Assembly: GCF_000423165.1 (NCBI RefSeq)
Contig: NZ_KE383983.1
Location: 1 to 64,000 of the forward strand
Length of the DNA: 64,000 nt
From: Pseudidiomarina sediminum DSM 21906
GTDB taxonomy: Bacteria > Pseudomonadota > Gammaproteobacteria > Enterobacterales > Alteromonadaceae
Reading direction: 5' to 3'
Part shown: piece after piece, positions 1 to 64,000 of the stretch
How positions within the stretch are numbered: the first letter of the stretch is position 1
How the letters are laid out: each line of letters starts with the position of its first letter
Translations under genes and position numbers: made by a program
The notes under the pieces: generated by a model
Database searches by the model: none
Told to the model about the DNA's origin: nothing
The model's input: the letters and a program-made list of their open reading frames with translations, nothing else

Positions 1-25
1 GTTGCCTGCCTCAAGCGTGGAGCGC

Positions 26-90
26 ATTTTAGAGATTTAACTCGCCACGTCAAGCGCCATTTTCAAGTTTTTGCATGTTTTTTTGCTGAC
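26..90 (-). promoter_or_regulatory. rRNA operon P1-type promoter with UP element
   Basis: Read on the minus strand there is a -35 TTGACG (48-53), a 16-bp spacer, a -10 TAAAAT (26-31) and then GCGCTCC, the GC-rich discriminator typical of stringently controlled rrn P1 promoters. Upstream (54-90) is an A-tract-rich stretch that looks like an UP element. In E. coli yrdA lies beside rrsD, so synteny also predicts a 16S gene beyond the left edge. The rRNA gene itself is not in the window. Confidence 0.72.
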
Positions 91-100
91 TGCTGGTTTG

Positions 101-129
101 TTGTTCAAATCGAGCGATTTTTGTATTAA
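101..129 (+). promoter_or_regulatory. Candidate promoter for yrdA
   Basis: TTGTTC (101-106), a 17-bp spacer and TATTAA (124-129) make a plausible sigma-70 promoter about 80 bp upstream of the yrdA start, divergent from the rrn promoter. It was assigned by eye and the -35 is only moderate. Confidence 0.4.
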
Positions 130-210
130 CTCGCCTGTTATAAGGGTTTTTGCTAGTCTTTAAGGAGGTCACCAAGATCATAAAGATAACAATTTGAGAG
201 GTAAAAGGTC

Positions 211-765
211 ATGAGCGGGGATATTCGAAGTTATCGTGGTATCGAACCTAATTTTGCAGCCGGTGTTTATGTTGACCGTTCAGCAGTTATTGTTGGCGAT
301 GTCACGGTCGGTGAACAAAGTAGTATTTGGCCGCTCGTTGCTGCACGTGGCGACGTTAACTTCATTCGTATTGGCGCGCGTACGAATGTACAAGATAACT
401 GCGTACTTCATGTCAGCCGTAAAAGTGCAGGGCGGCCAGACGGGCATCCGCTTATTATTGGCGACGATGTAACCGTAGGGCACCACGTCATGTTACATGG
501 CTGCACCCTAGGTTCCCGTATCCTGGTCGGCATGTCCGCAGTGATTATGGACGGCGCAGTGGTTGAAGACGATGTCATTATTGGTGCGGGCAGTTTAGTG
601 CCGCCAGGAAAGCGATTGGCAAGCGGCTTTCTTTATGTGGGAAGTCCAGTCAAGCAAGCGCGCCCATTAACGGCTGAAGAAAAAGCTTTCTTACCTGTTT
701 CGGCGAGCAACTACGTCATCTTAAAAGACGACTACCACACCGAAGTCACAGCCATAGACGATTAA
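211..765 (+). CDS. yrdA: Gamma-carbonic anhydrase-like hexapeptide protein (YrdA family)
   Basis: A 184-aa left-handed beta-helix protein built of hexapeptide repeats (for example VIVGDVTVG, VIIGAGSLV). It carries the gamma-class carbonic anhydrase signatures: ARGDVNFIRIG followed by NVQDNCVLH, then GHHVMLHGC with the metal-binding histidines. YrdA/CaiE-type relatives are cytoplasmic trimers that bind Zn2+ or Co2+; carbonic anhydrase activity is often weak or undemonstrated, so the substrate is not certain. GAGGTAAAAGG precedes the ATG. The gene converges with dnaE2 and the two stop codons share a TTAA. Length is normal for the family. Confidence 0.9.
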   Translation: MSGDIRSYRGIEPNFAAGVYVDRSAVIVGDVTVGEQSSIWPLVAARGDVNFIRIGARTNVQDNCVLHVSRKSAGRPDGHPLIIGDDVTVGHHVMLHGCTLGSRILVGMSAVIMDGAVVEDDVIIGAGSLVPPGKRLASGFLYVGSPVKQARPLTAEEKAFLPVSASNYVILKDDYHTEVTAIDD

Positions 766-3700
766 TGGAAGTCTCTGGAGCGGCGCGTCGTTAACTCAAG
801 CTGTTGCAATAGCGGAGCGCCATCCTCTAACCGTCCAGCGATGACATGAATAACATCACCGTGAATTTCAACTTTCCCAGTCACCACCAGTAGCTGCGCA
901 GTTAAATAGGTTGCACGCTGCGCCCGTGCTGTTTGCGCCCATACCACCACATTGATCCAACCGGTTTCATCTTCCAAGGTAATAAAGGTAACACCTCCAG
1001 CAGTTCCCGGCCGTTGCCGTCCAGTCACCAGCCCCGCCACACGCACCAGCTGTTGATGTCGACAGTGTCGTAATTCTACCGCTGTGCGCAGACCGCGCAT
1101 GAGCCCTCGCTCACGTAACAACTGTAACGGGTGGCGCTTCACCGATGCTCGCAAACTACGATAATCGGCAGCGATATCACTCACTTCGTCGGGAGCGGGC
1201 AATTGCACCTTTGACGTTTGTCCCTCGCCATCAGCGAACAACGGTAGTTGCTCGCTTTTCAGCGCCAAGCTTTGCCACTGGCTTTGATAGCGATGGCCAC
1301 TGAGTGTCCGTAATACATCCGCAGCAGCAAGACGTTGAATCAACGCCGGGGTGGCGCCTGCTTGCTGCAAGGCCAGAAGTGAAGTAAAGCCGGTTGCTGG
1401 GCGTTGTGCTAAAAGCTCTTGTATCTGCTGCTCAGCGATACCTCGAACGAAACGTAGTCCCAACCGAATACCATACCCACATTGTTGGGCGACAAGTTGG
1501 TGTTGCCAGGTACTGGTTTGGATATCCACAGGCAAAACGGTGACATGATGGCGACGGGCATCTTGCAATAATTGCTCTGCTGAATAAAACCCCATAGGTA
1601 AGCTATTTAATAGCGCGCAATAAAACGCGGCAGGGTAATGACACTTAAACCAAGCAGAGGCATAAGCTAAATTGGCAAAACTCGCCGAGTGTGACTCTGG
1701 AAAGCCGTATTCCCCGAAACCACAAATTTGTTGGTAGATGCGCCGCGCATACGCTTCACTATAGCCTCGCACTCGCATGCCTTCTATCAACCGCTGCTCA
1801 AACTGTTGTAATTTCCCCGTACTACGCCACGAGGCCATTGCTCGCCGCAGCTGATCAGCTTCGCCACCACTAAAGCCAGCAGCAACCATGGCGAGTTTAA
1901 TCACTTGCTCCTGAAAGATAGGTATACCCAAAGTGCGTTCAGTAACCTGGCGTACCGCTTCGCTAGGATAGGTCACCGCTTCTTCACCCGCGCGCCGCCG
2001 TAAATAAGGATGCACCATATCACCTTGAATAGGGCCAGGCCGGACAATTGCGATCTGAACCACCAAGTCATAAAAGGTCGTAGGGCGTAAACGCGGCAAC
2101 ATACTCATTTGTGCGCGTGACTCAATTTGAAACACGCCTACAGAGTCTGCTTTATGTAACATGGCATAGACGTCGGCATCCTCAGTAGGAATCGAAGCAA
2201 GCGTCAATGGGCGTTGATAATACTGCGCAACAAGTTGCAGCATACGCTGTAACGCAGAGAGCATGCCAAGTGCAAGTACATCCACTTTGATCAGCTTTAA
2301 CGTTTCAAGATCGTCTTTATCCCATTGGATCACTGTACGATCAGCCATACTCGCATGCTCAATAGGGACCAACTCAGACAGCTGCCCCGCAGCAATCACG
2401 AAACCACCGACATGTTGCGACAAGTGGCGCGGGTAACCCAACAACTGCTCCGTAAGTTGTAATAACCAGCGCCCCTGTTGCGTAGCAGCCAACCCCGGCT
2501 GCTGCGCCAGCAACTGCTGCTGCCAATCCAATTGCTGATCGCGACGATCGATATGCTGCAAATAATGGCCCAGCGTTTGCTCGTTAAAGCCAAGCGCTTT
2601 CCCCACATCGCGCAAGGCGCTGCGTAATCGATAACGAATCACCGTAGCGGCAAGTGCTGCGCGATGCCGACCATACTTCTTATAAATGTACTGAATGACT
2701 TCTTCACGACGTTGATGCTCAAAGTCGACATCAATATCTGGCGGCTCATCACGTTCTTTCGATAGAAAGCGTTCAAATAAAACATCAATTTGATCTGGGT
2801 TTACCGCAGTAATTTTTAGACAATAGCAGACCACCGAGTTCGCCGCAGAACCACGACCTTGGTAGAGAATCTTTTGCTGTTGGGCAAAGCACACCAAATC
2901 ATAAATCGTCAGGAAGAAATATTCATATCCCAACTCAGCGATCAGCTTGAGCTCTTTCTCTAGCTTCTCCTGTACGTCACTGCGCAACCCATCAGGAAAA
3001 CGTTCTTTGGCCCCTGCATAAGCCAACTCACGTAAATACATGCTGGCAGTCATTCCCGCGGGCACAAGCTCAGAGGGGTATTCATAGCTTAACTCGTGCA
3101 AGGTAAACTGGCATTGCGCCACGATGTTCTCAGCCTCTCGCAACCACGCTTGCGGGTAACAACGTTGCAACTGCTCTGAACTACGTAAGTAATGTTCTGC
3201 ATTGGGCGGTAAGCTTGCACGCACTTGTGTCACAGTTTGACGCTGACGGATAGCGCTTAGCACATCGTATAAAGGTTGCCGCTGCGGCTCAGGGTAAAGC
3301 ACTTCATCGACGGCAACAATAGGAAGCCCAGAGTCATGTTGATAGCTTTCATAATGACGATAGCGTGTTGCATCATCGGCATGAAAATGTCGTGCGTAAG
3401 CCAAATAAAGTCGCGTCGTCAGCGCTTGCTGGAGCAGGGCGGCATACTCTTTGAAGCTGCTTTCATCACAAGGACGCCAAAGCACAAAGCAATCGTCTAA
3501 CGCCTGTTGGAAGTCCTCAGGGTTCACCTGATACTCGCCTTTCTTTGCTCGCCCACGCGCCCGACTAATGAGCTGACATAACTGGCCGTAGCCGTGCCGA
3601 TTTTTTGCCAGAACAATCAGTGTACCCAGCTGCGGCACCCGAAAGAAGCTGCCAATAATCAGTTGTAAGTCTGCTGCTTGCTCCTTATGCGCTAAATAGG

Positions 3701-3878
3701 CGCGCACCACGCCAGCGACCGAACACTCATCGGTAATCGCTAACGCTTGATAGTTCAATGCGACGGCACGCTGTACATACTCGCTAGGATGCCCAGCTCC
3801 GCACAAAAAGCTATAGTTCGTCACACATTGCAAAGCAATAGGGCGCCAGTTGTGAACACGTTCAACTGAACCAACCAT
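762..3878 (-). CDS. dnaE2: Error-prone DNA polymerase DnaE2 (ImuC)
   Basis: A C-family polymerase alpha homologue that performs SOS-induced translesion synthesis with ImuA and ImuB. The 1038-aa protein has an N-terminal PHP domain (ALAITDECSVAG), a palm with the catalytic acids in PDIDVDF (residues 380-386) and IKVDVLALG (Asp533), a helix-hairpin-helix region, and a C-terminal OB fold. QLPLF (residues 877-881) matches the beta-clamp-binding consensus. The ATG at 3878 was chosen because it gives a 17-bp overlap with imuB; the frame stays open upstream, but that part lies inside imuB and does not resemble DnaE2. It is the last gene of the LexA-controlled cassette and has no obvious terminator before it meets yrdA. 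Confidence 0.95.
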   Translation of the reverse strand: MVGSVERVHNWRPIALQCVTNYSFLCGAGHPSEYVQRAVALNYQALAITDECSVAGVVRAYLAHKEQAADLQLIIGSFFRVPQLGTLIVLAKNRHGYGQLCQLISRARGRAKKGEYQVNPEDFQQALDDCFVLWRPCDESSFKEYAALLQQALTTRLYLAYARHFHADDATRYRHYESYQHDSGLPIVAVDEVLYPEPQRQPLYDVLSAIRQRQTVTQVRASLPPNAEHYLRSSEQLQRCYPQAWLREAENIVAQCQFTLHELSYEYPSELVPAGMTASMYLRELAYAGAKERFPDGLRSDVQEKLEKELKLIAELGYEYFFLTIYDLVCFAQQQKILYQGRGSAANSVVCYCLKITAVNPDQIDVLFERFLSKERDEPPDIDVDFEHQRREEVIQYIYKKYGRHRAALAATVIRYRLRSALRDVGKALGFNEQTLGHYLQHIDRRDQQLDWQQQLLAQQPGLAATQQGRWLLQLTEQLLGYPRHLSQHVGGFVIAAGQLSELVPIEHASMADRTVIQWDKDDLETLKLIKVDVLALGMLSALQRMLQLVAQYYQRPLTLASIPTEDADVYAMLHKADSVGVFQIESRAQMSMLPRLRPTTFYDLVVQIAIVRPGPIQGDMVHPYLRRRAGEEAVTYPSEAVRQVTERTLGIPIFQEQVIKLAMVAAGFSGGEADQLRRAMASWRSTGKLQQFEQRLIEGMRVRGYSEAYARRIYQQICGFGEYGFPESHSASFANLAYASAWFKCHYPAAFYCALLNSLPMGFYSAEQLLQDARRHHVTVLPVDIQTSTWQHQLVAQQCGYGIRLGLRFVRGIAEQQIQELLAQRPATGFTSLLALQQAGATPALIQRLAAADVLRTLSGHRYQSQWQSLALKSEQLPLFADGEGQTSKVQLPAPDEVSDIAADYRSLRASVKRHPLQLLRERGLMRGLRTAVELRHCRHQQLVRVAGLVTGRQRPGTAGGVTFITLEDETGWINVVVWAQTARAQRATYLTAQLLVVTGKVEIHGDVIHVIAGRLEDGAPLLQQLELTTRRSRDFH

Positions 3879-5298
3879 GCAAATACCATTGTTGCTGACT
3901 TTGAAACACCCATCCCTGCCGCTGCTGCGCATCCACGGCAATAAAGTAATCTCGTCCGACAGCTTCAGTATCCCACCAAGCGGTTTGAATACGTTCAGGG
4001 CCCCATTGGAGCTGCCAGTTATCGAGCGTTATCGGCTGTGCTTCGGGGAGCAACCATAAAGGTCGCACTAAATCTGCTGGAGCGGCTTCTGTGCTTAACT
4101 GAGGTTGCCACAATTGTGCAGCTTCAGGACGCCAATCGGCCTGCGCTTGGGCCTGGCGAATCGCTTGCTCCCCTAAACGCGATTGCAACTTGCCGAGCAA
4201 AGCTTGTAGGTCATGCTGAGCATATTTTTCGGTATGAGGTTCAGCAACCCAACTTTGATGTTGCGCCTCGCGAGCGCTGAACGTTTTCGCTTGGACGGCA
4301 ATTTCTAACGCTGGGCTAGGGAGCTGATGACGCTCCAACTGCAGTTGCACCAGTTGTTGCATATCCCGTTGACGCCAGAGCGGCAGGGCGAAAGCGACTG
4401 TGACTTGAGTTTGGCTTTTATCACGGTGATAAGCACACAAGATAAGCTGCGTAACACTCCACTGCCGTGATTGTAAAAACGCTTCGAGTTGCTGCAACAA
4501 ACGCCGCAAAGGGAAAAGAAGTTGCTGCCAAGAACTCACTTCAGTGAGCAGATCGAGACGCTCTGTAAAGGTTTCCGGCGGCTGATACCACTGTTGTGGC
4601 GGGCAAAGTTGTCCCTTAAGCTCAGCCAAATAAGCAAGGATGGCTCGCCCAAAGCGCGCCCCCAGCTCTGCTTCGGGGAGCTTCAGTAAAGCCCCAAGTG
4701 TTGCGATGCCTAACTCTTGCAGTCTTTGTTGGGACACTAAAGGCAATAGGCTTTGGGCAATGTTAATCTGCGCTAACCGCTGCTGTCGTTGTGACCGCGA
4801 CGCGACAACACCACTTTGACCTGCTTGCGCAAAGACCCGTGCCATTAATGGGCTGTCACCAGCAGTTAAGACATAGCGCACCCCTAAGCGACGTAAGCGT
4901 TGATGCAAACGTTGCTCAAGCTCTAGATAATCACCATATAGTCGGCGTAATCCAGCAACTTCAAACAATAAGCCATTTGGCGGGTAAAGGGCTATTTGGG
5001 CAATATCTTGATGCAGCCACTGTGCCAACCGCTGTAATACAGTGGTTTCACGTGAAGGATCGTAATCACGACTCTGTAACGTCGGCGCCAAGGTTTGAGC
5101 TAACACTTCCGGCATACCTCTTTGAATGCCAGCAGCGATTGCCGCTGGATTCAGCTGCACCACCGTACGGCCACGCTGCCCTTCATTCTCGCAGAGTACC
5201 TGCGGCTGTCGTCGTTGCTCTTGCTGCTGCAGAGCCAATTGCTCATCAAGCAAGAGTGCTGGGGTCAACAAATACCACCAAAGCTTGTCTTGGCTCAT
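3862..5298 (-). CDS. imuB: ImuB, inactive Y-family polymerase-like protein
   Basis: A 478-aa Y-family (UmuC/DinB-like) protein that, in studied systems, bridges DnaE2 to the replisome. The N-terminus (LWWYLLTPALLLDEQ) lacks the Asp residues that coordinate metal in active DinB-type enzymes, as expected for ImuB. A palm/fingers region, a helix-hairpin-helix (LLPLVSQQRLQELG) and the ImuB-specific C-terminal region (RPLWLLPEAQPI) follow. I did not find a clear QLxLF clamp motif where other ImuB proteins carry one. The start overlaps the imuA stop by 4 bp (ATGA), implying translational coupling. The protein is rich in Gln and Leu. Confidence 0.93.
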   Translation of the reverse strand: MSQDKLWWYLLTPALLLDEQLALQQQEQRRQPQVLCENEGQRGRTVVQLNPAAIAAGIQRGMPEVLAQTLAPTLQSRDYDPSRETTVLQRLAQWLHQDIAQIALYPPNGLLFEVAGLRRLYGDYLELEQRLHQRLRRLGVRYVLTAGDSPLMARVFAQAGQSGVVASRSQRQQRLAQINIAQSLLPLVSQQRLQELGIATLGALLKLPEAELGARFGRAILAYLAELKGQLCPPQQWYQPPETFTERLDLLTEVSSWQQLLFPLRRLLQQLEAFLQSRQWSVTQLILCAYHRDKSQTQVTVAFALPLWRQRDMQQLVQLQLERHQLPSPALEIAVQAKTFSAREAQHQSWVAEPHTEKYAQHDLQALLGKLQSRLGEQAIRQAQAQADWRPEAAQLWQPQLSTEAAPADLVRPLWLLPEAQPITLDNWQLQWGPERIQTAWWDTEAVGRDYFIAVDAQQRQGWVFQSQQQWYLHGWFS

Positions 5299-5936
5299 GC
5301 GCTACGCTGCCGACGTGGGGGTAAGAAGGAGCTCACCGCACAAGGAAAAGCAGGCAATGGCCAACCTGCTCGGCGCTTCAGTATCGCAATCTGTAAGCTC
5401 TCATTTTGCCAATCTAATTGCAGCCGGTTCACATAGGCACGTGCTTCTGTGCTGGCCTGCCAAGCGGTCACAATAAAGACCAGCTGATCATGCTTTGCGG
5501 CAACCTGTTGCAGGCGACGTACCACAGCAGCCTCAGGCTTATTAAGCCAAGCAACCACGATCCCAAGGGTTTCACTTTTCAGCGCTTGCTCTATAGCCCA
5601 CAACGCAAGCTTGGGATCTCGCTCTTGTAGCCATAAAGGCGCGCGCGCCAATTGCCGGTGCGCGAGTCCGGGCCAGTAGGGCATGGCGGGCGGGTTCACC
5701 CACAAGCAGGGCTTTTGTTGTGCCACTAAGGTCGGCATGAGCAACGCCAGCTCACCTTGAAAGTGGCACCGCACTTGTAACTCATGTACCGCGCCACGCA
5801 GCCAGCCACCGCCTAAACGACGATTGAGATCAGGCCAGCCGCTATCGATAAACTGTTCTGGTGCAAGTTGTTCGGTCGCCTCCCGACCTTGCCAAAGCCA
5901 TCCTTTGTGCACCAACTCTTGTAAGGGATGTGCCAT
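5295..5936 (-). CDS. imuA: ImuA, SOS translesion synthesis-associated protein
   Basis: A 213-aa RecA/SulA-like protein that heads the imuA-imuB-dnaE2 cassette. It has the family's IDSGWPDLNRRLGGG opening, but I see no complete Walker A motif, which is common in ImuA. Its exact biochemical role is unsettled; it is required for damage-induced mutagenesis where tested. The ATG at 5936 has GTGAGG seven bases upstream. An earlier in-frame start at 5954 would fall within the LexA operator and is less likely. The C-terminus is Pro/Arg-rich. Confidence 0.9.
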   Translation of the reverse strand: MAHPLQELVHKGWLWQGREATEQLAPEQFIDSGWPDLNRRLGGGWLRGAVHELQVRCHFQGELALLMPTLVAQQKPCLWVNPPAMPYWPGLAHRQLARAPLWLQERDPKLALWAIEQALKSETLGIVVAWLNKPEAAVVRRLQQVAAKHDQLVFIVTAWQASTEARAYVNRLQLDWQNESLQIAILKRRAGWPLPAFPCAVSSFLPPRRQRSA

Positions 5937-5953
5937 AACAGCCTCACTAAACA

Positions 5954-5969
5954 CTGTATATATATACAG
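5954..5969. promoter_or_regulatory. LexA operator (SOS box) of imuA-imuB-dnaE2
   Basis: CTGTATATATATACAG is a perfect CTG-N10-CAG palindrome and matches the E. coli LexA consensus core exactly. It lies 18 bp upstream of the imuA start codon. Strong LexA repression and SOS induction of the cassette follow from established knowledge of this motif. Confidence 0.95.
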
Positions 5970-6090
5970 TATAAATTAGCCGTTTTTTCTTGTGCTGGCA
6001 AGCTTTGTTGTAAGGTTGAAAACGATGGCTTGAGAAAACCGCATCTCTTTACGTATGATGAATTAATATTTTGTTGGTTAGGAAAACCTC

Positions 6091-7005
6091 ATGCTCACCT
6101 TATTGCTTGCGCCTTTTCGTGTTTTAATCAATTTCACTTTCGGGGCCGTTGCCACAGCGATCATCGGTCTATTGGTCATTCTGGTGGGCCTACCTAAACT
6201 TCTCATTCCGATTCCAGCAGTACAACGTGGGCTCTCAACCTGTGCGAATGCGCTCTTTCGCCTTTGGGGCTACGCCATGTCATGGATGTTCAAACTCACC
6301 CAGCCCATGCGCTGGCATATTCATGGCGATGCGCAATTACACCGCGACCGCTGGTACATGATCCTTTGCAACCATCGCAGTTGGGTCGACATTTTGGTGT
6401 TGATGCACCTTGCTTCACGTAACATGCCAATGCCGCGCTTTTTCCTGAAACAGCAATTGTTCTGGGTGCCAATTATTGGTCTCGGTTGCTGGACCTTAGA
6501 TATGCCTTTTATGAAGCGCTACAGTCGTGAACAAATTGCCCGCAAACCGCACTTAAAAGGACGAGACATTGTCACCACGCAAAAGAAGTGTGCCAAGTTC
6601 AGACACATTCCCACGACCGTCATCAACTTTTGTGAGGGCACGCGTTTTACTCCAGAAAAACACCGTAAAAAGCACAGTCCCTATCAACACTTATTACCAC
6701 CGAAAGCTGGTGGTACCGCGTTTACACTGCAAACTATGGGCAGCCAGTTTGATGCCATCTTAGATATCACTATTGTTTACCCAAACCAAAAAGGTGCAAC
6801 GGTTTGGCAATTACTTAGCGGGCAGTTACGCGATGTTTACGTAAATGTAGAAACCTTGCCAATGCAAGAAGAGCTGATTGGTGATTACTTTAATGACGAG
6901 GTGTTTAAAGAAAACTTCCAGCGCTGGCTCAACCAACGCTGGACACATAAAGATGAAGTGATAACGAAGCTTACTTCTCTAGCAGATAACCCGCCGCAGC
7001 GATGA
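6091..7005 (+). CDS. yihG: 1-acyl-sn-glycerol-3-phosphate acyltransferase-like protein (YihG type)
   Basis: A 304-aa inner-membrane PlsC-superfamily acyltransferase. The N-terminus holds one or two hydrophobic segments (LINFTFGAVATAIIGLLVIL). The catalytic block is NHRSWVD (the NHX4D motif) and the substrate block is EGTRFT. These features predict transfer of an acyl chain to lysophosphatidate or a related lysophospholipid. The E. coli homologue yihG lies by srkA-dsbA, as here, which supports the assignment. The 3' end overlaps the convergent dsbA by 35 bp. Confidence 0.88.
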   Translation: MLTLLLAPFRVLINFTFGAVATAIIGLLVILVGLPKLLIPIPAVQRGLSTCANALFRLWGYAMSWMFKLTQPMRWHIHGDAQLHRDRWYMILCNHRSWVDILVLMHLASRNMPMPRFFLKQQLFWVPIIGLGCWTLDMPFMKRYSREQIARKPHLKGRDIVTTQKKCAKFRHIPTTVINFCEGTRFTPEKHRKKHSPYQHLLPPKAGGTAFTLQTMGSQFDAILDITIVYPNQKGATVWQLLSGQLRDVYVNVETLPMQEELIGDYFNDEVFKENFQRWLNQRWTHKDEVITKLTSLADNPPQR

Positions 7006-7579
7006 AGTCATCCATAAAGTTGTTGCTGTCACGGAAGCCCTGCGGCAACAACTTATACTTACCATTGATAATAAAGGTTGGGGTTGAGCTCACGCCATAG
7101 TTGGCAGCGTCGCGGTCCATTTTATTGGCCATGCCACGCACAGAGAAGCTGTTCACCATTTTCTCGAACTTATCTTTTTCAACACCACCGTGAATTTCAA
7201 AGACGGCAGCGAAATCTTCAGTGGAGCCGATCATGGCACGCTGCACAAAGTTACGATCAAAAATGGCTGCGGCAATTTCTTTCTCTTTGCCCAACTGCTG
7301 CGCCAGCGCCCATGCTTGGTTCATCATCATGCCTTGCTCTTTATAGTTAATAAAGGACACATGGGTTTTGGTAAAGGCGTCAGGGTACTGATTCGCCAAA
7401 GCGCCAGCAATCGGCTCATAACGGAAACAAGCGCCACAATAGAATGAGAAGAACTCACGAATTTCTGGTTGTTCTGTGGCTTGCTCAGCGATGACTTCGT
7501 AGTGCACGCCTTCCTTAAATTGCTGGGCCGCAACGGGAAACATCATCAATGCCAAAACGGCCAATAACAACTTCTTCAT
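6971..7579 (-). CDS. dsbA: Thiol:disulfide interchange protein DsbA
   Basis: A periplasmic disulfide oxidase of 202 aa that introduces disulfides into exported proteins and is reoxidised by DsbB. A signal peptide (MKKLLLAVLALMMFPVAAQ) precedes a thioredoxin fold with an inserted helical domain. The active site reads FYCGACFRYEP (Cys48, Cys51), that is CGAC instead of the usual CPHC. The cis-proline loop is STPTFIING, with Thr before Pro. The start is the ATG that gives a clean signal peptide. It lies 22 bp downstream of srkA, as in E. coli, so it may be co-transcribed; a promoter inside srkA is possible. Confidence 0.92.
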   Translation of the reverse strand: MKKLLLAVLALMMFPVAAQQFKEGVHYEVIAEQATEQPEIREFFSFYCGACFRYEPIAGALANQYPDAFTKTHVSFINYKEQGMMMNQAWALAQQLGKEKEIAAAIFDRNFVQRAMIGSTEDFAAVFEIHGGVEKDKFEKMVNSFSVRGMANKMDRDAANYGVSSTPTFIINGKYKLLPQGFRDSNNFMDDFIAAAGYLLEK

Positions 7580-7601
7580 AGTTGATTCCTGTAGTGTTCT
7601 A

Positions 7602-8615
7602 TTAACAGTTAAAATTGGGGCGTAGTTCAAGCGGAGCTTCTTGCAATGCTGCAAACTGCTCTTTCAGTACCAGCACTTGTTGCTCCCAGTAACGTTGCTC
7701 GGCAAACCAAGGAAACGCTCGCTGAAAAGCAGCATCTTGCCAACGCCGTGCCAACCATGCCATGTAATGTATGATGCGAAAACCGCGCAAGGGTTCAATC
7801 AAAACCGTCTCACGCTCATCAAACTCACAAAATTCCTCATAACCACTCACCAACGCATCAAGTTGTTGCCAGCGTTGTTGACGATCGTCGCCTGCCAGCA
7901 TCATCCAGAGATCTTGAATCGCTGGACCTGTCATTGCATCGTCAAAATCAACAAAGGTGAGTAAGTCATCACGCAGCAGCATATTGCCAAGATGACAGTC
8001 ACCATGCAAACGTTGTTGCGCAAATTTACTGAGGTCAACACTATACAACTGCTCAGCGAGCGGTTCGAGAATCGCCCAAAACGCTTGTTGCAGGTTGTCT
8101 GGAATTAACGGTGTGGCGCGCAAGGTGTCCAGCGAATCGGCGACGAAATCTTGCGCATTAAGCTGTTTTCGGTAGGTAAATTGGCCCTGCTGTGCGACTG
8201 CGTGCAAACGACCAATTTGTCGGCCAATACGCTCTAAGTGATCAAGGTCACCAGGTTCCACCGCACGCCCACCGACACTTGGAAAGACACTAAAACGGTA
8301 GCCTTCAAAGCGATGCAACGTTTGCGCATCGAGAACCAATGGTGCAACCGCAGGGATATCTTCCGCGAGTAACTCCGCGGTAAACGCATGTTCCTCGAGA
8401 ATTTGTGCATCACTCCAACGCGCAGGGCGATAAAACTTCGCCACATAGCGACAACGATCGTCCGCCACAAATTGATAGACACGGTTTTCGTAACTATTCA
8501 GTGCTAATAAGCCAGACGCCGGGTCTACGCCAACGCTGGCTAGCGCGTTGGCAATCAAATCCGGCGTTAAGCCTGCAAAACTAAAATCCGTTGCAGCGTC
8601 AAGCGCCTTACTCAT
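7602..8615 (-). CDS. srkA: Stress response kinase A (SrkA/YihE/RdoA family)
   Basis: A 337-aa choline-kinase-like Ser/Thr protein kinase. The N-lobe is at NRVYQFVADD and the Lys of AKFYRP is the likely ATP-binding residue. The catalytic loop is HGDCHLGNML and the metal-binding motif is FVDFDDA. E. coli SrkA limits stress-induced cell death and is Cpx-regulated with dsbA; regulation here is not shown by the sequence. The start codon lies inside the end of ccoG (8-bp overlap), so the two are probably translationally coupled. Confidence 0.92.
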   Translation of the reverse strand: MSKALDAATDFSFAGLTPDLIANALASVGVDPASGLLALNSYENRVYQFVADDRCRYVAKFYRPARWSDAQILEEHAFTAELLAEDIPAVAPLVLDAQTLHRFEGYRFSVFPSVGGRAVEPGDLDHLERIGRQIGRLHAVAQQGQFTYRKQLNAQDFVADSLDTLRATPLIPDNLQQAFWAILEPLAEQLYSVDLSKFAQQRLHGDCHLGNMLLRDDLLTFVDFDDAMTGPAIQDLWMMLAGDDRQQRWQQLDALVSGYEEFCEFDERETVLIEPLRGFRIIHYMAWLARRWQDAAFQRAFPWFAEQRYWEQQVLVLKEQFAALQEAPLELRPNFNC

Positions 8616-10026
8616 ACAAGAAGCTCGTTTCTGTCACATGAACAACATCAGGGTCATTCACGTTCTGTACGACAAAGTTCACATCTTGTACGCGCTCAGT
8701 AACATCATCTGGATGTACAGATAAGGTCAATGGCACTGTCGCGATACCACCACCTTCAATCGTGATGGTGGTTTTACCGCTTAACTCGCTCCGTGCGAAG
8801 CCTTCCGAGGTAATGGTATAGGTTTCGGACAGCTGTGACTTGTTCAACACTTTTAAGGTGTAAACGTTTTGAATCCACCCATCCATATTGATGTTATACA
8901 GTTGGTTCCGGTCACGCAGTACATCTACGGCGAGCGGTTGACGGGTGGCAACGTCCCAAATAAACAGTGCGGTCATCACAATCATCACGACAAAATAACC
9001 CACCGCTTTAAAGCGTGCTTTACGGGTACGCCCGCCTTGCAAGTTGCGTTCAGTAGTAAAACGAATCAGACCACGAGCGTAGCCCATTTTGTCCATGACT
9101 TCGTTACACGCATCGATACACGCACCACAGTTAATGCACTCATATTGCAAGCCGTTACGAATATCGATGCCGGTTGGACACACCTGCACACACATGTTGC
9201 AGTCAATACAGTCACCGAGACCTTTCTCTTTTGGATCCACTTTCTTCGAGCGCGGTCCACGTGGTTCACCGCGGGCAGGAACGTATGAAACCGTCACGGT
9301 ATCCTGATCAAACATGGCCGACTGGAAACGCGCATAGGGACACATGTGCGTACACATGATTTCACGCATCCATCCGGCATTCCCGTAGGTACAAAAGGTA
9401 AATAATAGGACGAAGAACACCGCCCAGAAACTCGCCCCAAAGGTGAAGAAATTAACAAAGAGGTCGCTAATGTCAGTGAAATAGCCAACAAAGGTGAGGG
9501 CGGTTAACAGTGAGACGATCAACCAAGACACATGTTTGCCGGTTTTACGCCACACTTTATCGAAGTCCCACGGCCGCTTATCAAGTGCGATACGTTTGTT
9601 GCGGGCACCTTCAAACTTCTTCTCAAACCACATGAAAATAAAGGTCCATGTCGTCTGTGGACACATAAAGCCACACCAGACGCGACCGTATAAGGTTGTC
9701 ACAAAGAAAAGAGCAAAGGCGGCAACAATCGCTAGCCATGCCAAGATGGTTAAATCTTGTGGCCACAGCGTCATCCCAAAAATACGGAAACGTTGGTTGG
9801 CGATATCAAGCAGGACGGCTTGGTCACCGTTCCATTGCAACCAAGGAATAGCTGCGAATGCGAATAACAAGATGAAGCCAAAAATGCGGCGAAAGTACTC
9901 AAGGGTACCTTTCACGTCGCGCACATAAATGCGACTTCGTGGTGAATAGTCGTTATTACCTTTTTTCGGATCGGGACGCTGGATTTTTACCTTGTCCGCG
10001 GACATCACTTCAATCTTCTGCTCCAT
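8608..10026 (-). CDS. ccoG: Cytochrome c oxidase accessory protein CcoG (FixG/RdxA)
   Basis: A 472-aa polytopic membrane protein for assembly of the CuB centre of cbb3 oxidase; the family reduces copper for insertion. It has several transmembrane segments, a CxxxCP pair (CGFMCPQTTW, CTHMCPYARF), two 4Fe-4S ferredoxin motifs (CIDCNMCVQVCP and CINCGACIDAC), and a C-terminal Ig-like FixG domain. The ATG at 10026 was preferred over a TTG further upstream; GAGGGG sits about 12 bases before it, which is rather far. No cbb3 structural genes are in the window, so they lie elsewhere. Confidence 0.93.
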   Translation of the reverse strand: MEQKIEVMSADKVKIQRPDPKKGNNDYSPRSRIYVRDVKGTLEYFRRIFGFILLFAFAAIPWLQWNGDQAVLLDIANQRFRIFGMTLWPQDLTILAWLAIVAAFALFFVTTLYGRVWCGFMCPQTTWTFIFMWFEKKFEGARNKRIALDKRPWDFDKVWRKTGKHVSWLIVSLLTALTFVGYFTDISDLFVNFFTFGASFWAVFFVLLFTFCTYGNAGWMREIMCTHMCPYARFQSAMFDQDTVTVSYVPARGEPRGPRSKKVDPKEKGLGDCIDCNMCVQVCPTGIDIRNGLQYECINCGACIDACNEVMDKMGYARGLIRFTTERNLQGGRTRKARFKAVGYFVVMIVMTALFIWDVATRQPLAVDVLRDRNQLYNINMDGWIQNVYTLKVLNKSQLSETYTITSEGFARSELSGKTTITIEGGGIATVPLTLSVHPDDVTERVQDVNFVVQNVNDPDVVHVTETSFLYE

Positions 10027-10069
10027 AACCGTACGCCACCCCTCAGCTATCTCCACATGATTTACGGGG

Positions 10070-10099
10070 ATTATACGCCTATTTTTTGACAAATATCAG
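10070..10099 (-). promoter_or_regulatory. Candidate ccoG promoter with FNR-like box
   Basis: TTGACAAATATCAG (10086-10099) matches the FNR consensus TTGAT-N4-ATCAA at 8 of 10 half-site positions. A TATAAT (10070-10075, minus strand) lies just downstream. The box is centred near -29 relative to the start implied by that -10, which is unusual for activation, so either another start site is used or the control is negative. Confidence 0.35.
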
Positions 10100-10126
10100 T
10101 GCGCTAGATCAAACAATTTGTGCACA

Positions 10127-11365
10127 TTAGTTGCCAATATCCTTCATTGTCGCTAGCACTGCGTGCAACAACACATTGGCTCCCATTTCAACATCATGCC
10201 AATGAGACCATTCGTCCGGGGCATGACTCACGCCATTCACCGAAGGAATGAAAATAAGCCCAGCCTCGGTAAGTTCACTTAAGAACTGCGTGTCATGCCC
10301 TGCACCACTTGGCATCCGAGTATAACGGTAACCGAGTTGTTGCACTTGCTCTTCAATCAATTGCGTTAAGGGCTCCGAACATGGCGAGGGAGCTAACCAA
10401 CTGGTTTGCTCATATTCGAACATTAAGCGATGTTTGCGGGCGATGGCCGACAGCGCCTTGCGACAGGCGCTCGCAACTTCTTGCATTACGCCTTCATCCA
10501 TATCACGGCCAACGATAGTAAAGACTGCCTCACCGGGGACGGTATGTGGATAACCTGGCTTAAGTTCCACTTTACCCACAGTGATACGGGTCTTATCGGT
10601 GCCATTCTCAGCAATAATGCGTTCTATTTCGTGCGCAAAATCAGCCAGCCCCATAAACGCATCACTGCGCATGTCCATAGGTGCGGTGCCCGCATGATCA
10701 GCTTTACCTTTCAAATGTACAATCCATTTAAACACCCCAGAGATTCCTTCAACCACGCCAATTTGCAAGTTCTCTTGGAACAACACCGGGCCTTGTTCAA
10801 TATGCAGTTCAAGGTACGCCTTTAACTGCTCAGGTTGCCAAGCCGCCTCAAGTGCAGCCATAACATCAAGCTCTTGTGCTGCCATGGCGTCTTTTAAATA
10901 AAGGTTATCGGCGTCATGCGCGGACATTAACCATTCCGGGTTGAGCTTGCCGGCGATCGCTTGCGCACCCAACATGCCGCCAAAGCGGCCTTCTTCTTCA
11001 GCCGTGGCAACGGCCCACAGAGGTGTTGCCAAATCGACGTTATGTTCATCTAGGGTTTGCATCACTTCCAACGCTGCCATCACCCCCAAGGCACCATCAA
11101 ACATCCCCCCAGCAGGCACTGAGTCGATATGCGAGCCCATTAAGACCACATCTTTATCGCGCTTGCCGCGGCCGAAAAACACATTCCCAGCGCCATCCAT
11201 AAAGGTCTCAAAGCCTGCCGCTTGCGCTTTATCTTGCAGCCAGCCACGCGCCTGCATATCAGCGTCACTGTAGCCCGGTCGATAGACACCACCGTCGGCC
11301 TCGTTATAACCAATTTTGGAGAGTTCAATCAGGTTGGATTTCAGACGTTCGCAGTTAACTTGCAT
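10127..11365 (-). CDS. M20-family Zn-dependent amidohydrolase (AllC/N-carbamoyl-amino acid hydrolase type)
   Basis: A 412-aa cytosolic binuclear-zinc hydrolase of the allantoate amidohydrolase/carbamoylase branch of peptidase family M20. Metal ligands and signatures are visible: GSHIDSVPAGGMFDG, EEEGRFG, HIEQGPVL and SGAGHD. A bacterial-exopeptidase dimerisation domain occupies the middle. Substrates of relatives are N-carbamoyl-L-amino acids, allantoate or ureidoglycine. No purine or hydantoin genes are nearby, so the substrate stays open. AAAGGAG precedes the ATG. It is a single gene, preceded upstream by the heptamer repeat. Confidence 0.85.
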   Translation of the reverse strand: MQVNCERLKSNLIELSKIGYNEADGGVYRPGYSDADMQARGWLQDKAQAAGFETFMDGAGNVFFGRGKRDKDVVLMGSHIDSVPAGGMFDGALGVMAALEVMQTLDEHNVDLATPLWAVATAEEEGRFGGMLGAQAIAGKLNPEWLMSAHDADNLYLKDAMAAQELDVMAALEAAWQPEQLKAYLELHIEQGPVLFQENLQIGVVEGISGVFKWIVHLKGKADHAGTAPMDMRSDAFMGLADFAHEIERIIAENGTDKTRITVGKVELKPGYPHTVPGEAVFTIVGRDMDEGVMQEVASACRKALSAIARKHRLMFEYEQTSWLAPSPCSEPLTQLIEEQVQQLGYRYTRMPSGAGHDTQFLSELTEAGLIFIPSVNGVSHAPDEWSHWHDVEMGANVLLHAVLATMKDIGN

Positions 11366-11426
11366 GGGACTCCTTTGTTTAAAAAGAGGGTTTCACAAGC
11401 GTAGCTACTGTCGGGGGAATCATCAA

Positions 11427-11482
11427 ATTCGTTATTCGTTATTCGTTATTCGTTATTCGTTATTCGTTATTCGTTATTCGTT
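11427..11482 (+). repeat. Eight tandem copies of ATTCGTT
   Basis: Eight perfect 7-bp units (56 bp) lie about 60 bp upstream of the M20 gene start, in its presumed promoter region. Simple-sequence tracts of this kind can change copy number by slippage. Confidence 0.97.
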
Positions 11483-11533
11483 AAGACAGCATTACCTCAT
11501 CAAAAACCAATACAAGTAAAGAACATATTTTAT

Positions 11534-11577
11534 TTTTTGGTTTTTGGTTTTTGGTTTTTCGAATAACGATTAACGAA
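11534..11577 (+). repeat. TTTTTGG triplicate followed by an inverted copy of the heptamer
   Basis: Three TTTTTGG units and a final TTTTT are followed by CGAATAACGATTAACGAA (11560-11577). That last stretch is the reverse complement of heptamer-like sequence, so it could pair with the ATTCGTT array some 80 bp away. The rest of the 350-bp gap between the M20 gene and ahpD holds only this material and the ahpD terminator. Confidence 0.85.
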
Positions 11578-11597
11578 GAGCGCAGCGTTCGAATCAC

Positions 11598-11625
11598 AAA
11601 AAAAAAGCCCGGCGCGAAGCCGGGC
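11598..11625 (-). terminator. Rho-independent terminator of the ahpC-ahpD unit
   Basis: On the minus strand GCCCGGC-TTCGC-GCCGGGC (7-bp GC stem) is followed by nine T. It lies about 90 bp past the ahpD stop. Confidence 0.92.
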
Positions 11626-11718
11626 AAACAAGGGTTACAACAACCAGATCTCAGGGAAGTTGGTGCGTAATCTAACGCACACTCATGACAAACATATGAC
11701 AACTTTCGAAGCGTTTTG

Positions 11719-12246
11719 TTACGCGAGTCGACGGGCTGTCACCGCAGCGTTGAGTACCGCTGCCATTTTGATCGAGTTTTGAATCACTTGGGCTGAAATA
11801 TCATGTTTCAACAAGACGCCAACGTGTGAATCAATACACATACCACAACCGTTTAGTGCAGAAACGGCAAGGGAGTACAACTCGAAATCTGCCTTCTCAA
11901 CACCTGGGTTTGCCATACCATTCATGCGCAAACCAGCAGGCATTTTCGCAAACTGTTTATCGCTACTTAAATGCAAGAAACGATAGTAAATATTGTTCAT
12001 CGCCATCAAAGTGGCGGCAAGTTTGGCGGCACCAAACACGTTGGCTTCAACCTTGTCTTCCGCTTCAGCTTCGACAGCGCTAATCAAGGCATCGTCTGCC
12101 AACGCATAAGCTAACGAAAGGGCGGTACCGTAAAACTGAACTGGGCTCATACCAGAGGTCTCAACATTACCGAAAAGGTTCGACAAGTTAAGTTTGGTGT
12201 CTTTGCCGTGGTCGCCCAAGCCTTGTTTGTAATCTGCAATGCTCAT
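11719..12246 (-). CDS. ahpD: Alkyl hydroperoxidase AhpD family protein
   Basis: A 175-aa, all-helical carboxymuconolactone decarboxylase-fold protein. Glu122, Cys134, Cys137 and His141 form the AhpD catalytic pattern E-x11-CxxC-xxx-H (CGMCIDSH). The mycobacterial enzyme has a His between the cysteines that is Met here. In known pairs AhpD reduces the peroxiredoxin AhpC. It follows ahpC in the same direction, with two hairpins in the gap, and has a good ribosome site (GGAGG). Confidence 0.9.
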   Translation of the reverse strand: MSIADYKQGLGDHGKDTKLNLSNLFGNVETSGMSPVQFYGTALSLAYALADDALISAVEAEAEDKVEANVFGAAKLAATLMAMNNIYYRFLHLSSDKQFAKMPAGLRMNGMANPGVEKADFELYSLAVSALNGCGMCIDSHVGVLLKHDISAQVIQNSIKMAAVLNAAVTARRLA

Positions 12247-12261
12247 TGAAATTCCTCCGTT

Positions 12262-12287
12262 AAAAAAAGTGCCGCCGAAGCGGCACT
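12262..12287 (-). terminator. Intrinsic terminator between ahpC and ahpD
   Basis: On the minus strand AGTGCCGC-TTCG-GCGGCACT (8-bp stem, TTCG tetraloop) is followed by seven T, immediately before the ahpD ribosome-binding site. It should end most ahpC transcripts, so ahpD would depend on readthrough. Confidence 0.88.
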
Positions 12288-12291
12288 CAAA

Positions 12292-12324
12292 GGGACATCA
12301 TCAAATGTGGGGAAATGATGTCCC
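12292..12324 (-). terminator. Second hairpin directly after the ahpC stop
   Basis: GGGACATCAT (12292-12301) pairs exactly with ATGATGTCCC (12315-12324), a 10-bp stem that abuts the ahpC stop codon. Only a short T run follows. It may stabilise the ahpC transcript end or act with the next hairpin. Confidence 0.7.
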
Positions 12325-12870
12325 TTACAGGGTGTCTCCACCAACCGCGCGGTTACATGGGCACAACTCATCGGTTTGCAAACCATCAAGAATGCGCAGA
12401 ATCTCAGTTGGATTACGGCCAACGTTCAAGTTGTTCACTGACACGTGTTGAATCACGTTGTGTGGGTCAACAATAAAGGTTGCACGTAATGCGACGTTTT
12501 CAGCTTTGTCACGTACGCCCAAACCGTCAATCAATGAACCATTGTCAGCAAACGAGTACTGCTGCAAACTTTTCAGATCTGGGTGTTCGCGGCGCCATGC
12601 CAGTTTCACAAATTCGTTGTCAGTGCTACCGCCTAAAACGATGGCATCACGGTCCGCAAATTCTTCGTTCAACTTGGCAAACTCAACAATTTCTGTTGGG
12701 CAAACAAAGGTGAAGTCTTTCGGATAAAAGAAAATCACTTTCCACTTACCAGCAAAGCTGTCGTTGGTGATGGTTTCAAACGCACTTTCGCCGTTCTCTT
12801 CTGGCATGTTGAAACCTGGTTTCGCAGCTACAACTGAAAATTCTGGTAATTTATCGCCAACTGTTAACAT
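12325..12870 (-). CDS. ahpC: Peroxiredoxin AhpC (AhpD-linked type)
   Basis: A 181-aa 2-Cys peroxiredoxin that reduces H2O2 and alkyl hydroperoxides. The peroxidatic Cys57 lies in FTFVCPTE. The C-terminal ELCPCNR carries Cys170 and Cys172, the CxC end of the AhpD-dependent (actinobacterial-like) branch, distinct from enterobacterial AhpC that uses AhpF. AAGGAG precedes the ATG. It is divergent from oxyR, which is expected to activate it. Confidence 0.93.
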   Translation of the reverse strand: MLTVGDKLPEFSVVAAKPGFNMPEENGESAFETITNDSFAGKWKVIFFYPKDFTFVCPTEIVEFAKLNEEFADRDAIVLGGSTDNEFVKLAWRREHPDLKSLQQYSFADNGSLIDGLGVRDKAENVALRATFIVDPHNVIQHVSVNNLNVGRNPTEILRILDGLQTDELCPCNRAVGGDTL

Positions 12871-12988
12871 GATTAATGCTCCTTAAAGGGTTACTTAAAA
12901 TTCGTTTGCGATGGCGGTGAAGGGCCTGCCATCTCGCTACGGAATGAATGATAGGGGAGCTGACTCATTTGTTAAAACGAATAAAACG

Positions 12989-13018
12989 GATTATGATAAT
13001 CGGAAAATATGATTAATC
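12989..13018. promoter_or_regulatory. Candidate OxyR operator in the ahpC-oxyR gap
   Basis: GATTATGATAATC (12989-13001) is a perfect 13-bp palindrome and GATTAATC (13011-13018) is a second short palindrome one to two helical turns away. They sit in the shared region 17-46 bp upstream of oxyR. They do not match the E. coli ATAG-N7-CTAT pattern well, so OxyR binding is an inference from position. Confidence 0.38.
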
Positions 13019-13034
13019 TTTTTCTGAGGGCATT

Positions 13035-13949
13035 ATGAGCAAATTACCTAGCCTAAAAAATCTGACGTACTTGCTGGCATTGCACCAACACCAAAACTTT
13101 AACCGTGCGGCGCAGGCCTGTCATGTCAGCCAATCCACCTTGAGCAGCGGCATCCAAAATTTAGAAGAACTGCTGGGGTGTCAGCTCATTGAACGTGATC
13201 ATAAGTCATTTCTTTTTACCGGACTTGGGGAAGAAATTGTCACGCAAGCACGCCGTATTCTCACCGCAAGTGAGGAACTCCTGCACTTCGCCCAAAGCCA
13301 AGGCAAAGTAATGGAAGGCCCACTACGGTTGGGCTGCATTCCAACCATTGCGCCTTTTCTGCTCGGCGACCTGACCAAACATATTCATCAACATCATCCT
13401 TTGCTACAACTACAGATTCGCGAAGACACCACGCAGACCCTCTTACAGTTGCTGCGCGACGGTGAGCTTGATGTTGTGGTACTTGCTTTACCGATGGACT
13501 TACAAGGCAATCAAAGCTATCTGCTAGGCCGCGACCCATTCAAATTGGTGATGCACAAGTCACTTGCCGAGACACTCAGCGAGCCAGTGGTGTACAACCA
13601 GTTACCTGATGCGTCGATCTTCTTATTAGAAAAAGAGCATTGCCTCAGCGGCCACGCCGTTGCCGCCTGTGAGCTGGCGGATTCCACCAAGATCAACCCA
13701 TTTACCGCAACCAGTTTGCATAGTCTCGTACAAATGGCCGATGCAGGTCTGGGGGCCACCTTTATTCCGCAAATGGCGATCGACCGCGGTATTCTCAACG
13801 GTACCGACTTAGTTGCCCTACAACCGACCGGACAGCAGGCTTCTCGAGACATAGGCTTGGTTTATCGTGGCACCACCAACCGCCGTCAGACCTTCCGCAA
13901 GCTAGCTGAAATTATTGCGGACTTGTTACCTGAACGTACCTTGCCGTAG
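13035..13949 (+). CDS. oxyR: Hydrogen peroxide-sensing LysR regulator OxyR
   Basis: A 304-aa LysR-type regulator. The N-terminal winged helix is FNRAAQACHVSQSTLSSGIQ. The redox pair is Cys203 and Cys212 in KEHCLSGHAVAAC, with the same nine-residue spacing as Cys199/Cys208 of E. coli OxyR; disulfide formation there switches on peroxide defence. GCIPTIAPFLL and GLGATFIP also fit OxyR. Its divergence from ahpC supports the role and suggests autoregulation from the shared gap. Confidence 0.94.
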   Translation: MSKLPSLKNLTYLLALHQHQNFNRAAQACHVSQSTLSSGIQNLEELLGCQLIERDHKSFLFTGLGEEIVTQARRILTASEELLHFAQSQGKVMEGPLRLGCIPTIAPFLLGDLTKHIHQHHPLLQLQIREDTTQTLLQLLRDGELDVVVLALPMDLQGNQSYLLGRDPFKLVMHKSLAETLSEPVVYNQLPDASIFLLEKEHCLSGHAVAACELADSTKINPFTATSLHSLVQMADAGLGATFIPQMAIDRGILNGTDLVALQPTGQQASRDIGLVYRGTTNRRQTFRKLAEIIADLLPERTLP

Positions 13950-13990
13950 GATAGAAATTATTCAATTTATTACCGACTGAGGATCTTCAC

Positions 13991-15145
13991 ATGTCACGTA
14001 CCACTCAGACCGCTTTCGTTACGTTGACCAGCGCACTAAGTTTATGTGTGGCGCTCTGGCAACCGGCCTATGGCCAAACGGCTGCTACCGAGCGCCATCA
14101 GGTGAACGCTACCACCGTTGCCGAAGGGCTGAATTTTCCTTGGGGGCTGGCGTTTTTGCCAAATGGTGACGCGCTGATTACCGAAAAATCAGGAAGTCTG
14201 CGCCGCGTTAGTCCAAATGGTGCCATCAGCGCCCCTATCAAAGGCGTGCCTGACGTGGTCTATAAGAGCCAAGGCGGGCTACTTGATGTCGCCATTGATC
14301 CTAACTTCGCAGACACACCATGGGTTTACCTAAGCTACGCTGAAGCCGATCCAGCAGGAGGCGACGGCAACAGTACCGCTGTCGCCCGCGGCAAACTCAA
14401 CGGCAATGCTTTAACCGACGTCACCGTCATTTTCCGCGGTGCACCTAAATACAAAAGTGGTGCCCACTTCGGTTCGCGTTTAGTGTTTTCGCCACAGGGA
14501 CACCTCTTTATTACCTTAGGCGACCGCTATTCGGCGATGGATGATGCGCAAACCCTCGACAACCACCATGGTAAGGTCGTCCGCATTTGGCCTGATGGCA
14601 GCATTCCAAAAGATAACCCTTTTGTGCGGGATGATGGCGCCTTAGATGCGATTTGGTCCTATGGTCATCGCAACGTCCAAGGGGCGGCGATTCACCCAGA
14701 AACCGGTGCCTTGTGGACCGTGGAACATGGCCCCAAAGGCGGTGATGAAATCAATATTCCAGAGGCAGGGAAAAACTACGGCTGGCCGATTGCCACCTAT
14801 GGTGTGGACTATGATGGCAGTGTTATTAGCGATCAAACCCACGCTGAAGGTACTGTGCAACCGCACTACTACTGGGTTCCCTCAATTGCCACATCGAATA
14901 TGATTTTCTACACTGGCGATATGTTCCCGGCTTGGCAAGGCGATGCGCTGATTGCGGCCTTAAAAGGTGCCAAAGTAGCGCGACTTGATCTTGATGGTGA
15001 GCGCGTTATGCATGAAGAGAGTTTGTTTGCTGAGCTTATTCAGCAACGGATCCGTGACATCGCCCAAGGTCCTGATGGGGCGATTTACCTGATTACCGAT
15101 GATCGCAACGGTCGCTTTATCAGGATCACAAACGCTGCTGAGTAA
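13991..15145 (+). CDS. PQQ-dependent aldose sugar dehydrogenase (YliI/Asd type)
   Basis: A 384-aa periplasmic six-bladed beta-propeller that oxidises aldoses with pyrroloquinoline quinone. A signal peptide (cleavage near AYGQ) is followed by the family blocks GLNFPWGLAFLP, LLDVAIDPNF, YKSGAHFGSRLVF, SYGHRNVQG, EHGPKGGDEIN and GKNYGWP. Length equals E. coli YliI within a few residues. The gene ends 5 bp before the receptor gene downstream, so the two are one unit. I see no pqqABCDE in the window, so apo-enzyme may depend on imported cofactor. A second member lies near 58 kb. Confidence 0.93.
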   Translation: MSRTTQTAFVTLTSALSLCVALWQPAYGQTAATERHQVNATTVAEGLNFPWGLAFLPNGDALITEKSGSLRRVSPNGAISAPIKGVPDVVYKSQGGLLDVAIDPNFADTPWVYLSYAEADPAGGDGNSTAVARGKLNGNALTDVTVIFRGAPKYKSGAHFGSRLVFSPQGHLFITLGDRYSAMDDAQTLDNHHGKVVRIWPDGSIPKDNPFVRDDGALDAIWSYGHRNVQGAAIHPETGALWTVEHGPKGGDEINIPEAGKNYGWPIATYGVDYDGSVISDQTHAEGTVQPHYYWVPSIATSNMIFYTGDMFPAWQGDALIAALKGAKVARLDLDGERVMHEESLFAELIQQRIRDIAQGPDGAIYLITDDRNGRFIRITNAAE

Positions 15146-15150
15146 CTATT

Positions 15151-17184
15151 ATGCCGTCTCCATCGTTGTTGACGCTCGCGCTCAGCGCGAGCGTCAGTAT
15201 GGCCAGTACCGCCACCCCCACATCTGCTGAACGCGCCGAGGTTAACGTTGAGCGCCTGCAAATCAATGCCTCTCAACCTTTGATAAGCCGTTCGTTGCCT
15301 GCAGCAATCACTCACCGCAGCACCGATGCGCAACTGCCTGGGCCGCGTATTGATGCGGATGAGCTGTTGCAAGGCATCGCTGGGGTACAAAGTGATTCAC
15401 GCGCCAACTATGCACAAGACACGCGCATCAGTATGCGTGGATTTGGCGCGCGTTCAGCTTTTGGCGTACGGGGAGTGTTATTACAGCTCGACGGGGTACC
15501 GCTAAGCATGCCGGACGGCCAAGCACAAACGTCAAGCATCTTGCTCGACGAACCTGATAACGTGCAAATCATTCGTGGCCCGCTCGCCGTATTGTATGGT
15601 AACGCCGCAGGAGGGGTGATCCACTGGCAAAGCGCTGCTCCGCAAGCAACAACGAGTACCCTAAACGTTGCACAAGGCGCAAACGCCCTCATCCGTGCAC
15701 AGGCACAACACGACTGGCACGAGAACGAGCAGGCCTTGCGCATCATGGCCTCTCATTTTCGCACCGACGGCCCACGCGCGCACAACCAAGCTCGCCGTAG
15801 TCATGTTGCGGGTCGCTGGTATCGTCAGCTCAGTCCAACCACGCAACTCATCTTACGCTATGACAACAGCAATGCACCGCTGCTCGAAGACCCAGGCGCT
15901 TTAACGCCCGATGACTGGCGTAACGATCCCAGCCAAACCATTGCTCGCGCCAGCACTTACAACACGCGCAAAGCCATTCAGCATGAGCAACTATCGACCA
16001 GTATCACTTATCAAGAAGACGCGCATGCGGCAGATATCACCTTATGGCGAGGCTGGCGCGCGATTGAACAATATTTGCCGTTTCAAGGTGACGACCTCAC
16101 CAGTAGCGGCGCCGTCATTGATTTAAAGCGCGACTTTATCGGCATTCACAGTGATTATCATTGGACCCCAAGTACACTACCTGACTGGCAGCTTAGTGCC
16201 GGATTTCAACTTGCGCAGCAAAACGACCGGCGCTTTGGTTTTGTGAATAACTTCGGCGAAAAAGGCGCGTTACGCCGCAATGAGGACAGCAACGTTGAAG
16301 CCCAGTCGGCGTACGTTCTCTCCAATTGGCAACTGGCACCACGTTGGCAATGGCTGTTGGGAACACGCTACCAACACACGCAATTTACCGTGAATGATAG
16401 CTACATTACCCCAGACAACCCTGACGATAGTGGTCGTACCGCCATGCAAGACTGGAGTTGGATGAGTGGCCTGCATTATCAACTAACGCCGAGCTGGTCG
16501 GTTTATCTCAGTCGCGGCGCCGGTTTTGAAACGCCAACATTAACCGAGATGGCGTATCGCAACAACGCTACCGGCCTGAATACTGAACTTAAGCCAGCCC
16601 GCAATTTACAATGGGAGATCGGGCAAAAGTGGCAACGTCACAACCTCCAAGCTCAATTGGTCGGTTACCACATTACCACTTACGATGAATTGGTCGTCGA
16701 TCAAAGCATTGACGGCCGCACAACCTATAAAAATGCTGCTGAGACCGAGCGCCAAGGGCTTGAACTTGACCTGCAGCTTTCCTTCACACCTCACTGGACA
16801 ACACAATTCAATGCACATGCGCTCGATGCGACCTACAGCGATGGTCGTCGTTTACCAGGTGTGGCTGAACGACAAGCTTATTGGCAATTCGAGTGGCAAC
16901 CCAGCAGCGCGCACCAAGTCCGGCTCATTGGGAGCTATCGTGGCACGATTTCAGCCAATGAAGACATGACCGTCATTGCGCCAAGTGCAACGCTTTGGCA
17001 TCTCGCGTACCAAGGCGACTGGCGCTGGCAAGACCTAGAACTAGGACCATGGCTCAAATTACATAACCTCACCGACCGAGATTACGTGGGGGCTGTGGTG
17101 GTCAATCAAGGAAGCGGACGAGCATTTGAACCGGGCGTCGGCCGTGAACTACAAGCGGGCATAACGATTCGTTATGTTTGGTAA
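15151..17184 (+). CDS. pqqU: TonB-dependent receptor, PqqU/YncD-like PQQ importer
   Basis: A 677-aa outer-membrane receptor: signal peptide, plug (SMRGFGARSAFGVRG, LDGVPLSMPDGQAQTS, IRGPLAVLYGNAAGG) and a 22-strand barrel ending in the aromatic YVW. From memory these blocks agree closely with E. coli YncD, recently shown to import PQQ and renamed PqqU, including NYAQD, GGRTTYKNA-then-RQGLEL in the barrel, and DYVGAVVVN and FEPGVGREL near the end. The five-base gap after a PQQ-dependent dehydrogenase supports the substrate. I could not run an alignment, and other YncD-like receptors may carry different ligands. Confidence 0.82.
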   Translation: MPSPSLLTLALSASVSMASTATPTSAERAEVNVERLQINASQPLISRSLPAAITHRSTDAQLPGPRIDADELLQGIAGVQSDSRANYAQDTRISMRGFGARSAFGVRGVLLQLDGVPLSMPDGQAQTSSILLDEPDNVQIIRGPLAVLYGNAAGGVIHWQSAAPQATTSTLNVAQGANALIRAQAQHDWHENEQALRIMASHFRTDGPRAHNQARRSHVAGRWYRQLSPTTQLILRYDNSNAPLLEDPGALTPDDWRNDPSQTIARASTYNTRKAIQHEQLSTSITYQEDAHAADITLWRGWRAIEQYLPFQGDDLTSSGAVIDLKRDFIGIHSDYHWTPSTLPDWQLSAGFQLAQQNDRRFGFVNNFGEKGALRRNEDSNVEAQSAYVLSNWQLAPRWQWLLGTRYQHTQFTVNDSYITPDNPDDSGRTAMQDWSWMSGLHYQLTPSWSVYLSRGAGFETPTLTEMAYRNNATGLNTELKPARNLQWEIGQKWQRHNLQAQLVGYHITTYDELVVDQSIDGRTTYKNAAETERQGLELDLQLSFTPHWTTQFNAHALDATYSDGRRLPGVAERQAYWQFEWQPSSAHQVRLIGSYRGTISANEDMTVIAPSATLWHLAYQGDWRWQDLELGPWLKLHNLTDRDYVGAVVVNQGSGRAFEPGVGRELQAGITIRYVW

Positions 17185-17278
17185 CATTTCCACGCTTACC
17201 TGCGACGTTAAACGTGTTAGCTTATTTGCAGCAACATGAATCATACACTTCTGGGTTCAATGGAAGGAAAATCAAACT

Positions 17279-17776
17279 ATGACCATTCAGTGGGTCGCTC
17301 CAGAGCAGAGCTACCGCTCCTATTTACAGCTTCACTCTCTGTTTTCGATGCTGATCTTGGGCGCTATTGGCATCGCGCTTTACCTGTTTGAGGTCACACC
17401 TATTAATCTTGTTCCTTGGTGGGTGCTGGTGCTGATTTGGCTGCTTTTAACCCTATTCTTCAGCGTGTTTTTCGCCTCTCGTCGCTTTCTGTTTACTGCA
17501 TATGCCCGTACTGAAGAGGCCATGCACCTCAAACATGGAGCCTTGTTTCGCAGTATTCGCGCGGTACCTCTCAATCGCATTCAACATGTCGAATACAAGC
17601 AAGCTTTTCTCGAACGACTCTTTGGCATTGCTCGCCTGGCAATCTATACCGCCGGTAGTGGTGGCGCTGACTTAACCCTACCAGGCTTGGCACCTGATGT
17701 TGCCATGCGCTTTAAAGAGGAACTGCTAACCACCATCGCCAACGAGCCGACGGAGGACGTTGACGGCAATGAGTGA
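17279..17776 (+). CDS. PH-domain membrane protein (YdbS-like)
   Basis: A 165-aa protein with two transmembrane helices (SMLILGAIGIALYLFEV and VPWWVLVLIWLLLTLFFSV) and a bacterial PH domain (bPH_2) with the family block HGALFRSIRAVPLNRIQHVE. It overlaps its partner downstream by 8 bp. YdbS/YdbT pairs in Bacillus are linked to resistance to antimicrobial compounds made by other bacilli; the biochemical role is unknown. Confidence 0.8.
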   Translation: MTIQWVAPEQSYRSYLQLHSLFSMLILGAIGIALYLFEVTPINLVPWWVLVLIWLLLTLFFSVFFASRRFLFTAYARTEEAMHLKHGALFRSIRAVPLNRIQHVEYKQAFLERLFGIARLAIYTAGSGGADLTLPGLAPDVAMRFKEELLTTIANEPTEDVDGNE

Positions 17777-19262
17777 ACTCGCTTGGCAACGCACACCTTT
17801 GCTCACCATGGCGTTCTTTTTCTTTCGCCAAATCAAGCAACTGGTGACCAACTTATCGAATCTGCTACCGGCGTTTTTAGGGATCTTTGTTGCGGTAAAA
17901 AACAACATCTGGCTGCTTTATATTTTTATTGGCGGCTACGTCGTTTTCATTATTATCAATGCGATTTTACAGCAACGCTTTTATTGGTATGCCATCGCCG
18001 ATGATGCCGTGCATGTAAAGACGGGCGTGCTCAACCGGCAACACTTAACGCTCAAATACGAACGTATCCAACAAGCAGAAATTCATCAGACTTGGTATTT
18101 CCGCCCCTTTGGCTTAACGCTACTCAATGTTGATAGTGCCGGCTCTGCGGGCAAAGAAGTGATGATTCCAGGATTATCGCTCGAGCGTGCGCATTACTTA
18201 CGCCAGCAAATGCTCGAGACACAAACACAAGCGCCCCAAACTTCTGGCGCCCCAACCACGCCTGCTGAGGAGCCTGGGTTCCGGCAACACTTCTCCACCG
18301 CAGAAATTATTCGGGCCGGCATTATTGATAACAAACTCTTCGTATTGCTGGCCTTGCTGTTGTATCCCGCAGGACAATTTGATGTGTTCGATAATTACAT
18401 CGAGCCTTGGTTGGATCAGCACCTCTCATGGTTTTCTCAGGACACCGCTTGGTTGCTGGTGGTGCTGATTTTCGTCGTACCTATACTGGTGTTATTTATC
18501 CTCGCAATCGTCGTTAGCTTAGTGCTGTTTCACGATCTCACCGTCACCATTGAGGGCGATCGCTTTCAGGCCCGCTCCGGCGCGTTTACCATTCGCACCC
18601 TTAGTTTTCGTTATCCGAAATTACAAGCGGTCCGTATTCGCCGCAATTTGCGCGCGCGCCTGCTCAATCGCAGCGTACTCAAAGTCAGTCAACTCCAACC
18701 TCGACAAAGCGCCGGACAACCTTCAGCACAACAATTCATGCTGCCGGTTGTCGCACCTGCATTACTCGCAACCTTACGCGAATACCTACGGCTACCTAAC
18801 GCCACCGACGTGCATTGGCAGCGTTTGTCGACCTTAGCATTACTCAAACCCAGCTTGTGGGTAGCCGTGCTGACGCCCGGGGCGCTGGCGTTTGCCTACT
18901 TCGCGCTAGAGCTGGAACAGTACAGTTTCATTTTTGCTGGTGGCCTGTGGCTTGTGCTACAAGTGTACTTTACCTTGCGCTGGTACAACTATAGGTACAC
19001 CTTTGCCAGTACCTCGCGCGAGCAGTGGTTTGCGGTGCGACGCGGGGTAATTGGCCGTAGTGAAAATTGGTACCCACGCCATAAAATACAACAGATTGAT
19101 GTGGTGCAAGGGCCTTGGTTACGTATGTTGGGCTTTCACCATTTAATCCTGCATACCGCGGCGGGGAGTGAGACGATTAAATATCTTCCCAGTGAGAAGG
19201 CGCTCGAGCTACAGCGTGATTGGACGCACGCTATTGCCAGCAGTCATCGCCGCTGGATGTAA
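17769..19262 (+). CDS. PH-domain membrane protein (YdbT-like)
   Basis: A 497-aa multi-pass protein with repeated bPH_2 domains, seen as three copies of the same theme: KTGVLNRQHLTLKYERIQQAE, FTIRTLSFRYPKLQAVRI and RRGVIGRSENWYPRHKIQQID. Transmembrane pairs separate them. The ATG at 17769 lies inside the end of the previous gene, which is the normal arrangement for ydbS-ydbT. It probably forms a membrane complex with that partner. Confidence 0.8.
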   Translation: MSELAWQRTPLLTMAFFFFRQIKQLVTNLSNLLPAFLGIFVAVKNNIWLLYIFIGGYVVFIIINAILQQRFYWYAIADDAVHVKTGVLNRQHLTLKYERIQQAEIHQTWYFRPFGLTLLNVDSAGSAGKEVMIPGLSLERAHYLRQQMLETQTQAPQTSGAPTTPAEEPGFRQHFSTAEIIRAGIIDNKLFVLLALLLYPAGQFDVFDNYIEPWLDQHLSWFSQDTAWLLVVLIFVVPILVLFILAIVVSLVLFHDLTVTIEGDRFQARSGAFTIRTLSFRYPKLQAVRIRRNLRARLLNRSVLKVSQLQPRQSAGQPSAQQFMLPVVAPALLATLREYLRLPNATDVHWQRLSTLALLKPSLWVAVLTPGALAFAYFALELEQYSFIFAGGLWLVLQVYFTLRWYNYRYTFASTSREQWFAVRRGVIGRSENWYPRHKIQQIDVVQGPWLRMLGFHHLILHTAAGSETIKYLPSEKALELQRDWTHAIASSHRRWM

Positions 19263-19278
19263 CATCAGGAGCAGAAAC

Positions 19279-20283
19279 ATGTATACCGATCATGACGTAA
19301 ACGCTGCTGTCAGTGCAAATATCATCAGCCAAGCACAAGCTGATGCGCTACGCCAGTTTGTCGAAAGCGAACGCGCCACGCAATTGCAAGACGAAGAGTA
19401 CGTGCGCTTTGTCAGTGGCTTTAACGATATTTTCGTGGTGATTGCCGCAGGTGTCGCATTGGCCGCACTCTGGTCGCTGGGCAACCTCGTTGGCGCTTGG
19501 CTTGGGGGGGCCTTAGTGGCAACCACCAGTTGGGGCCTCGCCGAATACTTTACCCGTAAACGTCAAATGGCTTTACCGTCTATCTTCTTATTGCTGACAT
19601 GCTTGGGCGGGGTGTTTTTGGGCACTGTCGTTACCCTCACCACGCTGCAACCCGAGTCAGCCTTTGGACCTATTGCAGCCTTTGCATTAAGCGCGATTGT
19701 GGCTATCGTGCATTGGTTCCGCTTCCGTGTTCCGATCACCTTAGCCGCGATACTTGCAACGAGTATTGGCGTGGCACTTTCCTTATTGGTTGCCGTCTTT
19801 GCATTTTCAGAGGTGGTGTTTAAACTTGGGCTCTTTAGTGCAGGGGTGATCACTTTCATCTTAGCCCTACGCTGGGATCGTAGTGATGTTGCACGCCAAA
19901 CACGGCGGGCTGACGTAGCATTTTGGCTGCATTTGTTGGCGGCACCCTTGCTGGTTCACCCTATTTTTGTCACGCTTGCAGGGGCAACCTTCGACGCCGG
20001 CTATTTGCAGGCAGGATTAACCATCCTTGGCTATGCCGTACTGGCCATGATTTCGCTGATCATTGATCGGCGCGCCTTAATGATCTCAGCATTATCTTAT
20101 GTGATTTATGTGTTCAGCAAGGTATTGGCCAGCGTTGGCCTGATCCATGAAGGCACCGCGGTGATCGGCTTAGTGATTGGGGCTGGCTTGCTGCTGCTGT
20201 CGGTATTCTGGCATCCATTACGTCGTAAACTGGTACAACGCTTACCGCAACGGTTCGCGGCGCAGGTACCTGCGGCACACTAA
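19279..20283 (+). CDS. DUF2157-like polytopic membrane protein
   Basis: A 334-aa protein of unknown function. A short cytoplasmic N-terminus (ANIISQAQADALRQF, like the start of DUF2157 proteins) is followed by about ten hydrophobic helices with few charged loops, and the chain ends in a basic tail. CAGGAG precedes the ATG at 19279; an upstream in-frame extension lies within ydbT and was not used. It follows ydbT by 16 bp and may belong to the same envelope operon. Confidence 0.72.
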   Translation: MYTDHDVNAAVSANIISQAQADALRQFVESERATQLQDEEYVRFVSGFNDIFVVIAAGVALAALWSLGNLVGAWLGGALVATTSWGLAEYFTRKRQMALPSIFLLLTCLGGVFLGTVVTLTTLQPESAFGPIAAFALSAIVAIVHWFRFRVPITLAAILATSIGVALSLLVAVFAFSEVVFKLGLFSAGVITFILALRWDRSDVARQTRRADVAFWLHLLAAPLLVHPIFVTLAGATFDAGYLQAGLTILGYAVLAMISLIIDRRALMISALSYVIYVFSKVLASVGLIHEGTAVIGLVIGAGLLLLSVFWHPLRRKLVQRLPQRFAAQVPAAH

Positions 20284-20298
20284 AAAGTGAAAGGAGAG

Positions 20299-20325
20299 GG
20301 CGGTAGCGCCTGAAACGCTGCCGCC
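20299..20325. terminator. Hairpin between convergent genes
   Basis: GGCGGTAGCG pairs with CGCTGCCGCC (10 bp, one G-U) around a 7-base loop, between the membrane protein and yjdM. Neither side has a clear T tract, so termination is only probable. Confidence 0.5.
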
Positions 20326-20335
20326 TTGGTCCATT

Positions 20336-20671
20336 TTAAGCCTTCTTGACGAACTCGGTTTTGAGCTTCATCGGGCCGATGCCATCAATTTTACAATCAA
20401 TGTCATGATCCCCTTCGTCGGTAAGGCGAATATTCTTCACTTTGGTGCCGACCTTTACAACCAATGACGAGCCTTTGACCTTCAAATCTTTAATGACTGT
20501 CACGGTATCGCCATCTTGCAACTCGTTGCCGTTGGCGTCGCGATACACTTTGCCTACTTCAACAGGCTCATTCGCTGACCACTCGTGGCCGCACTCTGGG
20601 CACACAAGCATCGCGCCATCTTCGTAGGCGTAAGGTGATTCACATTTTGGACATGCAGGTAATTGGCTCAT
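20336..20671 (-). CDS. yjdM: Zinc-ribbon protein YjdM (formerly PhnA)
   Basis: A 111-aa cytosolic protein with an N-terminal zinc ribbon (CPKC at residues 7-10 and CPEC further on) and a C-terminal SH3-like domain ([19 protein letters not shown]). The family was once called PhnA but is not a phosphonoacetate hydrolase; its role is unknown. The start overlaps the previous stop by 4 bp (ATGA). Confidence 0.9.
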
Positions 20672-21144
20672 GATGGCTTCCTAGAAGGTTTGGCTGAAAC
20701 ATAGATGGTTATCTCGCCTTCAATGACCAAGGTACCGTCACTTCGATACCCGCGAACACGTACTGGTAGGTCGCCTGGATGCCATGCGTCGGCAGACGTT
20801 TCAGCAGTAATACGAATGTCACTGTCAGCTTTGGCGGTGTAGTTTACCGACATTCCCTTAGGAATCCAGCGCAAATGCTTCGGAATGCTCGCTTCGGCTA
20901 ACGCTCCCATAGCCATTTCAAGCCCGTTACAGAGCGCAATGGCATGCACAGTCCCAATATGATTCTCGACCGCTTTGCGCTTTTTGAAGCGTAATTCACA
21001 AAAGTTTGGCTTTAACTCCGTAATAAGCGGTCTGATACTGCGAAAATAAGGCGCTTTGCGGGCGAAAAACCACGAAAACAGCTGGCGTCCAAAAGGGTAC
21101 GCCAAGCATTTCTGGTACAACCGTAACACGTAATTGTCGGTCAT
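20668..21144 (-). CDS. DUF4442 hotdog-fold thioesterase-like protein
   Basis: A 158-aa protein of the DUF4442/PaaI-like hotdog superfamily. The helix [21 protein letters not shown] and the following strand [15 protein letters not shown] match the family. Members are thought to hydrolyse acyl-thioesters, but this branch is uncharacterised. It is translationally coupled to yjdM and lies 10 bp after pldA, so the three may be one transcript. Confidence 0.8.
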
Positions 21145-21154
21145 GACCCACCTA

Positions 21155-22099
21155 TTAAATATTCAGCAGTAAGAAACCAAAACCAATGCGATTTTGACGG
21201 TGATTGTAATCTAATAAGGTTTCACCGTAGCCCGAGAAGAACTGGATATAAAAACGTAGTCCGTCAGGCTTATCGCTGTTCACTGGATGGGTAAAGTCGA
21301 CCTGCCACGAGCCACGGTCCCACGAGAATTCACGGGTAATGCGGGTGACACTGTAGGTACTTAAGTCATTGCGCCAAGACAATTTATTCTCAAAGTTACC
21401 GCGATAGCGCACGAGATCAGGGTTATCGTCGTCGTCACCGGTTTCATTTACGCGTTGCTTCCAGGTGGTTTCCCACAAGAGATCACCCCATTCAACAGCA
21501 CCGCCAAAGTGAAAGTAGTTCCAGCTGCGTGAGCTTGGCTTGGTTTGACCATTGGATTCATGCGCAAAACCTACTTTGGCAAAGCGCACCCGTGCGTCGC
21601 CAGGAATAAAGTCGAAATCCTCTGACCAAGGCACGATATAAAACACATCAGGGTTATAATTGGTACTACGGAAAGGCGAGGAGTCATCATGGTTCCAGGC
21701 CTGCCATAGCGATTTTTGCGTATAAGAAACCCAAAGATCGGCATTAGGCAGTAAGAAGTCCTCAAACAACTTCGTTCGCAACGAAATTTGTAGCTTCACT
21801 TCGTTCGGCTTGTAACTATCGAGTGGATCAGATGGCCCTCGGGTCGGTGACTCAGGCTGCACGTTAATGTCCGAGCTGTGATGTACCGGCAACAAAAAGT
21901 TGGGCTGATAGGTGCGCAGTTGAAAAATGCCGCGCTTTTGGTCCTCACCGAGCTCCCAGAAACGGCCGACGATGTCGTCACTGACAAACTCTTCGGGGGT
22001 GACCCCTTCCTCTTTATCTTTAGCATCCGAGACATCTTGTGCAAACACCGGAGTGACGGACCAGATGGCTAAACTTAGTACCGCGATCGCTCGAAACAT
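21155..22099 (-). CDS. pldA: Outer-membrane phospholipase A (OMPLA)
   Basis: A 314-aa outer-membrane phospholipase. A signal peptide (cleavage after VFA) is followed by an acidic linker and a 12-strand barrel. The catalytic triad is visible as His180 and Ser182 in GFAHESNG and Asn194 in SRSWN, with the same spacing as His142/Ser144/Asn156 of E. coli PldA. The enzyme is Ca2+-dependent, acts as a dimer, and removes phospholipid from the outer leaflet. Confidence 0.94.
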   Translation of the reverse strand: MFRAIAVLSLAIWSVTPVFAQDVSDAKDKEEGVTPEEFVSDDIVGRFWELGEDQKRGIFQLRTYQPNFLLPVHHSSDINVQPESPTRGPSDPLDSYKPNEVKLQISLRTKLFEDFLLPNADLWVSYTQKSLWQAWNHDDSSPFRSTNYNPDVFYIVPWSEDFDFIPGDARVRFAKVGFAHESNGQTKPSSRSWNYFHFGGAVEWGDLLWETTWKQRVNETGDDDDNPDLVRYRGNFENKLSWRNDLSTYSVTRITREFSWDRGSWQVDFTHPVNSDKPDGLRFYIQFFSGYGETLLDYNHRQNRIGFGFLLLNI

Positions 22100-22109
22100 G
22101 ATTCATCCC

Positions 22110-23144
22110 TTAAACATCAACAAAATAGCGTTCAACTAAATCAGCACCACAAAGCAGTGCCGGGGTGTAATAGCCACCTTTAGGCTGTTGTTGCAAAATA
22201 AAGCAGGCCACATCGACAGCGCCTCGACTGGTTAATTTATAGCCGTTCATTACTTTAAATTGCTGACTGACAGTCTTCCCGTTCGCGGCACGCGCCTCGC
22301 CCCACACATAGGTGATCGCCTCTTCCAATTGGCGTTCACTCGGGCCAGCAGGCTGCTGTTCCACTTTCTTCTGTAAGTAGTTTTTAACCCATTCAAAGCG
22401 CAGCAACCAGCGCCAGGCGTTCAGCCGTTGCAGCCGCTTCACCAGCTTTGGTGAAGCCGGTACATAGACCTCGATGGACGGAATCGCCGTCGTATAAAAC
22501 GCCGTGGATACATCGCCCCACGGAATCGTCATCGCTAACTTCTCGCCAGCCCCAAAATCAATCGTTCGCGTTTGATAGGCTAAAGGTACGGCAACGATGT
22601 TACCGTTTTGTCTCACCGCGCCACCTTCTCCCAATCGACGGACACTGGTTTTTGCGGTACCACGGCTCATTCGAGAGGTGGAGTCAAAGCCCAACTGTAG
22701 TGCGACGGCATCGGGCAGCTGCTGCTTCAACTGGGCCGCCATACAATCCGTCGGAATAACATCAAAGCCGACACCTGGGCACAACACAACGCCGGCCTGT
22801 TGCGCTTGTTCATGCTTCGCATGCGCGAGCTCAAAGACATCTATTTCACCAGTAATATCAAGATAATGCGTTCCTGTTGCTAAGCAGGCATCGATCATTG
22901 GTGCGGCGGTAAGTTCAAAAGGCCCCGCGCAGTGCAAAACAAGGTCGTGTTCAGCAAGCGCTGCGCGCAACTTTTGTGGATCATCTAGCGCCAGCACCAG
23001 ATAAGGTAAATCAAGACGCTCGGCGACTGCCTTTAACTTTTCGCCATTACGACCAGCTAATACAGGCTGCTCGCCTCGCTCTTTCGCATAAGCGGCAATA
23101 AGCTCGCCGGTGTAACCATAAGCTCCATAGATCATCCACGACAT
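22110..23144 (-). CDS. Saccharopine dehydrogenase-like NAD(P)-binding protein
   Basis: A 344-aa protein with an N-terminal Rossmann fold (MIYGAYGYTGELIA) and the saccharopine dehydrogenase/trans-acting enoyl reductase family blocks (LVLHCAGPFE, GTHYLDITGE, CPGVGFDVIPTDCMA). The family includes mycobacterial enoyl reductases and many proteins of unknown substrate. Its position between pldA and yccF gives no clear hint. Confidence 0.82.
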   Translation of the reverse strand: MSWMIYGAYGYTGELIAAYAKERGEQPVLAGRNGEKLKAVAERLDLPYLVLALDDPQKLRAALAEHDLVLHCAGPFELTAAPMIDACLATGTHYLDITGEIDVFELAHAKHEQAQQAGVVLCPGVGFDVIPTDCMAAQLKQQLPDAVALQLGFDSTSRMSRGTAKTSVRRLGEGGAVRQNGNIVAVPLAYQTRTIDFGAGEKLAMTIPWGDVSTAFYTTAIPSIEVYVPASPKLVKRLQRLNAWRWLLRFEWVKNYLQKKVEQQPAGPSERQLEEAITYVWGEARAANGKTVSQQFKVMNGYKLTSRGAVDVACFILQQQPKGGYYTPALLCGADLVERYFVDV

Positions 23145-23153
23145 TCCAACCCC

Positions 23154-23612
23154 CTATTTATTGCGTTGACGGTTCACGTACGCCTCTGCACTTTCCCGGC
23201 GCGCTACCCTAGCCACATCTTTGGCGACAATAGTCTTGCCAATCGGCATTAAGGCAATGACCGCCAATTTGAAGTGCTGAATTCCAAACGGAATTCCGAT
23301 GATGGTGATAAACATAAACACCATTGAGGCGAGGTGCCCAAGCGCCAGCCACCAACCAAAGAAGATCAACCACAGAATGTTGCCAATCAGTCCTAGGGGA
23401 CTTGTTCCCACGTCACCTCGCAAGGTTAAGTCACGGCGACTAATGGCCTCATAGCCAAAGGGTAAAAACGCAAAGCGCCCGATAACGAAACAAGCTTTCG
23501 CCCACGGGATGCCGATAATGGAGACCATTGCGATTAGACCAGCAAGCCACCAACCTAGCCCCATTACAAAACCGCCAAAAATTAACCAAAGAATATTACC
23601 TAACAGCGCCAT
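23154..23612 (-). CDS. yccF: YccF-domain inner-membrane protein
   Basis: A 152-aa membrane protein with two YccF domains, seen as the repeated start LGNILWLIFGGFVMGLGWW and IGNILWLIFFGWWLALGH, each followed by IIGIPW/F. The ATG at 23612 starts the first repeat; a longer frame upstream lacks any family resemblance. The function is unknown. Confidence 0.9.
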   Translation of the reverse strand: MALLGNILWLIFGGFVMGLGWWLAGLIAMVSIIGIPWAKACFVIGRFAFLPFGYEAISRRDLTLRGDVGTSPLGLIGNILWLIFFGWWLALGHLASMVFMFITIIGIPFGIQHFKLAVIALMPIGKTIVAKDVARVARRESAEAYVNRQRNK

Positions 23613-23713
23613 AAGTACCTCAAGATCGACAATAGTGTAACGCCCTCTACTTTCGCACAGTTCAACAAGAACGCAAAACTCAAGTAAACGAACTCGCAAA
23701 ATCGTAAAGATTA

Positions 23714-23724
23714 GCTACGCTTAA
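23714..23724 (+). promoter_or_regulatory. Sigma-S-like extended -10 element
   Basis: GCTACGCTTAA fits the RpoS-preferred -10 consensus KCTAYRCTTAA at every position. It lies 36 bp upstream of the start of the BON lipoprotein, a kind of gene (OsmY-like) often under RpoS. Confidence 0.6.
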
Positions 23725-23759
23725 TGTCGGAAGTTAATTCAAAAACAGAGGGTTATTAC

Positions 23760-24275
23760 ATGAAAAACACGAATCGTTTAGCACTTATTGCTCTATTTTC
23801 AGGTTTGACCTTAGCAGCGTGTAGCCCTGCAGAGCAGGACAAAGCAGAAGATAAAGCTGAGCAAACCATGGAAGAAGCTCAAGCCACAGCCAACGACATG
23901 GCCAATGATGCAGAGCAGGCTGCCGAAGACGGCGCAGATGCTGCTGGCGATGCATGGGATGATACCAAAGATGCTGCAGGCGACGCTTGGGATGAAACCA
24001 AACAAGCAGCAGGCAGCGCCTGGGATGAAACCAAACAGGCTGCCGGCAAAGCAGGCGACTTTCTTAGTGATGCCGCCATCACAGGTCGCGTGAAAGCAGC
24101 ACTTGTCGATGCCGAGCAAGTGGACGCCATGAGCATCAATGTTGAAACCATTAACGGTAGCGTTGTGCTCAGCGGTGTTGTCGCAACAGCAGATATGGCT
24201 GACCTTGCAGCACAAATCGCAGGCGGTATTGAAGGTGTAAAATCTGTTGAGAACGACATCGAAGTTCAAAACTAA
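23760..24275 (+). CDS. BON-domain lipoprotein with tandem amphipathic repeats
   Basis: A 171-aa lipoprotein. The signal peptide ends in LTLAACS (lipobox Cys). An acidic, Ala-rich, probably alpha-helical stretch follows, with three near-identical 11-residue units around GDAWDETKQAA. The C-terminal BON domain (ITGRVKAALVDAEQVDA to VKSVENDIEV) is a phospholipid- or periplasm-associated fold found in OsmY. GAGGG precedes the ATG. A single gene with its own terminator; a role in osmotic or envelope stress is inferred. Confidence 0.88.
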   Translation: MKNTNRLALIALFSGLTLAACSPAEQDKAEDKAEQTMEEAQATANDMANDAEQAAEDGADAAGDAWDDTKDAAGDAWDETKQAAGSAWDETKQAAGKAGDFLSDAAITGRVKAALVDAEQVDAMSINVETINGSVVLSGVVATADMADLAAQIAGGIEGVKSVENDIEVQN

Positions 24276-24300
24276 AGCTTCTTCAATTATTACAAATGCA

Positions 24301-24336
24301 AAAGCTCGCTCAATAGATTACTGAGCGAGCTTTTTT
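24301..24336 (+). terminator. Rho-independent terminator of the BON lipoprotein gene
   Basis: GCTCGCTCA pairs with TGAGCGAGC (9 bp), with AAA before and TTTTTT after. Confidence 0.95.
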
Positions 24337-24478
24337 GTATCCCAAAAAGCTGTACATACAACGCAGGCTAATTCAACCCCATCCAAACTTTTTACTGTGA
24401 ATTATTTGAAATTTTAGCTAATCTTCAAATTGTTGTTCGCTTTTTTAGTTATTTTTAAACAATTAAGCAACAAGTTTG

Positions 24479-24490
24479 TTTTCGCGAAAA
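24479..24490. promoter_or_regulatory. Palindrome upstream of the large TonB receptor
   Basis: TTTTCGCGAAAA is a perfect 12-bp palindrome, 32 bp before the receptor start, in an AT-rich leader. It could be an operator; no regulator gene is adjacent. The rest of the 186-bp region between the terminator and the start shows nothing I can name. Confidence 0.35.
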
Positions 24491-24522
24491 ACAAAAATTA
24501 TAACGATCTAGGGATTACTAAA

Positions 24523-27468
24523 ATGAAACAAACCAATCGCATTGCTAAATCAATTCGTTTAGCTTTAGCATTCGGTGCAACTTCTACTTTGCTATCTACG
24601 GGCGCTTATGCTCAAGATACCGCACCACAAGATGAAGACGCTCAAGCCGAAGAAAAAGCAGAAAAAATCACTGTTGTTGGTTCACGTATCCGTACCGACG
24701 GTCTCGAGAACTCGACACCTATCGAAATCATTTCTACAGAAATTGCCGTTGATCAAGGTCTTACCACACTTGGTGAATTGCTACGGACCTCAACCATCGC
24801 TTCAGGTTCGAACCAGTTAACTGCAGCAATGTCTGTCGGTAATGTTACCGCTGGTGGTGCAGGTAACGAATCCATCTCAATGCGTGGCTTAGGTTCAAAC
24901 CGGACGTTGGTACTTTTGAACGGCCGTCGTGCCGGTCCCGCAGGTACACGAGGTCAAGTTGCTGCGTTTGACATGAACTCAATCCCAGTCTCTGCGGTTG
25001 AACGTGTTGAAATCCTAAAAGACGGCGCATCTTCACTTTACGGTTCAGATGCGATTGCCGGGGTAATCAACATCATCACCAAACGTGGTGACGAGTCAGC
25101 GATTAACTTCAGCGCAAACCAGCCAACTGAGTCAGGTGGTGAAAACTACCGTCTCAACGGTACTTATGGTCAAGCATTTGATCGCGGTTCATACCGTTTA
25201 GTTGCTGATTACCGCTTACAAAAAGAAATGGCACGTGGCGACCGTGACCACTTTGCTTGTGGCCAGCGTTACTTATTTGACGCTGAAACAGGCGAACGTG
25301 CAGATCCTATCGACCCACGTACCAACGATTACCACTGTAATGACTTGCCTTACGGCATGTGGCTTTGGGATGCTGGCGCAGGCAACTATACCTCGACCAT
25401 CCAAAACTACGACTATGACGGCTTACGTGCGGCCGCAGGTTTACCTACCTACGATCCACAACAGCCAGGTGATATTGCAGCGCCTGATGGTTGGTACCCG
25501 GTAGGTTATAGCCGTGAAACAGACGGTTGGTTGGACGCGGATCACCCGTTCCAAGACCTTCAAACCATGGTCCCACGTACCGAGTCATGGTCAATTTACG
25601 GTCAAGTTGAATATGACTTAACTGACTCAATTAGCATGTACGGTGAACTTCTTCACAGCGTACGTGAAACGAAAATCAACAGCTACCGTCAATTCTGGGA
25701 ACCCTTCATTCCAGCATGGGCTGGCTTAGTTGATGGTTGGGATGGTTACGTTTACCTCGACCCAACAGCAGTAACCGATCACTCAGGTAGCACCACCACC
25801 ATCGATTACACGCGTGGCGTGTTAGGCCTTGAAGGTTCTCTTGGCTTCTGGACTTGGGATGTTTCATGGCAGCGCAGCTTAAACAGCGGTACGTATGACA
25901 CGAAGATCATCTACCAAGATGCCTTAGAAATGGCTGCCAATGCAGTTTGGGGTGATCCGTGTGAAGGTGAACTTACACCAATTTCAAAGCGTGAGTGTTA
26001 CGCTATCGATTTCTGGGATCCTGAATACGTTCGCGGTAACTTCGACCAAGGTACGCGTGACTTCTTATTCGGTATGGACTTCGGGAAAACCATCTATAAG
26101 CAAGATGCGATTGATGCGTACATGACCGGTGATTTGTTTGACTTGCCTGCAGGTACGGTTGCGACCGCATTTGGTGTGGCCTATCAGACCGATGAGATCG
26201 TCGACACCCCTGGGGAAGCAACGCTTTCACAAAACTCTTGGGGGATGACAAGCGCAGGCATCACGGCAGGTCGTCAATCGACCAAAGCAGCGTACGTTGA
26301 ATTCCAAGTTCCATTACTGCGCGACTTACCTGCTGTTAAACAGTTTGACTTAACAACCTCTGCGCGTTGGACCGACGTAAACACCTACGGTAGTGATACC
26401 ACGTACAAACTTGGTATCAACTGGGCCATCAACGATGACCTTCGTGTACGTGCTTCACGTGGTACGTCATTCCGTTCACCAGCATTGTTCGAGTTGTACT
26501 TAGGTGATCAATCATCATTCTTCGATCAGCGTAGCGATCCATGCTGGAACTGGGCAGAACGTGTTGAAAACGGCACCATCAACCCAACTGTTCTGGAAAA
26601 CTGTCAAGCTGACGGCATCCCCGGTGATTATGCACAAGACTTCGGTTCAGGTACTGCCTATACCGGTGGTGGCGCAGGATCACTTAAAGCTGAAACCTCC
26701 GTTTATGAAGGTGTAGGTGTGGTATGGACAAGCCCTGAGAATACGTTCGCGGCGTCTGTCGACTACTACAAAGTTACTATTGAAAACCAAGTCGACGACA
26801 TCACTGGTGTCGATATCTTGAATCAATGTTACTTGTCAGAGAACTTTGAAGACGAGCCGTTCTGTGACCGCTTCACGCGTAACGACGGTACTGAAACGGG
26901 TAACTGGGGTATTGACGAGGTTTACGGTGGTTACGTGAACATTGCGAGCCAATTCGTTCGTGGTATCGATGTGGTTGCTAGCTACCAAGATGATACTCCG
27001 GTCGGTTTCTTACGTCTTCGTGTGGATCACACCATCCAAATCGAGCGTGCATCACAACAGTTCGCAGATAGCGAAGTACTGGATAGTGTTGGCCTACTAG
27101 GTAGCCCACGCCATTCAGGCACCCTTACTGCGTCACTTGAGCGTGATGACTGGCGTTACACTTGGGCAACGCGCTATTTAAGCAGTGTCGAAAATTATGA
27201 GCGTTTCACGCGTGGTAACCTTACTACCTACCGTGGTTCAGACGTAACTTTCATCGCTGATGCACCAAGCACGTTCTACCACACAGCTTCAGTTTCAAAG
27301 ACATTTGAAGACAACCTAGATGTTACCCTAGGTGTGACCAACATCTTTGATAAGAAGCCTCCGTACGGTAGTCCTTCTGCTGCATCAACTGTGGGTAACG
27401 CAATGTTGTATTCACAGTACGATCAACTTGGTCGCCAAGTCTTCTTAAACGTGATGTATAACTTTTAA
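24523..27468 (+). CDS. Large TonB-dependent receptor, substrate unknown
   Basis: A 981-aa outer-membrane receptor of the type abundant in Alteromonadales, Xanthomonas and Caulobacter. After the signal peptide (cleavage near GAYAQ) come an acidic linker, a TonB-box-like stretch (EKITVVGSRI), the plug (ISMRGLGSNRTLVLLNGRRAG, VERVEILKDGASSLYGSDAIAGVINIITK) and a long barrel ending in Phe (NVMYNF). Such proteins take up oligosaccharides, oligopeptides or siderophores. There is no linked hydrolase or regulator, so the ligand is open. The ATG at 24523 gives a clean signal peptide; TAGGGA precedes it. Confidence 0.92.
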   Translation: MKQTNRIAKSIRLALAFGATSTLLSTGAYAQDTAPQDEDAQAEEKAEKITVVGSRIRTDGLENSTPIEIISTEIAVDQGLTTLGELLRTSTIASGSNQLTAAMSVGNVTAGGAGNESISMRGLGSNRTLVLLNGRRAGPAGTRGQVAAFDMNSIPVSAVERVEILKDGASSLYGSDAIAGVINIITKRGDESAINFSANQPTESGGENYRLNGTYGQAFDRGSYRLVADYRLQKEMARGDRDHFACGQRYLFDAETGERADPIDPRTNDYHCNDLPYGMWLWDAGAGNYTSTIQNYDYDGLRAAAGLPTYDPQQPGDIAAPDGWYPVGYSRETDGWLDADHPFQDLQTMVPRTESWSIYGQVEYDLTDSISMYGELLHSVRETKINSYRQFWEPFIPAWAGLVDGWDGYVYLDPTAVTDHSGSTTTIDYTRGVLGLEGSLGFWTWDVSWQRSLNSGTYDTKIIYQDALEMAANAVWGDPCEGELTPISKRECYAIDFWDPEYVRGNFDQGTRDFLFGMDFGKTIYKQDAIDAYMTGDLFDLPAGTVATAFGVAYQTDEIVDTPGEATLSQNSWGMTSAGITAGRQSTKAAYVEFQVPLLRDLPAVKQFDLTTSARWTDVNTYGSDTTYKLGINWAINDDLRVRASRGTSFRSPALFELYLGDQSSFFDQRSDPCWNWAERVENGTINPTVLENCQADGIPGDYAQDFGSGTAYTGGGAGSLKAETSVYEGVGVVWTSPENTFAASVDYYKVTIENQVDDITGVDILNQCYLSENFEDEPFCDRFTRNDGTETGNWGIDEVYGGYVNIASQFVRGIDVVASYQDDTPVGFLRLRVDHTIQIERASQQFADSEVLDSVGLLGSPRHSGTLTASLERDDWRYTWATRYLSSVENYERFTRGNLTTYRGSDVTFIADAPSTFYHTASVSKTFEDNLDVTLGVTNIFDKKPPYGSPSAASTVGNAMLYSQYDQLGRQVFLNVMYNF

Positions 27469-27502
27469 GTAAGTCTAATTACAAACCAAGTTCGCAAATC
27501 AG

Positions 27503-27537
27503 GTCCGTGTTCAGTTATGCTGAACACGGACTTTTTT
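27503..27537 (+). terminator. Rho-independent terminator of the TonB receptor gene
   Basis: GTCCGTGTTCAG pairs perfectly with CTGAACACGGAC (12 bp) around TTATG, then TTTTTT. Confidence 0.96.
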
Positions 27538-27559
27538 GTGGTACGAAAGGAACCTTCTT

Positions 27560-28411
27560 ATGAGTGATTCAAGTTATACCCCGCCACGCATTTGGCAGTG
27601 GGATCCAAACAACGGGGGCAAGTTTGCTTCAATCAATCGGCCAACTGCTGGCGCTAGATTTGATCAGGAACTCCCTGTTGGTGACCACTCACTTCAACTG
27701 TATTCCTTGGCGACGCCTAATGGGGTAAAAGTGACCATTATGCTTGAGGAATTACTTGAAGCTGGTGTGTCAAATGCTGAGTATGATGCCTTTTTGATTG
27801 ATATTTCCGAAGGTGAGCAATTTAGCAGTGGCTTTGTCGCCGTGAACCCTAACTCTAAAATTCCAGCGCTAATGGATCACAGCACGCAACCACCAACACG
27901 CGTCTTTGAATCCGGTTCCATCTTGCTCTATCTTGCCGAGAAGTTTAATGCTTTTCTGCCGAAAGATGCGCGTCAACACACTGAAACCCTGAATTGGCTG
28001 TTCTGGCAAATGGGCGCTGCGCCGTTTTTAGGCGGTGGTTTTGGGCATTTTTATGCCTACGCTCCAGAAAAATACGAATACCCCATTAATCGCTACGCGA
28101 TGGAAGTAAAGCGCCAATTTGATCTCCTCAATCAGCAATTAGCGAAACACACCTACATTGCAGGTGAAACATACAGCATTGCAGATATCGCGATTTGGCC
28201 GTGGTACGCGGCAGTAGTGAACAATGAAGCTTATGATGCGGCAGAGTTCTTACAAGTGCGCGAGTATCCTCACCTCATTCGTTGGGTGAAACAAATCGGC
28301 GCACGCCCTGCAGTAAAGCGGGGGCGTTTGGTCAATCGCGCCTGGGGTGACGAGGCCGAACAACTCCATGAACGGCATAGCGCCGCTGACTTTGCTGGGA
28401 AAAAATGCTGA
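27560..28411 (+). CDS. yghU: Glutathione S-transferase, YghU-type disulfide-bond oxidoreductase
   Basis: A 283-aa Nu-class GST. An N-terminal extension (PPRIWQWDPNNGGKFASINRP) typical of YghU/YfcG relatives is followed by the thioredoxin-like domain (LYSLATPNGVKVTIMLEE, with NPNSKIPAL and ESGSILLYLAEK) and a helical C-terminal domain. E. coli YghU reduces 2-hydroxyethyl disulfide and organic peroxides with glutathione. GAAAGGAA precedes the ATG. Confidence 0.92.
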   Translation: MSDSSYTPPRIWQWDPNNGGKFASINRPTAGARFDQELPVGDHSLQLYSLATPNGVKVTIMLEELLEAGVSNAEYDAFLIDISEGEQFSSGFVAVNPNSKIPALMDHSTQPPTRVFESGSILLYLAEKFNAFLPKDARQHTETLNWLFWQMGAAPFLGGGFGHFYAYAPEKYEYPINRYAMEVKRQFDLLNQQLAKHTYIAGETYSIADIAIWPWYAAVVNNEAYDAAEFLQVREYPHLIRWVKQIGARPAVKRGRLVNRAWGDEAEQLHERHSAADFAGKKC

Positions 28412-28429
28412 TCGTCATATAGACAAGCA

Positions 28430-28480
28430 CATGAACAGCGCCTAAGACTAAAGGGTATGCTTTAAAAGGCGCTGTTCATG
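28430..28480 (+). repeat. Perfect 14-bp inverted repeat covering the EAL gene start
   Basis: CATGAACAGCGCCT (28430-28443) and AGGCGCTGTTCATG (28467-28480) are exact reverse complements, 23 bp apart. The right arm holds the weak ribosome-binding site and the ATG of the next gene. No T tract follows, so it is not a standard terminator. Confidence 0.93.
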
Positions 28481-30160
28481 AACCTTATCTATTCGTCGTT
28501 ACTTCGTAATGCCTCGCTCCCGCGACGCATGCTATTTGTCAGTGTTTTGCTTATTGCGGTCGCTTTCATTACCTTGCTGGTATGGCACACCGGTGGGATT
28601 AAATACGTTTACTCGCACACCATGTATATTCCCATCGTCCTCGCCGGCACCTTATTGGGGTATCGAGGCGGTCTACTTATTGCATTGGTTGGCGGTGTTG
28701 CCCTCGGCCCTTGGATGCCGATTAATACCAGCACCCTAGAAATGCAAGAACCATTGAATTGGATGTTTCGTACCTGCGCGTATGCGGCCGTCGGCTTACT
28801 GGCCGGCTTCTCGAGTGATATTGGCCGCCGCTATGTCGCGCATTTACGTGTGATCGCGCGGCGAGACCCGATCAGTAAACTCCCCAATCGGAAAGCTCTA
28901 TTAGAACAACTCGCCAAGCATATGGCGCAAGAAGATTACAGTACTCAGCGACGCACACCTTTTTTAGTCACCTGTAATATCGATAACAGCATGGCGCTAC
29001 GCTCAGCATTTGGTTTTGAAGTGATTGATACCATCATCAAAACTTACGCTGACAACCTCACCCAGCTGCAACAGTACAGCCTCGAAGTCTACCGCACTCA
29101 TGCCACACAAATTGCGGTTTTGGTAGACGACGTCGGCATGTCAGACATCGAGCGTCTGATGCACGACTGTTTAACCACCATCACTGAAACTGTCCGCTAT
29201 GGCGGCTTGAATATTTACGTGAGCCGCCACCTTAGCGGTGTGCGCCTCGATGCCTCAGAGCAAGATCCGAATGAAACCCTAAAGCACGCTGAGATCGCTA
29301 TCGCACGCGCCAATGAAAAACTCACCGATAGTTTTATCTATACTCCAGAAGTAGGAGCAAACATCAGTAAACAACTGGCGCTTATGGCCGAGGTGAGCGA
29401 TGCCATCGAAAACAATCAATTACTCATGTACTACCAGCCCAAGGTCGACTTAAAAAGTCAAAAGGTGATCGGCGCTGAAGCATTGATTCGTTGGCACCAT
29501 CCAGAGCGTGGCTGGATCCGTCCTGATGAGTTTATCCCCGACGCCGAACACAGCACGCTTATTCTTCGTATCAGTGAATTTGTTCTACGTGCGGTGATTC
29601 AACAAGTCCAACAATGGCAACAACAAGGGATTACCATCCCCATTTCGATCAATGTGACCGGGCATGATTTACTACAACCAGGGTTTTCGCAGATGATGTT
29701 TGGATTGCTTGAGGAGTTTCAAGTGGATGGCAGTGCCATCGAACTCGAAATCACCGAGGGCACGCTGATCCAAGACATCGATGAAGTCGTTTCTGAGCTA
29801 TTACGATTAACCAGAGCAAAAATTACCGTCTCTATCGACGACTTCGGTACTGGTTATTCATCGCTACAATACCTTTATCGCTTGCCGATCTCGTTGTTAA
29901 AGATTGATCAGCTCTTTGTTAAGCATTTACCTGAAGACCAAGGCGCCAGTCATATTTGTGCGGCAGCTGTCGCTTTAGCCCAAAAAATGGGCATCAAAGC
30001 ACTCGCCGAAGGCGTTGAAACCCAGCAAAACCTTGACTACTTGGTCGAACTCGGGTGTGATTACGGGCAAGGTTATTTCTTCTCTAAACCACTAAGCGCC
30101 GACGCGTTCGCCGCTTGGTACCACCACCGAGAGACGCAGTATGAACAACCCTTGGGATGA
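28478..30160 (+). CDS. Membrane EAL-domain c-di-GMP phosphodiesterase with degenerate GGDEF
   Basis: A 560-aa signalling protein. About four N-terminal transmembrane helices (residues 15-110) lead to a GGDEF-like domain that keeps the entry RRDPISKLPNRKALLEQL but has lost the GGDEF site. The C-terminal EAL domain is intact: EALIRWHHP (Glu334), EITEGTLIQD, IDDFGTGYSSLQYL, KIDQLFVK and GVETQQNLDYL. It should hydrolyse c-di-GMP to pGpG. It overlaps the methyltransferase downstream by 20 bp. The start lies within a strong inverted repeat. Confidence 0.92.
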   Translation: MNLIYSSLLRNASLPRRMLFVSVLLIAVAFITLLVWHTGGIKYVYSHTMYIPIVLAGTLLGYRGGLLIALVGGVALGPWMPINTSTLEMQEPLNWMFRTCAYAAVGLLAGFSSDIGRRYVAHLRVIARRDPISKLPNRKALLEQLAKHMAQEDYSTQRRTPFLVTCNIDNSMALRSAFGFEVIDTIIKTYADNLTQLQQYSLEVYRTHATQIAVLVDDVGMSDIERLMHDCLTTITETVRYGGLNIYVSRHLSGVRLDASEQDPNETLKHAEIAIARANEKLTDSFIYTPEVGANISKQLALMAEVSDAIENNQLLMYYQPKVDLKSQKVIGAEALIRWHHPERGWIRPDEFIPDAEHSTLILRISEFVLRAVIQQVQQWQQQGITIPISINVTGHDLLQPGFSQMMFGLLEEFQVDGSAIELEITEGTLIQDIDEVVSELLRLTRAKITVSIDDFGTGYSSLQYLYRLPISLLKIDQLFVKHLPEDQGASHICAAAVALAQKMGIKALAEGVETQQNLDYLVELGCDYGQGYFFSKPLSADAFAAWYHHRETQYEQPLG

Positions 30161-30881
30161 ACGCTATAACACTGAAGACTACATTTATGGCACCGCGCCG
30201 AATGATTTTCTCCATGAACATGCCGCAGCATTGCTCAACAGCTACGAACATCCACACGTGCTATGCGTTGCCGACGGTGAAGGACGTAACTCCGTCTATC
30301 TCGCTGAGCTTGGCGCAACAGTATGTGCGATGGATATTTCACAAGTGGGTCTCGATAAAGCGCAACACTTAGCCCAACAACGCGGCGTTAAACTGCAAAC
30401 GCAATGTATCGACCTCAGCGACGCCTTACTTCCAGAGCAACATTACGATGGTGTGGTCGCGATTTTCTGCCATTTACCCAGCGCCGCGCGTGCTCATCTC
30501 TATGAGCAAATTGCAGCGAGCTTAAAGCCCGGAGGTTTCTTTTTACTTGAAGGGTATTCACACGGGCAATTACACTACAACACAGGTGGCCCTGATAACG
30601 CTGATTTACTCCTCAACTGTGCAGAGTTAACACGCGCCTTTAAAGGCTTTGAGATCCAAATCAATCACGCCATTGAACGTGAAATTCACGAAGGCGATCG
30701 TCACTCTGGACTCGGCGCCGTGTGTCAGTTTATTGCCAAAAAGCCACACGTGCGGGAACAACGCTATCAATTCACTGCGAATCGTAGCAAAGCGTCGCAC
30801 AAATTGCGTTATGTAGAGAGTTCAGCCAGCACAGATGGTGATTGCACCTTGTGCAAAGGACCACTCACGAGTGACGACTAA
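30141..30881 (+). CDS. TehB-like SAM-dependent methyltransferase
   Basis: A 246-aa class I methyltransferase. NPWDERYNTEDYIYGTAPNDFL and the glycine motif VADGEGRNSVYLAELG match the tellurite-resistance TehB-like branch; IFCHLPSAAR and LKPGGFFLLEGYS are later motifs. The C-terminus (CTLCKGPLTSDD) has a CxxC that resembles half of a zinc site. The substrate is unknown; tellurite or thiol methylation is only suggested by family. Confidence 0.86.
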   Translation: MNNPWDERYNTEDYIYGTAPNDFLHEHAAALLNSYEHPHVLCVADGEGRNSVYLAELGATVCAMDISQVGLDKAQHLAQQRGVKLQTQCIDLSDALLPEQHYDGVVAIFCHLPSAARAHLYEQIAASLKPGGFFLLEGYSHGQLHYNTGGPDNADLLLNCAELTRAFKGFEIQINHAIEREIHEGDRHSGLGAVCQFIAKKPHVREQRYQFTANRSKASHKLRYVESSASTDGDCTLCKGPLTSDD

Positions 30882-30892
30882 AGGTCGTCACT
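30870..30892. terminator. Hairpin spanning the stop codons of two convergent genes
   Basis: AGTGACGAC and GTCGTCACT (9 bp, loop TAAAG) enclose the methyltransferase stop and reach the stop of the zinc-ribbon gene. There is no T tract, so bidirectional termination is a guess. Confidence 0.4.
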
Positions 30893-31139
30893 TCATCATC
30901 ACCTTGCCGCCGATCATTTTGTAAGCTGGCGCGCCGCGGATCATGGTTTCACGCGCAAACACTTGGCCACAGCTGGGGCAGGTGCACGCCTCATGGGTAT
31001 GATCATCTACAATGCGTTCAACGAAGCACTTTACTAACGCGCCTTTACCACCTTTACGGTATTTATAGAGCAGGGCATGGCATTTGCCACAGGAGACCTG
31101 AACAGTGCGTGAGGGTTGTTTTTTGCGAGGTTTAGCCAT
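30888..31139 (-). CDS. Small zinc-ribbon protein
   Basis: An 83-aa protein with two CxxC pairs (CGKC near residue 14 and CPSC near residue 55) that should bind one zinc. The N-terminus is basic (MAKPRKKQPSR). I do not know a specific family. The ATG at 31139 was chosen as it starts just before the basic stretch. It stands alone, convergent with the methyltransferase. Confidence 0.72.
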   Translation of the reverse strand: MAKPRKKQPSRTVQVSCGKCHALLYKYRKGGKGALVKCFVERIVDDHTHEACTCPSCGQVFARETMIRGAPAYKMIGGKVMMK

Positions 31140-31190
31140 GTCAGCACATGTTAATGACTGACATGGCGATTGCAACTACCTAGAAGGGGA

Positions 31191-31436
31191 TTATGCGCGC
31201 TTCAGCGCCCGCACGATAATCAGCAGGACCACCGCTCCTATGGTTGCCACAACAATACTGCCAATGATGCCGCCGTTACTGGATAAACCTAAGGCGCCAA
31301 ATAAGAAACCGCCTAACATCGCCCCGATAATACCAACGACAATGTTACCCAATAGACCGAAGCCACCACCTTTCACTAAGGTACCGGCTAACCAACCGGC
31401 CACTAAACCTACCAACAGAAACCATAAAAAGCTCAT
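31191..31436 (-). CDS. GlsB/YeaQ/YmgE-family stress membrane protein
   Basis: An 81-aa, very hydrophobic, Gly-rich protein with three transmembrane helices (GLVAGWLAGTLVKGGGFG, NIVVGIIGAMLGGFLFG, IGSIVVATIGAVVLLIIV). This is the transglycosylase-associated (DUF883-unrelated) YeaQ family, induced by general stress in other bacteria; its role is unknown. GGAAC precedes the ATG. Confidence 0.9.
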   Translation of the reverse strand: MSFLWFLLVGLVAGWLAGTLVKGGGFGLLGNIVVGIIGAMLGGFLFGALGLSSNGGIIGSIVVATIGAVVLLIIVRALKRA

Positions 31437-31513
31437 TGGACGTTCCTTCTTTTAGTTAATAGAGTGAAAACACATTGTTAACTCTAGCAAAGATCACTAA
31501 GAATGGTAGTCAC

Positions 31514-32149
31514 TTACGACGCCTTTACATTCTTCTCCCAAAACGAATACAAGGCCTCAATTGCACTGGAACAAAGATGAGACATTGCTGCTTCCAGCAC
31601 CTCATCCGGCCACAACCACCACTGCATTTCTTCAAGTAACGCAATGTGTTCTGGTGCAAAACGGTACTTAATAATTTTCGCAGGGTTAGCACCGACCACG
31701 GCATAACTAGGAACATCTTTGGTTACTAACGCACGGCTCGCAATCACAGCGCCGTTACCAATCGTCACCCCAGGCATAATCATTGCTTCTGAGCCAATCC
31801 ATACATCATGACCCACCACAGTGTCACCGGCACGCCGAAAGCCATCTTGAGCAGCAGCAAATGACGGGTGGTCTTGATAAAAAAATGGAAACGTACTGAT
31901 CCAGTCCATCCGATGGCCTTGGTTGCCGGCCATCATAAACACCGCGCCTGAACCAATCGAACAAAAATTGCCAATATGTAGTTGGTCAACATCGTCCCGC
32001 TCACGACTAAGGTAACGTGCACAGTCTGCAAAGCTATGACCATGGTAATAGCCAGAGTAGTAACTATGGCGGCCCACCTTGATATTTGGGTGGTCCTCGA
32101 CTTGTTCAGTTAAGGGTTTTCCGGCAAAGGGACTGTCAAAATAATTCAT
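31514..32149 (-). CDS. catB: Type B chloramphenicol/xenobiotic O-acetyltransferase (CatB-like)
   Basis: A 211-aa hexapeptide-repeat acetyltransferase. [53 protein letters not shown] and [16 protein letters not shown] are hallmark CatB/Vat blocks, with the catalytic His in the GNQGHR segment. Such enzymes acetylate chloramphenicol or related xenobiotics with acetyl-CoA as trimers. The gene lies among ordinary chromosomal genes with no mobile element. ATG 32149 fits the family start; a start at 32182 is also open. Confidence 0.9.
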
Positions 32150-32187
32150 AGTAGGATACAACTCCACGCGCGAAGACGACATTGGGG

Positions 32188-33147
32188 TTAATCGTTTTGC
32201 GAAAGCAATTGCTCTAATTGGGCCTTTAACGCTTCAATTTGAGCGCGCATTTCATCAGCTTTCTCAGATTCACCACGACGCTCAAAATAATCCACTAACA
32301 GGGTCGCTTGATTAATATGAAGGCGTAGTGCCTTTTCCATATTCTGTTGCATAAACATTTGTTCTGCAGGGTTTTCATGCGACGCGATCTGTTCTGCGAC
32401 CTCACCGGCAAATTGGCCGAACTGTGAAAGCGACTGCGTTAACATATCCAATTCGTCACTTGCCAGTTGGTAGTTGTCCAACAGTGCCTGTTTATCATTA
32501 GCGATATAATCATGTAGCTCGGTGCTGCCAGTAATAATCGCTGAGCGCAGCAGTTGTTCATGCGACTCAGGGCCAATACGCGCCTCATTGTACCAACGCT
32601 CGATGATGCGACGGTTATTCTGCACGCCCACGGCAATCTGCCAAGACTCATCATTGGCAACGTATGCGCCTAACTGCAAAAATTGCTCAAATTGGTCATA
32701 GCTCATTTCTCCCGTAACCATCGCTAAACTCATCACTGACATATCACCCAACAAATTGTCGTTGACGCCAATAATTCCTTGCTCTGCCATTGCTAACAGG
32801 AGTTCTGCTTGGCGGCCATTAAGTTCTGGATTGGATAGCAACGCAAACCCCAACTCATCCACCGGCATATCTCGGTATTTCGCCAACAGTTCTTGCAGCG
32901 AGAGATCAGCGTCGTTGTTCGTTGTCGTTGCCTCAGTCACTTCAACCGAGGCTTCAACAGGGACCTCTTCAGGCGTTGCGACAATGTTCTGTGAAGGTTG
33001 GGAAGGTGATGTAGGGGCTGGCGCTACGACTTCAGTGGTCACTTCCTCCACGGCAACATCAGTGTTTTCTTGAGGTTGGTGAACGTAGTAACTGTACGAG
33101 CCAACCACCACCACAATCACAAATAACAACACAAAAAACTTTTTCAC
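32188..33147 (-). CDS. Membrane-anchored protein of unknown function, paralogue A
   Basis: A 319-aa protein with one N-terminal transmembrane helix ([18 protein letters not shown]), a Thr/Pro/Glu/Val-rich linker (about residues 27-80) and a helical, acidic periplasmic domain that ends in a probable coiled coil ([20 protein letters not shown]). [18 protein letters not shown] resembles a degenerate ankyrin-like helix pair. It is clearly related to the 317-aa protein 3 kb away: [26 protein letters not shown] and GPESHEQLL have counterparts there. A GTG start has AAGGAG upstream. I recognise no named family. Confidence 0.78.
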
Positions 33148-33318
33148 GACAGCTCCTTGAACACCACATTTATTGGGGTGTAACGTTTTCGTCCATTTAC
33201 GTGCGCCAATTTAAGATACACTATGCTAACAAATATCAGCGCGCAACGCCCCATACTGAGCACAGTGAATACCGGCTGCATTTTCATGGTTCCACATAGA
33301 ACATTTTTGTCGGCTGAA

Positions 33319-33657
33319 CTAAGCGAGACGCGCGCCATTTGGCAAGGGGAGGTCGACGGTCGCCAACACCACTGAGCCATCGTCACGGTGTAGCCCTGTC
33401 ACCAAACACTCTGACATGATGGGACCAATTTGCTTGGCCGGAAAATTCACCACAGCTAAAACCTGTTTACCGATCAAGGTTTCTGGGCGATACAAGTCGG
33501 TAATTTGTGCACTCGATTTTTTCACCCCAAGGTGCGCGCCAAGGTCAATCTGTAATTTGTACGCAGGGCGACGCGCCTCTGGGAAGTCATCCACGGCAAT
33601 AATCGTACCGACCCGAATATCTACTTTTTGAAAATCTTGCCAATCAATGTATTCCAT
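33319..33657 (-). CDS. csaA: CsaA-like tRNA-binding-domain protein
   Basis: A 112-aa OB-fold protein of the CsaA/EMAP-II type. KVDIRVGTI, ARRPAYKLQIDLG, KKSSAQIT and VVNFPAKQIGPIMSE match the family. Dimeric relatives bind tRNA and have been reported to have chaperone-like activity with the secretion machinery in Bacillus. The upstream ribosome site is weak. The 170 bp after its stop hold only the leader of paralogue A. Confidence 0.93.
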   Translation of the reverse strand: MEYIDWQDFQKVDIRVGTIIAVDDFPEARRPAYKLQIDLGAHLGVKKSSAQITDLYRPETLIGKQVLAVVNFPAKQIGPIMSECLVTGLHRDDGSVVLATVDLPLPNGARLA

Positions 33658-33672
33658 TTGCTGTTCATCGCT

Positions 33673-33999
33673 TTAATTGTTGTCTGAAATTTGCTGCTTG
33701 GAGTGTTCAAGAAATTGACGCCGCGAGAGAACGATCCAGACTAAAAAGCCAATGTTCACCGCAACGATCGCAAGTATCGCCAGCTGCTCATCCAGGCGCA
33801 TAATGCCAGACAACTGCAAGAACGGACTCGCGCTAAGCAGTGTGGTAAAGGTACAGCCCACTAACAAAGCTATACTCAGTAGGGCTTGCTTACCCTGATG
33901 ACGAAATAGCCCTGCAACAGCGGCAATCACACTAAAAAGTGCACTCACAAAATACAGCAGTACCATGATCACCAATAGCCAAAAACCGAGTTGTTCCAT
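33673..33999 (-). CDS. Small polytopic membrane protein, unknown
   Basis: A 108-aa protein with three predicted transmembrane helices (LLVIMVLLYFVSALFSVIAAVAG, LLSIALLVGCTFTTLL, LAILAIVAVNIGFLVWIVL) and a charged, Gln-rich tail. No family recognised. It lies 15 bp before csaA and 21 bp after the lipoprotein gene, in the same direction. Confidence 0.65.
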   Translation of the reverse strand: MEQLGFWLLVIMVLLYFVSALFSVIAAVAGLFRHQGKQALLSIALLVGCTFTTLLSASPFLQLSGIMRLDEQLAILAIVAVNIGFLVWIVLSRRQFLEHSKQQISDNN

Positions 34000-34020
34000 G
34001 CCAAGCCTTTATAAGGTGCG

Positions 34021-34371
34021 TTAGAGCTCTATCAGCTCTTGGTCAGTGAGTTTTTTTAGCTTCACGCCATCAACCACCATGTACCAAGACCCATCTTCGA
34101 AGTAGGGCGCCTGACTCACTTCAAATGTCGACGTCCATACGAAAAAGCCATAGACAAAGTCATCTCCGTTAAATTCTTTCAACGGCCCTTGCATCTGTAT
34201 CTGCGTCGAGCCATCGACCCGCTGATAAGCCATCAAGCCATCTGCAGAAATAAGTAAGTAAACGCCATCGCCATGCCATTCGCCGACATAATTGAGCTTG
34301 TCCTGTGGAATCGGCTGAGTACAGCCAACCAAGGTTAGCAAAACAACGAAAATCAGTAAGTAGCGTTTCAT
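34021..34371 (-). CDS. Small lipoprotein, unknown function
   Basis: A 116-aa lipoprotein: the signal peptide ends in LTLVGC. The mature part is rich in beta-forming and aromatic residues (GEWHGDGVYLLISADGLMAYQRV), like a small beta-barrel or lipocalin-like sensor fold. No family recognised. It sits 9 bp downstream of the TraB-like gene and is likely co-transcribed with it. Confidence 0.72.
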   Translation of the reverse strand: MKRYLLIFVVLLTLVGCTQPIPQDKLNYVGEWHGDGVYLLISADGLMAYQRVDGSTQIQMQGPLKEFNGDDFVYGFFVWTSTFEVSQAPYFEDGSWYMVVDGVKLKKLTDQELIEL

Positions 34372-34380
34372 ATTATGTCC

Positions 34381-35454
34381 TTATTCTTTAGCGATCAGGT
34401 CATTGAACTGCACTAACTCCACAGCAATCATATTTGCCAAATAGCGCTCTAAAAAAACTTTATGATTCGCCCCAACCACAATTACCACACGCCCACCAAT
34501 GTGCTCAGTGACCACACGCATAATATTGGACGTCATATTCAAATTACGTACTTCCCACAGCGCAAAACGCGCCAATGCCGATTCCGGGTCTAGATCTTTA
34601 TCAACGAACGCAGTCCAGTCGGTGTTAATAACTTGCTGTTGATACGCCTCACTATTCAACCATTGAAATAAAGGTAACCATTCTCCACGCTCCAAGCCAG
34701 TTTGTTTCAATTGTTCAGGCTTCGAAATGTAGTCACTGGCTTGTAGTGTTTTCATGTACTCGGACGCCATATAAGAAGGCATCAAGCGTTCAACCACGGG
34801 CGCGTACATATCTTTATCGAGGTGATCATCAATCGGATAGATCCGGTTCAACTGCAAGCGCTGAGCGAGTGCAGCTGCAACGGAGTTACGTTCATTGTTG
34901 GTCGAAGTGAGTCGATTCAAGTAATCCACGAGTTCCGATGACAAGCTATCTTGCGGCGCCTGACGCTGAAGGTAATGCCACTGCAACGCGGCGGTATCGG
35001 TCGCATAGCCTGCAATCGCATACTGAAGCAGTTGTATGCGTTTGGCGCTATCTAGGGACTGTTCAGCCAGCAGTTCATGCATCGCTGCTAACGCCTGGGA
35101 TGCCGTGACAGCAAGCGTTTGCTGTTGTTGCTCGGCAAGAGTTTGTAGCCGTGTGCCGACGAACTGTTGCAAAATAGGATGATAAGCTTCACTGCCATGT
35201 TGCATGGCGATAATATCTTCCGGACGCAACGTCTCAACACCGATCGCTGTCGGCTTAAACCGCGCCAGTGGTTCAAGCACCTCTTGCAACGCATCAGCTG
35301 CAAGCGGCTCTTTAATGGTGCTGAGATGCGCACTACCTAGCACCATCACTTGCGTTTTCATCTTTACACGTTCACTTAGCTGCGCAATCGCATCATCCGC
35401 AACAGCAACCTTGGTAAACAACAACGTGAGACCTACAACCAAGATACGAATCAT
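34381..35454 (-). CDS. DUF5694/TraB-TIKI-like periplasmic protein
   Basis: A 357-aa exported protein (signal peptide cleaved near VAVAD). Two short motifs recall the TraB/GumN/TIKI superfamily: MVLGSAHL near the start with a following IGVETL, and VVIVVGANHKVFLERYL near the end. These contain the paired His and Glu used by TIKI metalloproteases. Family placement is by eye. The function in bacteria is not established; DUF5694 members are often annotated only as hypothetical. Confidence 0.7.
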   Translation of the reverse strand: MIRILVVGLTLLFTKVAVADDAIAQLSERVKMKTQVMVLGSAHLSTIKEPLAADALQEVLEPLARFKPTAIGVETLRPEDIIAMQHGSEAYHPILQQFVGTRLQTLAEQQQQTLAVTASQALAAMHELLAEQSLDSAKRIQLLQYAIAGYATDTAALQWHYLQRQAPQDSLSSELVDYLNRLTSTNNERNSVAAALAQRLQLNRIYPIDDHLDKDMYAPVVERLMPSYMASEYMKTLQASDYISKPEQLKQTGLERGEWLPLFQWLNSEAYQQQVINTDWTAFVDKDLDPESALARFALWEVRNLNMTSNIMRVVTEHIGGRVVIVVGANHKVFLERYLANMIAVELVQFNDLIAKE

Positions 35455-35530
35455 TAATTTTCCTTGTTATACAGCGACTTTGCTCACCAGAATATAACAA
35501 AAGTCTAACGATAGGTAAGTGATTTATAAA

Positions 35531-35809
35531 TCAGAAGCGAGAGTCATTCTCACAAGGTATACCGTCATAGTCACCGTCCATTTTGGTACCAGGACAATTC
35601 CGAATGAAAAACTCAGCTTCCGCACGTGAGGTCATTTGGCTGCAATGTGTGCGGCCGTCACACTTAAAACCTGAATGGGTCGAAGTCGGTTGGTAACTTG
35701 ACGGCGGCGCTACGTCAAGCGCAGGCTGTTCAGCCGATGTGACCTTATTCAGGGAATAATAGTGCCAGCAGACATAAACAATAATTACCAGCAAGAGTAA
35801 CTTTCTCAT
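35531..35809 (-). CDS. Excalibur calcium-binding domain protein
   Basis: A 92-aa protein with an N-terminal membrane anchor (LLLLVIIVYVCWHYY), a short linker and a C-terminal excalibur domain: FKCDGRTHCSQMTS, AEFFIRNCPGTK and DGDYDGIPCE. The DxDxDG-like loop is the predicted Ca2+ site and four Cys probably form disulfides. The domain is common in secreted or surface proteins and nucleases, but no nuclease part is present here. Confidence 0.88.
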   Translation of the reverse strand: MRKLLLLVIIVYVCWHYYSLNKVTSAEQPALDVAPPSSYQPTSTHSGFKCDGRTHCSQMTSRAEAEFFIRNCPGTKMDGDYDGIPCENDSRF

Positions 35810-35868
35810 AGCCCTTCTCCTTGTGATGCCAACTTTTCCTATACTGCCGCATTATTGTTCATAAAAAA

Positions 35869-36198
35869 CTAATGGCTCATCGATTTCGAAAATACATTAA
35901 TAACGACCACACCAGCGATAATCAGGGCAATACCTATCAACGCAGCCAGATCCGGAATTTGCTTAAACCAGAGCGCGGCAATAGATGTGATAAGCACGAT
36001 ACCCGCTCCCGACCAAACCGCATAAGCAACGCCAACGGGCACGGTTTTCACCACTAAGGATAAAAAGTAGAAGGCGATGCAGTACGCAACAATACACACC
36101 GTACTCGCAACACTATGACTAAAACCATTTGACGCTTTCAGCGCCAGCGTACCGATCACCTCAGATACAATCGCAATCGCTAAATACACCCAACCCAA
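35869..36198 (-). CDS. SMR-family multidrug efflux protein (EmrE/QacE-like)
   Basis: A 109-aa four-helix membrane protein. The essential membrane Glu is Glu13 in AIVSEVIGT, and YAVWSGAGIV is the SMR signature. The length is standard. It should work as an antiparallel dimer that exchanges protons for cationic drugs, or guanidinium in the Gdx branch; I cannot tell which branch with certainty. It lies 10 bp after paralogue B. Confidence 0.92.
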   Translation of the reverse strand: MGWVYLAIAIVSEVIGTLALKASNGFSHSVASTVCIVAYCIAFYFLSLVVKTVPVGVAYAVWSGAGIVLITSIAALWFKQIPDLAALIGIALIIAGVVVINVFSKSMSH

Positions 36199-36208
36199 GT
36201 GCCTCTCC

Positions 36209-37162
36209 TTACTGAGCGAAGCGCTCTTTTAAGCGCCGTAGATCGGTTTTAAGAGCCTCGCGGCTGGCTTGCACTTGCTGCCGTTGTTCTACGGGCAAGT
36301 TACCATAGTTGATTAACAACTCTGCACGGCGTATCGAGCTCTCGTGAAAATAGAAAATATTAAATGATTGTCCCTCAGCGATATAAGCCGATTCTCGTTG
36401 GTAAAAATCTTCGATTTTTTCGTCGGTTGTCGATTGATAAGAGGTCAACGTTTCAAGAGTATTCTCGTAGTAGTCGCCACTATAGGTTAGTGAATCATAG
36501 CGACCACCTTTATCATTCATAATAAGGTCACTAAGCACTAAACTACCGTCATATAAACTATAATTAATCAGTTGTTGGTGCAGTTCTGGTCCAACCGCGG
36601 CAGCTTCATACCAGAGCTCTATGACGCCTTTATCTAGTTCCGAGAAAGCCATTAAATTTAACCAATCATCGTCTGTAGCCACTTGTGCGCCTAAATCTAG
36701 AAAACGTTGAAAATATTCCGTACTCAGTTCGCCTTCAGTAATCAAAACTGCCATATACATCGGCGAGTAAGCGCCAAATTCCCCTGAAGCAAAGATAGAT
36801 TCATTGCTATCCAAATACCCAGCTTCAACCATCGCCAGCAATATCTCCGCGCCAATGCCCTTGGCTAAAGGATCCTCCTTCAAAGCATCCATCAACGCTC
36901 TACCGCGTAAATCACCAAACCTTTCCAGTGCTGCCGCAATACGTAATGCTTTCTCATCCAGTGCGCTTTGCTCTGCGGGCGTGCTGGACATTTCGGTTTG
37001 GGATGCCGCTGGGCTATTTGTAGGAATCGTGGGGCTTAACTTCTCCGGCGGCTCCGAAGTAGGCGCAACAGAGCCCAGCGCTGCAGGCTCCGGTGTTTGA
37101 ACGTAGTAATAGGCTGACACAGCGATGAGGAGGGTAAGCCCTCCTAAAATAATGCGTTTCAT
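36209..37162 (-). CDS. Membrane-anchored protein of unknown function, paralogue B
   Basis: A 317-aa protein with an N-terminal helix (ILGGLTLLIAVSAYYYV), a Pro/Ser/Thr-rich linker (residues 25-65) and a mostly helical periplasmic domain. It is a paralogue of the 319-aa protein 3 kb downstream: EILLAMVEAG, GELSTEYFQRFLDLGA, DDDWLNLM, VIELWYEAAAVGPELHQQL and LIMNDK align without large gaps. Identity is modest, so the duplication is not recent. No family name recognised; ankyrin-like helices are possible. Confidence 0.78.
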   Translation of the reverse strand: MKRIILGGLTLLIAVSAYYYVQTPEPAALGSVAPTSEPPEKLSPTIPTNSPAASQTEMSSTPAEQSALDEKALRIAAALERFGDLRGRALMDALKEDPLAKGIGAEILLAMVEAGYLDSNESIFASGEFGAYSPMYMAVLITEGELSTEYFQRFLDLGAQVATDDDWLNLMAFSELDKGVIELWYEAAAVGPELHQQLINYSLYDGSLVLSDLIMNDKGGRYDSLTYSGDYYENTLETLTSYQSTTDEKIEDFYQRESAYIAEGQSFNIFYFHESSIRRAELLINYGNLPVEQRQQVQASREALKTDLRRLKERFAQ

Positions 37163-37273
37163 CCGATTCGAACATGCCTTGCTTTGAAATGGCCTTATGT
37201 TTTATTTTTGTTAAATTTAACAAGACAAGCGAGGAGGGTCAACACAGCGGTTTTTGAAGACCAGCTCACCAAC

Positions 37274-37297
37274 AAAAAAGGGCTCCGAAGAGCCCTT
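37274..37297 (-). terminator. Rho-independent terminator of glmS
   Basis: On the minus strand AAGGGCTC-TTCG-GAGCCCTT is followed by TTTTTT, 24 bp past the glmS stop. Confidence 0.95.
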
Positions 37298-37320
37298 AAT
37301 CACAAAGTGTTACCACCGGC

Positions 37321-39153
37321 TTACTCAACCGTCACCGACTTGGCGAGGTTACGTGGTTGGTCGACGTCGGTGCCTTTGATGATGGCAGCGAAGTACGACA
37401 GCAACTGTAACGGAATGGTGTACACGATCGGCGCAATCAGCTCGTCGCAATGGCTGACGTTGATCACACGCATGTTCTCATCGCCTTTGAAGTTAGCGTC
37501 TTTATCGGCGAACACGTACATGATGCCGCCACGGGCACGAACTTCTTCGACATTCGACTTCAACTTCTCGAGCAGCTCATCATTCGGCGCCACCACAATC
37601 ACTGGCATTTCAGCGTCAATCAACGCCAATGGGCCATGTTTGAGCTCGCCAGCAGCATAAGCTTCCGCGTGAATGTAAGAGATCTCTTTGAGCTTCAAGG
37701 CGCCTTCCATCGCGATCGGGTACTGTGAGCCTCGACCGAGGAACAAGCTATGGTATTTGTCGGCAAACTCAGGTGCTAAGGCTTCAATCTCATCACTTAA
37801 CAGCAAAGCTTCTTCAAGCTTCGATGGCAAGGCTTTCAAAGCGGTAACAATATGTTCTTGTTTGTCCGCAGAAAGGCCACGTGACTGACCTAAGGCCAAC
37901 ACCAACATCAATAAGCCCACCAACTGCGTCGTAAAGGCTTTGGTTGAAGCGACGCCAATCTCGGTACCAGCACGGGTCATGTACGCTAAATCAGATTCGC
38001 GTACCATCGATGACGTCGACACGTTACAAATGGTCAACGAGCCCTTATAGCCAAGCTCTTTCGACAAGCGCAATGCGGCTAGGGTATCGGCCGTTTCACC
38101 TGACTGTGAAATGGTCACCAATAGGCTATTTGGATGCACATAAGACTGGCGATAACGGAATTCTGAGGCAATTTCGACATTGCACGACACACCGGCCAGA
38201 GCTTCTAACCAATAGCGCGCCACCATACCGGCATGGTACGAGGTCCCACAGGCCACAATTTGCACGTGCTCGATGCCTTTCAGCAGTTCCATCGCCCCTT
38301 CACCAAAGGCGTTATCAGCAACTTTACCGTCCAACAATCGGCCATCAAGCGCATTACGCACGGCACTTGGCTGTTCGTGAATTTCTTTCAGCATATAGTG
38401 TCGGTAGTTGCCTTTACCACCGGCATCGTACTGGCCATCAGACTCATGGATCTCACGGGTTACTGGCTCACCGGCCGCGTTATATACTTTCACCGCGGTG
38501 CGCGTGATATCCGCCATATCACCTTCTTCAAGGTACATAAAACGACGTGTCACAGGTAACAAGGCTAATTGATCCGAGGCGATAAAGTTCTCACCAATAC
38601 CTAAGCCGATCACCAGCGGGCTGCCTGAACGCGCGACGACCAAACGGCCGGGCTCTTTGCAGTCCATAACCACAGTACCGTAAGCCCCTTCAAGTTGGCG
38701 CACGGCAGCTTGCACGGCATCAAACAAATCGTCGTGCGTTTTACGTGCCTGATGCACCAAGTGGCAAATCACTTCGGTATCGGTGTCAGAATCGAAGGTA
38801 TAGCCTTGTGCAATCAACTGTTCGCGCAGCGTTTCATGGTTTTCGATAATGCCGTTGTGCACCACCGCAATACAGTTATGAGAGATATGCGGATGGGCAT
38901 TAGCTTCGGTAACGCCACCATGGGTGGCCCAACGAGTATGCGCGATACCAGTGGTGCCTGATAAGGGGTGCTCACCCACCGCGTCCTTCAAGGCTTGTAC
39001 CTTACCGGTACGACGCATGCTTTCAATCACTCCATCGTCGCTCAATACAGCTAACCCTGCTGAATCGTAGCCACGGTACTCAAGACGCTTCAGACCTTCG
39101 AGGAGGATCTCACTGATGCGACGTTCCGACGTTGCGCCAACAATACCACACAT
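37321..39153 (-). CDS. glmS: Glutamine-fructose-6-phosphate aminotransferase
   Basis: A 610-aa enzyme that makes glucosamine-6-phosphate for peptidoglycan and LPS. The N-terminal glutaminase domain begins MCGIVGA, with the catalytic Cys exposed after Met removal, and has HTRWATHGG. Two SIS domains follow ([27 protein letters not shown]), and the protein ends AKSVTVE like E. coli GlmS. It starts 5 bp after glmU, so they form an operon. No riboswitch is evident; gammaproteobacteria usually control glmS by small RNAs. Confidence 0.98.
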
Positions 39154-39158
39154 ACTAC

Positions 39159-40523
39159 TTATCCCTTTTTCTGAGGCCGTTGCCAGCCAGTAAGATTACG
39201 TTGTTTCCCACGAGCGATCGCCAGCTCGTCGTCCTCGACATCCTTAGTGATGGTTGAACCTGCACCCACAGTGGCAAGCTTACCGATACGTACCGGTGCG
39301 ACCAAAGAGCTGTTGGAGCCAATAAAAGCGCCATCAGCTATGGTTGTGGTCGACTTATTCACCCCATCATAATTACAGGTGATGGTGCCGGCACCAATAT
39401 TCACCTGTGCGCCAATCACCGCATCACCTAAGTAGGTGAGGTGATTCGCTTTCGAACCTTTGCCTAATCTACTTTTCTTCATTTCGACAAAGTTGCCGAC
39501 TTTAGCGCCTTGCTCGAGAATCGAGCCTGGACGTAAGCGCGCATATGGACCTACTTCGCAGTGTTCCGCCACATCAGCATCTTCAACAATGCTGTGCGAC
39601 TTAATCCGTGTACCGGCGGCAATACGGCAATTGCGTAAAATACAGTGACTTTCGATGACAACACCTTCGCCAAGTTCCACATCGCCCTCGAAAATAACAT
39701 TCACGTCAATCACCACGTCATTGGCAATCTGTACCTTACCACGTACGTCAATGCGCGCTGGGTCAAGGAGAGTCGCACCATCAATCATCAATTGTTCGGC
39801 TTGGCGCTGTTGGTAAGCACGTTCAAGTGCGGCCAGTTGTACACGGTTATTGGCGCCTTCTACCTCATGAATGTCCTGAGGTTGAGTTGAAGCGATGTTT
39901 ACGCCCTCTGCCGAGGCCATAGCAACGATATCCGTCAGGTAGTATTCCCCTTGTGCGTTATCGTTGGATAACTGGCTTAGCCAGCGTTTTAGGGCCTTGC
40001 CTTGCACCAACATCATGCCGGTGTTGGCTTCACAAACCTGCAACTGCTCGGGTGTGGCATCTTTTTGTTCAACGATACCGGTGATCTTGCCATCAGCATC
40101 ACGCAAGATACGTCCATAGCCGGTTGGATCCGGAAGCGTAACCGTCAGCAACGCCAACTCAGTATCACGCCCTGCTGCAACCAACTGTTCAAGCGTAGCG
40201 ACGCGGGTAAGCGGTACATCACCATACAAAATTAACACGTGCTCGTCGTCACCAACGTGGGGGACGACCTGTTGTACAGCATGTCCTGTACCGAGTTGCT
40301 CGGCTTGCTCGACAAAGTTCAGTTGCTGCTCGCCTAAGCGCTCCAACAACGCCTCCGCGCCATGACCGTAGATCACGTGAATCGCGTCGGATTGCAAATT
40401 GCGCGCAGCATCAATCACATGCTGCACCATAGGTTTATGGGCGACGGGGTGGAGTACTTTCGGCAATGCCGACCGCATACGTGTGCCTTTTCCGGCGGCC
40501 AACACGACTACACTTAATGACAT
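39159..40523 (-). CDS. glmU: Bifunctional UDP-GlcNAc pyrophosphorylase/glucosamine-1-P acetyltransferase
   Basis: A 454-aa two-domain enzyme. The N-terminal nucleotidyltransferase has [19 protein letters not shown] and [10 protein letters not shown]. The C-terminal left-handed beta-helix performs acetylation ([42 protein letters not shown]). It makes UDP-GlcNAc from the product chain of GlmS and GlmM. Length matches E. coli (456). It has a gap of about 208 bp to atpC that holds the atp terminator and probably its own promoter. Confidence 0.98.
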
Positions 40524-40602
40524 GGGTCCGTCCCTTGAATGCTGGTTAAATAAATAATCCGCTTATTTTAGCGGTATTGCGTCAAATTAACAGGTGAAAA
40601 AC

Positions 40603-40649
40603 CTTCCGAAAACCACTGCTTTAGTGCCTTTGCAGAATCTTTTCGGAAG
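40603..40649. repeat. Inverted repeat upstream of glmU
   Basis: CTTCCGAAAA (40603-40612) and TTTTCGGAAG (40640-40649) are exact reverse complements separated by 27 bp. They lie about 80 bp upstream of the glmU start. This could be an operator or a leader hairpin; the role is unknown. Confidence 0.6.
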
Positions 40650-40673
40650 CTCTTTCGGCTCCTGCCGTAAAGA

Positions 40674-40703
40674 CAAAAAAGCCCATCCGAAAACGAATGG
40701 GCT
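40674..40703 (-). terminator. Rho-independent terminator of the atp operon
   Basis: On the minus strand GCCCATTCG-TTTT-CGGATGGGC (9 pairs, one wobble) is followed by TTTTTT, shortly after atpC. Confidence 0.94.
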
Positions 40704-40731
40704 TTTACGAGTTACTTTGGGCTGGTGCCTA

Positions 40732-41148
40732 TTATTTACGTAATTTACGAATAATCTGCAATTGTGCCAACGCCCGAGACAATTCTGCCGCAGCTTCTGC
40801 GTAGCTGAGGTCAGAACTTGAATCTGCGATTGCTTCTTCAGCGCGTTTCTTCGCATCAAGAGCTTGTTGTTCATCAAGCTCTTCACCGCGAACGGCTGTA
40901 TCAGCCAAAACCGTGACGTTGTGAGGCTGCACTTCCAGCACACCACCAGCAACGTAGATGATTTCTTCTTCACCGCCTTCTTTCACGACACGAACCATAC
41001 CTGGTTTGATTTGCGTGATAAGAGGCGCGTGACCAGGGTAGATACCCAACTCACCTTCGCTACCGGTCACTTGCACGGTCTCAACGGCGCCAGTAAACAA
41101 GCTGTCTTCGGCGCTGACCACGTCAAGGTGTACAGTTTTTGCTGCCAT
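40732..41148 (-). CDS. atpC: ATP synthase epsilon subunit
   Basis: A 138-aa F1 central-stalk subunit that couples rotation to catalysis and can inhibit ATP hydrolysis. The N-terminal beta-sandwich ([29 protein letters not shown]) and a two-helix C-terminus are intact. It is the last gene of the atp operon, 16 bp after atpD. Confidence 0.97.
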
Positions 41149-41164
41149 TTAAACCTCCCGGTCC

Positions 41165-42589
<1,425 letters not shown>

Positions 42590-43462
42590 TTAAACCGCTT
42601 CGGCGCCCGATACAATTTCCGAAATTTCCTGCGTGATCGCTGCTTGACGTGCTTTGTTGTACACAAGCTGCAACTGATCAATGAGGTCTTCGGCGTTGTC
42701 GGTAGCGGCTTTCATTGCCACCATCCGCGCTGCCTGTTCACTAGCGATGTTGTCCACCACGCCTTGGTACACTGTTGATTCAACGAAACGACGAATCAAG
42801 GTATCCAAAATGGCTTGTGGGCCTGGCTCGTACAGGTAGTCCCAGCTACCTGATTGCACGCGCTCGCGCTCTTCGCCTTCAGCTTTTGGCAACGGTAGCA
42901 ATTGCGCTATCGTTGGCTCTTGCTTCATGGTGTTGACAAACTTGTTGTACACCACGTAAAGGCGATCGATATTGCCTTCGTCGAAAGCTTTAAGCATCAC
43001 TTGCACGGTGCCGAGCACATCGGTCACGCTTGGCTTATCACCAAGACCTGACGTTTGCGCCAGTAAACGGCCTCCAAAGCGTTTAAAGAAACCCGTTGCC
43101 TTGCTGCCAATCGCCGCGAAATCAACTTCCACACCGTTTTCTTGCTGTGCTTGGGCATGCTTCACTACCGCTTTAAATTCGTTAGTGTTCAAGCCGCCAC
43201 ACAAACCACGGTCGGTTGAAATGACGATATAGCCAACTCGCTTCACAGCACGTTCTTCAAGGAACGGATGCTTATATTCGAGGTTGGCATGGGCAACATG
43301 GCCGATCACTTTGCGAATGCTATCGGCATACGGACGACTTGAAGCCATCCGTTCCTGCGCCTTTTTCATTTTCGACGCAGCAACCATTTCCATTGCGCTA
43401 GTGATCTTCTGAGTATTGTTAATACTCCCGATCTTGGTTTTTATCTCTTTACCGCCGGCCAT
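42590..43462 (-). CDS. atpG: ATP synthase gamma subunit
   Basis: A 290-aa F1 rotor shaft. Conserved coiled-coil ends [21 protein letters not shown] and the C-terminal [19 protein letters not shown] match the family, as does [11 protein letters not shown]. It lies between atpA and atpD as usual. Confidence 0.98.
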
Positions 43463-43519
43463 GATAATCTCCTGTTAACTCAACGACGTGTGGCCACTTG
43501 TGAAAGCGGCCACTGCTCT

Positions 43520-45061
<1,542 letters not shown>

Positions 45062-45075
45062 GCTCAAGTCCCCAA

Positions 45076-45609
45076 TTAGGATTGCAGTGCATGAGTAAGC
45101 CGTTCGAGCTTACCGCGCACCGTACCGTCAATCACGGTGTCACCAGCTTTAATGTATAAGCCACTGACAATCGCTGCATCGACACTGCAATTCAGCTTAA
45201 CTTTGCGTGAAAAACGTTTTTCTAACGTTTGTGCTAGATTGTCCTGCTGTTGCTGTGTCAATTCGACAGCAGCGGTTACATCTACTGCGATTTCGCGCTC
45301 GTAATCGGCACGGAATTCGCTGTACAGTTTTTCCACAGCAGGGAGAGCTTTCAAGCGGTCATTTTCCGCCATCAAACGTACGAAATTTTGGCCTTTTTCA
45401 TCCAACTGTTCGCCGCAGACGTTAATGAAAACTTCTACCTTCTTATCTAGCGTTTCGGCGCTACTCAAAAAAGTTGCCATAGCTTCGTCTTTTGCTACTG
45501 CTGCAGCGAAAACGATCATCTCATGCCACTTTTCGATAGCGCCTTGCTCTAGTGCAAAATCAAAAGCTGCTTTTGCATAGGGGCGAGCAACCGTAGTCAA
45601 TTCTGACAT
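45076..45609 (-). CDS. atpH: ATP synthase delta subunit
   Basis: A 177-aa peripheral-stalk cap that links F1 alpha to the b subunits. [19 protein letters not shown] is the classic N-terminus; the C-terminal block [24 protein letters not shown] is the PROSITE-like delta signature. The ATG at 45609 gives the standard length. Confidence 0.97.
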
Positions 45610-45627
45610 TTGCACAAACCCCTTTGG

Positions 45628-46098
45628 TTAGAGTTCAGCGACCAGTTTTTCAACGATGTCGCTGTGAGCGTTTTGATCAATTTCACGCTCAATAATTTTG
45701 CTAGCACCAGCAACTGCCAATACAGCAACTTGCTTGCGTAGCTCTTCGCGTAAGCGGTTGCGCTCAGCTTCGACTTCCGCATGACCGGCAGCAACGATTT
45801 TCTCGCGCTCTTGCTCGCCACGCTTCTTGCCGTCTTCAATCGACTCATCGGCGCGTTTTTTCGCCTGAGCAATGATTTCAGCAGCTTGCGCTTTCGCGTC
45901 TTTAAGTTCGTCAGCGATTTTGGCTTGCGCTTGTTCCAAGCTTTTCTCAGCTTTTTCACCTGCAGCAAGGCCATCAGCAATCTTTTTCTGACGAGCTTCA
46001 ATCGCATTGTTCAGCGGTGGCCAAACAAACTTCATGCAGAACAGCACGAAGACGATAAACGCGATTAATTCACCGATTAGGGTCATGGTAATATTCAT
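45628..46098 (-). CDS. atpF: ATP synthase b subunit
   Basis: A 156-aa stalk subunit: one N-terminal transmembrane helix ([20 protein letters not shown]) and a long Ala/Lys/Glu-rich coiled coil. Length equals E. coli AtpF (156). Confidence 0.97.
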
Positions 46099-46145
46099 CG
46101 ACCCACCCTCCTATTCGTTCAGTTGTTCGAAAAAAGTACCGAGCC

Positions 46146-46421
<276 letters not shown>

Positions 46422-46434
46422 TTAATTACAAAAA

Positions 46435-47695
<1,261 letters not shown>

Positions 47696-47726
47696 GTGCT
47701 TCAAACCTCGGCTAAAAGCCCGCGAT

Positions 47727-47754
47727 AGTATAAAGATTTGCGTTTTAATTGCAA
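47727..47754 (-). promoter_or_regulatory. Promoter of the atp operon
   Basis: TTGCAA (47749-47754), a 16-bp spacer and TATACT (47727-47732) on the minus strand, about 30 bp upstream of the atpI GTG start. It was assigned by eye. Confidence 0.65.
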
Positions 47755-47769
47755 CAAAATGCAAGCCAA

Positions 47770-48669
47770 TTAAGCGTCTTCACTCGCTTGAAAGTGAGTA
47801 AGGATGCCATCGAGCTCGTCTAAACTACTGTAATTAATGACCACTTTACCTTTGCCTTTACGGCCATGGTTGATCGCTACTGCAGCACCTAGACGTTCGC
47901 TAAGACGTTGTTCTAACCGTTGAATATCCGCATCTGGCTGTTTTGGCGCAGGTGCCTTTTTCGGCTCTAGCGTCGCTCGCACCAGCTTTTCAGCTTCACG
48001 TACGGTCATCCCTTTCGCGGCAATAGTCCGCGCGACGTCGCTTTGTTGATCACCCTGAAGGGCAAGGAGGAGTTTGGCGTGACCAAGTTCAATATCGCCA
48101 CGCTCAAGAAGGGTTTTGGTTTCTTGTTCTAAATTATTCAACCGCAGCAAGTTCGTTACTGTTGCGCGCGATTTCCCAACAGCGTCAGCAACTTCTTGAT
48201 GGGTAAGTTGAAACTCTTCTAACAAACGTTGTAATGCGGTGGCTTCTTCCATCGCATTTAAATCTTCACGTTGAATGTTCTCAATCAACGCAATCGCCAC
48301 TGCAGCTTCATCTGGAACCGCTTTCACTAAGCATGGAACATCTTCCAAACGCGCCATCTGTGCAGCGCGCCAACGACGCTCACCAGCAATAATTTCATAG
48401 CGATCTTTGCCAATTTCACGCACCACAATCGGCTGAATGATACCTTGCGCTTTCACTGACGCGGCAAGATCTTCCAGTGCTTCTGGTGACATATCTTTAC
48501 GAGGCTGGTATTTACCCGGCTGCAAGAATTCAATCGGTAATTTTTGCAATTCACCTTTGGTTAAATCTTCCACGTCATCGACCGCTGGTTGCTCATGCTC
48601 TCGCACATTCTTGCTGGTCGTTAATAACGCATCTAGACCGCGTCCTAGTCCTCGTTTTTTGGCAGACAT
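47770..48669 (-). CDS. parB: Chromosome partition protein ParB
   Basis: A 299-aa CTP-dependent DNA clamp that loads at parS sites. KKRGLGRGLDALL is the usual start, GERRWRAAQMA is the CTP-binding/arginine patch, the helix-turn-helix includes LTHQEVADAVGKSRATVTNLLRL, and the C-terminal dimer domain follows. It lies 14 bp after parA. I found no perfect parS in the window. Confidence 0.97.
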   Translation of the reverse strand: MSAKKRGLGRGLDALLTTSKNVREHEQPAVDDVEDLTKGELQKLPIEFLQPGKYQPRKDMSPEALEDLAASVKAQGIIQPIVVREIGKDRYEIIAGERRWRAAQMARLEDVPCLVKAVPDEAAVAIALIENIQREDLNAMEEATALQRLLEEFQLTHQEVADAVGKSRATVTNLLRLNNLEQETKTLLERGDIELGHAKLLLALQGDQQSDVARTIAAKGMTVREAEKLVRATLEPKKAPAPKQPDADIQRLEQRLSERLGAAVAINHGRKGKGKVVINYSSLDELDGILTHFQASEDA

Positions 48670-48683
48670 AAAGCGTTGGTTCC

Positions 48684-49481
48684 TTAAGCTTCAGCCGCTG
48701 CGTCGGCTTTCTTTTGTTGTTCCGCACGACGAATCAATTCGCCAGCGAGGGATAAATATGCTTTCGCCCCTGTCGATGATTTATCGTAGTACATGGCCGG
48801 AGCACCAAAGCTAGGTGCTTCTGCTAAACGTACGTTACGTGGGATCACAGTTCGGTACACTTTATCGCCAAAATGGGCTTTCAACTGTTCCGAAACATCA
48901 TTCGCAAGGCGATTGCGTGGGTCGTACATGGTACGCAAAATACCTTCGATTTGTAAGCGAGGGTTCACAGCTTCGGCCAAGCGCTCAATGGTATCCATTA
49001 ACGCGGTAAGTCCTTCTAGCGCGTAATATTCACATTGCATCGGCACTAAAATTGAATCGGCTGCTGCCATCGCATTAACAGTTAACATGCTCAATGACGG
49101 CGGACAGTCGATAAACACAAAATCGTAGTGATCGAGTACCGGTTTCAAAGCGTTCGCCAAGCGTTGTTCGCGGGCAAACTCTTCCATTAATTTCACATCA
49201 GCAGCAGTTACATCACCATTGGCAGCAACCAAATGGTACTTGCCATTGGTATCGGTGACGACCACGTCTTGCAAGGGTTTTTGCTCAACCAAGAGTTCAT
49301 AGGCAGTGTTCTCCACGTCGTATTTATCGACACCACTCCCCATAGTTGCGTTGCCCTGTGGGTCAAGATCAATCAAGAGCACTTTACGACGGGTGGCGGC
49401 CATGGACGCAGCCAAATTGACAGCTGTCGTCGTTTTACCGACTCCGCCTTTTTGATTTGCTATGGCAATTACTCTACCCAC
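48684..49481 (-). CDS. parA: Chromosome partition ATPase ParA (Soj)
   Basis: A 265-aa deviant Walker ATPase: NQKGGVGKTTTAVNLAA with the signature Lys, DLDPQGNATMG and FVFIDCPPSL. It drives origin segregation with ParB. A GTG start with AAGAGGT eight bases upstream was chosen; the longer frame runs back into rsmG. Confidence 0.95.
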   Translation of the reverse strand: MGRVIAIANQKGGVGKTTTAVNLAASMAATRRKVLLIDLDPQGNATMGSGVDKYDVENTAYELLVEQKPLQDVVVTDTNGKYHLVAANGDVTAADVKLMEEFAREQRLANALKPVLDHYDFVFIDCPPSLSMLTVNAMAAADSILVPMQCEYYALEGLTALMDTIERLAEAVNPRLQIEGILRTMYDPRNRLANDVSEQLKAHFGDKVYRTVIPRNVRLAEAPSFGAPAMYYDKSSTGAKAYLSLAGELIRRAEQQKKADAAAEA

Positions 49482-49485
49482 GGAA

Positions 49486-50112
49486 TTAACCTCTTGTTGA
49501 GATAATGACGAGATGACGTTCAGCGTCCACCTCAGGCACATCTAATGCGAAAACGTCTTCAACCTTAAACGCGGTTGGCAAAGCTGCAATTTCAGCCTCA
49601 GGATACTGACCTTTTAAGGCAAAATAGTGACCTTGAGGCTGCGGTAAATGCTGGCACCAAGTGAGCATATCACTAAGCGATGCGAAGGCTCTACTGATGA
49701 CACCATCAAATTTAGTTTCTGGTTGATAGTCTTCCACTCGACTTTGCACAGCATTTACATTTTTAAGACCCAGTTCATGACAAACCTGGCGAATAAAACG
49801 AATGCGTTTGCCCAAACTATCTAACAACACAAATTCTTTATCGGGCTGTGCAATGGCTAGAGGTAAGCCCGGAAGGCCTGGCCCCGTACCCACGTCAATA
49901 AAGCGTTGACCTGAGAGGTAAGGTAACACTACCAAACTATCCACAATATGGCGACTGACCATTTGCATCGGGTCGCGTACCGAAGTTAGATTGTAAGCTT
50001 TATTCCATTTGTTGAGCAACTCTACCAGACGCACCAACTGCTGTTGCTGCGATGCAGCAATGTCCAAGTGAGCTGCATCGAGCAGTTGCGTTAATTTTTG
50101 TTGCAATGTCAT
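49486..50112 (-). CDS. rsmG: 16S rRNA m7G527 methyltransferase RsmG (GidB)
   Basis: A 208-aa SAM-dependent methyltransferase that modifies G527 of 16S r[25 protein letters not shown] and [16 protein letters not shown] are family motifs, as is SRAFASL. Loss gives low-level streptomycin resistance in other bacteria. The start shares one base with the mnmG stop. Confidence 0.97.
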
Positions 50113-52013
50113 TAGGCGCTTTTCCGTAACAGTCCTTGTTTTTTCAAATGCACCAACAACATTGAAATCGCTGCTGGTGTGACTCCCGAAATACGTGCGG
50201 CTTTGCCGACGGTTTCTGGTTGATGCTCATTTAATTTAGCGATCACTTCATTCGATAGTCCTTTAATGCCAGCGTAATCAAACCCTAGAGGCAGCTGCGT
50301 AGTTTCATGGCGTTGCTGCTTAGCGATCTCGTCTTGCTGACGCGCAATATATCCTGCGTATTTGGTTTGAATTTCAACTTGTTCAGCGGCTTCACGATCG
50401 CTTAAACCTGGACCAAGATCAGTAATTGCCATCATCGCCTCATACGTCACTTCAGGACGTCGCAGCAGATCCTCACCATTCACTTCTTTGGTGATCGGTG
50501 TTTTTACCAATTCATTGACTGCTGCAACGGCAGGATGATCTTTGTGGATCCAAGAGCTACGTAAACGTTGTTGTTCTTGCGCGATCGCTTCAAGTTTTTC
50601 GTTGAAACGTTGCCAGCGGGCATCATCCACTAATCCAAGTTCACGACCCTGCTCAGTTAAACGCATGTCGGCGTTGTCTTCACGCAACAATAAGCGATAT
50701 TCAGCACGTGACGTAAACATTCGGTAGGGTTCTTTGGTACCAAGCGTGGATAGATCATCGATCAAGACACCCATATAGGAATTATCACGGCGTGGCGCCC
50801 AACCGTCTTTATCTTGCGCTTGTAGCGCAGCGTTCAAACCAGCGATGAGGCCTTGTGCACCAGCTTCTTCATACCCTGTGGTGCCATTAATTTGGCCGGC
50901 AAAAAATAACCCTTGAATGTATTTGGTCTCAAGTGTTTGTTGGAGATCTCGAGGATCAAAGTAATCGTACTCAATGGCGTAACCAGGGCGCGTAATGTGC
51001 GCATTTTCAAAACCTTTGATTGAACGAACTAAGGCTACTTGCACGTCAAATGGCAAACTGGTTGAAATACCATTTGGGTAGACTTCGTGAGTATTGAGCC
51101 CTTCCGGTTCGACAAAGATTTGATGAGAATTTTTATCTGCAAAACGGGTTACTTTGTCTTCAATTGAAGGGCAGTAACGTGGTCCAACGCCTTCAATAAT
51201 CCCAGAATACATAGGTGAACGATCCATACCACCACGAATAATGTCGTGGGTTTGATCGTTCGTATGCGTGATATAACAACTGATCTGCTGTGGATGATCT
51301 TCTGGTTTTCCCATGAATGAGAACAATGGTGTTGGTGTATCACCCGGTTGTTCTTGCATTACAGTGAAGTCGATTGATTTCGCATCAATACGTGGTGGCG
51401 TACCCGTTTTTAAACGATCAACGCGCAAAGGTAACTCACGTAAACGTTTCGCAAGTGCATTTGCTGGAGGATCTCCAGCGCGTCCACCTTGGTAGTTTTC
51501 TAAACCAATATGAATTTGGCCACCAAGGAAAGTTCCTACGGTTAATACGACAGTTTTTGCAGAAAACTTAAGTCCCATTTGAGTGATAACACCAACCACA
51601 CGATCATTCTCAACGATCAGATCATCACAAGCTTGTTGGAATAAGCTTAGGTTTGGTTGGTTTTCTAAAAAACGTCGAATGGCAGCTTTGTAGAGTTCAC
51701 GATCAGCTTGAGCTCGTGTGGCACGAACAGCTGGGCCTTTTGAAGAGTTTAGTGTACGAAATTGAATACCAGCACGATCTGCTGCGTGTGCCATAGCACC
51801 GCCTAACGCATCAATTTCTTTGACAAGATGGCCTTTACCAATACCACCAATGGCTGGATTACATGACATCTGTCCTAAGGTTTCGATGTTATGTGTCAAA
51901 AGTAATGTCTGACAGCCCATACGAGCTGCTGCTAAAGCTGCTTCAGTACCAGCATGTCCACCACCAATGACAATAACGTCATAATGCTGATGGTATGTAG
52001 AGGTATTCGACAT
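50112..52013 (-). CDS. mnmG: tRNA uridine-5-carboxymethylaminomethyl modification enzyme MnmG (GidA)
   Basis: A 633-aa FAD enzyme that works with MnmE on wobble U34 of tRNAs. The N-terminal dinucleotide fold [43 protein letters not shown] and the block [12 protein letters not shown] are diagnostic. ATG 52013 (MSNTSTYHQ) was preferred over a longer frame. It is transcribed away from oriC, as in E. coli. Confidence 0.98.
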
Positions 52014-52064
52014 AAATGTAATCCTAGAACGTCTAACGTAAGCAAATGGGGTTGGGTCATGCAC

Positions 52065-52393
52065 CGCAAAACCTAGCCGTATAGTTTAACTTGAAATGAC
52101 GTAGATCGAAACGGTTAAATTTTGTTCAGCTTTAAAAAAGGATCTAAATAAAATAAGTAAGATCTTTTTTTTGATCTTTTATTACTATTACTACTAGCTT
52201 TCGAATTTCTGTGGATAAGGTTCGCTAAGCCATGTCTGATAAGGATCAAAACGATCCGTTAACTTGTGATCAATACCTGATCCTTGTTCTGATCAAACCG
52301 TGGATAACTTGGCTGTTTATCCACAAGCTTAGTTATTCACAGGTTTGTACAGTGTGTATCTACAGATCTCAAAGGATCTTATCCAGCTGTTAC
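52065..52393. other. oriC: Chromosomal replication origin oriC
   Basis: The mnmG-mioC gap holds an AT-rich unwinding region (52141-52196), several DnaA boxes and 11 GATC sites in about 330 bp, far above the one or two expected by chance. Perfect boxes: TTATCCACA at 52317-52325 (+) and at 52210-52218 (-). Near matches: 52299-52307 (-, one mismatch), TTATTCACA 52333-52341, TTATCCAGC 52379-52387 and TTACTCACA 52390-52398. Layout and GATC density imply Dam/SeqA-type control, which is an inference. Confidence 0.95.
52179..52218 (-). promoter_or_regulatory. DnaA box followed by six DnaA-trios
   Basis: On the minus strand TTATCCACA (52210-52218) is followed by a 13-bp spacer and then TAG-TAG-TAA-TAG-TAA-TAA (52196 down to 52179). 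This matches the basal unwinding arrangement (DnaA box, spacer, trios) that guides DnaA onto single strands. Confidence 0.75.
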
Positions 52394-52843
52394 TCACAAA
52401 GCTTGGAGGAAACTATTTAACCATGTTGATGCTTTTTCCTCCGGATCGTCATTTGCCATGTCGATCTCAAGGCGTTCAACGAGTCGTTTTGCGTTGCGTT
52501 TCTCAAGTTCTTGATCAAAGTCGCGTCCAGCTTTACAGAAGGTATCGTAGCAGCTATCGCCAACGGCGATCACGGCATAGCGTAAGGGCTCGAGGTCGGC
52601 GTGTTGCTGGTGCAGATCATCGGCAAAGTCGAGCATGCTGTCGCCATAGTCACCGGCACCATGGCTTGCAATACAGGCTAACCAAAGGCTTTCTTGGGTC
52701 AGCTCTTGAGTGAGTTCGGTGTAGTCAGGTTCGTAGTGTAACCGGGTGGTATGGCCGTTTTGTTCGAGTTGTTCACTGAGTTGATCAGCGAGATATTCGG
52801 TATTGCCAGATGTTGTTCCAACAAGAATGTCGATGGTTGCCAT
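52394..52843 (-). CDS. mioC: Flavodoxin-like protein MioC
   Basis: A 149-aa FMN-binding flavodoxin. The phosphate loop VGTTSGNTEYLADQL and the FMN loops SHGAGDYGDSM and AVGDSCYDTFCKAG are clear. E. coli MioC supports biotin synthase in vitro. It is transcribed towards oriC, as in E. coli, where this transcription affects initiation. The stop lies at the last DnaA-like box. Confidence 0.93.
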   Translation of the reverse strand: MATIDILVGTTSGNTEYLADQLSEQLEQNGHTTRLHYEPDYTELTQELTQESLWLACIASHGAGDYGDSMLDFADDLHQQHADLEPLRYAVIAVGDSCYDTFCKAGRDFDQELEKRNAKRLVERLEIDMANDDPEEKASTWLNSFLQAL

Positions 52844-52874
52844 AGTGGGATCCTGTAATCGCTAAGTGGTTCTA

Positions 52875-54320
52875 TTAGGCGTGAGACGCCGATGATACCA
52901 CTTGGTTCTTACCTTTGCGCTTTGCGATCAATAAGGCTGTATCGGCGCGTTGGAACGCGTCTTCAAAAGTTTCATTAGGTTGTAGTTCTGCAACCCCAAA
53001 GCTGGCGTTGAGTTGTACCATACCTTTTGGGGTCGCAATTGCTGGAAGTTGGTGTTTGAGGCGTTCTGCAGTCAGTGTTGCTTGCTCAAGACGTTGCTCG
53101 GGCAGGAGTAATAGAAACTCATCGCCACCATAGCGCGCAATCAGATCATAATCGCGGATGTTTGATCGTATGCTTTGTGCGGCAAGGACGAGGGCTTGAT
53201 CACCGACTAAATGACCAAAGGTGTCATTGATCACTTTAAAACGATCAATGTCGAACAATACGACAGACACAGGGAAGTCACGCTCACGTTTGCTCGCAAG
53301 TTTATGTTCAACCTGCTTTAAGAAATGCTCTCGAGTGGCAACTTGGGTTAAGGCATCAACTTTTATTTTCGCGTCGAGTCGGCGGTTTTGGTTGAGTAAG
53401 GTGGGTACTGACAAGCTGAAATAGGCGTTTGCGGCAATAACACACATGGCGAATTGATAGGTCAATGCGTGTTCTGTAACGCCGATCACCCCGAACCAAA
53501 TGGCAATCAAGGTACTGGTGATTGCTAAACTGATCAGCGTGTGTTCCATGCTTTCGGTAAACACCAGCCATGCCTGAGGCAGACTGATAAAAAATATGAA
53601 GTAGGCGATGGCTGGGTCTTCGTAGTAATAATCGGCAACCATGACAATGGCGACAATGGTAATTATTAGCGTGAGTTTACGACTCCAAAGTTCGCGGTAG
53701 ACGTTGGCTTTAATTGGGTTGGCATCACGTGATTTGAGCCATGATACGTCGAGTTTCCAAACTCTGCTGAGAATGAGAATAAATAACGGCGCCAGCACCA
53801 TAGCTCCGACCAAATCACCGACCCACCATGCAATCCAATTATGGCTGATTTGTGCCCACGTCATACTGCCGATGGCGTAGAACGCCAGCACGCCAAACCA
53901 GGCGCCCACAAGGGTTGTCACTATGGTGATGATAAGAAAATACAAAATACGTTGGGGTAACTGTCGGGTATGCCAGCGATGAATGGTGTTCCGAAAATAC
54001 AGTCCACCCATGGCAAATGCACAGGTATGGGCAGCGGCTAACATTAAGCTATTGTTCGATTGCTGAACAAAAGACAAGCTACTGCCGTCCATAAAGTACA
54101 TCCAATACCCGGCAAGTAAACTGGCCATAAGTACGGGGAAAAAAGCCCGTGCTCCCATCAAAATAAACGCTGCTAAAGAAAGCCCTGCAGGTGGATACCA
54201 AAGGCTGATATAGGGCAGGTATTCCATGAGCACAGCGGCCCACCACACCAGCAACCACAGTGCGATAAACGCGAGGTAACGCAGCGAGGAGGCAGAAAAG
54301 GACTGAATAAATGCGGTCAC
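52875..54320 (-). CDS. Diguanylate cyclase with MASE1-like membrane sensor
   Basis: A 481-aa protein with about eight N-terminal transmembrane helices, including a MASE1-like block (YISLWYPPAGLSLAAFILMG), and a C-terminal GGDEF domain. The active site is intact: FDIDRFKVINDTFGH and ARYGGDEFLLLLPE. It should make c-di-GMP. No RxxD inhibitory site is obvious just before GGDEF. The GTG at 54320 is the best start since the frame beyond it runs into the divergent peptidase gene; its ribosome site is weak. Confidence 0.88.
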   Translation of the reverse strand: MTAFIQSFSASSLRYLAFIALWLLVWWAAVLMEYLPYISLWYPPAGLSLAAFILMGARAFFPVLMASLLAGYWMYFMDGSSLSFVQQSNNSLMLAAAHTCAFAMGGLYFRNTIHRWHTRQLPQRILYFLIITIVTTLVGAWFGVLAFYAIGSMTWAQISHNWIAWWVGDLVGAMVLAPLFILILSRVWKLDVSWLKSRDANPIKANVYRELWSRKLTLIITIVAIVMVADYYYEDPAIAYFIFFISLPQAWLVFTESMEHTLISLAITSTLIAIWFGVIGVTEHALTYQFAMCVIAANAYFSLSVPTLLNQNRRLDAKIKVDALTQVATREHFLKQVEHKLASKRERDFPVSVVLFDIDRFKVINDTFGHLVGDQALVLAAQSIRSNIRDYDLIARYGGDEFLLLLPEQRLEQATLTAERLKHQLPAIATPKGMVQLNASFGVAELQPNETFEDAFQRADTALLIAKRKGKNQVVSSASHA

Positions 54321-54467
54321 AGGGTTCTCAATATCAGTAGCTTCACATAAATAAGCGTAGTGTAAAGTAATGAAAGCGACAAACGTTAAGTTTTTACGAT
54401 TAATGAAATGGTGTTTGTGTACAAATTTTGGTACTTTTTTTCGACCTTTATTTGAAAGAGACCGCCC

Positions 54468-56909
54468 ATGCACCGTATTTCTCTGTGGTTCGTTTGTACC
54501 CTTGTTGGACTCACTAGTTTTGGTCTGAGTGATCTGGCCCAAGCCTCTGCGATTCAGCAGACCAAAGGGAGTTTTGAAGACAAGTTTCGTCAATTGGACG
54601 AAGTTTTGCCTACCCCGAATGTTTACCGTAGTGCAGCGGGTGAACCAGGTGAACACTATTGGCAGCAACGCGCGGACTACATCATCGACGTACGTTTGGA
54701 CGAAGAAAAGCGTCGTTTGGATGCGACAGAAACCATCACCTACACCAACAACTCGCCGTATACGCTGAAATACATTTGGATTCAGTTGGATCAAAATATC
54801 TTTCGTAGTGATTCAAGAGCTGAACGCAGCGCAACATTTGGCAGCCGTCCGGAAGTTAGTCTTGATGGCATCGATACGCCGGCAAAACTATCGTTAGGTG
54901 ATTTGCGGCGCCAGCAATTTATGAGTGATAACGCGCTTGGCTTCGTGATCAGTCGCGTGGCCAATGGCGAGGAAGCACCGTTACGCTTTACCATTGTCGG
55001 CACCAACATGCGTGTTGATCTAGCAGAGCCGATTGGACCGGGCGCAACAACTGAGTTAGCCATCGATTTTGGTTATAACATCGTCGAAGAAGACGCTATG
55101 GATGCGCGCTCTGGCTACGAACTCTTTCCCGATGATGCGCGCGAAGGTGGCAATGCCATTTTCTTACTGGCGCAATGGTATCCGCGGGTAGCTGCTTTTA
55201 CGGATTATGAAGCGTGGACCAATAAAGAGTTTCTAGGTAGCGGTGAATTTACGATGGAGTTCGGTGACTTTGAGGTCTCCATTGATGTGCCCGCCGACCA
55301 CATCGTCGCCGCTTCAGGTGAGCTACAAAACCCTGAACAAGTCTTAACGGCGGAACAACGCCGTCGCTTGGAGCAAGCCAAAGATGCGAAACGTCCCGTT
55401 TTTGTCGTAACTGAAGAAGAAGCGCTAGAAAACGAGAAGGCTGGCACTAACGAACGTAAAACCTGGCGTTTTGTTGCTGAAAATGTCCGTGATTTTGCTT
55501 GGGCTTCATCGCGTAAGTTTATCTGGGACGCGAAAGGTTATCAGCAAGGCGGCAGTGTTCAGCCTGAAGTATTAGCGATGTCGTTTTATCCAAAAGAAGG
55601 TGGCGATCTGTGGAAGAAGTATTCCACTGAATCGGTAATTCACACGATGGAAGTCTACAGTCGCTTCGCATTTGACTACCCTTATCCAACCGCACAATCG
55701 GTCAATGGCCCTGTCGGTGGTATGGAATATCCGATGATCACGTTCAATGGCCCGCGAACGGAATTGCAAGAGGACGGTTCTCGTACCTACTCGTTAGCAG
55801 AAAAGCGGTTTTTGATTGGTGTCGTGATTCATGAAATTGGTCATATTTACTTTCCAATGGTGGTCAACTCTGATGAGCGCCAGTGGACGTGGATGGATGA
55901 GGGACTCAACAGCTTTTTAGACGGCGTGGCCGGACGTGAATGGGACCCTTCTATTCCTTGGGGTGTTGAGGCGCGTAGTATTATTGATTACATGAAGTCA
56001 TCGGTACAGGTACCGATTATGACGCAGTCGGATAGCGTGCTTCGTCTTGGTCCTAATGCCTATACTAAGCCTGCGGTAGCGTTGAATATTCTGCGTGAGG
56101 TGATTCTTGGCCGTGAACTGTTTGATTTTGCCTTTAGAGAGTATGCGCAACGTTGGATGTTCAAGCGTCCGACGCCGGCAGATTTCTTCCGTACCATGGA
56201 AGAAGCGTCAGGTGTTGATTTAGATTGGTTCTGGCGTGGTTGGTTCTACAGCACCGATCATGTCGATATTAGTCTTGATCGTGTTTACAAGTTACGACTT
56301 GATACACAAGATCCTGACATCGATTGGCAGCGTCGTCGTGACGAAGAGGCGAATAAGCCAACGTCATTCTTTGTCGCGCGTAATCGTGCAGAAGGGCGTA
56401 AAACGTGGGTCGAAATGAATCCTGATGTTCGTGACTTCCATGATGAAAATGACCGTTTTACGGTAACCAATAAGCAACGTAATGCGTACCAAGATTTTCT
56501 TGCCAAGCTGGAACCATGGGAGCGGCGGGTATTCGAGCGCGCGGTGGCAGAAGATAAAAACTACTATGTGTTGGACTTTAGCAACCTTGGTGGTCTTGTC
56601 ATGCCGATCTTGTTGCAAATGACCTATGCTGATGGCTCGACTGAAGATTATCGCATTCCTGCTGAAATCTGGCGTCGCAACCCACAACAGGTCAGCAAGC
56701 TGATTGTGACCGATAAAGAAGTGGTTGGTTTTGCGGTCGATCCTAATTGGGAAACTGCGGATGTCGCAATTGACAATAACTACTACCCGCGGCAGATCAT
56801 CCCGTCACGCATTGAGGCATTCAAAGCGCAGCGCGGTAGCGACCATATTCGCCGTGATCTTATGCAAGATGCGAAGACTGAATTAGAGTCTGTGAACAAT
56901 GACGATTAG
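54468..56909 (+). CDS. M1-family zinc metallopeptidase, exported
   Basis: An 813-aa secreted gluzincin. The signal peptide ends near AQASA. The zinc site is HEIGH (His455, Glu456, His459) with the third ligand Glu478 after 18 residues, and VGGMEYPMI is an adapted GAMEN exopeptidase motif. The C-terminal third is charged. It overlaps the DUF6702 gene by 11 bp, so four genes to 59005 probably form one operon. It probably degrades peptides in the periplasm. Confidence 0.9.
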   Translation: MHRISLWFVCTLVGLTSFGLSDLAQASAIQQTKGSFEDKFRQLDEVLPTPNVYRSAAGEPGEHYWQQRADYIIDVRLDEEKRRLDATETITYTNNSPYTLKYIWIQLDQNIFRSDSRAERSATFGSRPEVSLDGIDTPAKLSLGDLRRQQFMSDNALGFVISRVANGEEAPLRFTIVGTNMRVDLAEPIGPGATTELAIDFGYNIVEEDAMDARSGYELFPDDAREGGNAIFLLAQWYPRVAAFTDYEAWTNKEFLGSGEFTMEFGDFEVSIDVPADHIVAASGELQNPEQVLTAEQRRRLEQAKDAKRPVFVVTEEEALENEKAGTNERKTWRFVAENVRDFAWASSRKFIWDAKGYQQGGSVQPEVLAMSFYPKEGGDLWKKYSTESVIHTMEVYSRFAFDYPYPTAQSVNGPVGGMEYPMITFNGPRTELQEDGSRTYSLAEKRFLIGVVIHEIGHIYFPMVVNSDERQWTWMDEGLNSFLDGVAGREWDPSIPWGVEARSIIDYMKSSVQVPIMTQSDSVLRLGPNAYTKPAVALNILREVILGRELFDFAFREYAQRWMFKRPTPADFFRTMEEASGVDLDWFWRGWFYSTDHVDISLDRVYKLRLDTQDPDIDWQRRRDEEANKPTSFFVARNRAEGRKTWVEMNPDVRDFHDENDRFTVTNKQRNAYQDFLAKLEPWERRVFERAVAEDKNYYVLDFSNLGGLVMPILLQMTYADGSTEDYRIPAEIWRRNPQQVSKLIVTDKEVVGFAVDPNWETADVAIDNNYYPRQIIPSRIEAFKAQRGSDHIRRDLMQDAKTELESVNNDD

Positions 56910-57402
56910 AGTATTCGCGGTTGTTATAGGCACGTTGTTGGTGATGGGGAGCCTTGCTGCCCATCAGCTCAAATCAGCTGTGACCACTATTTTGTTTAAT
57001 GAGCGCACCGGTAACATTGAGGTGATGCATCGTTTTGTTCTACATGATGCAGAACACGCAGTGGGTGAGTTGTTTAATAAAAAGCAGGCGGATATTCATA
57101 CCGATGAAGCGACACGTGCGTTGTTTGCGGCCTATGTGTTACAAGCCTTTGCGCTGGAGTCGGCGGCAGGGGAAGCTTTGCCATTGACCAGTGTTGGCTA
57201 CCAAATCGATGGCCGCGATTTTTGGGTGTATCAAGAAACGCCGCAGATTGCAGGCTTGACTGAACTGCGTGTGCGGCAAAAAGCACTACAAGAGTTGTGG
57301 CCTGCGCAACAAAACTTGGTCAACATTGAAGGCAAAGGTGCGATTAAGAGTCTACAATTTAATAAGGACGATGAGTGGTTGTCTGTAACTTTTAACGATT
57401 AA
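56899..57402 (+). CDS. DUF6702-type exported protein
   Basis: A 167-aa protein with a signal peptide (TLLVMGSLAAHQ). The mature sequence HQLKSAVTTILFNERTGNIEVMHRFVLHDAEHAV matches DUF6702, a family often next to M1 peptidases. It is translationally coupled to the peptidase. The function is unknown. Confidence 0.8.
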   Translation: MTIRVFAVVIGTLLVMGSLAAHQLKSAVTTILFNERTGNIEVMHRFVLHDAEHAVGELFNKKQADIHTDEATRALFAAYVLQAFALESAAGEALPLTSVGYQIDGRDFWVYQETPQIAGLTELRVRQKALQELWPAQQNLVNIEGKGAIKSLQFNKDDEWLSVTFND

Positions 57403-57422
57403 TTCCTTAATAAGGAGGCACG

Positions 57423-57881
57423 ATGTTCCGAGTGGTCATTGCATTTTTGTGTGCGGTCCTATCGGGTGCTTTGGTTGGCAGCATTGTGCAAACACAGTTC
57501 AATTTAGCTGCCCTCGCTGAGCTTTCTGTTCCCATCACGATAGATGTTCGAATTTCGACGATAATCCACGATATTATTAATTTTTCACCAATTTTAGCAG
57601 CAATGTTAGGGGTTGTTTTACTTGTTGCTTTACCTGTTGCCGGGTTTGTTGCGCACTTTATTCAGGGCATTGAACGGCTGTGGTTTACTTTTGCTGGTTT
57701 TATCGGCTTATTACTTTGTTTTGCCATTGTGAACGAGTTGGCCCCAATGCCTACCTTTATTGCGGCCACGCGTAGTTGGTCGGGGTGGTTATTAATGGCG
57801 GCAACGGGAGGGCTTGCGGGTTGGCTCTTTCATCGTGTGTGGCGACCGACGGTACGTGATCTAAAGGACCCTGTAGTGTGA
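57423..57881 (+). CDS. Four-helix membrane protein, unknown
   Basis: A 152-aa protein with four hydrophobic helices, including VVIAFLCAVLSGALVGSIV and AAMLGVVLLVALPVAGFVAHF. AAGGAGG precedes the ATG. Its stop overlaps the next GTG start by 4 bp. No named family recognised. Confidence 0.75.
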   Translation: MFRVVIAFLCAVLSGALVGSIVQTQFNLAALAELSVPITIDVRISTIIHDIINFSPILAAMLGVVLLVALPVAGFVAHFIQGIERLWFTFAGFIGLLLCFAIVNELAPMPTFIAATRSWSGWLLMAATGGLAGWLFHRVWRPTVRDLKDPVV

Positions 57882-59005
57882 AACGACTGAAACAATCGAT
57901 GTTAATACTGAGTGTGTTGCTGTTTGGGCAGCTCACCTTTCCTGTACATGCCGCTGAGGTCGCAGTAATAAGCGATGAGATTGCTGTTGGGTTCGATTAT
58001 CCTTGGGCACTGGTGCAGTTACCCGAACGTAAAGCCGGTTGGTTGGTTACTGAACGTACGGGACAGCTTATCCATGTCGCGGATGACGGCACCAAGGTTC
58101 AGGTCCCCCTGCAATTGCCTGGATTGTATGTTGCAGGGCAAAGTGGATTATTTGACGTGATCTTAGCGCCGGACTTTGCTACGTCGCGTTGGCTCTATTT
58201 AAGTTATGCGTGCGGCACGCCCAATGCCAACACAACGTGTTTGGCGCGGACGCGCTTGTCAAAGACCACGCCTTATCGCACTCAAGCCACCGAAAAGTTG
58301 TTTACTGCCCGGCCGTTGCGTAAAGGTGCGGCCCATTATGGGGGGCGCATGGCATGGTTACCGGATCAAACCTTGTTGTTGACCCTCGGCGATGGCTTCG
58401 ATTATCGCGAGCAAGCGCAGAACCTTGAAAATCATTTTGGCAAAGTTGTGCGTTTGACCATGACCGGTGAAGCCCCCGCGGACAATCCATTTCCGGATAA
58501 AACCGATGGTCGGATTTTTAGTTACGGGCATCGCAATAGCCAAGGCATTGTTTATGACCCCACACGCAAGGTAATTTGGCAACATGAGCACGGTCCGCGC
58601 GGCGGTGATGAATTAAATCGTCTCCAAGCAGGCCGTAATTACGGTTGGCCGATAGTGAGCTTGGGGATTGATTACACTGGGGCAATGGTAACGCCCTATG
58701 AAGCCTTACCTGGGGTTGTTGATCCTGAATATCACTGGACCCCGTCGCTTGCGCCTGCAGATATGGCGCTCTACCAAGGTACAATGTTTCCACAATGGCA
58801 AGGTGGACTGTTGATCACTCACCTTGCTGGTAAGCGTTTGCAGGTGTTAATGCCAGAGCATGACACCTGGCAGGTAGCGGCCGAATATCGCACCTCAAAC
58901 GAGGCGCGTTTGCGTGCTGTGGCTGTGGCTGACGATGGTGCCATTTGGCTGTTAACAGACAGTGATAATGGGCGCTTGTTACGCCTCTCTGCGCCTAAAG
59001 ATTAA
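57878..59005 (+). CDS. PQQ-dependent sugar dehydrogenase, second copy
   Basis: A 375-aa exported six-blade propeller (signal peptide cleaved near VHAAE). It shares the family blocks with the copy at 14 kb: FDYPWALVQLP, GAAHYGGRMAW, FSYGHRNSQGI, EHGPRGGDELN and GRNYGWP. A Cys pair (YACGTPNANTTC) is unique to it. A GTG start is inferred from the 4-bp overlap. It may use scavenged PQQ; some family members use other substrates or have lost the cofactor. Confidence 0.88.
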   Translation: MKRLKQSMLILSVLLFGQLTFPVHAAEVAVISDEIAVGFDYPWALVQLPERKAGWLVTERTGQLIHVADDGTKVQVPLQLPGLYVAGQSGLFDVILAPDFATSRWLYLSYACGTPNANTTCLARTRLSKTTPYRTQATEKLFTARPLRKGAAHYGGRMAWLPDQTLLLTLGDGFDYREQAQNLENHFGKVVRLTMTGEAPADNPFPDKTDGRIFSYGHRNSQGIVYDPTRKVIWQHEHGPRGGDELNRLQAGRNYGWPIVSLGIDYTGAMVTPYEALPGVVDPEYHWTPSLAPADMALYQGTMFPQWQGGLLITHLAGKRLQVLMPEHDTWQVAAEYRTSNEARLRAVAVADDGAIWLLTDSDNGRLLRLSAPKD

Positions 59006-59082
59006 GTAAAGTCAGCAGGAAAGCTGCGGCGTATGTGCTAACTTTGTAAAGATACTAACGTAAAAGCCAAAGAGGTAACTTT

Positions 59083-59712
59083 ATGAAAGTTTGGATTCCG
59101 ATTGTTGTGGCATCTTCAGTTTTATTAGCGGGTTGTCAAACACCGATGAACAATACGCAAAAAGGTGCGGCGATTGGTGCTGTAGCCGGTGCGTTGATTG
59201 GTAAAGGAACCGGCGATCACGATAAAAGTCGCTATGTGTGGGGTGCCGCTGTAGGTGCACTCGCTGGCAGTGCCATTGGTAATTACATGGACAAGCAAGA
59301 ACAACAGTTCCGTGAAGAGCTCTCTGGTAGTGGCGTACAAGTGGTACGTGATGGCGATACCATCCGTTTGCAAATGCCGAGCAACATTACATTTGCGACC
59401 GACAGCTCAGTGATTTCAAGCAACTTCGATCCTGTGTTAGCGGACGTTGCACGCGTACTGAACCAGTACAACAAAACCACAATGGTTGTTGAAGGTCATA
59501 CCGACAGTACAGGTACCGCGCAATACAACCAGCAACTCTCTGAGAGTCGTGCTTGGTCGGTCAGTAACCATTTAGCGCGTCAAGGCGTTGATACCCGTCG
59601 TTTGACCGTGATTGGTTACGGTGAGTCGCAGCCGATTGCATCGAATGATACGGTGAACGGCCGTCAACAAAACCGTCGGGTTGAATTACGTATTGTGCCA
59701 AACCGTCAGTAA
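59083..59712 (+). CDS. OmpA-family lipoprotein (YiaD-like)
   Basis: A 209-aa outer-membrane lipoprotein. The lipobox is LLAGC. A Gly-zipper region (GAAIGAVAGALIGKGTGD, GAAVGALAGSAIGNYMD) is followed by an OmpA peptidoglycan-binding domain (EGHTDSTGTAQYNQQLSESRA, GYGESQP, NRRVEL). It anchors the outer membrane to peptidoglycan. It stands alone with its own terminator. Confidence 0.92.
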   Translation: MKVWIPIVVASSVLLAGCQTPMNNTQKGAAIGAVAGALIGKGTGDHDKSRYVWGAAVGALAGSAIGNYMDKQEQQFREELSGSGVQVVRDGDTIRLQMPSNITFATDSSVISSNFDPVLADVARVLNQYNKTTMVVEGHTDSTGTAQYNQQLSESRAWSVSNHLARQGVDTRRLTVIGYGESQPIASNDTVNGRQQNRRVELRIVPNRQ

Positions 59713-59740
59713 TCCTGATCGTTGGAGAGCACTAATGAAA

Positions 59741-59766
59741 AGCGAGCCTTAGAGCTCGCTTTTTTA
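59741..59766 (+). terminator. Terminator between yiaD-like and FUSC genes
   Basis: AGCGAGC pairs with GCTCGCT (7 bp, 6-base loop) and is followed by seven T. It may also act weakly for the convergent gene, which ends at 59764. Confidence 0.88.
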
Positions 59767-61449
59767 ATGGTAACGATTCAGTTGGTGTTGCACTCGGGCA
59801 AGGTAGCGCGCCGAGGTAAGTTTGTCATTTACCCCTAATTTATCGGCCATTTGATAGAGCTTAAAGAGGCGGTGGTGAAAGCGTGCCCGGTAGCGCTCAA
59901 TTTGGTTTGCTGTTAACTCCCGTTCATCCATTTCCACTAATTCTCGCTCAAGTGCCTTGATAATATGGCGTTGGCGACTGCGTAAATTGGTTGGGAATAG
60001 GATCTTATAACTGAGCATTGCCAGCAAAGGCGCGGCAATGACGGCGATGGCAATACTGACCGAGGCCGTCCAGTCAAAGTGGTAGTGTAAGGCTGGCTGC
60101 ATTAAAAGTAAGAAGACTAAGTTAAAGTCCATCGCTCCGGGCGCGGTGCGGTTGTGTGCCAACGGAAATCCAGCCAATAGAATAACCGGCATTAAGCAAA
60201 GTAACATCGCTAATATGGAATCGGTATGTGGCCATAAAAAGGCTTGAATAAAGATTGCTGTAAGCGCCCCAGCTGTTTGCCCTAAAAACACGTAATACAT
60301 GGTTTTAGCGGGGTTCTCATGCCCCGAGAATAAGGTCAGCATAATGCTGGCGCCTAACAGTAAGTACGCTAATTGAAACCAACCCGTGTAGGCCCAGCCA
60401 CAACTGATCAAGGTCATGACGGTAAAGGTACGGATTGCTGCTTGTTGCGCGCCGCGCCAATCGCGATGCAGCAGGGCATAAGTTGAGGTCGGTGAACGCG
60501 CGGTTTTGCCACTTTCACGAAATTCTAAACGGGCTTCAATGGCGTTGTAAAAGTCGTTAAATTCATACGTAAATTCGCTCGTTTTTAAGTAGGCGTAGGT
60601 GCGTGCAAGAGCCGCGCGTATTGATTCAGCATTGTTATCGGTTAAGGCTTGCGCGCATTCACGCAAGAGCTCAGCAAGCGCGCTATCGATCTGTAATTGC
60701 GAGGTTTCGAGCTGTGCCAGAAGACCTAATTGGGCGTTTAGTAAACGGCGAAACAATTTGGCTGAAAGGTGTGCTGACGGTGAGCCTGAACCGTGATCAC
60801 TGAGCTGCGTTTCTAAATGAGCAAGGGTCGAAATTTGATCGTGGATGGGCAATTCGCCAACCGCACCTTGGTCAAAAGCACGGGCCATCAAACGGAGCGT
60901 TTCTGCAGCTTGACGCCGGATTTTATTCACTAAGGTTTGTTCCGCTCGGGCATAGGTAAAGAGCCAGCCAATAACGAGGGCGGTGAGTACGCCCACCATC
61001 ACTGTTAGCATGCGGTCAATGCCAAGTGGCATCAGCACATCTGGTGTACGGACAAGGAGCACTACCATGGACGAGGAGTAACCAGCGAGCACCGCCCCAT
61101 AGGCAATCAGGCCATGTAGCAAGGTGGCGATATAGACACAAATGGTCACCCACAGTGTTAGCCCTAATGCTGCCATCAAAATGTCATCGCCACTGATCAC
61201 TACGATCAGCATTCCCACAGCGGTACCGATGAGTGTACCTAAGCTCCGGTAGCCGGCTTTTTCTAACAGTAAGCCTCGGGTCGGTTGGGACACCCCCCAC
61301 ACGGTCATGGCCGACCACTGGGGATGTTCAAGCCCCATAGCCCAAGCAATTAAAAGTGCTAAGCAGGCGGCGACCCCGGTTCGGAAACCGAACCGGAAGC
61401 GCGAGTAATCAAATCCTAATTTGGCAAAATTATGTTTCAGTTGGCTCAT
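59764..61449 (-). CDS. FUSC-family membrane transporter-like protein
   Basis: A 561-aa inner-membrane protein with two blocks of five to six helices, separated by a cytoplasmic region of about 170 residues. FRTGVAACLALLIAWAMGLEHPQWSAMTVWGVSQPTRG in the first block is the FUSC signature (quoted in parts: GLEHPQWSAMTVW, SQPTRGLLLEKAGYR). Relatives include AaeB (aromatic acid efflux) and YccS. The ATG at 61449 overlaps the symporter end by 20 bp. The substrate is unknown. Confidence 0.86.
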   Translation of the reverse strand: MSQLKHNFAKLGFDYSRFRFGFRTGVAACLALLIAWAMGLEHPQWSAMTVWGVSQPTRGLLLEKAGYRSLGTLIGTAVGMLIVVISGDDILMAALGLTLWVTICVYIATLLHGLIAYGAVLAGYSSSMVVLLVRTPDVLMPLGIDRMLTVMVGVLTALVIGWLFTYARAEQTLVNKIRRQAAETLRLMARAFDQGAVGELPIHDQISTLAHLETQLSDHGSGSPSAHLSAKLFRRLLNAQLGLLAQLETSQLQIDSALAELLRECAQALTDNNAESIRAALARTYAYLKTSEFTYEFNDFYNAIEARLEFRESGKTARSPTSTYALLHRDWRGAQQAAIRTFTVMTLISCGWAYTGWFQLAYLLLGASIMLTLFSGHENPAKTMYYVFLGQTAGALTAIFIQAFLWPHTDSILAMLLCLMPVILLAGFPLAHNRTAPGAMDFNLVFLLLMQPALHYHFDWTASVSIAIAVIAAPLLAMLSYKILFPTNLRSRQRHIIKALERELVEMDERELTANQIERYRARFHHRLFKLYQMADKLGVNDKLTSARYLARVQHQLNRYH

Positions 61450-62575
61450 TAACAAGGAGTGCGATAGCTCCATCTCCAGTCACGTTACAGGCAGTACCAA
61501 AACTATCTTGCGCCATGTACAAGGCGATCATCAAGGCGATTGCGGTTTCACCAAAGCCCAGCATTGAGCCTAACAAACCCACGGCGGACATCACTGCGCC
61601 GCCAGGCACGCCAGGTGCTGCAAGCATAACCACACCGAGCATCAAAATGAATGGCAAGATAGTGAAGAACGGCGGTATGGCCAAGGCATCTTGCAGGTAC
61701 ATGACGGCTAAGGTACAGCTGACAATGGTAATGGTGGAGCCAGCTAAGTGTGTGGTAGCACAGAGCGGAACTACGAAGTTCGCAACATCGTCATTGACCT
61801 TGTTGGCTTTAGCACTGCGCAGCGTGACGGGAATGGTAGCTGCACTAGACATGGTACCCAAGGCGGTAAAGTAAGCCGGTAGCATGTTCTTGATCAGGCG
61901 CGCAGGGTTTGCTCCTGAACGTACGCCAGCGATGATAAACATCGTGGTTAAATAGACCCAGTGCAAGGCAATTGCTAGGACCAAAATGATACCGAACGTT
62001 TGTAGGGTGTTTACCACAGTGCCTGCGACCGTCATTTCAGCAAAGACACCGGCGATGTAAAATGGCAACAATGGAATGATCACGCGACCGAGCAGCCACT
62101 CGATGATGTCACGTCCTTGATCAGAGACTTGCTTGAGTTGTTGGGCTTGGGTGACGGTAATCCCTAAACCAAAAATGAATGCCAATACCAATGCTGTCAT
62201 GATGCCGAATACAGGTGGCAAATCGAGCATGAGGAATGGTTCGAGTACGGTACCTGTCGCGTCTTGTACTCCGCCCTCGACTTTACGTAACAGGGGAACC
62301 ACCAAACTAGCAACAAAGTAAGCTAAAGTACCCGCGAGTACCGTTGAAAGGTACGCGATAGAGAGGGTTTTGCCGAGTAACTTTCCGGAGTTGCGTGGTA
62401 AACCAGCGATACCACTGGTGATAAAAAATAAAATCAGCAGGGGAATGGTAAAGAATAGCAACTGACCGAACAATTCTTTAAAGGTAAGCAGCAGTTGTGA
62501 CACCCAGTGAGGGGTGTAAAGGCCAACCAGCACGCCTCCAATAATACCCAAAACAAGTTTGATAATGAGACCCAT
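61430..62575 (-). CDS. Dicarboxylate/amino acid:cation symporter (DAACS)
   Basis: A 381-aa elevator-type transporter of the Glt family. The HP1-like serine-rich block GTMSSAATIPVT and the HP2 region PLCATTHLAGSTITI are visible with eight or so helices. Relatives carry glutamate, aspartate or C4-dicarboxylates with Na+ or H+. The fourth-helix NMDG motif of classical GltPh is not obvious, so the substrate is open. It is translationally coupled to the FUSC gene. Confidence 0.88.
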   Translation of the reverse strand: MGLIIKLVLGIIGGVLVGLYTPHWVSQLLLTFKELFGQLLFFTIPLLILFFITSGIAGLPRNSGKLLGKTLSIAYLSTVLAGTLAYFVASLVVPLLRKVEGGVQDATGTVLEPFLMLDLPPVFGIMTALVLAFIFGLGITVTQAQQLKQVSDQGRDIIEWLLGRVIIPLLPFYIAGVFAEMTVAGTVVNTLQTFGIILVLAIALHWVYLTTMFIIAGVRSGANPARLIKNMLPAYFTALGTMSSAATIPVTLRSAKANKVNDDVANFVVPLCATTHLAGSTITIVSCTLAVMYLQDALAIPPFFTILPFILMLGVVMLAAPGVPGGAVMSAVGLLGSMLGFGETAIALMIALYMAQDSFGTACNVTGDGAIALLVNEPTET

Positions 62576-62673
62576 AGTCGATGCTTCTCTTGTCGATGTC
62601 TAGTTATAAGTAGACGCTATTCTACCTATTTTCTAGTGGGTCTTCACTGTCTGTTGGCGTGCTGAGTGGTTGG

Positions 62674-63246
62674 TTAACCTTTTAATTGGCAACAGAGTAA
62701 GTCTTCTATCGCTCGGCGAGCCTCTGCAGGTTTAACACGCGACTCGTTGATCATCGCTGCGATACCTTCAATGGCGCCGAAGATCGCAGCCATACGCAGT
62801 GGCGATAACAGTTCGCGTTGTGCGACAAAAGGACGGAACACATCACTCAATACGTCGCAGAAAAAATCGCGGATGACACGGCGAATATGGCGATGATCGG
62901 GATAGGCCATAAGGGCGAACACCACTTCTTCATATTCGCGGCCGTTTTGCTGCACACACTCAAGGTAAGCTTCAGTGAAAAGTTGAACAGCTTCGTCGAA
63001 ACTTTTCGCTTGGTGTTCAATTTTGGCATTCATGGTGTCGACAAATAGTTTGTCACAGCGCTTGTAGATGGCGTGTAGCAAACTTTGTCGGGTGGCAAAG
63101 TGGTTATAAGTAATAGGTTTAGTTACCCCCGCGGCCTGCGCGAGGGTAATGAGTGTAAGGGCTTCTGTCCCTTTATCTCGGATGATTTGGGTTGCCACGT
63201 CCAGCAGTTGATCGCGGCGGGCATCCTTGGTCAGTCGAGTGGTCAC
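62674..63246 (-). CDS. TetR-family transcriptional regulator
   Basis: A 190-aa regulator with an N-terminal helix-turn-helix (ALTLITLAQAAGVTKPITYNHF) and a helical ligand domain. It follows the AhpD-like gene by 12 bp in one transcript. A double palindrome over the operon promoter makes autoregulation likely. The ligand is unknown. Confidence 0.9.
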   Translation of the reverse strand: MTTRLTKDARRDQLLDVATQIIRDKGTEALTLITLAQAAGVTKPITYNHFATRQSLLHAIYKRCDKLFVDTMNAKIEHQAKSFDEAVQLFTEAYLECVQQNGREYEEVVFALMAYPDHRHIRRVIRDFFCDVLSDVFRPFVAQRELLSPLRMAAIFGAIEGIAAMINESRVKPAEARRAIEDLLCCQLKG

Positions 63247-63258
63247 GTTATTCTCCAG

Positions 63259-63804
63259 TTAGCGTTGTGCTAGCGGAACTTTTGGGAAATCAATCTTCGT
63301 TTGCACGATATTGTTAACCCAATTGCTAAAGGTATTAAGTACCGTCCACGCCGCAATTTGGATCAATTTTTGTTCAGTAATGCCGGCGTCGTAGGCATCT
63401 CGTTTATCTTGTTCGTCCAGATGACCTTGTTTTTCAAGCAATTGTTCAACGATGTTAAGAAGAGCTTGTTCGTAAGAATCAGCGGCTTTCCCAAGCTGTG
63501 CTTGCGCACACTCTTCTTGACTCAGTCCCGCGCGTTTCGCCGAGAAGGTGTGGCCGCTGACACAATAATGACATCCGTTGTAATTGGCAACAGCAAGTGA
63601 GATGAGTTCACGTTGACGCTCATCCAGTTGGCCATGTGTTTCGATCGATTTCACAAAGTCGAGGTAGCCAGTTAATGAGCCACCATCGATACCGAGTGCG
63701 GCAAAAAAGTTGGGTACCATACCGTATTGGTCTTTGAAATTCTTTAGGATAGGTGCGGCGATGGCGTCGGCGGTGTCGATGGTACGTAAGTTAAGTTCAA
63801 GCAT
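63259..63804 (-). CDS. AhpD-like carboxymuconolactone decarboxylase-family protein
   Basis: A 181-aa protein of the peroxidase-related CMD family. Glu66, Cys78, Cys81 and His85 (YNGCHYCVSGH) form the AhpD-type redox site. MVPNFFAALG is a family block. It probably reduces peroxides or a thiol partner. ATG 63804 (MLELNLRTI) fits the family; the longer frame overlaps the promoter and operator. It is the first gene of the TetR-controlled pair. Confidence 0.9.
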   Translation of the reverse strand: MLELNLRTIDTADAIAAPILKNFKDQYGMVPNFFAALGIDGGSLTGYLDFVKSIETHGQLDERQRELISLAVANYNGCHYCVSGHTFSAKRAGLSQEECAQAQLGKAADSYEQALLNIVEQLLEKQGHLDEQDKRDAYDAGITEQKLIQIAAWTVLNTFSNWVNNIVQTKIDFPKVPLAQR

Positions 63805-63860
63805 GCAAAGCTCCGTTACTGCAACTAAACAAAGCCTTGAGAGGCATTGTTTTTTATGAA

Positions 63861-63917
63861 GGATAAGTTCTGTTACCAAAGGTAACTTAATCTAAGTATA
63901 CCTTTGGTAACTTATCC
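63861..63917. promoter_or_regulatory. Double-palindrome operator of the tetR operon
   Basis: GTTACCAAAGGTA (872-884 of the last kb, i.e. 63872-63884) is exactly repeated in reverse complement at 63899-63911. GTTACC-AAA-GGTAAC is itself a palindrome. Outer arms GGATAAG and CTTATCC (63861-63867 and 63911-63917) extend the symmetry. One copy lies between -35 and -10, the other at the expected transcript start. Confidence 0.85.
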
Positions 63918-63922
63918 GTCAA
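63895..63922 (-). promoter_or_regulatory. Promoter of the ahpD-like/tetR operon
   Basis: TTGACG (63917-63922), a 16-bp spacer and TATACT (63895-63900) on the minus strand. The remaining 78 bp to the window end show nothing I can name. Confidence 0.75.
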
Positions 63923-64000
63923 GAGTAACTTTAGCTTTGTCTAAATTATTTAGGGTAAGCGACCTGCGAACTCTCTTATAAAGCTTTCTTGTCGGTGTTT

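Follow-up and report, generated by a model that had tools for sequence, protein, structure and literature searches.

Which molecule is imported by a TonB-dependent receptor whose gene directly follows that of an aldose dehydrogenase, and which enzyme does this import serve? The question is raised by a locus of Pseudidiomarina sediminum DSM 21906. The window, i.e. the whole stretch of DNA analysed, comprises 64,000 nucleotides (positions 1 to 64,000 of contig NZ_KE383983.1, forward strand). The host is a salt-loving marine bacterium. Computation was used to establish the family, fold and pocket of the receptor, the family and motifs of the enzyme, the gene order and its conservation, and the lack of any pqqC or pqqE match. 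The features discussed below are the following:

13035..13949, + strand: OxyR-like LysR regulator (family match), 41 bases before asd
13991..15145, + strand: asd, six-bladed PQQ-dependent aldose dehydrogenase of the YliI/Asd type, 384 aa (assigned from PF07995 and 2g8s)
15146..15150, + strand: five-base spacer between the asd stop and the pqqU start
15151..17184, + strand: pqqU, TonB-dependent outer-membrane receptor, predicted PQQ importer, 677 aa (assigned from sequence, fold and pocket)
15460..15462, + strand: codon of F104, equivalent to PqqU Y99 (signature alignment)
16057..16059, + strand: codon of R303, equivalent to PqqU R304 (signature alignment)
16231..16233, + strand: codon of R361, equivalent to PqqU R365 (signature alignment)
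57878..59005, + strand: second PF07995 dehydrogenase, 43 kb from the pair

The TAA stop codon of asd is followed by five bases and then by the ATG of pqqU. The initial annotation had located the dehydrogenase and the receptor precisely there, five bases apart, but had described the receptor as "fused in one operon" with the dehydrogenase: the genes adjoin each other and are not fused. Both genes are probably co-transcribed, possibly together with the OxyR-like gene, whose product might regulate them. A scan of positions 12600–17500 detected 8 promoter-like sites, versus 4.5 (sd 2.3) in shuffled sequences; the interval between oxyR and asd contains none. The terminator-like sites numbered 5, versus 5.5 in shuffles. 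Rfam gave no match in 8000–24000.

The receptor harbors the plug and barrel domains of TonB-dependent receptors. Its best PDB matches (phmmer) are 6v81 (YncD) and 9c4o (PqqU), both with an E value of about 1e-101; the only other chain with E <=1e-8 is the pesticin receptor (2e-11). These two structures are those of E. coli PqqU (YncD), which is responsible for high-affinity import of PQQ (PMC12124388; also Hantke and Friz 2022, as cited by others) and shares 33% identity with the receptor. The best NCBIfam model is that of PqqU, NF041535 (447 bits, the next model reaching 88 bits); this score is below the curated cut-off of 1200 bits and NCBI's rule would withhold the PqqU name. As this cut-off was taken to be set for close relatives of the E. 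coli protein, the assignment to PqqU rests on the pocket signature and the fold. The predicted model of the receptor (mean pLDDT 81.9) has a query-normalised TM of 0.89 with both PQQ-bound 9c4o and 6v81, versus 0.66–0.79 for other receptors among the 50 matches listed. Sequence and fold thus both bear out the PqqU-like nature proposed initially. Of the YncD/PqqU blocks put forward in its support, the receptor contains NYAQD and YVGxVxVN unchanged, whereas GGRTTYKNA is the E. coli form and reads DGRTTYKNA here.

The published signature of the PQQ pocket consists of an aromatic residue at Y99 (F being accepted), R304 and R365; Y99 is the pi-stacking residue and the two arginines each touch a PQQ carboxylate (PMC12124388). 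Mapping of the pocket residues, as suggested in the initial annotation, places F104, R303 and R361 of the receptor at these positions. K274 and R536, two further functional contacts of PqqU, are kept as K274 and R523. None of the four E. coli receptors of other ligands used as controls carries the signature. Two of the 11 contact positions compared are changed (Q310 to L and N477 to T); the E. coli PqqU mutants at these positions show wild-type-like growth (PMC12124388). A generic siderophore receptor was considered and rejected, as family, fold and pocket tests all favour PqqU. From its sequence and its model, the receptor would have PQQ as its ligand. The receptor might instead belong to the PqqU fold clade and take up another small anionic compound, its adjacency to the dehydrogenase being coincidental. 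Ligands vary widely among receptors of this class, and the low identity to E. coli PqqU and the two changed contacts would be compatible with such a shift. However, the residues reported to matter for PQQ-dependent growth of E. coli are all kept (K274, R304, R365 and R536, with Y99 as F), and the conservation of the pair described below also makes this explanation very unlikely.

Asd matches PF07995 over its full length (positions 1–332 of 332; 468.7 bits for a cut-off of 25; E value of 1.4e-140) and, in a PDB search, E. coli 2g8s (E value of 2.6e-94), in agreement with the YliI-type dehydrogenase announced by the initial annotation. The blocks HF.GSRL, GHRNVQG, EHGPKGGDE, NYGWP and RIRD align with YliI, and we take them to have active-site roles in enzymes of this type. 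Asd would catalyze a PQQ-dependent oxidation of aldoses; its sugar substrate, metal and electron acceptor are all predicted. Its N-terminus, read by eye, resembles a Sec signal peptide, hence the enzyme is probably secreted. The second PF07995 dehydrogenase of the window may be another client of imported PQQ, and a further PF07995 match besides asd is found in 24 of the 26 genomes of the genus Pseudidiomarina. Degeneration of this second copy, considered owing to the replacement of a lysine by an alanine in the C-terminal block, was rejected since this position varies among the enzymes compared.

The search for PQQ synthesis covered pqqC and pqqE. No pqqC was detected in any of the 26 Pseudidiomarina genomes, own genome included (three of them being less than 90% complete), and no pqqE match was found in the own genome, which is 99.92% complete; a search of the genome for pqqABCDE had been proposed in the initial annotation. 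Judging from these genes, the host seems unable to make PQQ. Biosynthesis genes are present in 23% of the PqqU carriers (PMC12124388), and pqqC exceeds the cut-off in 14 of the 43 carriers of the class sample described below; PqqU could thus merely recapture PQQ made and leaked by the host itself, but the lack of pqqC throughout the genus and of pqqE in a nearly complete genome renders this hardly credible. The only PF13360 protein of the own genome is BamB and no large quinoprotein is encoded; therefore, no candidate PQQ enzymes were found besides the two PF07995 proteins. PF13360 alone is a misleading criterion, as it matches all 20 genomes tested, each time through a BamB-sized frame, whose identity as BamB was confirmed in the own genome only.

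Taken as a whole, asd and pqqU very probably constitute a cofactor-scavenging module serving the Asd-type dehydrogenase, which can be viewed as follows. PqqU would bind scarce extracellular PQQ and, powered by TonB, would release it into the periplasm. The secreted dehydrogenase would then take up the periplasmic PQQ, probably with calcium, convert aldoses into aldonolactones and pass the electrons to the respiratory chain. As the host would make no PQQ, Asd would work only when neighbours leak it. The import of PQQ to arm a periplasmic sugar oxidase, as initially suggested, is supported by the pocket, fold, genome and pairing analyses, all based on sequences and models.

The asd-pqqU pair is found in all 26 Pseudidiomarina genomes (own genome included), indicating that this pairing is not due to chance. 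In each of the 23 Idiomarinaceae loci, the nearest candidate pqqU start is located 1–19 bases past the asd stop. This constancy within the genus, together with the presence of PF07995 genes beside the receptor gene in separate lineages, argues against a receptor for another ligand. The pairing had also been proposed to mark the receptor clade "in marine gammaproteobacteria". This holds for the Idiomarinaceae loci but not for the clade as a whole: none of the 16 named receptors found outside this family with the same query (nine from Cellvibrionaceae) has a PF07995 neighbour within the flanks examined. These unpaired receptors, mostly from Cellvibrionaceae, carry the same pocket signature.

An oxyR-like gene lies upstream of the pair in the 23 Idiomarinaceae loci, and ahpC/ahpD-like genes are found beyond it in the three other loci checked (L045, L163 and L164). 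The OxyR-like regulator, the peroxiredoxin and the AhpD-like gene could therefore be the meaningful context, PQQ being imported for another use, for instance as an antioxidant or for an unpaired client. An antioxidant role was proposed by Munder et al. for enzyme-less carriers (PMC12124388), and PQQ probes enriched BamB in P. putida according to an excerpt of PMC13088180. However, the gap between oxyR and asd is loose (tens of bases to about 2 kb), whereas that between asd and pqqU is tight, and it is PF07995, not oxyR, that recurs beside PqqU outside Idiomarinaceae; such a use is thus rather unlikely.

In a class survey of 370 gammaproteobacterial genomes, 43 encode PqqU. PF07995 is present in 37 of these 43 genomes versus 106 of the 327 others (raw counts that ignore kinship), the latter figure indicating that it commonly occurs without PqqU. 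Twenty of the 43 carriers have no large eight-bladed quinoprotein; PF07995 is found in 19 of them and in 18 of the 23 remaining carriers. An Asd-type PF07995 gene is located directly beside PqqU in six carriers, with three layouts, all among these 20, and is missing there in the other 37; at five of the 43 loci, one flank was shorter than 1.5 kb. Among the 42 PqqU genomes from outside the genus, such a direct neighbour is found in five, versus about 0.03 expected from a simple count. The pair also recurs in genomes without pqqC, a survey of which had been suggested in the initial annotation.

Two further genomes, G093 and G149 (one of them outside the 20), have a weaker PF07995 neighbour and are omitted from this strict count. 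The neighbour in G093 matches PF07995 partly (6e-48) and has a long branch. G149 possesses pqqC and large quinoproteins; its neighbour is a distantly related PF07995 protein (43.5 bits for a cut-off of 25, over the tested stretch), encoded on the PqqU strand and upstream of this gene. In G048, which is outside the class sample and uncounted, PF07995 is one reading frame from PqqU. Clustering of PqqU neighbours also revealed the recurrence of PF07995, equalled only by an ABC-ATPase family (seven genomes each). It was done without G204, G348, G266 and one of the two G161 loci, whose receptor was missed by the ORF picker, as was the G354 enzyme; the loci of these five genomes were all covered by a tblastn check. 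In the order of G290, PqqU was found in one of nine genomes, G290 itself. G031, a genome with pqqC, also has PF07995 genes, but none is closely orthologous to asd (at most 41%).

The window receptor and E. coli PqqU share their fold, their pocket signature and a scavenger setting without pqqC and pqqE, and differ by F for Y99, L for Q310 and T for N477. The E. coli pqqU gene is located between mcbR and yncE, with yliI elsewhere, whereas asd adjoins pqqU in the window; E. coli additionally has Gcd, according to an excerpt of PMC13088180. Asd, E. coli YliI (2g8s) and P. aeruginosa 7cdy are all six-bladed PF07995 proteins with the same conserved blocks but, unlike the two others, Asd is encoded five bases ahead of an importer. 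In four Burkholderiales genomes, PqqU adjoins PQQ biosynthesis genes (PMC12124388). There, as in the window, it is placed among PQQ-related genes, but its partner in the window is a PQQ-type enzyme in a genome without pqqC and pqqE.

PqqU-based scavenging is already published (PMC12124388) and both proteins are of known kinds; the addition made here is the survey of the PF07995 association. In the survey of Munder et al. 2025, 67% of the PqqU carriers had a predicted PQQ-dependent dehydrogenase; for the enzyme-less groups, the authors proposed either a non-enzyme role or an enzyme missed by the search (PMC12124388). The profiles named in the main-text methods of that paper are PF01011, PF13360, PF13570 and one other, not PF07995. 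In scavengers without large eight-bladed quinoproteins, imported PQQ might mainly serve six-bladed Asd-type PF07995 enzymes, which might explain much of the enzyme-less third. Importer and enzyme genes would then have been repeatedly drawn together by selection, and their adjacency could serve as a marker of this lifestyle. Owing to the G149 pair and to the occurrence of PF07995 in most of the other carriers, this proposal was lowered from slightly favoured to evenly balanced.

The genome harboring the window illustrates this clearly: it encodes an importer and two PF07995 enzymes, one of which adjoins the importer, but shows neither pqqC nor pqqE nor any large quinoprotein. The survey suggests that the combination of importer and PF07995 without large quinoprotein is common in Gammaproteobacteria, so that the question of the client enzyme is directly testable, and the pairing suggests for which enzymes many PQQ scavengers import their cofactor. 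According to an excerpt of PMC6193092, some members of the family use amino acids, not sugar, to live. What such a family would gain from a sugar oxidase is thus puzzling: it keeps this enzyme and pays for the import of its cofactor, perhaps to draw electrons from sugars that it does not eat.

In Pseudidiomarina sediminum DSM 21906 (genome of 2.62 Mb, completeness 99.92%), the gene of a PF07995 dehydrogenase of the YliI/Asd type (asd) immediately precedes that of a predicted PQQ importer (pqqU). The named loci closest to this pair are those of Pseudidiomarina. The features concerned are the following:

11719-13949: OxyR-like regulator gene 5' of asd, plus divergent AhpC-like and AhpD-like genes
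13991-15145, + strand: asd, PF07995 dehydrogenase of 384 residues (PF07995; PDB 2g8s, 7cdy)
15151-17184, + strand: pqqU, TonB-dependent receptor of 677 residues (PqqU matches, pocket signature)
57878-59005: second PF07995 dehydrogenase gene, 43 kb from the pair

Five bases separate the TAA stop of asd from the start of pqqU. The top PDB matches of the Asd protein are 2g8s from E. coli (E 2.6e-94) and 7cdy, presumably a P. aeruginosa protein (6.4e-94). Two bacterial PH-domain genes, which we take to be YdbS/YdbT-like, lie on the same strand at 17279-19262, 94 bases 3' of pqqU. The initial annotation described the locus accurately, except for one motif that was off by one letter (DGRTTYKNA here).

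The receptor matches both PDB entries of YncD/PqqU, the TonB-dependent PQQ receptor of E. coli, at E about 1e-101; the only other PDB chain reaching 1e-8 or better does so at 2e-11. The NCBIfam PqqU model gives 447 bits, under its curated cut-off of 1200, and the runner-up receptor model 88 bits. An AlphaFold2 model built on 19 aligned sequences (mean pLDDT 81.9, pTM 0.81) gives, as a predicted structure, a query-normalised TM of 0.89 against 9c4o (PqqU with bound PQQ) and 6v81, and the other receptors among the 50 matches listed score 0.66-0.79. According to the rule of Munder et al. 2025 (PMC12124388), PqqU has Y/F/W at position 99 and arginine at both 304 and 365. The alignment with E. coli PqqU, proposed as a check in the initial annotation, places F104, R303 and R361 at these sites. 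The PqqU contacts K274, R536, Q84, Q121, Q308 and Y481 are also kept, whereas Q310 (L) and N477 (T) differ, the comparison covering eleven of the twelve PQQ contacts counted by Munder et al. (PMC12124388). Growth of the Q310A mutant and of an N mutant, given as N477 once and as N447E elsewhere, was wild-type-like in that study (PMC12124388). None of four E. coli receptors for other ligands (BtuB, FhuA, FecA, FhuE) passes the signature.

By coordinates, PqqU is immediately preceded by a co-directional PF07995 gene in all 26 genus genomes; nine genomes of the family that belong to other genera gave no PqqU match at E 1e-60. The 39 loci taken from named records, none of which fails the pocket signature, comprise 23 of Idiomarinaceae type (including Idiomarina aquatica and one MAG, L038) and 16 others. 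The order oxyR-like, asd, pqqU is found in all 23, with 1-19 bases between the asd stop and the closest candidate pqqU start and an oxyR-asd distance of between some tens of bases and about 2 kb. No asd was found near PqqU at the 16 other loci (nine from Cellvibrionaceae), the flanks compared being short in some. Both ahp-like genes (AhpC-like and AhpD-like) are present at all of the three other loci checked.

No pqqC match was obtained in the 26 genus genomes (that of the window and 25 others, three of them less than 90% complete); the search works, since it matched pqqC in three genomes of other genera. Neither pqqC nor pqqE has a match in the genome holding the window. BamB is the sole PF13360 protein of this genome, which leaves two PF07995 proteins as the PQQ-enzyme candidates found: that of the pair and that encoded at 57878-59005. 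A second PF07995 match occurs in 24 of the 26 genus genomes. In the enzyme tree, the second dehydrogenase of the window forms a long branch, closest to the enzyme of genome G423. Another genome of the family, G031 (loci L160-L162), has pqqC and two PF07995 genes with no PqqU match; it is possibly a maker of PQQ beside the importer genus.

A survey of 370 gammaproteobacterial genomes, evenly drawn and at least 90% complete, gave a PqqU match at 1e-80 in at least 43, including that of the window (three candidates scored per genome). The pocket signature is found in 40 of them, G180, G185 and G291 failing at position 304. PF07995 is present at E 1e-40 or better in 37 of the 43 versus 106 of the 327 others (odds ratio 12.9, Fisher p 1e-11) and at 1e-80 in 33 versus 82 (p 6e-11), both tests taking the genomes as independent, though they are related.

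The 43 genomes differ in their candidate clients of PQQ. A large quinoprotein, defined as a match to the eight-bladed alcohol-dehydrogenase model in a frame over 500 residues, is carried by 23 (19 of these exceed the family cut-off; the matches of G204, G297, G299 and G373 are long but weaker), and none was found in the other 20 among the matches listed (down to E 1e-8). While pqqC exceeds its cut-off in 14 of the 43, it does so in none of these 20, the match of G340 falling below. Each of the 20 has a PF13360 frame of BamB size (383-450 residues), some with weaker or repeated matches besides; such weaker matches lie within longer frames in G271, G292 and G328, and G370 has an ambiguous 543-residue frame. 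PF07995 is found in 19 of the 20 at 1e-40 (exception G369) and in 18 at 1e-80, versus 18 and 15 of the 23, which is no significant difference (p 0.19 and 0.08). Being common to both groups, PF07995 accompanies PqqU generally; what sets the 20 apart is that the eight-bladed, PF13360 and PF07995 searches turned up no other candidate client. G369 carries PqqU with neither a large quinoprotein nor PF07995 at 1e-40. At locus L133 (G373), the neighbour of PqqU is a large quinoprotein, an 878-residue frame with an eight-bladed alcohol-dehydrogenase match, convergent with PqqU and with about 0.2 kb between the matches.

An Asd-type enzyme, defined as PF07995 at 1e-80, is the direct neighbour of PqqU in six of the 43 genomes, including that of the window (five of the 43 loci were examined over less than 1.5 kb on one side). 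A rough gene count predicts 0.03 pairings across the 36 other genomes having both genes. The enzyme comes first in G218, 27 bases from PqqU; the receptor comes first in G340 and G165, about 138 and 107 bases from the likely start of the enzyme; the two genes are back to back in G290 and G354. Pairing concerns 6/20 genomes without and 0/23 with a large quinoprotein (p 0.006), or 5/19 versus 0/23 when the genome of the window is left out (p 0.014). Counting weaker PF07995 neighbours in G093 (of the 20) and G149 (of the 23), the split becomes 7/20 versus 1/23 (p 0.017); pairing is therefore tied strongly, but not exclusively, to the absence of a large quinoprotein. The neighbour in G149 is as follows:

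L132 (G149), about 7807-9261, minus strand: distant PF07995 frame, co-directional with PqqU and located 5' of it

This frame is presumably sorbosone-dehydrogenase-like, and the G149 genome also contains pqqC and large quinoproteins. Among 40 control PF07995 loci away from PqqU, taken among the best-scoring, one has a receptor-like match within about 3.5 kb.

With G093 coded as paired and G149 as unpaired, the paired state requires at least five changes on the receptor tree, four of them forced by well-supported branches. The paired enzymes do not form one clade in the enzyme tree (seven changes, five forced, G093 included). G354 (L151) and G275 (L205), from one genus, have very similar PF07995 enzymes but PqqU was found beside the enzyme in G354 only (divergent), which suggests that the importer was gained or lost beside an enzyme that stayed in place.

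PqqU, its role in scavenging and the existence of carriers devoid of biosynthesis are already published (PMC12124388). The survey methods of that paper include PF01011, PF13360, PF13570 and one other profile; its main text does not mention YliI, and no description of a PqqU-dehydrogenase pairing was found in its main-text gene-context passages, although the supplement may show it. The literature searched, supplements aside, yielded nothing joining Pseudidiomarina and pyrroloquinoline quinone. As the pairing may appear in supplements, the locus is filed under a known type, and the comparative result on PqqU and PF07995, which is testable, is only modestly new.

The working of the pair can be proposed as follows. 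By analogy with the E. coli model, PqqU would take up PQQ at nanomolar concentration, TonB would power its transfer into the periplasm, and the co-encoded dehydrogenase would bind the imported PQQ and oxidise aldoses. YliI, the E. coli relative, displays glucose dehydrogenase activity once reconstituted with PQQ (PMC13088180). For the dehydrogenase of the pair, we infer the substrate, metal and electron acceptor, as well as the co-transcription of asd and pqqU. Some Idiomarinaceae are reported to depend mainly on amino acid catabolism and not on sugar fermentation (PMC6193092); in that case a periplasmic oxidase might supply electrons without sugar uptake.
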